Positions 1 to 34,086 of a DNA stretch of 34,086 bases are shown here, piece by piece. Both the position numbers and the translations under genes were made by a program. The stretch is from Bacteroidales bacterium. Lineage in GTDB: Bacteria > Bacteroidota > Bacteroidia > Bacteroidales > 4484-276. Below the pieces are notes generated by a model. That model did not search any database. It had not been told where the DNA came from and saw nothing but the letters and a program-made list of their open reading frames with translations. The stretch spans positions 1-34,086 of the forward strand of contig JACZJL010000179.1 in NCBI GenBank assembly GCA_014860585.1. Reading direction: 5' to 3'. Positions within the stretch are counted from its first letter, which is position 1, and the number at the start of each line of letters is the position of its first letter.

Positions 1-128
1 TTATTAACTTTAAGGCAACAAGTTATGAACAATGAGCTAAAAAAATTTGATTTTCAAAAATTCCACTAACATCCTTGTTCATAAGACGTTAATAAATCAT
101 CCCAAAATTTGATTTTTTCAAAAAGTTA
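1..128. other. AT-rich region with four inverted TTATKAAC octamers (DnaA-box-like)
   Basis: Seen directly: TTATTAAC at 1-8 and TTATGAAC at 23-30 on the plus strand, and the same octamers on the minus strand at 77-84 (GTTCATAA) and 88-95 (GTTAATAA). The TTATGAACAA decamer at 23-32 is exactly inverted at 75-84. AT-rich near-repeats (AATTTGATTTT followed by CAAAAA) occur at about 44-60 and 106-125. TTATGAACA matches 7 of 9 bases of the standard DnaA box TTATCCACA. This could be part of a replication origin or an operator region; the left edge of the window cuts it off, so neither can be settled here. No coding sequence is evident in it. Confidence 0.35.
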
Positions 129-159
129 TGCGTTGACCCTGCGTTCATTGGAGAAACGG

Positions 160-187
160 GTTTACGTGTGGTTTAATATTCGTAAAC
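160..187. promoter_or_regulatory. Inverted repeat upstream of the ABC transporter gene
   Basis: GTTTACG at 160-166 and CGTAAAC at 181-187 are perfect 7-bp inverted arms separated by 14 bp, ending 23 bp before the ABC transporter start codon. The right arm overlaps TAAACTTG (183-190), a one-mismatch version of the Bacteroidota -7 element TAnnTTTG. An operator overlapping the promoter is a reasonable inference; no specific regulator can be named. Confidence 0.35.
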
Positions 188-210
188 TTGCAAATTGAAA
201 AATTTACGAT

Positions 211-2031
211 ATGACCAGACTGGCTCAGATTTTTAAATACATTAGTAAATACTGGGGTTTTGCAGCACTCAACGTGTTGTTCAATATCCTTTCGGTGGTT
301 TTCAGCCTTTTTTCACTAACCATGATCATTCCTTTCCTGCAACTGCTTTTTGATAAGACAAAATTGGTGCGCGAAGCCCCTGAGTTAGCCTGGAACACTG
401 ATTCTATTGTCGCGTATTTCAACTACCTGATCAGCGATATTATTATCCAAAAAGGGGAGGTTAACGCTTTATTGTTCATCTCACTTATGGTTGTTATCCT
501 GTTTTTTGTAAAAAATCTTTTCCGCTATATGGCCATGTTTTACCTGGCTCCGCTGCGAAATGGTGTTGTTGAGGATATTCGCAATGACATTTATCGCCGG
601 ATACTTATTCTTCCATTGGCCTATTTTTCGGAGCAGCGCAAGGGGGATATCATGTCGCGTATCACCAACGATGTTACCAACGTGGAATGGTCAATCATGC
701 AATCTCTCGAAATGCTTTTCCGAGAGCCGCTTTCTATCATCGTTTTCCTTGTCACCCTCATCGTGATCAGTCCAACCTTGACTTTTTTTGTTATCATACT
801 TTTACCTGTCACCGCTTTCCTTATAGCACAGATTGGCAAAAGCCTGAAGCGAACTTCCACTAAGGGACAGACAAAATTAGGGGTAATCCTTTCGATTGTT
901 GAAGAAACTATTTCAGGATTACGGATTATCAAAGGTTTCAATGCCATTGAAACCGCAGATCAGAAATTTAAAGAACAAAACTCCAGCCTTACACGGATTA
1001 TGAACCGCCTTTACCGCAAAAGGGACCTGGCATCGCCACTGAGCGAGTTTCTCAGCACGTTGGTACTTGTTGTAATACTCTGGTACGGCGGGCAATTGGT
1101 GCTTAATGACAGTTCTTCGCTCGAACCGACTGTTTTCATATTTTACGTGGTGGTCTTTTCTCAACTCATTGTTCCTGTAAAAGCCTTCACTGTGGCATAC
1201 TACAACGTGCAAAAGGGCGTGGCATCAGCCGACCGCATCAATGAAATTATAACTGCCGAGGAGATCATCGAAGAAAAACCAAATGCGATTGAGACCAATG
1301 AATTCAATGATCTTATCGAATACCGAAATGTCAATTTTGCTTATGGACAGGAACCTGTATTAAAAGATATCAACCTCCGGATTGAAAAAGGGAAAATGAT
1401 CGCTTTGGTAGGAGCATCGGGAAGCGGTAAATCCACATTGGTTGACCTGCTTCCCCGTTTTTACGATTGCACTTCAGGGGAAATCCGGATTGATAACATT
1501 CCCATTAAGGATTTACGAATTAGCAATCTACGCGGCTTGATGGGTATTGTAACCCAGGAAACCATTCTGTTTAATGACACGGTTTTCAATAATATCGCTT
1601 TTGGCATGAGTAACATGAGCGAAGAAATGGTAATCGCCGCTGCCAAAATTGCCAACGCACATGAATTTATCGAAAGAATGCCTGAAGGTTATCAAACCAA
1701 TATCGGCGACCGTGGGGTAAAACTCTCAGGAGGTCAGAAACAGCGTATCAGTATCGCGCGTGCTGTGCTCAAAAACCCTCCCATCATGATCCTTGACGAA
1801 GCTACCTCCGCCCTCGACACCGAATCGGAAAGACTGGTTCAGGATGCTTTGCTCAAATTGATGCAAAACCGGACTTCGGTTGTGATTGCCCACCGCTTAT
1901 CAACCATTCAGTTTGCAGATGAAATTGTCGTGCTTGACCATGGACTGATTGTAGAAAGAGGTTCGCATAAAGAACTGGTAACAAAAGAAGGAATTTACAA
2001 AAAACTATGCGACATGCAGTCGTTCCGGTAA
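211..2031 (+). CDS. ABC exporter, fused permease and ATPase (MsbA-type)
   Basis: A half-transporter of 606 residues that should dimerise in the inner membrane and export a lipid or other hydrophobic substrate using ATP. The N-terminal ~330 residues hold six hydrophobic segments (type 1 ABC exporter fold). The C-terminal nucleotide-binding domain is complete: Walker A GASGSGKST near residues 401-409, signature LSGGQ near 505, Walker B ILDEATSALD with D529/E530, and H-loop His561. Length is normal for MsbA-like exporters. The ATG is preceded by an inverted repeat and a weak -7 element. The next gene starts 43 bp downstream but has its own -7 element. Lipid A or phospholipid flipping is the family's best-known role, but many Bacteroidota carry several paralogues, so the substrate is unassigned. 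Confidence 0.93.
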   Translation: MTRLAQIFKYISKYWGFAALNVLFNILSVVFSLFSLTMIIPFLQLLFDKTKLVREAPELAWNTDSIVAYFNYLISDIIIQKGEVNALLFISLMVVILFFVKNLFRYMAMFYLAPLRNGVVEDIRNDIYRRILILPLAYFSEQRKGDIMSRITNDVTNVEWSIMQSLEMLFREPLSIIVFLVTLIVISPTLTFFVIILLPVTAFLIAQIGKSLKRTSTKGQTKLGVILSIVEETISGLRIIKGFNAIETADQKFKEQNSSLTRIMNRLYRKRDLASPLSEFLSTLVLVVILWYGGQLVLNDSSSLEPTVFIFYVVVFSQLIVPVKAFTVAYYNVQKGVASADRINEIITAEEIIEEKPNAIETNEFNDLIEYRNVNFAYGQEPVLKDINLRIEKGKMIALVGASGSGKSTLVDLLPRFYDCTSGEIRIDNIPIKDLRISNLRGLMGIVTQETILFNDTVFNNIAFGMSNMSEEMVIAAAKIANAHEFIERMPEGYQTNIGDRGVKLSGGQKQRISIARAVLKNPPIMILDEATSALDTESERLVQDALLKLMQNRTSVVIAHRLSTIQFADEIVVLDHGLIVERGSHKELVTKEGIYKKLCDMQSFR

Positions 2032-2044
2032 AAGCCAAGTGAAT

Positions 2045-2052
2045 TATTTTTG
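2045..2052 (+). promoter_or_regulatory. Candidate -7 promoter element for the receiver/PEP-synthase-like gene
   Basis: TATTTTTG matches the Bacteroidota -7 consensus TAnnTTTG and lies 22 bp before the ATG at 2075, inside the short gap after the ABC transporter. A clear TTG -33 element is not visible at the usual distance, so this is a moderate call. Confidence 0.4.
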
Positions 2053-2074
2053 CAAAAAAATATAACCGCAATTT

Positions 2075-5059
2075 ATGCTAAATCCAAGCCTGATCACCAA
2101 GAAATCTCCATTGTATTCGAGGAAATACGTCTATTCGGAGACACCATTCAACACGCTGATGCGAAAGCGTATTTATCATGTGCTTTTAATTGCCAGCAAA
2201 TACGATACTTTTATACTTGAAGATGACGGTCGCATTGACGAGCAGATTTTTAATGAATATGTATCGCTAAACTTAAGATATCCTCCACAATTTATCCAGG
2301 CCAATTCCAACGAAGAAGCGCTCGAAATCCTTGAAAACGAAAATATTGACCTGATCATTTGTATGTCGAGTACGTTTGAAGAGCAAATGGTGAAGGAAAT
2401 TAAACTCAGAAAACCTAAAATACCCGTAGTCTTACTGACCCCTTTTTCGCGTGAAATTTCCATTAAACTTGATACAGGTAACCTGGGTGGTGTTGATTAT
2501 GTATTCAGTTGGCTTGGAAATGCTGACATACTGCTGGCGATCATCAAACTCATCGAAGATAAGATGAATGCAGATCATGACATCATGCAGGTTGGGGTTC
2601 AGGTGATTCTGCTGGTTGAGGATTCTGTCAGGTTTTATTCTTCCTATTTGCCCAACATTTATAAAATCATTTTCAAGCAGTCGAAATCGTTCATGACCGA
2701 GGGACTCAACGAGCATCAGAAAATGTTGCGTATGCGAGGGAGGCCAAAAATATTACTGGCAACAACATACGAAGAAGCTGATTTTCTTTTTCATAAATAC
2801 AAAAATAATTTTCTCGGTGTTATTACCGACATGACCTATACACGCGGCGGAGTGCACGATAAAGACGCCGGGTATCATTTTTGCGAAATGGTTAAGGCCG
2901 AAGACAAGTATATGCCCATCCTTTTGCAGTCGTCGGATATGGGCATTAAACAAATTGCCAAAAAACTCAAGGTAGGCTATATCAACAAAAATTCACCATC
3001 ACTCTCCCTGCAACTTCGTGATTTTATCTCCGAGTTTTTTGCTTTTGGTGATTTTGTGTTTGTTGACCCGGAAACAAACCAGGAAGTGATCAGGGCTAAG
3101 GATTTAAAAAATCTTCAGGAGATTTTATTTGATATCCCCGACAGTTCTTTCCTATATCACATCAGCCGGAATCATATCTCCAAGTGGCTCAAAGCAAGAG
3201 CATTGTTCCCGCTCGCAGACCTTTTCAAGCAGTTTCAGCCCGAGGACTTTTCCAACCTTGACGAAATCCGGAGATACCTTTACGATGCCATTTCAAAATT
3301 CAGAATGTACAAGGGAAGGGGTGTAATTGCTGATTTTCACCGCGACAGGTTTGATGAGTACCAGACTTTTACCCGCATCGGTGAAGGCTCTATCGGTGGA
3401 AAAGCCCGTGGCCTGGCTTTTCTCGACTCACTGATCAAACGAAACCACCTCATCGATCTTTATGATAACATCATTATCACCATCCCCCGGACGGTGGTGC
3501 TGGGGACTGATGTTTTTGATGATTTCATGGAGGAAAACAGGCTTTATGAGATAGCCCTATCCGGGAAATCCGACCAGGAAATATTGGATAGATTTGTAAA
3601 GGCAAGACTTCCTTTCCGTATTCATGAAGACCTCTATACTTTTATTTCGATCACCAAAAATCCGATTGCCATCCGTTCTTCAAGTTTGCTCGAAGATTCC
3701 CATTACCAGCCATTTGCTGGTATTTACTCAACCTACATGATCCCCAATATTGTGGACGACGAACGGTTGATGATTGAAAAACTAAGTATTGCCATTAAAA
3801 GCGTTTATGCTTCGGCTTTTTATAAAGACAGCAAAGCATACATGACAGCAACGCTTAATGTGATTGATGAAGAAAAAATGGGTATTGTCCTACAGGAAGT
3901 ATGTGGAAGCCAGTATGGAACCCGGTTTTATCCTACGATTTCCGGAGTAGCCAGATCGGTAAATTTTTATCCCATTGAGCCTGAACAACCGGAAGACGGC
4001 ATTGTAAATGTTGCCTTCGGATTGGGGAAATATATTGTTGAAGGAGGAAACACCTTGCGCTTTTCGCCGAAATACCCGAAAAAGTTACTTCAACTCGCCT
4101 CCCCAAAAATGGCACTGAGCGACACGCAGCCAACCTTCTTTGCCCTTGATCTGAAACCTGAAAGTTTTAAACCATCTACCGATGATGCTGTGAACATGCT
4201 CAATCTTAAAATCAGCGAAGCTGAAAAAGACAATTCTCTGAGATGGGTAGCATCAACATTTGACTACAATAACAACATCATCCGCGATGGGGTGAATTAC
4301 CCGGGTAAGAAGATAATCACTTTTGCCAATATACTGAAAAATAATGTATTTCCGCTTGCCGAAATTGTTCAGCAGTTGCTCGAAATCGGCTCACGCGAAA
4401 TGAATAAAGGTATTGAGATCGAATTTGCTGTAGATCTGAATGTGAAAAAAGATCACCCGGTCATTTTCTATCCATTACAGATCAGGCCTATTGTTGAAAC
4501 GAAAGAGGTGCTGGGCGAAGACCTTGACCTGATTGATCCTGAAAAGACCATTATCAAAGCCTATCATGCACTTGGAAATGGTAAAATTGACAGCATCAAA
4601 GATTTCATTTTTGTAAAGCCCGAATCTTTTGATCCGTCGAAAACAAAAGAAATTGCGATGATGGTTGGCGATCTCAACGATAAATTCCTTGCTGATGGAT
4701 CAAATTATGTTCTTGTGGGACCAGGTCGTTGGGGCTCAACCGATCCCTGGCTCGGAATACCGGTAAAGTGGCCGCAAATATCCGCAGCAAGGCTCATTGT
4801 GGAATCCGGACTGAAACACTACCGGATTGACCCAAGCCAGGGAACTCACTTTTTTCAGAACCTGACTTCATTCAGGGTTGGCTACTTTACCATCAATCCT
4901 TTTATCAATGATGGTCATTTTGACCTTGAGTACCTCGGGAAATTTACCCCATTCTTTGAGAATGAATTCATTAAGCATATCCAGTTTGAAAAACCAATCC
5001 GTGTAAAAATTGACGGTAAAAAGAAAATCGGGGTGATCATGAAAATGGACGAGCAATAA
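2075..5059 (+). CDS. Two receiver-like domains fused to a PEP-synthase-type nucleotide-binding domain
   Basis: A 994-residue cytoplasmic protein. Residues ~33-160 look like a degenerate receiver domain. Residues ~175-320 look like a receiver with the acidic pair E182/D183, a candidate phosphoacceptor D252, a conserved Ser near 287 and K305. From ~430 the protein resembles the PEP synthase/pyruvate phosphate dikinase N-terminal (ATP-grasp) domain: GGKARGL at 441-447, IAIRSSSLLED around 531-541, and a QIRP motif near residue 810. The swivelling phosphohistidine domain and PEP-binding TIM barrel of true PEP synthase are absent; a distinct C-terminal segment with the motif GPGRWGSTDPW replaces them. 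It is therefore unlikely to be an ordinary PEP synthase. A phosphotransfer or regulatory role is inference. Transcription ends at the terminator at 5091-5117. Confidence 0.8.
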   Translation: MLNPSLITKKSPLYSRKYVYSETPFNTLMRKRIYHVLLIASKYDTFILEDDGRIDEQIFNEYVSLNLRYPPQFIQANSNEEALEILENENIDLIICMSSTFEEQMVKEIKLRKPKIPVVLLTPFSREISIKLDTGNLGGVDYVFSWLGNADILLAIIKLIEDKMNADHDIMQVGVQVILLVEDSVRFYSSYLPNIYKIIFKQSKSFMTEGLNEHQKMLRMRGRPKILLATTYEEADFLFHKYKNNFLGVITDMTYTRGGVHDKDAGYHFCEMVKAEDKYMPILLQSSDMGIKQIAKKLKVGYINKNSPSLSLQLRDFISEFFAFGDFVFVDPETNQEVIRAKDLKNLQEILFDIPDSSFLYHISRNHISKWLKARALFPLADLFKQFQPEDFSNLDEIRRYLYDAISKFRMYKGRGVIADFHRDRFDEYQTFTRIGEGSIGGKARGLAFLDSLIKRNHLIDLYDNIIITIPRTVVLGTDVFDDFMEENRLYEIALSGKSDQEILDRFVKARLPFRIHEDLYTFISITKNPIAIRSSSLLEDSHYQPFAGIYSTYMIPNIVDDERLMIEKLSIAIKSVYASAFYKDSKAYMTATLNVIDEEKMGIVLQEVCGSQYGTRFYPTISGVARSVNFYPIEPEQPEDGIVNVAFGLGKYIVEGGNTLRFSPKYPKKLLQLASPKMALSDTQPTFFALDLKPESFKPSTDDAVNMLNLKISEAEKDNSLRWVASTFDYNNNIIRDGVNYPGKKIITFANILKNNVFPLAEIVQQLLEIGSREMNKGIEIEFAVDLNVKKDHPVIFYPLQIRPIVETKEVLGEDLDLIDPEKTIIKAYHALGNGKIDSIKDFIFVKPESFDPSKTKEIAMMVGDLNDKFLADGSNYVLVGPGRWGSTDPWLGIPVKWPQISAARLIVESGLKHYRIDPSQGTHFFQNLTSFRVGYFTINPFINDGHFDLEYLGKFTPFFENEFIKHIQFEKPIRVKIDGKKKIGVIMKMDEQ

Positions 5060-5090
5060 TTAGCTATAGAAAAGTTTTAGAACAAAAAAA

Positions 5091-5117
5091 CTGCCGGTAT
5101 TTACCGGCAGTTTTTTT
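5091..5117 (+). terminator. Intrinsic terminator, probably bidirectional
   Basis: CTGCCGGTA at 5091-5099 pairs with TACCGGCAG at 5102-5110, followed by seven T (5111-5117). The stem is preceded by seven A (5084-5090), so the same hairpin also has a U-tract when read leftward. It lies 31 bp after the stop codon of the receiver/PEP-synthase-like gene and clearly ends that transcript. It could also stop leftward transcripts from the PKD-protein operon. Confidence 0.93.
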
Positions 5118-5156
5118 AACCATTGAATAAAATCTGGAATTAGCAACACAAGAGCG

Positions 5157-5342
5157 ATGAGCAGTGGAAATGAGTTTACAAGTTGTTCAGCATAATGAGA
5201 TGTTGGATGGGCCCTTCGCAAAATCAAAAACCCGAATGAATTAGAAAAGTATAAGCAATTCAGAAAAATCAGCGAAGTTCAAGTGATTAAGTATGATAAA
5301 CGGGAAAACCTCACGAAGGAAACCCAACCAACTAAAAGTTGA
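5157..5342 (+). pseudogene. Possible remnant of a small unidentified gene
   Basis: One frame reads ATG at 5157, twelve codons, two consecutive stops (TAA TGA at 5193-5198), then 47 open codons to a TGA at 5340-5342. The second part is Lys/Glu-rich and looks like a soluble protein's C-terminus (it contains NELEKYKQFRKISEVQVIKY). It has no in-frame ATG after the stops. It may be a decayed gene of the toxin/antitoxin size class, or chance. I do not recognise a family. Confidence 0.2.
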
Positions 5343-5424
5343 ATAATTACAAACAGTCATCGCTTCAACTTATTAAACAAGCAGTTACAGATCAGCACTA
5401 AAAGAACGAGTTTGAAGAAACAGT

Positions 5425-5523
5425 ATGTCTAACCCAGATTTCTTCGAAGAAGACTCATTTTTTGGGATTGGTTGCCTGACATTGAATGAAATGGAGAATT
5501 TATTTTATGAACTTTACGGATGA
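5425..5523 (+). CDS. Very short acidic open frame, doubtful
   Basis: ATG at 5425 opens a 32-residue frame beginning MSNPDFFEEDSFFGIG and ending in FYELYG. It is acidic and protein-like, but it overlaps the 3' end of the convergent PKD-protein gene by 24 bp and has no visible promoter. It could be the tail of a lost gene, with an in-frame stop four codons before the ATG. Listed only because the gap is otherwise empty. Confidence 0.13.
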   Translation: MSNPDFFEEDSFFGIGCLTLNEMENLFYELYG

Positions 5524-8500
5524 GCCAAGGCCGGATTTCAAATCCCTCAACCGAAGAAAATAGACCCCTGGTTTTAATTGGTTAGCGGGCAGTTCGAACT
5601 GATTCAGGCCAGATTTTATAACTAGTTTCCGGCGTAAAATAGTCTGCCCCGAAATGTTGGTAATCAGTAATTCTGCAGGAAAATCAGTAGTTTGAAAAAT
5701 TTCTACAAAAAACTTCTCCAACACCGGGTTGGGAAAAACTCGAACAGAGATTACATCATTTACCGGATCTTCTGTTACCGGTGTTGAACCGGCATCGAAT
5801 ATTTCTATTTCGATATCCTTTACCACGGGATTCGTCTCAGTAATTGTCACCATCAACTTTTCACAAACTTTTCCTGCTGATTCGGCAGCAAGATAATATG
5901 TCCCAAATGGGAGTTCATCAAATCCAAAGTCTCCGGAACTTCCTGTGAATGTATAATTGATAGGCTGAAGTTGTTCATCGAAAAGTAAAACTGCTGTATT
6001 GAAAGCCGGTACTATTTGGTCGTGAGTAAAGGATTGATATATCACCGAACCTGCAATTGATCCGATTCCTTGCTGCATTAATGGTAAAATACCAAGGTGA
6101 ATGTCGAGATGATAATGGTTAGAATCGGAGACAAAGCAATATTCAGCATTCTGCCAGGTAAGTTCATTACCAAAATAAGTCGGGAAATACTTTTGAAAGT
6201 TAGATGAACCACTTGTCAACTGTGCTTTGATCAGGTAATGATCACTTAGCAAATAAAGTGCGCTGTAATAGCCGTATTCAGTGAATTGAGCCGTGTCGAG
6301 CGGAATGACCATATTATTGCGGTAACGGTAAAGCATTATTTCTGCTGTATCTCCGGTTGGCGCCGGGTTGTTGATTGGGAAATTCCCCGAAAAAATAAAA
6401 CCGCCGATATGGAAATACTCAGGGGATATGAATTCCATTGTTTTTGTGTCTGAACATGATGCGCCGAAAGGATTGTTCCGGATTACATTTAAAGTAACCT
6501 GATAAGTTCCTGCCCCGTCATACTGATGCGAGGGATGCTGAACTGTTGAAGTTGAGCCATCGCCGAAATCCCAGAGCCATTCATCAGGCTGTCCTGCTGA
6601 AAGGTCTTTAAAATGAATAAAATTGGGCATATTTATCCCCGAATCGGGAATTGCAATAAAATCAGCGTAACACTCGGGCATTGGTGCAAACACATAGATC
6701 TGCCTGGAAAATGTATGGTTACACCAAACCAGCGAATCAGTGTGTGATACAGAAAGGGTAACTGTGTAAAACCCACTGTCCGCAAAAGCATGAGTAGGAT
6801 GTTGAAGCAAGGATGTGGCGCCGTCGCCAAAATCCCATTCCCATGTATTCATATTTCCCTGCGAAAGATCATTAAACTGGATGATGAGTGATTGATCCTG
6901 CGCTGGCAGAAAGTCAAAATTGGCTTCACACATGGGTTCAAATTCGATCGTGATCTCTTTACAGAATTGATGATTACAACTACCTGTATAATCCGATACA
7001 TCAAGGCAAACATCAAAATTGCCACCATCAGAAAATGAATGTACCGGATTTTTTAGCGTCGAACTGTTTCCATCATCAAAATTCCAATTTCGGTTAACAA
7101 TTTCTCCTGATGAGAGATCTGCAAAGCGAACAACAAGAGGATTGTAGAGGGAGTGTAGTTCGATAAAATCAGAAATGCAAAAAGGCTCAGTGCTGATTTC
7201 AATAGTTTGCCAAAACTGGTCAGTTAAACCAGAATCCAAATCAAAGACGTGCAGACAGACCCAAAAACTTCCTTCCGAAGCATAAATGTGCTGAGGACAG
7301 CTTTCAAAAGAATAGGCTCCATCGCCAAAACTCCAGATTTTTATTTCATGTTTTCCCAGGGTTTGGTTGACAAACTGAACAGAAAAGGGGTTTTCAGGAA
7401 AAATGAACGGTTCAAATCCTGCTTGCAAAGGAACATCAGGAGCAACTGTAATGACATGACAGAAATTGTCAGAGCACCAGCCGAAATTGTCAGTCACAGT
7501 AATACAAACCCTGTAAATGCCAGTACCCTCAAAAATATGGGTCGGATTTTCCTGGGATGAAGTATTACCGTCGCCGAAGTCCCATTCTATTTGCAAAGTA
7601 TCGCCATGTGATGCATTGGTAAAATGATAAATCAGCGGGTTCGTCACATCTGGAGTAAAGGTAAAAAAGGCTTTGCATTCCTGGGTTATGCCTGCATAAA
7701 TTGTTTTGCAGTAACTTTCGGTGAAATTACCGGGTTGATCGCTGATAGTCTGGCACACGGTATAAGTTCCGGGTGTGGCAAAATTATGCGTTGGATGTTT
7801 AAGTTCAGAGGTGCTTCCATCGCCAAAATCCCAAAACCATCTATCCGGATTCCCGGTCGACATATCAATAAATCGCCAGGTTAAGTCATCACCATCCTGG
7901 TTAAAGGCGTTAAAGTGGGGAAGATAATCAGGTTGTAACGACACGGTTTCAATCTGGACGAAACTGCTCTGGCAACTATAGGTTTGATTAGTGGTGGTGA
8001 GTTTTATCGTGTAAATTCCTTCAAGTGAAAAACTATGCACTGGGTTTTGCAGGGTAGAAGTCTGTCCGTCACCAAAATCCCAAAACCAACCCTCAGGATC
8101 ACCAGCTGAAATATCAACAAAATGTAGTGTCATCGGATCAAGTGGATCAGGAAAGGTGAGGAATGAAGCACTGCAATTGCCTACCGGACTGACTTCAATG
8201 CTTTGACAAATTGTATCAGACTGATTCCCTGGCTTCATTGCAACGAGGCACACAGTATAAGTTCCCGGTGTAGAATAATGATAAAGCGGGTTTTGCACTG
8301 CACTTGATCTCCCGTCTCCAAAACTCCATTGCCAGGAAGTTACATTTCCTAAAGATAGATCATAGAATTGAACAGAGGACTGATTACCGGGTATGTTAAA
8401 GTATGTAAAACGTGCCTGAACTAAAGTATCGTCGTTTGAATCAATCGTGTTACAATAAGTATCGTTACAAGTTCCATTGTTGCCGGAAATGGAAAGACAG

Positions 8501-9036
8501 ACTTCATAATGCCCGTCGTCGAGGTAAAAATGTACCGGATCGGGCTCAGTCGAAGTATTTCCATCCCCAAAATCCCAGAGCCATTCATCGATGTTTCCCA
8601 TCGAAGATTGTTTGAAGTTCACTTTGTTGGATTGGGACGGGTCGTAAACCCATATAAAATCCGATCGACAAATGCTTGATTGCTGGCTGTTGCATATGGC
8701 AAAATTTGTCATGAAACTGGTTTGTGCAGGAGTGAATTGAAGCGTATTGGTGATCAATTGATTGGAACAATCAACGGTTGAAACATGAAGAATGCCTTTT
8801 GAAAATGGAAGATCAAAAAGGAAACTGAAATATCCGAACTCATTAGTTATGACTTTATCAAAGAAAAGATAGGGAGGATCCTGGTTTTTAAATTTGAGCG
8901 TTACCTCATGTCCTGCAACCGGATTGCCTGAGCTGATATCTGAAACATAGCCTGAAACGAAGATCCTGGTATCATTGCCTAAAAGAGATAAAGGGAGAAG
9001 TATGATAAGCAGTAAGGCAGAGTACAATAGCTTCAT
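5500..9036 (-). CDS. Giant secreted protein with nine PKD domains and T9SS sorting signal
   Basis: 1178 residues. A signal peptide (about residues 1-20) is followed by a carboxypeptidase-regulatory-like beta domain (~22-105). Nine PKD repeats run from ~115 to ~865, most with the core WDFGDG followed by a P-x-H and a hydrophobic beta strand; repeats 6 and 7 deviate (IWSFGDG, NWNFDDG). Near 990-1085 there is a second carboxypeptidase-regulatory-like domain, and the last ~80 residues form a type A T9SS C-terminal domain (VFPNPVLEKF near its start). It should be exported across the outer membrane and anchored or released at the surface. PKD arrays usually serve adhesion or as spacers for catalytic domains, and no catalytic domain is visible here. 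It is the third gene of the operon led by the ECF sigma factor, 16 bp after the barrel protein. Confidence 0.9.
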   Translation of the reverse strand: MKLLYSALLLIILLPLSLLGNDTRIFVSGYVSDISSGNPVAGHEVTLKFKNQDPPYLFFDKVITNEFGYFSFLFDLPFSKGILHVSTVDCSNQLITNTLQFTPAQTSFMTNFAICNSQQSSICRSDFIWVYDPSQSNKVNFKQSSMGNIDEWLWDFGDGNTSTEPDPVHFYLDDGHYEVCLSISGNNGTCNDTYCNTIDSNDDTLVQARFTYFNIPGNQSSVQFYDLSLGNVTSWQWSFGDGRSSAVQNPLYHYSTPGTYTVCLVAMKPGNQSDTICQSIEVSPVGNCSASFLTFPDPLDPMTLHFVDISAGDPEGWFWDFGDGQTSTLQNPVHSFSLEGIYTIKLTTTNQTYSCQSSFVQIETVSLQPDYLPHFNAFNQDGDDLTWRFIDMSTGNPDRWFWDFGDGSTSELKHPTHNFATPGTYTVCQTISDQPGNFTESYCKTIYAGITQECKAFFTFTPDVTNPLIYHFTNASHGDTLQIEWDFGDGNTSSQENPTHIFEGTGIYRVCITVTDNFGWCSDNFCHVITVAPDVPLQAGFEPFIFPENPFSVQFVNQTLGKHEIKIWSFGDGAYSFESCPQHIYASEGSFWVCLHVFDLDSGLTDQFWQTIEISTEPFCISDFIELHSLYNPLVVRFADLSSGEIVNRNWNFDDGNSSTLKNPVHSFSDGGNFDVCLDVSDYTGSCNHQFCKEITIEFEPMCEANFDFLPAQDQSLIIQFNDLSQGNMNTWEWDFGDGATSLLQHPTHAFADSGFYTVTLSVSHTDSLVWCNHTFSRQIYVFAPMPECYADFIAIPDSGINMPNFIHFKDLSAGQPDEWLWDFGDGSTSTVQHPSHQYDGAGTYQVTLNVIRNNPFGASCSDTKTMEFISPEYFHIGGFIFSGNFPINNPAPTGDTAEIMLYRYRNNMVIPLDTAQFTEYGYYSALYLLSDHYLIKAQLTSGSSNFQKYFPTYFGNELTWQNAEYCFVSDSNHYHLDIHLGILPLMQQGIGSIAGSVIYQSFTHDQIVPAFNTAVLLFDEQLQPINYTFTGSSGDFGFDELPFGTYYLAAESAGKVCEKLMVTITETNPVVKDIEIEIFDAGSTPVTEDPVNDVISVRVFPNPVLEKFFVEIFQTTDFPAELLITNISGQTILRRKLVIKSGLNQFELPANQLKPGVYFLRLRDLKSGLGSSVKFIK

Positions 9037-9052
9037 ATTGAAATCAAAATTA

Positions 9053-10747
9053 TTAAAATGTGTAAAAAACTCCTGTTCTCAATCCAATCCCATAGGGATT
9101 TGTGAGTTTTTCGTTGTTGGAATTCATTTCATAAACTGTACCTAAATAATACCGGTAAACAGGTTCCAGCATGATCCCTAATTTTTCCGACACCTGAAAC
9201 TGCAATCCTAAACTAACAAGCAACTGAATACTGGTGGTTAATCTTGGAAGGGTATAATTGTCGATAGTATTGATTGTTGCACCCGGTTGATAAAATTCAA
9301 GCCCTGGTTCATTTTTATTTAAAAGGATGGAAAAATTTGGCCCGGCCTTAATGTAGGCTGAAAAGTTTCCATGTTCCATTGCTTTATAGCCAAACATAAT
9401 CGGTAGTTGGAGATAAGTATAGTTGTTTTTGGTTTGCTGATGGGATTGATGTGAAACTGAATCCCAAACTCCGACTTCCTGAATATCGTAAATTAAATTC
9501 CCCGGGTTTTCAGGGTCAATGGTAAAACCGTTGACATGCTGGTAAAAACCAATGCTGTCATAGGTTTCCATATTTACCATGTAGTCGCCGAGATCATAAA
9601 TGTAGCTGAATTCAATCCCGCCCTGAATAATGTAAGTAGGCGTATTATAACCAACAGCAAGGCCGGTGGCCAAACTCTTTTCGTGGGAGGAGGAGGTCAT
9701 CCTTGCATATTCGGTAATTTCAGGGGTAGCATATAGTGCAAGTGTAAGATGTGAAGTCTTTCTTCTCTGGTTCTTGATCACCAGCGTTTGAAATTCCCGT
9801 TTTGGTGGTTTGTACTGTCCACGGAAAAGATACGTGAGTGAATGATTCGTGGAGCTTAAACTGATCGGCTTTCCTGTAGAATGTTTTAAAGCAACAGCAT
9901 CCTTTTGTTTCAGGGCAGTTTCATTATTTGTTTTTCCTGTGAAGTATTTGTAGGTATTGAAATCCATTGCATTACGCTCAGCCATAGTCACAGGTTCGAG
10001 ATCTTTAATTCCAATCCTTCCGAGTTGCACTATACCAAATATCCTGGATTCGACGGAGGTTTTTTCAGGTAAAATTGTACTATTAAGACCAAAATCATCT
10101 TCGTTATGCTCTTTTGCAGCTGCCTCATTGTTAATCATTGGAATGGTTACAGGAACAACCGGATCAACTCTTGGGATTGCCGCTGCGACTTCTTTTTGAT
10201 TTTGAATGCCTGGATGTGTCACTTCCAAGTCCGGTTTACCCTCAATTATTGTAGTTTGGGCTTGGGTTTCAGCACCTGTAATTGCATCTATTCCGGTCGC
10301 ACCCGGTTGAGGTTTCACTGCTGATTTTGACAGTTGGGCATCCTGTTTTTCAGTTCTTCCGGGAAGAGGAGGTAGAGATTGATGGTCAACAGTTGAATTC
10401 TTATCAGTTAATCCGTCATGGGTGATCCCGGTTTCAACCTTGTATAAATCTGCCGGGGGTTTATTGGCATCATTTTGCCTTGTGGTGGGCAGTATTTGAT
10501 CAGACGGGTAATTTTTCTCAGTTTCAGAAGGACTGTTAAAATAGAATAATGCAACAGTAGCAATGATAATTGCTGCAGCAGGAACGGTGGTCCATGAAGC
10601 AGGTACGTTGTTGAAATTGAAGTGTGCTGCTTCCTTCCATAACATTTGCCAAGACAAACGTCGCCATAAACTTTTCGAGGGCTGTGCAGTAAATTCGCTC
10701 AACCCTGATCTGAAAAGTTCGTCAATATTGTTTTTACCGGTTTTCAT
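9053..10747 (-). CDS. Putative dual membrane-spanning anti-sigma factor with outer-membrane barrel
   Basis: 564 residues. The N-terminus (~1-50) is soluble and contains DELFRSGLSEF followed by a Pro and SLWRRLS, the pattern of Bacteroidota ECF anti-sigma tails. A single hydrophobic helix spans ~52-70. Residues ~71-310 form a low-complexity linker rich in Pro, Thr, Gln and Lys. The C-terminal ~235 residues look like a PorT-type outer-membrane beta-barrel with alternating strands, ending in the aromatic VFYTF expected of a barrel terminus. Known family: proteins of this layout in Bacteroides thetaiotaomicron were described as dual membrane-spanning anti-sigma factors (Dma). The start codon overlaps the sigma factor stop (TAATG), indicating translational coupling. 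Sequestering the upstream sigma factor is inference from layout and position. Confidence 0.78.
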   Translation of the reverse strand: MKTGKNNIDELFRSGLSEFTAQPSKSLWRRLSWQMLWKEAAHFNFNNVPASWTTVPAAAIIIATVALFYFNSPSETEKNYPSDQILPTTRQNDANKPPADLYKVETGITHDGLTDKNSTVDHQSLPPLPGRTEKQDAQLSKSAVKPQPGATGIDAITGAETQAQTTIIEGKPDLEVTHPGIQNQKEVAAAIPRVDPVVPVTIPMINNEAAAKEHNEDDFGLNSTILPEKTSVESRIFGIVQLGRIGIKDLEPVTMAERNAMDFNTYKYFTGKTNNETALKQKDAVALKHSTGKPISLSSTNHSLTYLFRGQYKPPKREFQTLVIKNQRRKTSHLTLALYATPEITEYARMTSSSHEKSLATGLAVGYNTPTYIIQGGIEFSYIYDLGDYMVNMETYDSIGFYQHVNGFTIDPENPGNLIYDIQEVGVWDSVSHQSHQQTKNNYTYLQLPIMFGYKAMEHGNFSAYIKAGPNFSILLNKNEPGLEFYQPGATINTIDNYTLPRLTTSIQLLVSLGLQFQVSEKLGIMLEPVYRYYLGTVYEMNSNNEKLTNPYGIGLRTGVFYTF

Positions 10748-11319
10748 TACTCTTCACTAAACGCTTTACTTTCAATAATTTGGTTAATTTTTGCGACCAA
10801 CACCCGTCGTGCTTTCATTAGCTGCGATTTGGAGGTGTTAACCGAAACACCCAGAAAATCAGCGATTTCCTGGTGTGTGTATTGCTCAAAAACGTAAAGA
10901 TTGAATACTGTTTTGTATCCCTCAGGTAGTTTTTGTATCAAGCCCATCAGTTTTGCCTGTGGAATTTTCACCAACGCAATTTCCTCCAATTGATCATCAT
11001 TCTTAATCTGGGTTTCATCAACATCTTCAATATCAGCGTGAAAATGGTGCTTTAAACTTTGTTTATTATGTGTAATTGCTGTATTCACAATTATTCTTTT
11101 TAACCAGCCTTCAAACGAACCTTCACCCCTGAAACTCCCGATACTTGAAAAAATCTTGATAAAACCTTCCTGTAAAATATCCTCTGCCTCATGTTTATTT
11201 CGTGCATATCGCAGACAAATCCCCAATAATACGGGCGCATACCTGTTGAACAGCTTGTTTTGAGCATGTCGTTTTCCACTGATGCAGCCTTCTATTATTT
11301 TCAGATCTGCTTCGGTCAT
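10747..11319 (-). CDS. ECF-type RNA polymerase sigma factor
   Basis: 190 residues with sigma-70 region 2 (AEDILQEGFIKIF and, after it, GSFEGWLKRI) and region 4 (a helix-turn-helix around YTHQEIADFLGVSVNTSKSQ). There is no region 1 or 3, so it is an extracytoplasmic-function sigma factor of typical length. It is the first gene of a leftward operon and its stop overlaps the start of the putative membrane anti-sigma factor, which is the standard sigma/anti-sigma arrangement. It likely autoregulates its own operon. A possible -7 element lies at 11422-11429, giving a leader of roughly 95 nt. The target regulon cannot be read from this window. Confidence 0.94.
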   Translation of the reverse strand: MTEADLKIIEGCISGKRHAQNKLFNRYAPVLLGICLRYARNKHEAEDILQEGFIKIFSSIGSFRGEGSFEGWLKRIIVNTAITHNKQSLKHHFHADIEDVDETQIKNDDQLEEIALVKIPQAKLMGLIQKLPEGYKTVFNLYVFEQYTHQEIADFLGVSVNTSKSQLMKARRVLVAKINQIIESKAFSEE

Positions 11320-11421
11320 ACGATGCTACGGTTAATTGACTGCTTTTGTGTGTATAGGTTGCCTGACAGCAATTTATTTATCGTCTGGAGTTATCTAAAA
11401 TTAAGCCTGTTGAATTGTGTG

Positions 11422-11429
11422 CAAACTTA
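11422..11429 (-). promoter_or_regulatory. Candidate -7 element for the sigma-factor operon
   Basis: On the minus strand this reads TAAGTTTG, a match to TAnnTTTG, about 100 bp upstream of the sigma-factor ATG. No good -33 TTG is visible. An autoregulated ECF promoter would have a different sequence, so this may only be a basal promoter. Confidence 0.3.
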
Positions 11430-11472
11430 CACAAAATAGAAAAATGAATTGTATTTTTACTTGAAAGGTTTA

Positions 11473-11502
11473 TAATTTTGACAGCAATTTTTAATATTTT
11501 TG
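11473..11502 (+). promoter_or_regulatory. Two candidate -7 elements for the beta-helix gene
   Basis: TAATTTTG (11473-11480) and TATTTTTG (11495-11502) both match TAnnTTTG. The first has a TTG at 11449-11451, 21 bp upstream; the second has a TTG at 11478-11480, 14 bp upstream. Either would start transcription 25-55 bp before the ATG at 11537. Confidence 0.4.
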
Positions 11503-11536
11503 GTGTCGTTTTGTAAAATCTAAAAATGAAAATCTT

Positions 11537-13762
11537 ATGAAAAAAGTTGCATTGTTTTTACTCCTGGTGGAGTTGTTCGTTCAGGCGAAAGGTCAAACTT
11601 ACATGGAACTTGTTGATAACATGGAAATCCCGTCGAATTCTGACATTAAAATTCTTGGAGGAGATTACATTTTTACCGATTACGAATGGGACGGAGTGAT
11701 TAAAATCATAAATAAAGAGAACATTATTATTGATGGCGACAGTGTCACTGTTCAGGGTGGTAATTTTATGGGTTACATGATTGATATTCAGAATTCAACA
11801 AACATTGTCCTCCGAAATTTTGAACTGGTGAACAGTTACAAATACGCGGTTCGATGTCTCAATTCGCAGAACATTCTGATTGAAGCGAATAATTTTTCAT
11901 ACAATAAGAAGGATACTACAGGCTGGATACAAATCTGGACACCCTATACTTCAGCGCTTGGTGGAGGTGTATTGTTTTACAACAGCTCTTTTATTGAGGT
12001 GCATGAAAACGTGATGACACAGCAGAATGATGGTGTCGCCCTTTATCAATGCAATAATGCAGTCATTGCTAACAACGTAATGAATTGGAATTGTGGTTTT
12101 GGGGTTCGGTTGAATTTTTCGGACTTCTGCTGGGTGCATCACAACGACCTGTCGCACATCAACCGGGAAACCGATCCGAGCGACTGTGCTGCCATCTTGC
12201 TCATTGTGTCCAACAATAACCTGGTTGAACATAACAATCTTAGCTACTCCGGAGATGGTGTGTTCCTCGGACAGTTTGAGTATTCACAGATCCCCAATAA
12301 CAATGAGTTCTATTACAACGAGTGCTCTTTTTCCCCGCACAACGCCATTGAAGCTACTTTTGCTGATGGTAATATTTACAAGCACAACAAATGCAATTAC
12401 AGCCATTATGGCTTCTGGCTTGGGTATTCGTTCAATTCGATGGTCGACAGCAACGAGGTGATCGGAAACCAGCATTCAGGAATTGCTATAGACCGGGGCT
12501 TCAACAATAGCTTCACCGGCAACATCATCAGCGAAAACCCGGCAGGACTTGAGCTCTGGGAAGGAGATGGTATTCCCCCTTATCAAAACCAGCTTTCTCA
12601 GGATTATTACGTTTTATACAACATGTTTGAAGGAAATGAAAAGGCCATCCTCGCAAAAAAAACTGAACACCTGGTAGTTGCCGGTAATCAGTTTTTGAAT
12701 AATCGTACAGACATTTACCTTGAAGGAGATTCTTTTAATGATACTATTACCGGAAACCTGTTTCAGGGCACAGCTACATTTTACATCGAAAATCGTTCAT
12801 CTGATGATATTTATGCTGTTGCTAATGACTTTGTGTGGAATGATACTGATCTGATTTCCTGTAAGGTTTACGACCAAGAAGATGACCCGGCATTTGGTCA
12901 GGTGATGTGGCAGCCGTTTTTGTCTGGAATTGACCCCTATTACCAGCACATTCCACCAACTGACATGGCTGAGCCAGAGGCCATTTGGTATGCTTACCCC
13001 GAAGCTTGCTGGGGTTATGGTAACTGGATTCCGACTTTCGTTGAGTGGGACTACAACAACAAAGTTTTTGGAGAAGCCTCCATTCACCTCGTTACAGGCA
13101 ACGGCTGGGATTTAGGGATGATGTACAGGCCAGGTGATGGCGCCATTGCATCGTGGAATCTTACCGAACATGACACACTGGTCATTTGGGCAAGATCAAT
13201 AAATACAACAGGTTATGGGTTTCAATTTTGTCATGTGAAACTTGGAAACAACTGCGGGGGGTATTACCGTTACACCGCATCAGCAGCGGTAGTTCTCAAC
13301 CCAACTATTAACCAATGGAAAGAGATCAGGATCCCCCTTGCAGGTGGCTCTCCGTGGGCAAGGTCTATGGTTGGAAGTGTTGAACTGTCAAACATTAGTT
13401 ACATTGAATTCCATGCTGACACCTGGGAATATGGTTTTGAACTGTGGCTGGATGGGGTGAATTTTGTTCCTAATGTTACAACCATTAAAGACCCGAACCG
13501 ACCCTGTGATCACCGGATGACCATTTCGCCCAATCCGGTAAAAGAAGAATCCATCATAAGCCTATCGCTACCACATCCTGAGTGCATTGAAATTGATCTG
13601 ATTGATTATTCAGGGTCATTTGTAAAGGTGATAAGGAAGGGCAGCTTTGATCGCGGTCAACATACATTGATATTCCGAAAAGAAGATCTTGGATCCGGAA
13701 TTTATCTGATCAGGTTTAAATCTGAAAATGCTGTTAAAACGCAGAAGATCATTATATTGTAA
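11537..13762 (+). CDS. Secreted right-handed parallel beta-helix protein with T9SS sorting signal
   Basis: 741 residues. Signal peptide ~1-19 (hydrophobic core, then QAKGQ). Residues ~40-470 are rungs of a right-handed parallel beta-helix, rich in Asn with recurrent patterns such as NNVM, NNLSYSGDGVFL and NEVIGNQHSGIAI, as in pectate-lyase/NosD-type folds. Residues ~505-650 look like a jelly-roll carbohydrate-binding module (runs such as DTLVIWARS and FELWLDGVNF). The last ~80 residues are a type A T9SS C-terminal domain (ISPNPV, then GIYLIRF near the end). The fold is shared by polysaccharide lyases, epimerases and glycosidases, and I cannot identify catalytic residues. It is probably a surface protein acting on or binding polysaccharide. 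It is transcribed divergently from the sigma operon. Confidence 0.85.
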   Translation: MKKVALFLLLVELFVQAKGQTYMELVDNMEIPSNSDIKILGGDYIFTDYEWDGVIKIINKENIIIDGDSVTVQGGNFMGYMIDIQNSTNIVLRNFELVNSYKYAVRCLNSQNILIEANNFSYNKKDTTGWIQIWTPYTSALGGGVLFYNSSFIEVHENVMTQQNDGVALYQCNNAVIANNVMNWNCGFGVRLNFSDFCWVHHNDLSHINRETDPSDCAAILLIVSNNNLVEHNNLSYSGDGVFLGQFEYSQIPNNNEFYYNECSFSPHNAIEATFADGNIYKHNKCNYSHYGFWLGYSFNSMVDSNEVIGNQHSGIAIDRGFNNSFTGNIISENPAGLELWEGDGIPPYQNQLSQDYYVLYNMFEGNEKAILAKKTEHLVVAGNQFLNNRTDIYLEGDSFNDTITGNLFQGTATFYIENRSSDDIYAVANDFVWNDTDLISCKVYDQEDDPAFGQVMWQPFLSGIDPYYQHIPPTDMAEPEAIWYAYPEACWGYGNWIPTFVEWDYNNKVFGEASIHLVTGNGWDLGMMYRPGDGAIASWNLTEHDTLVIWARSINTTGYGFQFCHVKLGNNCGGYYRYTASAAVVLNPTINQWKEIRIPLAGGSPWARSMVGSVELSNISYIEFHADTWEYGFELWLDGVNFVPNVTTIKDPNRPCDHRMTISPNPVKEESIISLSLPHPECIEIDLIDYSGSFVKVIRKGSFDRGQHTLIFRKEDLGSGIYLIRFKSENAVKTQKIIIL

Positions 13763-13798
13763 GGTGTTGGAAATTTAAATTTTCTTAGACCAGCATCG

Positions 13799-13825
13799 TT
13801 GACCTTTTAGAATTGTTTACTTTTG
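13799..13825 (+). promoter_or_regulatory. Bacteroidota-type promoter of the papain-like peptidase gene
   Basis: TTG at 13799-13801 is followed after 16 bp by TACTTTTG at 13818-13825, an exact TAnnTTTG match with the common trailing CA. The -7 element ends 35 bp before the ATG at 13861. This shows the peptidase gene has its own promoter rather than depending on the beta-helix gene upstream. Confidence 0.6.
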
Positions 13826-13860
13826 CACCCTGAATTACAATTTACAAAATTTTCTGACCC

Positions 13861-16800
13861 ATGAAAAAGATGCTTCTTCCCTTACTGTTGATCGTGTTGT
13901 CTTTGACCGTTTTACCATCAGCAGCGCAAATCATAACTCAGGCAGACACCATTGATGGAAAAGTTTTTATTGATGGCCTTCCTCTTTTTACCAATAAAGA
14001 CCTTGATGGCTTCAAATCGCTTCCAATAATTGAAATCCCTCAGGCTACCAGGAACAGAGATTTACCTGTTAATGTTGATAATTCACTGCTACCTTACTTC
14101 CGGCCGATTTTTAACCAGTCAAGCCTTGAATGCGGACAAGCAGCCGGTGTTGGCTATTTATTCACCTATGAGATGGACCGTTTAAGGAACTTACCTGCAA
14201 ACGTTCCTGAAAATCAATATCCCACGCATTTTGTGTTTAACTGGAGTAACAATGGAGCAGGTAATGCAGCAGCATTTTTCGACAGTTGGAATATCATAAA
14301 GGAAGTAGGTACTCCCAATGTAACAGATTATGGTGGAGGACTTAATACAGGTGGTGTTGCCCGATGGATGAATGGCTACGATCTTTACTACAGGGCAATG
14401 AAAAACAGATTGTGGGATTTTTACAAAATTCCGCTTAATAACCCATCTGATCTGGAGGTGCTCAAGCATTGGATTGACAATCATGGAGAAGGGGAAGAAA
14501 ACGGTGGAGTTGCAGTATTTTATGCCAGCTATATGGGTGTTAATCAAACATTACCACCTGGAACGCCTGAAGCAGGAAAATATGTGTTAACCATTCTGGG
14601 TAATTATGCCAATCATGCCTTAACTGTGGTTGGATATCATGATTCTATCCGCTATGATATTAACAATGACGGACAATACACCAATCATCTCGATATCAAT
14701 AACGATGGCAACGTTGATATCCTCGACTGGGAAATTGGTGGTGTGAAACTCGCCAACAGTTATTCTGCCACATCATGGGGCAACCAGGGTTTTGCTTACC
14801 TGATGTACAGCGCTTTATGTCGTCCATTGCATCTCGGCGGTGTATGGAACCGGTCGGTTCATGTGATCAATGGCAAGGAAAGCACCTATCCTCAGCTGAC
14901 TTTTAAAGCAAAGGTTACGCATAATGTTCGCAATCTGCTTAAGGTGATGGTTGGCATTGCCAATGGTTTTGATGCCACTGAGCCTGAGTACATCGTTGAA
15001 TACCCAATTTTAAATTACCAGGGTGGAAATTTTTACATGCAGGGCGGAAGTTCAGAGGCAGACAAAACGTTGGAGTTTGGACTCGATATCACCCAATTGC
15101 TTAAGTATGTTGAAAGTGGACAGGACGCCACATTTTTCTTCATGGTTAATGAAAAAGATCCTTCAAACAATGGTACGGGAATGATAAACAACCTATCGCT
15201 GATGGATTACACGGATGGCTTAATTGAGATCCCCTGTAACCAATCCAATGTGCCGCTTGTCGAAAATGGACTTACTACGCTAAAAATCAACGCAAATATC
15301 ACCTTTGATGCTCCGGACGTTTTGATTGAGGCACTTGAACCGGCCACTATCAATGAGCCTTACCAGTTTCAGATGCTTGGTACCGGAGGGACAGAACCAT
15401 ACCAGTGGAAGATAAAACAAGAATATGTTGCTCAAACCGGCACTCAAACCTTCCCTATGATCAACGCACAACAACTTTCACCAAATAGCTCAACCTCCGG
15501 ATTTGCTACTAAAACCATTGATTTTGACTTTCCTTTTTACGGAAAAGTTTACAATAAAATTTCAATACATACCGACGGCTATCTGATGTTTTCAGAAGAG
15601 CCCTATCCCTGGACTTTTTTGGTGGATGAACTGAATTTGTTTAAAAATCTTCGCAATATTTCACCTTACATGGCCAAAGCTTTAGGTGTGAGTGGCGGAG
15701 GTGGAATGTGGTACGAAGGCGACCAGAACAAGGCCACTTTCAGGTGGAAAGCTACCGAATACTCCACCAGTAATATTTTAAATTTCGCTGTAAGTATTTA
15801 TCCCTCTGGTGAAATTGAATTTTTCTATGGTGAATCGAATGGCGCCGCCTGGAATAAATGGCATGCAGGAATTTCTGATGGCGGCGACTTTAACTACCAT
15901 TTGCTTGATATTTCAAATACTTACAATATTCAGCCCAACACCAAAATCTCCTTTGAACCTGATTTTGCTTTTTCTGAAATGAAAATTACCGAGGACGGGC
16001 TTTTCTATGGCACACCCACACGTCCTTATGAAGCTGTTGATATTGTGTTTAATCTGAAGGACGCCAACGGATTGCAAGGATCCAAAGCTTTACCCTTTTT
16101 CACTGATGGTATTAATAAAATTGTGATCAGAGAAGTAAATGTGGTAGCCGGTGATGATGACATTATCGAATATGGTGAAACAGCCGTACTTTCAGTAGAA
16201 TTACAAAACATCAGCGACGAAGTGATTAATGCAACTCAAATGACCATTAATACGCAAAATCAATATATTACAGTGATTGATAACACGCTGGCATTAAGTT
16301 CATTCCAGCCAGGACAGGTCATCACATTTACGGATGCTTTTTCTTTTGACGTTTCAATGCAGGTACCCAATAACCTCGACATCATTTTTGCCACCGAAAT
16401 TGCAGCCCCTGATGAGACCTTCAACAGCCATATCTATCTGAAGGCCTACACACCTGACCTTGCAATCGGAACAATTTCCATTGAAGATGGCAATAATGGT
16501 TATCCCGAGCCGGGCGAAACACTTCAGGTTTTGGTCACTATAATTAATTCTGGTGGGGGCAAAGCTTACAACCTGCAAAGTAATATCTCCACCAGCGATC
16601 CATTTGTTACAATTAATCAGGGGAGTTGGTCAGCAGCGGTGCTTCCCGGAAATGGAAGTGTTGCGGCTCAGTTCGAGATTTTTGTTCATGAAGACACACC
16701 GACTGGTCATTTATCTCAGATTAACATTTACGCTTCGGCCGACTATGGGTTCAATGTTTCTGGGTCGTTTAATTTTTCCACAGGTTTTGTCGTTGAAGAT

Positions 16801-18231
16801 TTTGAGACCGGTGATTTCAGCAGTTACGACTGGGAATTTGGCGGAAATGCTGAATGGTTCATCACTGACCAGAATGTTTACGAAGGGCAATATTGTATGC
16901 AATCAGGCGATATTTCGGACAACCAGGTGAGTTCAGTACAGGTGACAATGAATGTGTTGTCGGATGGCGAAATCAGCTTTTATTACAAAGTGACCAGTGA
17001 AGCCAATTATGATTTTCTGGTTTTTTCGATTGATGGAACCACCATGGGTTCCTGGGCAGGAAGTGTGGATTGGGCTGAAGGCACTTTTCCTGTTCAGGCA
17101 GGTGAACGGACATTTTCGTGGAGTTATGAAAAAGATGTTTCTGTATCTACAGGCAGCGATTGTGCCTGGGTTGACTTCATCATTTTCCCTCCAAGTGCCC
17201 CTGAAGGCCTGATTGTTTTTGCCGGTCCCGATATGATGATTTGTGAGAACCAAACCCCTTTGCTGCAAGCCGTTGTGGCCAATGCCATTTCGATGGAGTG
17301 GACAACATCGGGAGATGGTACGTTCAGTAACCCGTCTGTTGCCAACCCAACCTACACTCCCGGACAGGGTGATATTTCATCAGGTTCAGCAGAATTGACG
17401 CTAACCGCATATGATAACCTGGGTGCTTCGATGACTGACAACCTTGTGCTTTCAATAACCAGGCTGCCTTATGTATATGCCGGTGAGGATGTTACTATTT
17501 GTGAGGTTGAAGAAATCGTAATCAATGCAATACTTCAGTACACCGAAGTTTGCAATTGGTCGACATCAGGTGACGGGACTTTCAGTGTATCAAACCAACC
17601 CAATACCGTTTACTATCCCGGTGAGAATGACCTGATATCCGGAAATGTGATACTTACTCTGACGGGGGTTCCTGTCACGCCATGCGCTGTAAGTATTTCA
17701 CATAGTATGTCCATCGATTTCCTTCCTTTGCCAGAAGTGTCATTTGACGAATTACCCGATTTTTGCCACAATTCCCCCGGATATGAATTAATTGAAGGAT
17801 CTCCGGTTGGGGGAATTTATGATGGACCAGGGGTTTCGAACGGATGGTTTTATCCTGAAGTTGCCGGAGTGGGAATTCATGAGCTTACTTACACTTATAA
17901 CGATGGGAATGGCTGCGAGAATTTTGCGGTTCAGGAGGTGTTTGTGGATGACTGCACCGGGATTTCAACTCCTGAAAATTCCGGCATTTCAATTTTTCCA
18001 AATCCAGGTTCCGGCACGTTTACCGTTCAGTTTGATCAGAACATAGCAGGAAGTTACCGCGTTGAAGTTTTTAACTCATACGGACAGCGGGTTTACAGCA
18101 ATGTAGCTGTGTTTGCTGTCAGTTCGTCAACCCAAACCCTTGATTTAACATCTCAGCCCGATGGTGTTTACTATCTGAAAATTACCGGCGGCGGTGCATC
18201 TGTTGGAGCTAAGCTGGTGGTGAAAAGGTAG
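13861..18231 (+). CDS. Giant secreted papain-like (C1) cysteine peptidase with T9SS sorting signal
   Basis: 1456 residues with a signal peptide (~1-22). The catalytic domain spans ~75-320: Q86 and C91 in FNQSSLECGQAAG, H252 in NHALTVVGYHD, and N299 in LANSYSATSWGNQG, which fit the papain oxyanion Gln and Cys/His/Asn triad. Between His and Asn sit two calcium-type loops, DINNDG at 266-271 and DINNDGNVDILDWE at 278-291. Downstream are an Ig-like region with a domain containing FPFYGKVYNKISIHTDGYL (~490-740), two CARDB-like domains (~757-960), a MAM-like domain (~976-1110), two Ig/PKD-like repeats each with TSGDGTFS (~1118-1285), and a type A T9SS domain (from ~1373, IFPNPGSG). It probably degrades protein at the surface or outside the cell. 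Activity is inferred from the triad. Confidence 0.85.
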   Translation: MKKMLLPLLLIVLSLTVLPSAAQIITQADTIDGKVFIDGLPLFTNKDLDGFKSLPIIEIPQATRNRDLPVNVDNSLLPYFRPIFNQSSLECGQAAGVGYLFTYEMDRLRNLPANVPENQYPTHFVFNWSNNGAGNAAAFFDSWNIIKEVGTPNVTDYGGGLNTGGVARWMNGYDLYYRAMKNRLWDFYKIPLNNPSDLEVLKHWIDNHGEGEENGGVAVFYASYMGVNQTLPPGTPEAGKYVLTILGNYANHALTVVGYHDSIRYDINNDGQYTNHLDINNDGNVDILDWEIGGVKLANSYSATSWGNQGFAYLMYSALCRPLHLGGVWNRSVHVINGKESTYPQLTFKAKVTHNVRNLLKVMVGIANGFDATEPEYIVEYPILNYQGGNFYMQGGSSEADKTLEFGLDITQLLKYVESGQDATFFFMVNEKDPSNNGTGMINNLSLMDYTDGLIEIPCNQSNVPLVENGLTTLKINANITFDAPDVLIEALEPATINEPYQFQMLGTGGTEPYQWKIKQEYVAQTGTQTFPMINAQQLSPNSSTSGFATKTIDFDFPFYGKVYNKISIHTDGYLMFSEEPYPWTFLVDELNLFKNLRNISPYMAKALGVSGGGGMWYEGDQNKATFRWKATEYSTSNILNFAVSIYPSGEIEFFYGESNGAAWNKWHAGISDGGDFNYHLLDISNTYNIQPNTKISFEPDFAFSEMKITEDGLFYGTPTRPYEAVDIVFNLKDANGLQGSKALPFFTDGINKIVIREVNVVAGDDDIIEYGETAVLSVELQNISDEVINATQMTINTQNQYITVIDNTLALSSFQPGQVITFTDAFSFDVSMQVPNNLDIIFATEIAAPDETFNSHIYLKAYTPDLAIGTISIEDGNNGYPEPGETLQVLVTIINSGGGKAYNLQSNISTSDPFVTINQGSWSAAVLPGNGSVAAQFEIFVHEDTPTGHLSQINIYASADYGFNVSGSFNFSTGFVVEDFETGDFSSYDWEFGGNAEWFITDQNVYEGQYCMQSGDISDNQVSSVQVTMNVLSDGEISFYYKVTSEANYDFLVFSIDGTTMGSWAGSVDWAEGTFPVQAGERTFSWSYEKDVSVSTGSDCAWVDFIIFPPSAPEGLIVFAGPDMMICENQTPLLQAVVANAISMEWTTSGDGTFSNPSVANPTYTPGQGDISSGSAELTLTAYDNLGASMTDNLVLSITRLPYVYAGEDVTICEVEEIVINAILQYTEVCNWSTSGDGTFSVSNQPNTVYYPGENDLISGNVILTLTGVPVTPCAVSISHSMSIDFLPLPEVSFDELPDFCHNSPGYELIEGSPVGGIYDGPGVSNGWFYPEVAGVGIHELTYTYNDGNGCENFAVQEVFVDDCTGISTPENSGISIFPNPGSGTFTVQFDQNIAGSYRVEVFNSYGQRVYSNVAVFAVSSSTQTLDLTSQPDGVYYLKITGGGASVGAKLVVKR

Positions 18232-18284
18232 GTGGGGATTTAAGCAATGATTGATTAGTATTAAATGGTGTCGGCAAACATCAG

Positions 18285-20129
18285 TTACATCTTTATGACC
18301 TTCTTTGTTACAACCGACTTCCCATTCTTTAAACTCAGGAAATAAATCCCTTTATCAAGCGACTTGAGATTGATACCAAAGGAAAGTTCGTTGAATTGCC
18401 GTCCGTCGGCTACTGCTTTGCCCATCAGATCATAAACTGTCCAGGTTATGGTTTCATAGGGTAGCCTGGTTTCAACTACCAAAGCGCCCTGAAACGGATT
18501 CGGGAAAACTTTGAGTGAGATTGTTTCGGGTTTGGTATCTTCCACATTAAGCGACTCAACATAAAAATCCCTGATTTCCTGAATGTGTTCTTTAAGCATG
18601 GCAACGCTTGAAATGTTGTCTCCTTCATAATCCCTTGCAAACACCAATGCAAATGTAAAATGCAATGAGTCGTTAGGGGCAAGAGAATAAGGGCCTGAGG
18701 AAACCAGCCCGCGGCGGTCGCCGGGAGTGGCATTTTCAGCGGCTTCGGACCATTCGGCAGGATTTGAGGGGTCTCCCGGAAAAATAAATTTTACAGGGAA
18801 AGTGCCGCCATAGCCGTTCCCTCCGCTGGTCAGCAAAGTAGAATCCCGCCACATGCACTTCATGTAGTTGTAGTACTCAGATGGGGCGTATGGGTCTGTC
18901 ATGGGCGACTGCCATGCATTGTTGAAGTGAATAAAGCCTGTCATTTTATAATTGAGGCACGTAAGCGAAAATGCAGGTGGCCGATCCCCATAGGTGCCTT
19001 CCTCACCATTTCCGTCAACGGGAGTTCCATTGTAAGCAAAACCTGAATGGAGCAATGTATCACAACCCACAAAATCATCCCACCAATGTCCCAGGTCAAA
19101 GTCGAGGAAAAAAGCACTATACACGTCTGAGTAGAAATTTTCAGAACGATTGATGATGGTATAGTCGCCAAAAATCGCCTGGCTTAACGCCGAATCTTCC
19201 GGTTGGTCATAAGCATAATAGATGGCATGGATTTCCACGCCCATCTTTTTTCCGCCGGATTCGGTGTGTTGCCTGTCGTCGTTGTAAATCAGGAATATAG
19301 TCTGGTCGCCTTTAATCACCGGGAAGTCGCCATCAGCGGCATTGTATTTTCCATCGCCATTCCAATCATAATAGGGCGCCAGTTTTGGAGCTTGTCCCAG
19401 GAGGATATTACCATTACCCGGCCAGCTGCTGATATTTTCGATGGGCTCGTATCCTGGTTGCTGCCAGTTATTGCGATGGTGCTCAATTTCTTCTTTATTT
19501 AATTTCCACACCCTGAACCACGCTGCATCAAAGTCCTGGTTGTAGTTCATCGTATCAGAAACCGGACCCGGAAAATAGTCGTTGCCTATCTGCTTGTATC
19601 TTTCCCCGGCAACGTGTAATTCTCCGTTTTCATCCATTCCACCTATCCAGAAAGATTTACTGAAAAGTGTGTGCAGCCCCGACCCGGCAGGAACTTCATA
19701 ACCATCGCCGGTGTTGCCATCCCAAAACTGAACCCCACAGGCAAGAATTTTTGCCTTTACCTGGTTAATACCAAGCATGTCAATCCCTTTATTTTCAACA
19801 TGAATATAAATCTTTGCAAACTGTGACATCAGGTTATTTTCAAGATCAACAATTCTGTAGCGAAGGGAATCAGTGCCTTCGAAGTGTCTTTTGGGAGTGT
19901 AAAATACTATCGAATCATTGAAGGTAAATGTACCGTTTGGAGTTCCGAAGACAGTAAAAATCCTGATGGGATGGTTTTCGTAACCGAAGTCGTTTGCCAA
20001 TGCAGGAATGGCGATGGTTTTCATGGCAAATGTCTCAGCGAAATCATCTATGGCGACAGGCTCTTTGTCGTCGGCTATCAATTTTATACTGACTATTAGA
20101 ATGATTGCAAGGGCGATAATTTTTTTCAT
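18285..20129 (-). CDS. Secreted T9SS cargo protein of unknown function
   Basis: 614 residues with a signal peptide (~1-19), an Ig/cadherin-like domain (~25-115, opening AIDDFAETF and containing IPALANDFG), a long conserved-looking region of ~400 residues, and a type A T9SS C-terminal domain (VFPNPFQG, then DKGIYFLSLKNG). A calcium-loop-like stretch DWNGDGKYNAADGDFP lies at 255-270. I do not recognise an enzyme family in the middle region. It is 12 bp downstream of the C10 peptidase gene on the same strand, so the two are almost certainly co-transcribed and may act together at the surface. The gene converges on the papain-like peptidase with a 53-bp gap and no obvious terminator. Confidence 0.82.
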   Translation of the reverse strand: MKKIIALAIILIVSIKLIADDKEPVAIDDFAETFAMKTIAIPALANDFGYENHPIRIFTVFGTPNGTFTFNDSIVFYTPKRHFEGTDSLRYRIVDLENNLMSQFAKIYIHVENKGIDMLGINQVKAKILACGVQFWDGNTGDGYEVPAGSGLHTLFSKSFWIGGMDENGELHVAGERYKQIGNDYFPGPVSDTMNYNQDFDAAWFRVWKLNKEEIEHHRNNWQQPGYEPIENISSWPGNGNILLGQAPKLAPYYDWNGDGKYNAADGDFPVIKGDQTIFLIYNDDRQHTESGGKKMGVEIHAIYYAYDQPEDSALSQAIFGDYTIINRSENFYSDVYSAFFLDFDLGHWWDDFVGCDTLLHSGFAYNGTPVDGNGEEGTYGDRPPAFSLTCLNYKMTGFIHFNNAWQSPMTDPYAPSEYYNYMKCMWRDSTLLTSGGNGYGGTFPVKFIFPGDPSNPAEWSEAAENATPGDRRGLVSSGPYSLAPNDSLHFTFALVFARDYEGDNISSVAMLKEHIQEIRDFYVESLNVEDTKPETISLKVFPNPFQGALVVETRLPYETITWTVYDLMGKAVADGRQFNELSFGINLKSLDKGIYFLSLKNGKSVVTKKVIKM

Positions 20130-20141
20130 TTCATTTTTCCT

Positions 20142-22601
20142 TTAAAGTTTTACAATTTTCCGATGAAATATCTGATTTTCAATTTGTATTTCAATGAGGT
20201 AAATTCCATTTTTGAAAAAATGCATGTTGACGACAACTTCATTTTCTGTTCCTTCCCCAGCGCTTTGCACGGTTCCATGCATATTAAAGATACGGTATGT
20301 GATTAGACTGGTCTCGATTTTCTGACGGATAATTAACCGATCCGATACAGGATTAGGATAAATGACAAAAGGATGAATGGCTTGTTCTGACACCAACTCA
20401 GCCGAGGCATGGTACTTTAGTTCCCAGCCGTAATGGTTGTCGCGCTGATCGGTGAAAAAGGAGATCAGGATTTTGTTTGAGCTTATTGTTATTGGAGGAG
20501 GAATGGTGTTTCCGGTGACTCTTACCGGGGCTGAATAGGGTTTGTTAAGATCGCGGATCAGCACGTAATCGTAGTTGAGCTCCATGTCCACTTTGGTAAA
20601 CTCGATAGTAATCAACTCCGTTCCTGGTATTTGAATGTGCCAGAAACAGTTTGTGTTTGAGTTATAGTGTTTATTACTGCTTCCATCTTCGATAGTCCCA
20701 TCAGGAACATTAAGAAACAGAGTGTCGGAGCAATACACCGGCGGAACAGGTGTGTAATTGATTTCCCAGCCAGAGGTAGAATCGCTCTCATTAGTGTGGA
20801 AGTTTAAGAATAGATTTTGTCCTGATGATGTAAACTCTGGTGGCGTATCGTTTCCGGAAAGTGAAGCAAGCAGGGGTGAGGCATAATCGATGCCATCGTG
20901 GATGAAAAGCGTGTCGCCTGATGCCAGGCTGAACCCTGTAAACCGGATGTGCATCTTCTCCACCGAATCATAGAGGGGAACTTCAGGTGCAAGCAGCCAC
21001 GAGCAGTCTATGCCATTGGAATAATTGAAGAAGTCGCTTCCGTCGTTGAGGTAGCCCTCCGGAGAGGTGATCACGGTAAAGCCATCACAAAAGGGAAGGC
21101 TGAAGGCATGGTAATTCGCCTGAAACCCTTTTCCGGTGATAGTGTCAGCGCTGTTAAAACTGAGGTAAAGAGATGGTTGTGTTGAAACGATGACTGGTGG
21201 CAGTAAATTGCCGGTAAAACTTCCAAGAAGTGGCGCTAAATAGTTTTCGCCATCGTAAATAAAAAGGGAATCATTCTCAGTGGCGAGATCGAACATCGAA
21301 AAATCAAGCCTTAGGTTGGTCATCTCAGGATCATCCGGTTTGATCAGCCACGAACAGGAAGTTTCGCTCTGGTAGTTCAGGGGGCCGCTGCCATCAGACA
21401 GGCTTCCTTCAGAAGCGCTTAACAGCTTGCCTTCCTGGCAATGCGCAGGGTATTCAAACAGTGTAGTATCAGGGTAAATGTTGAAGATGCCTCCCTGGTT
21501 TTGCGAAAGATCGATGCCGCCGGGTATCAGCTCATCAATGTAATAATAGCCATTATGGTTTCCCGACCATCCCCAGTTAAAATGAAAATAAACGGAATCC
21601 TGGAAACCATCGCAAATGTAAGCGTGACCGACATACCCGCTGCTGCTGAAATACAAAACCGGTTGGTTGTTCTCCAGATGGCTGGTCAGCATTTGCCGCC
21701 AGGCCTCATAACCACCATTTGATTGCCTGAGCATCAGTTGCGCATTGGGCAGGTAATTAAAATAGTCTGAAAGGGCTGGGGCAATATCAGAGACATTAGC
21801 TCCGGATGATGAGGGCGAAAACTTCATATTTACCGCAACAGCACAGTGATAGCTCAGTTCGGCGACAGCAGTGTTGTAAGTAAAACACTCGTCTGTCATT
21901 TCATTCCATTGATAAAATGTATTGCCAAAGTCAGCGAATTGTAGTCCGTAGGTTCCATTATTATAGGGTGGGATGTACGAGTGGCTGCCGTTGCCCTGGT
22001 AAGGGAACCGGTAATAAAACATCAGCTGAGCCATTGCAGTTGCCACACATCCGACCGGAACATGGTCATCGTAACCGCCAGGATCAGCAGGACACAGTGC
22101 ATTATAGAACTTTCCCTGGTTCCATTTCACAGTTAAAAGCGGAGCAACACCTTTTGTATCTTTTATTTCAAACCCTTTAAGGTAATGTTCCCATAATCCG
22201 GACGTCTCACCGGTTAAATTTTCGGGATTTGCCATTCCCTTTTTTATCTGTACTTCATACCAATCCAACCAAACAGCACAATTTTCAGGTACACTATTCA
22301 AGTCAAATTCTCCTATAGGCGACCAGGCCAGCACCGGGATAAACCGCTTGTCTGGACTTGTGATTACAAATCCCCCCTGCCCGAAATTAAAAATATGGTA
22401 CAGCGGTTTACCATGTTCGATTTTGGCAAAATGTCTTGTAATGACTGCATCCTTTACCTGAGGGTTTACTCCCAGGGATTTTTGGGTAAAAAAGTTTTTG
22501 GCCAATTTTGCTGCTTCATCGGCAGAAACCTGTCCCGAAAGTATTTCGGTAAAAAAGAGGAGAGAAATGACGATACTAAATAGTAAAATCAACCTGGCCA
22601 T
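20142..22601 (-). CDS. Secreted C10 (streptopain-like) cysteine peptidase with CUB-like domains and T9SS signal
   Basis: 819 residues. The signal peptide (~1-23) is followed by a propeptide/inhibitor-like region (~25-130) of the kind found before C10 peptidases. The catalytic domain (~155-380) has Cys185 in PVGCVATAMAQLM, His326 in GHAYICDGF and FNWGWSG at 341-347, as in streptopain and interpain. Three CUB-like domains follow (~385-500, ~505-615, ~620-735), each with the FIYDG or FIHDG type motif or an equivalent. The C-terminus is a type A T9SS domain (IYPNPVSDRL, then NGIYLIEI). It is probably exported as a zymogen and activated by prodomain removal. A perfect dyad at 22629-22644 lies just upstream of its start. 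Confidence 0.92.
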   Translation of the reverse strand: MARLILLFSIVISLLFFTEILSGQVSADEAAKLAKNFFTQKSLGVNPQVKDAVITRHFAKIEHGKPLYHIFNFGQGGFVITSPDKRFIPVLAWSPIGEFDLNSVPENCAVWLDWYEVQIKKGMANPENLTGETSGLWEHYLKGFEIKDTKGVAPLLTVKWNQGKFYNALCPADPGGYDDHVPVGCVATAMAQLMFYYRFPYQGNGSHSYIPPYNNGTYGLQFADFGNTFYQWNEMTDECFTYNTAVAELSYHCAVAVNMKFSPSSSGANVSDIAPALSDYFNYLPNAQLMLRQSNGGYEAWRQMLTSHLENNQPVLYFSSSGYVGHAYICDGFQDSVYFHFNWGWSGNHNGYYYIDELIPGGIDLSQNQGGIFNIYPDTTLFEYPAHCQEGKLLSASEGSLSDGSGPLNYQSETSCSWLIKPDDPEMTNLRLDFSMFDLATENDSLFIYDGENYLAPLLGSFTGNLLPPVIVSTQPSLYLSFNSADTITGKGFQANYHAFSLPFCDGFTVITSPEGYLNDGSDFFNYSNGIDCSWLLAPEVPLYDSVEKMHIRFTGFSLASGDTLFIHDGIDYASPLLASLSGNDTPPEFTSSGQNLFLNFHTNESDSTSGWEINYTPVPPVYCSDTLFLNVPDGTIEDGSSNKHYNSNTNCFWHIQIPGTELITIEFTKVDMELNYDYVLIRDLNKPYSAPVRVTGNTIPPPITISSNKILISFFTDQRDNHYGWELKYHASAELVSEQAIHPFVIYPNPVSDRLIIRQKIETSLITYRIFNMHGTVQSAGEGTENEVVVNMHFFKNGIYLIEIQIENQIFHRKIVKL

Positions 22602-22628
22602 GATCAGAAAATTTTTTCAAGCCAAAGG

Positions 22629-22644
22629 TCATATTTTAATATGA
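22629..22644. promoter_or_regulatory. Perfect 16-bp dyad upstream of the C10 peptidase gene
   Basis: TCATATT (22629-22635), TT, AATATGA (22638-22644) form a perfect inverted repeat centred about 35 bp upstream of the peptidase ATG (22601, minus strand). On the minus strand it is directly followed by GACCTTTG, a near match to the -7 element. Position and symmetry fit a repressor or activator site; the regulator is unknown. Confidence 0.4.
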
Positions 22645-22693
22645 TTGAGGAAAATTAATTCAGTATTCGGCAGTAAAAATTAAGGGATTGGAA

Positions 22694-22729
22694 CTTTCAG
22701 ACATCCAGTTTAAAGATGTCCTTTGAAAG
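22694..22729 (-). terminator. Hairpin after the methyltransferase gene, possible terminator
   Basis: CTTTCA-GACATC (22694-22705) pairs with GATGTC (22715-22720) and TGAAAG (22724-22729), giving a 6+6 bp stem with a 3-nt bulge and a 9-nt loop. It lies immediately after the methyltransferase stop on the minus strand. The following T-rich run is interrupted, so it would be a weak terminator. Confidence 0.33.
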
Positions 22730-22732
22730 AAT

Positions 22733-23629
22733 TTAAATATTGCTTGCTGCAGTAGAAAAAGCATTTGATGTGGCAGAAACCTCATTAAAAAGGCCCCCAA
22801 TTTCGGATTGAACGCGCTTTTCAGCCAGTTTACAATAATCCGCATTGTTATCAATCAGGAGGCAGTTTCTGTTATTTGCAAGTGCGGCAATTCCAGTTGA
22901 ACCACTTCCACCAAAAGGATCAATAATTAAATGATTCTCTCGCGATAGCAATTTAATAAAAAATGCAGGGAGTTCTACAGGAAAAACAGCTGGATGACCT
23001 TTGTTTTTACCAACAAGAGGTATTGAGAGAACATTGGAAGGTAATACTTCTTTTTTCCCAATCCATTTTGAGATGTCACGACCAAACCCACTTGAGTTAA
23101 CTGAATTATGACGTGAAAGATCATTTTCACCAAGCTTTTGAAGCCGTTTGTTAACCCAATCACCAACCGGCACTGAGACACCCCATTGATCAATGTAAGG
23201 TGTTTTTATTTTCGCAAGATGGAAACAGTACTCCCAGCCATCCCTTAGGCGTGTTGGCCAAAATCCCGGCATTGCATTAGTTTTATGCCAGATATAGTCG
23301 TCAATACACAGCCAACCTTTTTCAGCTAAGAGGTCAATTGTTTTCCAAACATAACGATGTTTGACGCCATCCACTACTTTGTCTTTTATATTGATAACAA
23401 GGCTTCCATCCTCTTTGAGGGAATTCCAGAAAACATCATGAAAAGTTAAAAACCACTCCGCAAAATCATCCGGATTGATGCTGTCGTAATGCTTTTTCCT
23501 TGCATCAGCGTAAGGTGGTGATGTCACAATCAAATCTGCTTTCCCTTTGAAGTCATTCAATACTTCTCTACTATCCCCAAAGATAATCGTGCATTTATTT
23601 GTTCCAGTATGTAGTGAATTGTTATTCAA
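22733..23629 (-). CDS. DNA methyltransferase of a type II restriction-modification system
   Basis: 298 residues. Catalytic motif TSPPY at 36-40 precedes the AdoMet-binding motif DPFGGSGSTG at 237-246, the beta-class order. TSPPY is most typical of N4-cytosine methyltransferases, but N6-adenine specificity is not excluded. A variable region between them (~120-200) is the likely target-recognition part. The only in-frame start before the conserved block is TTG at 23627-23629, because no ATG exists in the first ~35 codons; this start overlaps the last codons of the restriction gene by 8 bp. It methylates the host's copies of the recognition site to protect them from the adjacent nuclease. The target sequence cannot be deduced. 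Confidence 0.88.
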   Translation of the reverse strand: MNNNSLHTGTNKCTIIFGDSREVLNDFKGKADLIVTSPPYADARKKHYDSINPDDFAEWFLTFHDVFWNSLKEDGSLVINIKDKVVDGVKHRYVWKTIDLLAEKGWLCIDDYIWHKTNAMPGFWPTRLRDGWEYCFHLAKIKTPYIDQWGVSVPVGDWVNKRLQKLGENDLSRHNSVNSSGFGRDISKWIGKKEVLPSNVLSIPLVGKNKGHPAVFPVELPAFFIKLLSRENHLIIDPFGGSGSTGIAALANNRNCLLIDNNADYCKLAEKRVQSEIGGLFNEVSATSNAFSTAASNI

Positions 23630-24533
23630 TGATGTAGTTTAAAAATTTTTGCGTATCAATTTTATTATCTGCAGTTATCAAATTCATTTGGGATAGCTCT
23701 TGTCTTAGTAAAAAGGAGCATTCTTTTTTGAAGGCTAAAGTCATAAAAGGAAGATAATTAGATACTCTCCGGATACTTCTTGTGTAAATTTCAAGAGCGC
23801 TGTGACCTGCAATGAATGGAAATAAGAATCCAGGCCCCCAAAACTCGCAGTTCAGAGAGTAAGTCCCTCCAGAGCTTGTAGATCTGACCGTTCGGTCATC
23901 ATAACCTCTTAATTTCCCTTTTGGTGGAGTAGCTATTCCAATAACACACAAGTAAGGGCTGTTCAAATTTTTTTCAGCCTTTGCTTCATTTTCAAGTCTT
24001 CTGATTACCCCTCCAACATCTTGCCCTCCAACTGTATCTTTTGATTTTTTTACCGAAATATACAATCGTATTCCTCTTTCAAATCCTGGAGTATCAATAT
24101 CTGCAACGATATCCCCTTCACGGGAAGCATCGAATACCGGCCAGCTGTTCCTCATCAATTCGAGGATGAGAAATTGATAAAATATGCCGATTGTCATGCG
24201 ATGTCGCTGCATTTCATAGCTTACAGCATCCAATTCAAATATGTCTTCCACATCAAGCAGGCTTAAAAAATATGGGCTCAATATGGGATCACTTCTCTCT
24301 TTTAAATGCTTTAATGTTTGATTAACCAAAGTTTTTGGATCAGCGTCAATTGTCTTTAATTCTCCTTTTTTGTTCTTTAAACATCGTTGGAATGCATTGT
24401 CAATAGAAGACTCCAAGACAGTGTCAGACAATTTAGGGTGCTTTTGTGGAAATAGGTAATTTGCAGCAAGCAAACTTGTTCCTTCACGTGGATAAGGTTG
24501 TAATTGGAGTTTAAGTTTTGGAGTTGCAGCCAT
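23622..24533 (-). CDS. Putative type II restriction endonuclease
   Basis: 303 residues from the ATG at 24533. An upstream in-frame ATG at 24578 is rejected because the only good -7 promoter element (24566-24573) lies downstream of it. No family is recognised with certainty. A PD-(D/E)XK-like core is suggested by acidic E125 and D141 (in SREGDIVADID) followed by a beta strand LYISVKKS with K162/K163, where the usual Glu or Asp of the (D/E)xK motif is Ser. A conserved-looking stretch TVGGQDVGG follows. The main argument is context: the gene overlaps a DNA methyltransferase gene in the same operon, the usual layout of a type II pair. It could instead be a different effector that depends on methylation. 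Confidence 0.7.
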   Translation of the reverse strand: MAATPKLKLQLQPYPREGTSLLAANYLFPQKHPKLSDTVLESSIDNAFQRCLKNKKGELKTIDADPKTLVNQTLKHLKERSDPILSPYFLSLLDVEDIFELDAVSYEMQRHRMTIGIFYQFLILELMRNSWPVFDASREGDIVADIDTPGFERGIRLYISVKKSKDTVGGQDVGGVIRRLENEAKAEKNLNSPYLCVIGIATPPKGKLRGYDDRTVRSTSSGGTYSLNCEFWGPGFLFPFIAGHSALEIYTRSIRRVSNYLPFMTLAFKKECSFLLRQELSQMNLITADNKIDTQKFLNYIIE

Positions 24534-24565
24534 GACAATCAAATAATTGGTCGTGAATATTGCTG

Positions 24566-24573
24566 CAAATTTA
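24566..24573 (-). promoter_or_regulatory. Candidate -7 element of the restriction-modification operon
   Basis: Minus strand reads TAAATTTG, an exact TAnnTTTG match followed by CAG. It is 32 bp upstream of the ATG at 24533 and sits downstream of the more distal ATG at 24578, which decides the start choice. No clear -33 TTG is visible at 16-21 bp. Confidence 0.5.
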
Positions 24574-24626
24574 ATCAAAGAATCGAAATGATCTTAATTT
24601 AAATCCTTAAAAAGGATCTCAAAAAA

Positions 24627-25586
24627 CTAGAGAACAAACTCCTTTCCAACAATCACCTTCAGCGCCCGGGGCAGGATGTTGACATCAAAAGGCGCCTGCC
24701 CGAGACTTTCTCCGTCAGCCTCCATCATAAATCCGTTCTTCCGGCTTGTGATTTTTACATTTCTGGCCGTGAAGGTGGCCACTTTGGGATGCTTGATAAA
24801 CCGGCCGGTATATAGGTTGCGAAGTTGGGCCAACACCGTTCCCAACCCGATTTTTTTAATGATCGTGATGTCGAGCAGACCGTCGTCGGGGATGGCGTTT
24901 GGCAATTGCATCATTCCACCGCCATTGTATTTGCAAATTCCCACACTCATGCTGAATGTGTGGAAATTGAATTTTTTATCGTCAAGTTCCACCTGGATGA
25001 TACGGGATTCATACTGAAAAAGGCTGGTGAAAAGGTTAACAAAATAGGAGAGGACATTCCCTCTGCCGGCGGCTTTTTGCCGGTTGGTTTTTTGTGCTAC
25101 CAAGGCATCAAAGCCCATCCCGGCAATATTGATGAAATAGCGCGTTTCAGGTTTTTCACCATTAAAGTAGGAAATTTTACCGACATCCTGCAGAAATGTT
25201 TTTCCTTCGGCAATCGTATTGATGGCCGGTTTATAGTTTTTCGGGATATTGAACATGCGCCCCCAGTCATTCCCGGTTCCAACTGGAATCAATCCCAGCA
25301 AATACTCAGCGGCATTATATCCTTCAAAGTTTATCATTGCATTGGCAACTTCATTCAAGGTACCGTCGCCGCCAATGGCAATGAATTTTTTATAGCCTTT
25401 CAGCAAAGCTTTTCCGGTAAGTTCAATGGCGTGCAGGGGGCCTTCAGTCATCGCAAAATCAAAAGCTAATCCTTGGTTAGCCATCAATTTTTTAATTTCA
25501 GGCCAGTCCCTTTTAATTTTGCGATTGCCGGCGTTTGGGTTGACAACGACAAACCACTTGTCCAACTCCTTTGCTTTTTGTTCCAT
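24627..25586 (-). CDS. Diacylglycerol/lipid kinase family protein (YegS/BmrU type)
   Basis: 319 residues, typical length. The DAGK catalytic domain begins at ~10: VVVNPNAGNRK, then AIGGDGTLNEV with GGDGT at 72-76, then PVGTGNDWGR. The C-terminal beta-sandwich domain is present and includes a MMQLPNAIPDDGLLD stretch like the YegS/BmrU metal- and lipid-binding region. It should phosphorylate a lipid hydroxyl (diacylglycerol, sphingoid or related) using ATP at the inner face of the membrane; the exact substrate varies in this family. It lies 22 bp after the O-antigen-ligase-like gene on the same strand, so the two are probably one operon. Confidence 0.92.
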   Translation of the reverse strand: MEQKAKELDKWFVVVNPNAGNRKIKRDWPEIKKLMANQGLAFDFAMTEGPLHAIELTGKALLKGYKKFIAIGGDGTLNEVANAMINFEGYNAAEYLLGLIPVGTGNDWGRMFNIPKNYKPAINTIAEGKTFLQDVGKISYFNGEKPETRYFINIAGMGFDALVAQKTNRQKAAGRGNVLSYFVNLFTSLFQYESRIIQVELDDKKFNFHTFSMSVGICKYNGGGMMQLPNAIPDDGLLDITIIKKIGLGTVLAQLRNLYTGRFIKHPKVATFTARNVKITSRKNGFMMEADGESLGQAPFDVNILPRALKVIVGKEFVL

Positions 25587-25608
25587 GATCTATTATTTGA
25601 AAGTCGTT

Positions 25609-27180
25609 TTAGGTGAAAATCGGGTCTTTTTCATTTCGGCCAAGCAGAAACCAGGTGGTGAAAAATGCCCAGAAAGTAACCCCTGCCTGTGTATCAAGTG
25701 TGTCGCCGGTGATCATCGAAAGCGATGCGATGCAAAAGAACACAAAATAGAAATAGTCGTTAAACATCTTCAGCTTAATTCCGGGGTAAGTTAATGCAAA
25801 AATAAACCACAGCAATCCAAATAGTCCCAATGTGGCAAATACAGTGAGGTATTGGTTGTGCGTTCGCCACCATTGTTCCGGCGGTAATTGGCTTTTCATT
25901 TTTGGATACATCTCCTTGAATGCACGGTCAATATCCCCGGTTCCAACGCCAAAAAGTAAGTTTTCGCTAATGATTTTTGTTCCTGCACGCCAGAACTCAA
26001 GCCTTTGTGTCACTGAGTTGTCCTTTAGATGGCCCGTTTGATGGTAGGTTTCAATTTCCCAGATCACCGTTTTTATTCGCTTGCTAAGGCTTGATTCTTT
26101 CAACTGATCAACATTTGCGATTCCCCGTTCAATGGCCTGTACATCTTCATTGGTGAGCGCCTTCACACCGTCGGCATCTTTTCTCAATCCTTTTGACGTA
26201 AGGTATCGTATCAGGGTGAACCGAACCGGATTACCCTTCTGATCAAGCGTATCAAAATGTACCCGGCTGCGCGCATTCCAACCGGCTTTTAGTTCATCAA
26301 TCTCAAGATACTGCCCTACCCAATGCCCATTCTCAACGCCGAAAAGCGCACTGTCATGATAATACGGATTCCCGCTGCTGGTAAATTTATCCAGGTTTTC
26401 GTGATAGAAAGGCTCTTTAGGAACCACCTGGTGATAAAGCGATTGCAAAAAAATAAACACCGAGACCGGAATTGCAATCATGATGATCAACGAGGTCAGC
26501 TTCAGAGAAAACTGGCGAATGTGGAAAACAGCCAGTAAAAGTAAAATCAGTGATGTGATCAGAACTACCCCCAAACCGGTAATGGACTCCATTAACACCA
26601 GGAAAATGAGTAGCCATATCGAAAATACCAGCATCACCCAGCGAATAAACCCATGGATTTGTTCTTTTTGAAAAAACAGGAAAATACCGGCAAACAGAGC
26701 AAAACTAAGGTTTAATGCAAACCGGATATGAGAAATGAAAACTGAAATGTTACGAATTTCAAACACATCGCTGGTCAGAAGTTTTCCGATGCTAAAGAGG
26801 GATCCAAATACATTGGCGCCGACAAAAAGTGAGATGAGGTAAAAGAAAGTCTGCCGGTTCAATTTTGGAGAAGTGGCAATGATAACCGGAATCGCCAAAA
26901 GGGGGAGTTTAATTCGGAGGTCTTTAAAAGCATAGGCAAAATCGGAAGTCCACAAAAGGCCGATCACATGAATAAAGAAGATCGATGCAACTGCCAAAGC
27001 AGGCTTGTTGGAAAAGAACTGACGAAATTTCCCGATCACCTGCCGGTCGAGCAGCCAGTTGAAAATGAGGATGAACTGCGCAATGCTCATCAGGAACTTG
27101 GATGTTGGAAGTGAAACCAGCATTAACGCCAATCCAAAAACATAAATATTTGTACGGCTTAACCAGCCCGGTAATTTCAT
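25609..27180 (-). CDS. O-antigen ligase/polymerase-like membrane protein (Wzy_C family)
   Basis: 523 residues with about ten to twelve hydrophobic segments (e.g. ~12-40, 62-78, 92-103, 113-130, 150-170, 180-200, 203-220, 228-245, 445-462, 475-490, 500-515). A large periplasmic loop (~250-442) carries the family hallmarks, including the VTQRLEFWRAG segment with R393, LLFGVGTGD and the THNQYL motif with H441. This loop also holds an insertion (~310-360) containing RYLTSKGLRKDADGVKALT. Family members join or polymerise undecaprenyl-linked glycans at the periplasmic face. Ligase versus polymerase cannot be decided, and no glycan-synthesis genes lie nearby. It is divergent from the YdcF-type gene and probably co-transcribed with the lipid kinase gene. 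Confidence 0.85.
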   Translation of the reverse strand: MKLPGWLSRTNIYVFGLALMLVSLPTSKFLMSIAQFILIFNWLLDRQVIGKFRQFFSNKPALAVASIFFIHVIGLLWTSDFAYAFKDLRIKLPLLAIPVIIATSPKLNRQTFFYLISLFVGANVFGSLFSIGKLLTSDVFEIRNISVFISHIRFALNLSFALFAGIFLFFQKEQIHGFIRWVMLVFSIWLLIFLVLMESITGLGVVLITSLILLLLAVFHIRQFSLKLTSLIIMIAIPVSVFIFLQSLYHQVVPKEPFYHENLDKFTSSGNPYYHDSALFGVENGHWVGQYLEIDELKAGWNARSRVHFDTLDQKGNPVRFTLIRYLTSKGLRKDADGVKALTNEDVQAIERGIANVDQLKESSLSKRIKTVIWEIETYHQTGHLKDNSVTQRLEFWRAGTKIISENLLFGVGTGDIDRAFKEMYPKMKSQLPPEQWWRTHNQYLTVFATLGLFGLLWFIFALTYPGIKLKMFNDYFYFVFFCIASLSMITGDTLDTQAGVTFWAFFTTWFLLGRNEKDPIFT

Positions 27181-27264
27181 GCTGTCGATTTTAAACCAAA
27201 ATGTTGATTAATCTCACTTTATTGCAAAAAAACTATTTTTACCGCAATGTAAGTATCTGAAGTG

Positions 27265-27999
27265 ATGAAAAAGAGGGAAAACTCTTTCGGCAATTTTTGG
27301 AAAGCGTTGAAAAAAGGCATTCGCATCCTGGTGATGATAACCGGTATTTTTTCGCTTGTGATGGTTGCGCTGAGCTTCACTCCTTTGCCTTACAATGTGC
27401 ACTACTGGCTTGGGACGCATGATGCCAAACTAGATTGCAAGCCCGATTACATTGTGGTGATGGGCGCCGGTGGGATGCCGGGCCCCGGAGGGCTGATGCG
27501 CAGTCATTTCGCCGCCGAAGCGGCATCTCTTTACCCCGATTCAAAAATTATCATTGCCCTGCCCTTTGACACCAGTAACTTTATTAACAGCGACGCTTAC
27601 CGTATGTTTCGATCAATTGCCGGTTCTAACATTGATTCTGCGCGCTTTTTATTCGAAACCAACGGAACCAATACTTACACCCAGGCCTGCGAAATAAACC
27701 ACATGCTGGAAAATACTGAAGATAAGGCCTTGTTGATTGTTTCATCACCCGAGCACATACGCCGGTGTATACTGACTTTTAGGAAATGTGGATTTCAGCA
27801 GGTTGGCGGATTGCCCACCTTCGAAGCGGCTTTCAGTGATGATCTGTTGCTCACGGAGAAGGAACGTAAGAAGAGAATACAGGAAATCGGCAGGAGTGTA
27901 AGTGTAAGGTATGACATGTGGAACTACCTTATTCTCGAAATTGCCGTGATCCGGGAGTTTACGGCTCTTGGTTACTATAAGTTGAAAGGCTATATTTAA
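27265..27999 (+). CDS. YdcF/ElyC-family membrane-anchored protein (DUF218)
   Basis: 244 residues from the ATG at 27265; a GTG one codon upstream is possible, but ATG is preferred. One transmembrane helix (~20-38) precedes a periplasmic or extracytoplasmic DUF218 domain: YIVVMGAGGMPGPGG, then a NTYTQACEI motif and LLIVSSPEHIRR. Family members (YdcF, SanA, ElyC) are implicated in envelope integrity and undecaprenyl-lipid metabolism, but the biochemical activity is not settled. Its divergent neighbour is an O-antigen-ligase-like gene, so a role in envelope glycan metabolism is plausible. The 84-bp divergent intergenic region shows no strong -7 element. Confidence 0.85.
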   Translation: MKKRENSFGNFWKALKKGIRILVMITGIFSLVMVALSFTPLPYNVHYWLGTHDAKLDCKPDYIVVMGAGGMPGPGGLMRSHFAAEAASLYPDSKIIIALPFDTSNFINSDAYRMFRSIAGSNIDSARFLFETNGTNTYTQACEINHMLENTEDKALLIVSSPEHIRRCILTFRKCGFQQVGGLPTFEAAFSDDLLLTEKERKKRIQEIGRSVSVRYDMWNYLILEIAVIREFTALGYYKLKGYI

Positions 28000-28085
28000 G
28001 TCAATATCTGCTGCCTTAATGGTATGTAATCCGGTTGACAAAATTGATTTTGATACGTTGAAATTTTAGAACAAATTAATCTGAA

Positions 28086-30065
28086 ATGAAAAAGATTTAC
28101 TTTAGATTTAGCGTAATGATATTGATGGCAATCTTTTGCCTGAGCGCGTTTGCAGCAAAATCGCAGGATTTTCTGCTTACTTCTCCAAATGGAAATTTGG
28201 AAATGAAAGTTTCGGTAAACAAAGGAATTTCGTGGAGCCTCCTTCTCAACCGTGAGGTGGTAATCGCTGAAGCCAAAATTGATATGGATTTTGGCAACGG
28301 GCAGCTGGCAGGCAGCGGAGAAATCATTAGTCACCAACTCATAGAAAAAAAATCCATTATCAAACCGGAGGTACCATACAAGGATGCTGAAATTACAGAT
28401 CACTTCAACGAATTGACATTAGCGTTTAACAACGGGATTAAATTGCATTTCAGGACTTACAAAGATGGGGTTGCTTACTGTTTTGAGGACGATGACGTAA
28501 ACAGGAAGTTTGTGTTCGATGAACAGCTGCATCTGAATTTTCCGGAAGGCGCCTTCACCTATTTTCCTGAAGAAAAGTCGATGTATTCGCACAACGAGCG
28601 TATTTATACACATGCTGCTTTAAAGGATATTGCTGAAGGATGTTTCTGCAGCCTGCCGGTGATGTTCGAAACTGCTGCCGGTGCAAAGGTCGTCCTTACT
28701 GAAACAGCGCTGCACGATTACCCTAATATGTTTCTGAAAATGATTGCTAACGAGCAGTTCAGGGCTATTTTCCCAAAGTTTGTTTTAGAAGCCATTCCGA
28801 ACGTCGAAAGAGGGCCAGACAGGAACCAGATCATTACGAGAGAAGCAGATTATATCGCTGAGATGGCTGGTGCACGGAGCTACCCCTGGAGAGTGTTTAT
28901 CGTCAGCAATGATGATCGTGAATTCATCAAAAGCAGCCTTGCCTATCAACTGGCTGAACCCTCAGTACTTGAAAATACATCGTGGATCAAACCCGGGAAA
29001 GTTGCCTGGGACTGGTACAATGCCAACAACATTTTCGGGGTCGATTTCCGCTCCGGATTAAATACCGACACCTATAACTATTACATCGATTTTGCGGCTG
29101 CCAACGGTGTCGAGTATGTGATCTTTGATGAAGGCTGGACAAAAAGCACAACAGAGATTCTCGACTTCAACCCCGAAATGGATGTTAAAGGATTGATCAA
29201 CCATGCTTCGGGAAAGGGTGTTGGGATTATCCTTTGGGTTTTATGGAAACCCCTCAGTGAAAACCCCGATGAAATCCTGGAGACCTATAAATCGTGGGGC
29301 GCCAAAGGAATAAAGGTGGATTTTATGCAGCGTTCCGACCAGGCGATGGTCACTTCTTATGAATCCATTGCTGCAAAGGCAGCCCAACTGGAACTGCTGG
29401 TTAATTTTCACGGGGCTTTCAAGCCGGGCGGACTTCAGCGAAAGTATCCCAATGTGTTGAATTTTGAAGGGGTTAAAGGAGGTGAAAACAATAAATGGTC
29501 AGATATCATCACTCCCGACCACAACCTAACCATACCTTTTATCCGCATGGCTGCCGGACCCATGGACTATACTCCCGGTTCGATGATTAACGCAAATAAA
29601 GCCAATTATGCCATCAGTTGGGAGCGCCCCATTAGCCTGGGCACGCGTTGCCACCAGGTAGCCATGTTCGTGATTTATGAAGCGCCATTGCAGATGATGT
29701 GCGAGTCACCTTCGGTTTACCTGCAAGAGCAGGAGTGCACAGATTTCATCTCACAAATTCCCACAACATGGGATGAAACCATAGTGCTAAAGGCAAAAGT
29801 TGCTGATTATCTTATACTGGCCCGCCGAAAAGGCAACGACTGGTATATCGCCGGAATGACAGACTGGACTCCGCGGACATTTGAAATCCCTCTCTATTTC
29901 CTCACCGGAACTTATGAAGCAACACTGCTCACTGACGGAATAAATGCCGACCGCTTTGCACAGGACTATAAACTTACAAAACAAAACCTGACTTTATCCG
30001 ATACAGTTACAATCAATATGAAACCGGGCGGTGGTTTTGCAGCGATTCTGAGGGGGGTAGAATAA
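28086..30065 (+). CDS. Glycoside hydrolase family 97 protein, retaining-type active site
   Basis: 659 residues with a signal peptide (~1-26), an N-terminal beta-sandwich (~27-280) with SPNGNLEMKVSV, a TIM-barrel catalytic domain (~290-560) and a C-terminal beta domain. Barrel motifs include YVIFDEGWTKST, KVDFMQRSDQ with D412, and NFEGVKGGENNKW with E461/E467. D412 and E467 are 55 residues apart, the same spacing as the nucleophile and acid/base (Asp415/Glu470) of the retaining B. thetaiotaomicron GH97 alpha-galactosidase. This suggests the retaining branch rather than the inverting SusB alpha-glucosidase type. Likely periplasmic, cleaving alpha-galactosides or related sugars. No SusC/SusD pair is adjacent, so it is not in a visible polysaccharide utilisation locus. 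Exact substrate unknown. Confidence 0.9.
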   Translation: MKKIYFRFSVMILMAIFCLSAFAAKSQDFLLTSPNGNLEMKVSVNKGISWSLLLNREVVIAEAKIDMDFGNGQLAGSGEIISHQLIEKKSIIKPEVPYKDAEITDHFNELTLAFNNGIKLHFRTYKDGVAYCFEDDDVNRKFVFDEQLHLNFPEGAFTYFPEEKSMYSHNERIYTHAALKDIAEGCFCSLPVMFETAAGAKVVLTETALHDYPNMFLKMIANEQFRAIFPKFVLEAIPNVERGPDRNQIITREADYIAEMAGARSYPWRVFIVSNDDREFIKSSLAYQLAEPSVLENTSWIKPGKVAWDWYNANNIFGVDFRSGLNTDTYNYYIDFAAANGVEYVIFDEGWTKSTTEILDFNPEMDVKGLINHASGKGVGIILWVLWKPLSENPDEILETYKSWGAKGIKVDFMQRSDQAMVTSYESIAAKAAQLELLVNFHGAFKPGGLQRKYPNVLNFEGVKGGENNKWSDIITPDHNLTIPFIRMAAGPMDYTPGSMINANKANYAISWERPISLGTRCHQVAMFVIYEAPLQMMCESPSVYLQEQECTDFISQIPTTWDETIVLKAKVADYLILARRKGNDWYIAGMTDWTPRTFEIPLYFLTGTYEATLLTDGINADRFAQDYKLTKQNLTLSDTVTINMKPGGGFAAILRGVE

Positions 30066-30185
30066 AAATCTACCTGGGTTGATTCAAAGAATGAATTCGT
30101 AAACCTATCACCATAATGGCTCTTTAAAGTAAAAGATTTGCCTTGAGCAGGACTCTTATTAACTTTTTACAGGTTGATCAGTATT

Positions 30186-30587
30186 TTATTCCAGATAATC
30201 CGACAGTTTTTGTGTGTCAAGATAATCTTTGAACCCGTGTGTCATGGTTGTAATGATGTTGCTAAAAATACATTTGTCGAATGGACAAATGGGATTGTCC
30301 ATCGGGCATTTTGTGATAGCAATTTTCCCTTCGATGGCTTCATAAACCTGAAGTAGTGAAATCTGATCTGCAGGTCTCTTAAGTCTGAAACCGCCATGAG
30401 GTCCACGGTTTGAATCAAGAAAATCATCTTTTGCCAGCCTCTGTAAAACTTTGGCCACATGATGTTTTGATGCGCCTGTCTGCTCGGCGATTTTTACTAC
30501 ATTTAAGTTATTTTCGGATTTTGCAATCAATATCATGCTATGGATCGCGATGGAGCCTGCTTCGGAGAGAGAGAAAATTTTCGACAT
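30186..30587 (-). CDS. Rrf2-family transcriptional regulator with iron-sulfur cysteines
   Basis: 133 residues, normal length. A winged helix-turn-helix occupies ~1-75 (VVKIAEQTGASKHHVAKVLQ and RGPHGGF). Three cysteines at C94, C101 and C106 (CPMDNPICPFDKC) match the cluster-ligand region of IscR/NsrR-like members, so it probably binds an Fe-S cluster and senses nitric oxide, oxygen or cluster status. It is transcribed alone from a TATCTTTG -7 element and converges on the GH97 gene. No target operon is next to it, and the sequence does not show whether it regulates itself. Confidence 0.93.
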   Translation of the reverse strand: MSKIFSLSEAGSIAIHSMILIAKSENNLNVVKIAEQTGASKHHVAKVLQRLAKDDFLDSNRGPHGGFRLKRPADQISLLQVYEAIEGKIAITKCPMDNPICPFDKCIFSNIITTMTHGFKDYLDTQKLSDYLE

Positions 30588-30625
30588 TTCTTTTGTTTTT
30601 GTGAGTTGGCAAAAAAGATCACCTG

Positions 30626-30633
30626 CAAAGATA
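30626..30633 (-). promoter_or_regulatory. -7 promoter element of the Rrf2 regulator gene
   Basis: Minus strand reads TATCTTTG followed by CAGG, an exact TAnnTTTG match. It lies 38 bp before the ATG at 30587. The -33 region lacks a clear TTG. Confidence 0.55.
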
Positions 30634-30728
30634 GAAGTGTTATTGAGAAATTCAGTATTTAATCTCTAATTTATATTTATTCCAAATCTGCTTAAATGCT
30701 CCAAATACAGGCCAAATCATTAAATGGT

Positions 30729-31817
30729 TTAAAAACGATAGGCAGCATTACGTAATGATTTGACATTATTGACAGGATCAGGAGGGGATAGATGCCCGGC
30801 AAGGAATTTATAGATTTTCACACGAATCTCGATGGCAATTTTTGTGTCCATCCTGTCGAATGAATGACCACCAGGTACATTTTGAAAGATTTCATATTCA
30901 AACTTTTTGCCTTCAGCTTTGAGCAATTTGATGAGATGCTCCACTTCAAGCACATTCACATCGGCATCGTTGGTGTTGGTGTGGATAAGCAAGGGAGTAT
31001 TTTTCATTTTATGTACATTCCAGGCTGGAGAGCGACGCCGGTATTCGCTCACGTTTTCATCAGCTGGTTGCCCGATATGGTAGTCAGCAGAAAACAAGTC
31101 GCGATACTCCTGATTTTTATAACCCATACGGGCAATGATATCACTGACCGGTACACCGGCAAAAGCTGCCTGGTAATCGTCGGGATGGTCGAAAATGTTC
31201 ATCAGTGCAATCAGACCTCCATGGCTCCAGCCGATGATTCCCACCCGATTTTTATCCACAATGTCGAAATTCTCGATCATGTAGTCGCGGCTCGCCTTCA
31301 CGTCTTCAACCTCCAGCCCGCCGTAGTCAATACTTTCGTGAAAACTTTTACCATAACCGGTACTACCCCGGTATTCGGCAGCAACGATGATGTAGCCCTG
31401 AACAACCAATTCGCGAACGATATGGGTATAATAAGTAGAAAAATCGGAATGTACACCACCGTGAGGCAACACAATCAACGGGTATTTTTTTTCCGGGTCA
31501 GCGGTGCGGGGGATGAAAACGTAACTCCAGAAGTTAACCGGATTACCTGCGCCCTGGGCAGTGGGATTAAGCTCTTTCCATTTTGGTGGACCATAGATAT
31601 AAACTTTATCAACATAAGCCACATCACCCACTTTTTGGTACCAGAGCACATCGTCAATATTTTTGTTAACGACGTCAAATTGAAAACTCAACTGTTGGAT
31701 TTGTTGATCCAATTTTTCAATCTGAGATTTCAATTCTTCTGCTGACTGCGCCTTGGCAAACGAAATGCAGAGCAGGCAAACCATCATCGTAGCTAGAATT
31801 CTTGTGGTGAATTTCAT
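30729..31817 (-). CDS. Secreted alpha/beta-hydrolase, S9 prolyl-oligopeptidase-like
   Basis: 362 residues. Signal peptide ~1-23 (AKA-QS junction), then a short coiled-coil-like helix (~25-55, EELKSQIEKLDQQIQQL). The catalytic domain (~90-345) has the nucleophile elbow GWSHGG with S198, a candidate Asp286 in TNDADVNV, and His318 in PGGHSFDR, a complete Ser/Asp/His triad. It also has PHGGVHSDF and EYRGSTGYGKSF, typical of S9C acylaminoacyl-peptidase-like enzymes. No beta-propeller precedes the hydrolase domain, so it is shorter than full S9 peptidases and could be an esterase or a peptidase. It follows idi on the same strand with a 77-bp gap and its own -7 element. Confidence 0.88.
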   Translation of the reverse strand: MKFTTRILATMMVCLLCISFAKAQSAEELKSQIEKLDQQIQQLSFQFDVVNKNIDDVLWYQKVGDVAYVDKVYIYGPPKWKELNPTAQGAGNPVNFWSYVFIPRTADPEKKYPLIVLPHGGVHSDFSTYYTHIVRELVVQGYIIVAAEYRGSTGYGKSFHESIDYGGLEVEDVKASRDYMIENFDIVDKNRVGIIGWSHGGLIALMNIFDHPDDYQAAFAGVPVSDIIARMGYKNQEYRDLFSADYHIGQPADENVSEYRRRSPAWNVHKMKNTPLLIHTNTNDADVNVLEVEHLIKLLKAEGKKFEYEIFQNVPGGHSFDRMDTKIAIEIRVKIYKFLAGHLSPPDPVNNVKSLRNAAYRF

Positions 31818-31839
31818 TGGTTTAATTTTTTTGTTTCGT

Positions 31840-31847
31840 CAAAAATA
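31840..31847 (-). promoter_or_regulatory. Candidate -7 element of the secreted hydrolase gene
   Basis: Minus strand reads TATTTTTG, matching TAnnTTTG, 22 bp upstream of the ATG at 31817. It suggests the hydrolase is transcribed separately from the carotenoid operon that ends at 31895. Confidence 0.45.
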
Positions 31848-31894
31848 CAAAAACCAATTTAAGTCGAACGAAGTGGAATAAATTAGTAGGTGGC

Positions 31895-32425
31895 TTAAAA
31901 CCTTCGTTGCTGCGGCTGTTTCAGAAACTCATTTACCCTGTCGAAAGCTATTCTGAACCAAACCGTGTAATTTTCAGGATGTGAATTCATGTCGGCTTCG
32001 ATGGCTTTCATACTCATCCATTTCCATGTGTGCACTTCTTCGGGGTTGATTTCGGGCGCCTGATTGTATCTTCCGAAAAGTACATGGTCAAATTCATGTT
32101 CGGTGAGGCCTTTATCGAGTTTGGCTTTGTAGATGAAATCGAAAATCTTCTCCAGATCACAATCGAATCCCATCTCTTCCACTAACCGCCGGTGACCTGC
32201 ATCGAGCAATTGTTCATTGGGACGGGGATGGCTGCAACAGGTGTTCGTCCAGAGGCCTGGCGAGTGGTATTTTTTGAGTGCTCGTTGCTGGAGCATCAGT
32301 TCGTCATTTTGGTTAAAAACAAAAACAGAAAATGCCCGGTGCAAAACCGCTTTTTCGTGAGCTTCCATTTTCTCCATTTCTCCGATTGGGTTGTCGTGCT
32401 GATCTACCAATATGACTTTTTCCAT
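31895..32425 (-). CDS. idi: Isopentenyl-diphosphate delta-isomerase, type I
   Basis: 176 residues, Nudix fold, typical of bacterial type I IDI. It interconverts IPP and DMAPP in the cytoplasm, supplying the allylic primer for isoprenoid chains. Visible active-site features are the NTCCSHP segment with Cys64 aligned to the catalytic Cys of the E. coli enzyme, the HRRLVEEMGF Nudix-like helix, and acidic E109/E111 in TEHEFDHV for metal binding. It is the last gene of the carotenoid operon, 7 bp after the upstream secreted-protein gene, which points to precursor supply for carotenoids. Confidence 0.96.
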   Translation of the reverse strand: MEKVILVDQHDNPIGEMEKMEAHEKAVLHRAFSVFVFNQNDELMLQQRALKKYHSPGLWTNTCCSHPRPNEQLLDAGHRRLVEEMGFDCDLEKIFDFIYKAKLDKGLTEHEFDHVLFGRYNQAPEINPEEVHTWKWMSMKAIEADMNSHPENYTVWFRIAFDRVNEFLKQPQQRRF

Positions 32426-32432
32426 TTTCTAT

Positions 32433-32984
32433 TTAATTTTTATCCCGGTAAACGGCATTTCCACTGATCAGTTTTTCGATCATTTCCACTTCTCTTTTGT
32501 CCAGTTCCCCTGAGTTTTTCATAAATGCGGCTACCCTGAGCCAGAATTTTCGACCGGAAACATCGCCCAGCAGTGCCGGAAGTTGTTCAATTATTAATGC
32601 TTTATCCTCTTTGATATTGTCATAAAACAGGAAACCCGGTATATTTGCCTGGGTTGCAAACCGCATGAATCTGACTTCGGGATCTTTTGGAGCTTTAATA
32701 ACGGCTGCTTCAATATTTTTCTTTCCGCGGTTAAAATATTCGATTTTGTTGTAAGGCCCGCTGGCACACTCAGCCGAGGCGGCTTCGGCAGTTCCGGCAT
32801 AAGCCTGGTGAACGGCAGAAGCATACTTTTCACTTTTAATGCGCTCGAAAAACTTCATTTGTCCGCACTTCTCATCTTTCATGGCAAAGAATCCGTCTCG
32901 AAGCTGGTCATGTGAAAACTGACCGAAAGCTGCATGAAAAGAAAAGAGTAAAATACCTGCTATTATTGAAAATGGTCTGATCAT
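32433..32984 (-). CDS. Secreted or periplasmic protein of unknown function in the carotenoid operon
   Basis: 183 residues with a clear signal peptide (~1-21, ending in HAAFGQ). The mature part is alpha-helical in appearance, with two cysteines (C40 in DEKCGQMKFF and C73 in SAECASGPYN) and a segment KAPKDPEVRFMRFATQANIP. I recognise no enzyme family. Its ATG overlaps the crtB stop by four bases (ATGA) and idi follows after 7 bp, so it is firmly embedded in the carotenoid operon and translationally coupled to crtB. A role in handling or localising the product, or simply hitchhiking, cannot be told apart from sequence. Confidence 0.82.
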   Translation of the reverse strand: MIRPFSIIAGILLFSFHAAFGQFSHDQLRDGFFAMKDEKCGQMKFFERIKSEKYASAVHQAYAGTAEAASAECASGPYNKIEYFNRGKKNIEAAVIKAPKDPEVRFMRFATQANIPGFLFYDNIKEDKALIIEQLPALLGDVSGRKFWLRVAAFMKNSGELDKREVEMIEKLISGNAVYRDKN

Positions 32985-33817
32985 ATCCGGTTGAGTTTGT
33001 CTTTTAAAAAAGCGTTAAAAAGAAGGATATATTTCATTCCATCCGGGATGCGGACACGTACCCGCAACAATCGTTCAGCGGGATATTTGCTGATTTTTTT
33101 GAACAAAGCATAGAAATAAACGTGAGCTACATACACACCAAACCTGGCGCCATCAGGAAGTTTTCGGATTCCTGCAAGTCCTGCCTGGAAATCGGCGTCT
33201 ATTTCGGTTTCTATTTTTCTTTTTGTTGCTTCATCAAATTTGCTGATGTCGATGCCGGGGAAATAGGAACGCCCCAGACCATTATAATCATGACTCAAAT
33301 CACGGAGAAAATTGATTTTCTGGAAAGCAGCACCGAGCCTCATTGCCGGGGGCTTAAGCTCATGATACATTTTTTCATCTCCTTCACAAAAAACCCTCAG
33401 GCACATTAGCCCAACCACCTCAGCCGAGCCAAGGATGTATTCTTCATAGCCTTTGCGGTCGTAGTTTTCTTTGTAAAGGTCCATTTCCATGCTTCGCAAG
33501 AACGTGTCAATCAACTCACGTTCGATTTTGTATTTATTTACAGCCCATTGAAAATTATTTAAAATCGGGTTCAGGCTGATTTTATCCTCGATAGCGGCAT
33601 AGGTGTCGCGTTTGAAATTCGTAAGCAGTTTTTCCTTATCAAAATCGTGAAATGTGTCGACGATTTCGTCGGCAAAACGAACAAAACCATAAATAGCATA
33701 GATCGGGTCGTGGAAGCGCTTGCTGAAAAAGCGGATGCCCATCGAGAAAGAGGTGCTGTACATTACAGTCGTCATCTTGCTCGATTTTTTTGAAATCATA
33801 TCAAAGAGGTCTTTCAT
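32981..33817 (-). CDS. crtB: Phytoene synthase (squalene/phytoene synthase family)
   Basis: 278 residues, normal for bacterial CrtB. It condenses two geranylgeranyl diphosphates to phytoene, the first committed carotenoid step. Both Asp-rich substrate/magnesium motifs are present: DEIVD at 50-54 and, in the second, D173/D177 within QKINFLRDLSHDY. YSTSFSMGIRFF near the N-terminus matches the family start. The gene begins 5 bp after the crtI stop and overlaps the next gene by 4 bp, so the operon is tightly coupled. Squalene or diapophytoene synthase activity is possible from fold alone, but the crtI partner supports phytoene synthase. Confidence 0.95.
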   Translation of the reverse strand: MKDLFDMISKKSSKMTTVMYSTSFSMGIRFFSKRFHDPIYAIYGFVRFADEIVDTFHDFDKEKLLTNFKRDTYAAIEDKISLNPILNNFQWAVNKYKIERELIDTFLRSMEMDLYKENYDRKGYEEYILGSAEVVGLMCLRVFCEGDEKMYHELKPPAMRLGAAFQKINFLRDLSHDYNGLGRSYFPGIDISKFDEATKRKIETEIDADFQAGLAGIRKLPDGARFGVYVAHVYFYALFKKISKYPAERLLRVRVRIPDGMKYILLFNAFLKDKLNRI

Positions 33818-33822
33818 GGCGG

Positions 33823-34086
33823 TTATTTTTCCAATTCAACAATCAGTTTTGAAGCAATTTGTCCGGAGATGATTGCCGGCGGCACGCCAGGACCCGGAAC
33901 GGTTAATTGGCCGGCATAAACCAGATTTTGTACCTTTGAATTTTTCACCGAGGGTTTCAGAAAAGCAGTCTGGAGCAGCGTATTGGCCAATCCGTAAGCA
34001 TTTCCTTTGAAAGCATTGTAATCGGCGATAAAGTCGGAGTGTGAATAGGCCCGTTTGAAAACAATGTGTTTTTCGATGTTTTCGCC
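33823..34086 (-). CDS. crtI: Phytoene desaturase, C-terminal 87 residues (cut by window edge)
   Basis: The minus strand from the right edge reads an open frame of 87 residues to TAA at 33823-33825. It contains YGLANTLLQTAFLKPSV, then NLVYAGQLTVPGPGVPPAII and SGQIASKLIVE, the FAD-binding C-terminal signature of CrtI-type phytoene desaturases. The enzyme dehydrogenates phytoene to lycopene or related carotenes. The N-terminus with the Rossmann motif lies outside the window. It is the first visible gene of the operon, upstream of crtB. Confidence 0.95.
   Translation of the reverse strand, partial: GENIEKHIVFKRAYSHSDFIADYNAFKGNAYGLANTLLQTAFLKPSVKNSKVQNLVYAGQLTVPGPGVPPAIISGQIASKLIVELEK

Follow-up and report, generated by a model that had tools for sequence, protein, structure and literature searches.

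A Dma-type candidate anti-sigma factor in an operon with an ECF sigma factor and a predicted T9SS surface protein in Bacteroidales

The window analysed in this study, a stretch of 34,086 nucleotides from an uncultured Bacteroidales bacterium (contig JACZJL010000179.1), encodes on its minus strand an ECF sigma factor, a candidate anti-sigma factor of the Dma (dual membrane-spanning anti-sigma factor) type, and a PKD-repeat protein with a T9SS sorting domain. Taken as a whole, these genes and their relatives are probably best explained as a switch of the Dma type that faces the surface, regulates its own expression, and controls T9SS surface proteins together with a secreted protease. The architecture, the predicted fold, the conservation of the operon and of a promoter motif, and the occurrence of this motif before C25 peptidase and cargo genes were established by computation. 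Of the new inferences, the strongest concerns the output of the switch, which would consist of T9SS surface proteins and a secreted C25 peptidase.

Gene organization of the operon

The three genes and the part of the third gene used as a search profile are as follows.

10747..11319, minus strand: ECF sigma factor, 190 aa (Pfam Sigma70_r2, E = 1.1e-17, and r4_2, 4.5e-15; TIGR02937, 8e-29)
9053..10747, minus strand: Dma-type candidate anti-sigma factor, 564 aa (open reading frame with an ATG start)
5500..9036, minus strand: third gene, PKD-repeat protein, 1178 aa (PKD_4, Por_Secre_tail, TIGR04183)
5761..6399, minus strand: conserved cargo region, residues 880–1092, used for the A5 profile

The sequence-only reading of this DNA had noted that the start of the candidate anti-sigma gene overlaps the ECF sigma gene, and this holds for the two frames (9053–10747 and 10747–11319, both minus): the ATG begins on the last base of the TAA stop codon of the sigma frame. 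The third gene starts 16 nt past the anti-sigma stop codon. Its product matched PKD_4 in nine stretches (E = 9.3e-121), Por_Secre_tail (9.6e-9; 35.9 bits, cut-off 27), and TIGR04183 (3.1e-11), and it combines a signal-peptide-like start, as judged by eye, with a T9SS type A sorting domain. The same genome encodes the T9SS translocon component SprA (SprA_N, 3.6e-168) and has at least 150 Por_Secre_tail matches (150 of the 284 candidates scored). With a Por_Secre_tail domain in the protein and a T9SS translocon in the genome, the third gene product can be classed as a T9SS type A cargo. At large, the window encodes a cluster of T9SS proteins, among them a C10 peptidase that has CUB domains.

Predicted structure of the candidate anti-sigma factor

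The following parts were assigned to the 564-aa protein.

10613..10747, minus strand: candidate cytoplasmic anti-sigma domain, residues 1–45 (helices 8–16 and 25–41, AlphaFold2)
10538..10600, minus strand: transmembrane helix, residues 50–70 (hydrophobicity and AlphaFold2)
9752..10537, minus strand: disordered linker, residues 71–332, presumed periplasmic (pLDDT and weak conservation)
9056..9751, minus strand: 8-strand outer-membrane β-barrel, residues 333–564 (Pfam, AlphaFold2, and VIA-align)
9422..9583, minus strand: long predicted β-hairpin of barrel strands 3 and 4, residues 389–442, presumed extracellular (AlphaFold2)

Structure prediction of the full-length protein, which the sequence-only reading had proposed as a check, returned two helices, a transmembrane helix, a disordered linker, and an 8-strand barrel. 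An AlphaFold2 model from an alignment of 8 sequences (mean pLDDT 50.7) already showed helices at 8–16 and 25–40, the transmembrane helix at 50–70, disorder, and the barrel, whose strands had a pLDDT of about 55–89. It was replaced by a model from 51 sequences (mean pLDDT 68.8). In this second model, the barrel strands over residues 333–563 had mean pLDDT values of 80–98 in 10-residue blocks, nearly all of them 87 or higher, residues 1–40 had block values of 57–81, and most of residues 79–303 fell below 50. The N-terminal helices are thus modelled with moderate confidence.

The borders of the transmembrane helix and the barrel came out almost exactly as they had been read from the sequence. The single transmembrane helix proposed at about 52–70 coincides with the peak of hydrophobicity (19-residue segment, first 200 residues) at 52–70 and with the predicted helix at 50–70. 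Disorder is predicted from residue 71 to about 330, in keeping with the claim of a long linker of about 240 residues; the linker has ca. 260 aa. The C-terminal barrel claimed for residues ~320–564 was recovered by Pfam, by AlphaFold2, and by VIA-align, and the aromatic residue said to end it is Phe.

Pfam OMP_b-brl_2 matched residues 429–525 (E = 2.5e-7; 31.4 bits, cut-off 27) and was, at E values up to 1, the only Pfam match on this frame apart from a sub-threshold one to OMP_b-brl. The FecR domain, which marks FecR-type signalling, was absent from the same scan, and the N-terminus matched none of the known anti-sigma families among the Pfam and TIGR models. A sequence search of the PDB with the alignment gave nothing meaningful (best E = 0.44). 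On the other hand, VIA-align superposed residues 326–564 on a published model of E. coli OmpA with Z = 17.8 (165 residues aligned, rmsd 2.8), and on the solved structures of NspA, OprF, and OmpW with Z = 17.7, 17.2, and 16.7, respectively. The likeness to 8-strand barrels of the OmpA/NspA/OmpW type thus lies in the barrel fold (Z 16–18). Unlike in those proteins, the barrel is fused here to a membrane-anchored cytoplasmic domain, and its strands 3 and 4 are predicted to be very long.

In the model, the two strands of this hairpin span residues 372–410 and 418–459 (39 and 42 residues), far beyond what is needed to cross a membrane. The hairpin would lie outside the cell, judging from the count of strands from a periplasmic N-terminus. 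Among 51 members, its mean entropy was 2.20–2.48 compared with 2.83 for the loop at 480–504 and 2.61 for the loop at 535–551; the membrane strands ranged from 1.8 to 3.0, so that the hairpin is about as conserved as they are. Within the 8 close copies, the hairpin and the other loops are conserved to nearly the same degree. The barrel wall is well conserved by the same measure.

The seven family-level relatives of the protein share 33–49% identity with it. In the 8 close copies, mean entropy was 1.00 at residues 1–45 versus 1.97 in the linker (75–305), and residues 1–45 are conserved about like the barrel strands (0.55–1.08). Asp-9, Pro-23, and Trp-28 are kept in 90–96% of the 51 aligned members. 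The linker has at least 110 aa in all 51 of these members, with a median of 162. An extended chain measures ca. 0.35 nm per residue and the periplasm 20–30 nm; therefore, by these figures, 110 linker residues can cross the periplasm. With the N-terminus and the barrel conserved in seven relatives and the linker much less so, the structural layout is confirmed as being above chance.

Conservation of the sigma–anti-sigma–cargo module

A single-sequence search of the genome contigs with the anti-sigma protein retrieved no relatives. A search with the 8-sequence alignment retrieved seven loci, whose contigs agree in length with contigs of G001, G002, G003, G004, G006, G009, and G010 already in the sample; these loci were not counted again. 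Matches to the anti-sigma factor were present in all 12 family-level genomes searched, full-length ones in the genome of the window and seven others. The order sigma, anti-sigma, PKD protein was found in 8 of 8 family-level copies, and the sigma factor is 58–82% identical across the six family-level sequences aligned. Por_Secre_tail exceeded its cut-off in seven of the eight third genes; the frame of the eighth (L029) stops early. In the family search, a strong cargo match (about 250 bits or more) was single in each of the eight genomes that had one, and seven of these matches lie behind an anti-sigma gene; the eighth, in G005, is on a short contig with its frame open at the start. G001 had two partial cargo matches, and G007, G008, and G011 yielded neither a strong cargo match nor a full-length anti-sigma gene.

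To these family-level loci were added 40 order-level loci, hand-picked from the profile matches and mostly good ones. These 40 loci were parsed from the sigma gene, so that loci without one drop out of the following counts. The barrel profile (E up to 0.01) was matched by 64 of 68 sigma-gene neighbours, and the other four were kept in the counts. A downstream neighbour on the same strand was present for 67 sigma genes, followed in 56 cases by a further gene on that strand. A regular expression for the sorting domain fitted 41 of these 56 next genes, while of the 343 further genes in these loci it fitted 23. In a Pfam scan (E ≤ 0.001) that pooled the family and order loci, Por_Secre_tail was found in 50 and PKD in 47 of 54 next genes; the two left out (L077 and L101) are cut by contig ends. 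Many of the next genes align with one another over a common C-terminal region.

We also counted profile matches in 295 genomes sampled from the order. The anti-sigma profile matched 104 of them at E values up to 1e-6, although the weaker matches among these could be barrels of another kind. With E values of roughly 1e-15 or below, 52 genomes remained, of which 51 had a cargo-profile match as well. At the genome level (anti-sigma E ≤ 1e-6, cargo ≤ 1e-15), 75 genomes had both, 29 the anti-sigma match only, 22 the cargo match only, and 169 neither. Among the listed cargo matches of at least 200 bits, 41 of 42 have a barrel anti-sigma match no more than 4 kb upstream and on the same strand. The 37 genes from which the A5 cargo profile was derived all lie behind anti-sigma genes; only 11 of the 42 strong matches are thus independent of the profile, and these too are relatives. 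Ten of the 11 adjoin an anti-sigma gene, the exception (L132) being cut by a contig end. Conversely, a listed cargo match lies downstream of 44 of the 45 anti-sigma matches of at least 100 bits. The 45th (genome G224, locus L148) does have an adjoining cargo gene, but we found no sigma gene ahead of it.

Cargo matches of 150–200 bits were less tied to the module, with an anti-sigma gene upstream in 28 of 41. Among the other 13, five (L137 to L141) proved to be linked to the module on closer reading, two (L134 and L149) are on contigs too short to tell, two had no sequence retrieved, and four (L117 in the genome of the window, L133, L135, and L136) are not behind an anti-sigma gene.

Tandem, split, and paralogous forms

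Two cassettes in tandem were found at eight loci of the first set (L078, L079, L082, L083, L087, L090, L091, and L092). With cassette types labelled by us from position and cargo length, the nearest relatives of both the anti-sigma factor and the cargo belonged to the same cassette type in 16 of 16 tandem cassettes. Over 47 triples, pairwise distances correlated at 0.72 for anti-sigma and cargo, 0.62 for sigma and anti-sigma, and 0.63 for sigma and cargo, each value exceeding all 2000 permutations; L029, whose broken cargo frame distorted nearest neighbours, had been dropped from 48. The correlation between anti-sigma and cargo was 0.55 once sigma was removed, and since linkage alone would give some correlation, this co-divergence is weakened as evidence.

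A split version occurs in G003, G004, and G010, and a truncated copy of it in G009. Here the sigma gene is followed by a gene for a protein of 191–207 aa with one hydrophobic segment, a separate barrel protein, and a PKD cargo detected by the cargo profile. The barrel protein (545–568 aa) has a signal-peptide-like start and matches the family barrel profile at E = 1e-18 or better, while the short proteins match the fused N-terminus weakly (E = 0.005–0.08). We read the split version as the two halves of the fused protein kept apart. In TonB-dependent cell-surface signalling, the state of the outer membrane controls an ECF sigma factor through a receptor and a FecR-type anti-sigma factor that are separate proteins. 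The two functions would be fused here, and the split version is the closer one in layout.

A paralogous clade of fused proteins, which includes one in the genome of the window (C68:19909–21375), mostly lacks a cargo gene alongside, although L040 of this clade has a gene matching the sorting-domain expression 183 nt downstream. The architecture therefore does not always come with a cargo gene.

Promoter motif and predicted regulon

Two promoter-like sites were located in the window.

11338..11365, minus strand: candidate autoregulatory ECF-type promoter, CAGGCAACC-N16-GTC (GTC ends 18 nt before the sigma ATG)
5452..5478, minus strand: second exact promoter-like site, CAGGCAACC-N15-GTC, 21 nt past the end of the cargo gene

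A GCAACC-like −35 element and a GTC −10 element are typical of ECF sigma factors. GCAACC-N16-GTC precedes the sigma gene in 8 of 8 family-level copies, each with an A before the GTC, and the motif reads TCAGGCAACC in seven of them. Across the wider set, GCAACC-N13..19-GTC was present in 41 of 67 sigma upstream regions (250 nt), with a spacer of 16 in 17 cases, of 17 in 24, and of no other length. At the tandem loci L079, L082, and L083, the first cassette has a spacer of 17 and the second a spacer of 16; the second site of L082 falls inside the longest sigma frame, so the start of that frame has been set too early.

GGCAACC-N15..17-GTC occurs twice in the window versus 0.12 expected from shuffles. 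In the 4.7 Mb of the genome, CAGGCAACC-N15..17-GTC gave three sites versus none for the reversed control: before the sigma operon, just past the cargo gene (5452–5478), and before a gene for a 1416-aa protein with a C25 peptidase domain, a C25 propeptide, and Por_Secre_tail. No open reading frame of at least 90 aa starts within 260 nt behind the site at 5452..5478, and L030 also has a motif site with no frame behind it. Matches with one mismatch (17 versus 13 controls in this genome) were not clearly above background and were dropped as uninformative.

Searching the 12 family genomes for the exact motif with a spacer of 15–17 gave 28 sites versus 7 for reversed-pattern controls. The nine genomes with a full-length anti-sigma factor or a strong cargo match accounted for 27 sites versus 4 controls, the other three for 1 versus 3. 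Behind the 28 sites lie seven sigma genes, six genes for C25 (gingipain-family) peptidases in five genomes, and one for a PKD protein (at L033); one further site precedes a signal-peptide-like frame open at the contig end, eight are inside long frames, and five have no suitable frame. The chance of six C25 genes in 21 is ca. 3e-16 if 15 C25 genes per genome are assumed rather than counted. Two of the six C25 sites fall inside the peptidase's own stop-to-stop frame, so the start codon must lie further downstream. No C25 sites were found in G004, G006, G009, and G010, which belong to the nine genomes above; in G006, a genome of the same genus that carries the module, the sigma promoter reads CGGGCAACC, which explains the lack of an exact match. 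A role of the C25 peptidases as the PorU sortase was considered and rejected, as the PorU model matched only two of the six scanned, with scores of 30 and 47 bits where the cut-off is 420.

The motif also precedes the second cargo gene in L033, L078, L082, L087, and L138 and the first in L103. All six of these genes encode PKD proteins with Por_Secre_tail above the cut-off.

Discussion

By its published description (PMC13088901), a Dma protein has an N-terminal anti-sigma region, one transmembrane helix, a long disordered tether, a C-terminal barrel, and an adjacent ECF sigma gene. The protein studied here is predicted to have the barrel, a single transmembrane helix after a short N-terminal domain, and the disordered tether, and its gene lies in one operon with an adjacent ECF sigma gene. 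The two also share a Bacteroidota host. Compared by that description, the Dma-like architecture put forward in the sequence-only reading is supported in all its structural features; the likeness is one of layout. Dma sigma factors belong to group ECF21, and the sigma factor here matched the general ECF models. As regards function, PMC13088901 reports effects on vesiculation and PULs, with vesicle production raised on deletion of Dma1 and of Dma2, and names BT_1557, a protein of unknown function, as the operon partner of Dma2, whereas here the operon partner is a T9SS PKD protein and the motif precedes C25 peptidases.

Two other systems link ECF sigma factors with the T9SS. In Porphyromonas gingivalis PorA-PorXY-SigP (PMC7712824), a surface T9SS CTD protein is likewise proposed to signal to an ECF sigma factor that controls T9SS genes; the pathway uses a two-component system, and the abstract describes no barrel-tethered anti-sigma factor. 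The SM6 motif of Flavobacterium psychrophilum, as summarised in PMC9723704, is similarly an ECF-type promoter common to a sigma/anti-sigma pair and T9SS-related genes, although there the motif has a −10 box of CGT and serves T9SS components, gldN and porU among them, in contrast to the T9SS cargo found here. The Dma architecture is known, and the T9SS coupling, the promoter with its C25 regulon, and the tandem and split forms are apparently new: the open-access papers searched yielded no description of T9SS-cargo coupling, a C25 regulon, tandem cassettes, or a split version.

In the mechanism that we propose, the short N-terminal domain would bind the ECF sigma factor and hold it in the cytoplasm. 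A single chain would be inserted in both membranes, with its transmembrane helix in the inner membrane, the linker spanning the periplasm, and the barrel in the outer membrane, its long hairpin exposed to the exterior. The sigma factor would be freed by a signal at the outer membrane and would then transcribe its own operon from CAGGCAACC-N16-GTC. Transcription of the operon would yield more anti-sigma factor, giving negative feedback, together with the PKD-repeat T9SS surface protein; from the promoter copies elsewhere, the freed sigma factor would direct the synthesis of a C25 peptidase secreted by the T9SS, joined in some relatives by a second PKD cargo. The direction of this response, like the use of the motif by the encoded sigma factor, is presumed.

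The input is the weakest link of the mechanism. The tight pairing and the conserved hairpin make the cognate cargo one candidate signal, which we offer as a hypothesis, and PorA, as described in PMC7712824, offers an earlier example of a CTD protein at the surface that acts on a sigma pathway. Going further, the barrel and its hairpin might read the cognate cargo as a surface-coat checkpoint, with cassettes insulated from one another by their barrel–cargo pairs and by the N16 and N17 spacers, and with the split halves meeting in the periplasm; we regard this extended model as tentative and somewhat doubtful. A possibility of similar kind, also on the doubtful side, is that the barrel responds to a nutrient or a contact outside the cell (a peptide, a glycan, or a surface) and that the PKD protein and the C25 peptidase serve in the attachment to and digestion of protein-rich particles. 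Such a role would fit with the T9SS cluster of the window and its CUB-domain C10 peptidase, and also with the finding that 5 of the 12 family genomes have the promoter ahead of C25 peptidase genes, but the co-divergence of one cargo per cassette and the related cargo of the split version favour a specific pairing of cargo and barrel. The pairing by cassette type in the eight two-cassette arrays also weighs against an envelope alarm, in which assembly of the barrel itself is the signal and failed insertion, through the state of BAM, the T9SS, or the outer membrane, leads to degradation or movement of the chain and frees the sigma factor. An alarm of this sort would need no matched cargo gene, the outer hairpin is about as conserved as the membrane strands, and the putative regulon consists of secreted proteins and not of assembly factors. 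For these reasons we think it unlikely, even though a chain that reaches the outer membrane only when tethered could have its tension or protease access set by insertion, the linker reaches at least 110 aa in every aligned member, and the barrel wall is well conserved.

Two further explanations leave the T9SS cargo aside. The domain order and the adjacent ECF sigma gene are those of Dma2 and other Dma members as described in PMC13088901, and the protein could, as in Bacteroides thetaiotaomicron, regulate vesiculation and polysaccharide loci, with the T9SS cargo incidental. However, we consider this explanation improbable, because a T9SS sorting domain was found in 50 of the 54 genes next in line and T9SS genes lie behind the motif. 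We saw no sign of a link to vesiculation; gene neighbours and promoter sites alike indicate T9SS surface proteins. Given that the N-terminus matches no known anti-sigma family, the protein might also be an ordinary outer-membrane barrel that carries an unusual signal anchor and plays no part in sigma control. If residues 1–45 were nothing more than an anchor, their conservation, which is about that of the barrel strands, would not be required; all eight family copies lie directly behind an ECF sigma gene (L148, with no sigma gene found, notwithstanding), and the split relatives place a transmembrane protein with a weak match to the fused N-terminus right after the sigma gene. An ordinary barrel is thus highly improbable.

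For the Dma-type switch proposed here, the analysis has added a promoter motif, a predicted regulon (the operon itself, a C25 peptidase, and a second PKD cargo), and a candidate ligand in the cognate T9SS cargo. These results bear on what Dma-type proteins sense and control outside Bacteroides, and the module is common in the order sampled. If the cargo is the signal, a single protein would let secretion across the outer membrane act back on transcription, and the cell may choose what to place on its surface by sensing the state of that surface.

Distribution and variants of the module

The anti-sigma profile matched 70 of the 395 genomes in a phylum sample (E up to 1e-8), 64 of which belong to the same class and lie outside the order. 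Near-whole-model matches were found in 17 genomes, as counted by reading the match list by hand, and the remaining genomes gave partial matches only.

Some modules contained three cargo-profile matches behind or around a single sigma/anti-sigma pair. In the split version, the order was sigma, short TM protein, separate barrel, and PKD cargo; the short TM protein carried repeated DTI-type strand-like motifs at its end, as did the barrel protein in its initial portion.

Table. Variant modules at relative loci.
L139:1477-9930, three-cargo module (cargo-profile matches)
L147:4675-12422, three-cargo module (cargo-profile matches)
L119:1995-7726, split module
L121:1375-7586, split module
L122:80-5645, split module

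The module's own genome held two further Dma-type candidates, listed below. The promoter form of the first was ACGCAACC-N17-CGTC.

L035:5363-7382 (contig C68), sigma/anti-sigma pair without a cargo gene
Contig C44:24943-25341, N-terminal match within a 432-aa frame

A TsaB-like gene, labeled from the sequence by eye without a family search, adjoined the cargo-less pairs of L039, L041, L042, L043, L044, L045, and L047.

Surroundings of the module in the window

Positions 11537-22601 are occupied by a cluster of T9SS cargo genes, all four with Por_Secre_tail, the type A sorting domain.

11537-13762, right-handed beta-helix protein
13861-18231, 1456-aa protein
18285-20129, Big_9 protein
20142-22601, C10 peptidase with CUB domains

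Just past the end of the module's cargo gene, an exact promoter-like site (5452-5478, minus strand) was directed into ca. 350 nt without an ORF. By eye, this stretch ends close to a hairpin at ca. 5085-5115, flanked by an A-run and a T-run. The site may be the remnant of a lost second cargo gene or may serve as the promoter of a non-coding RNA.
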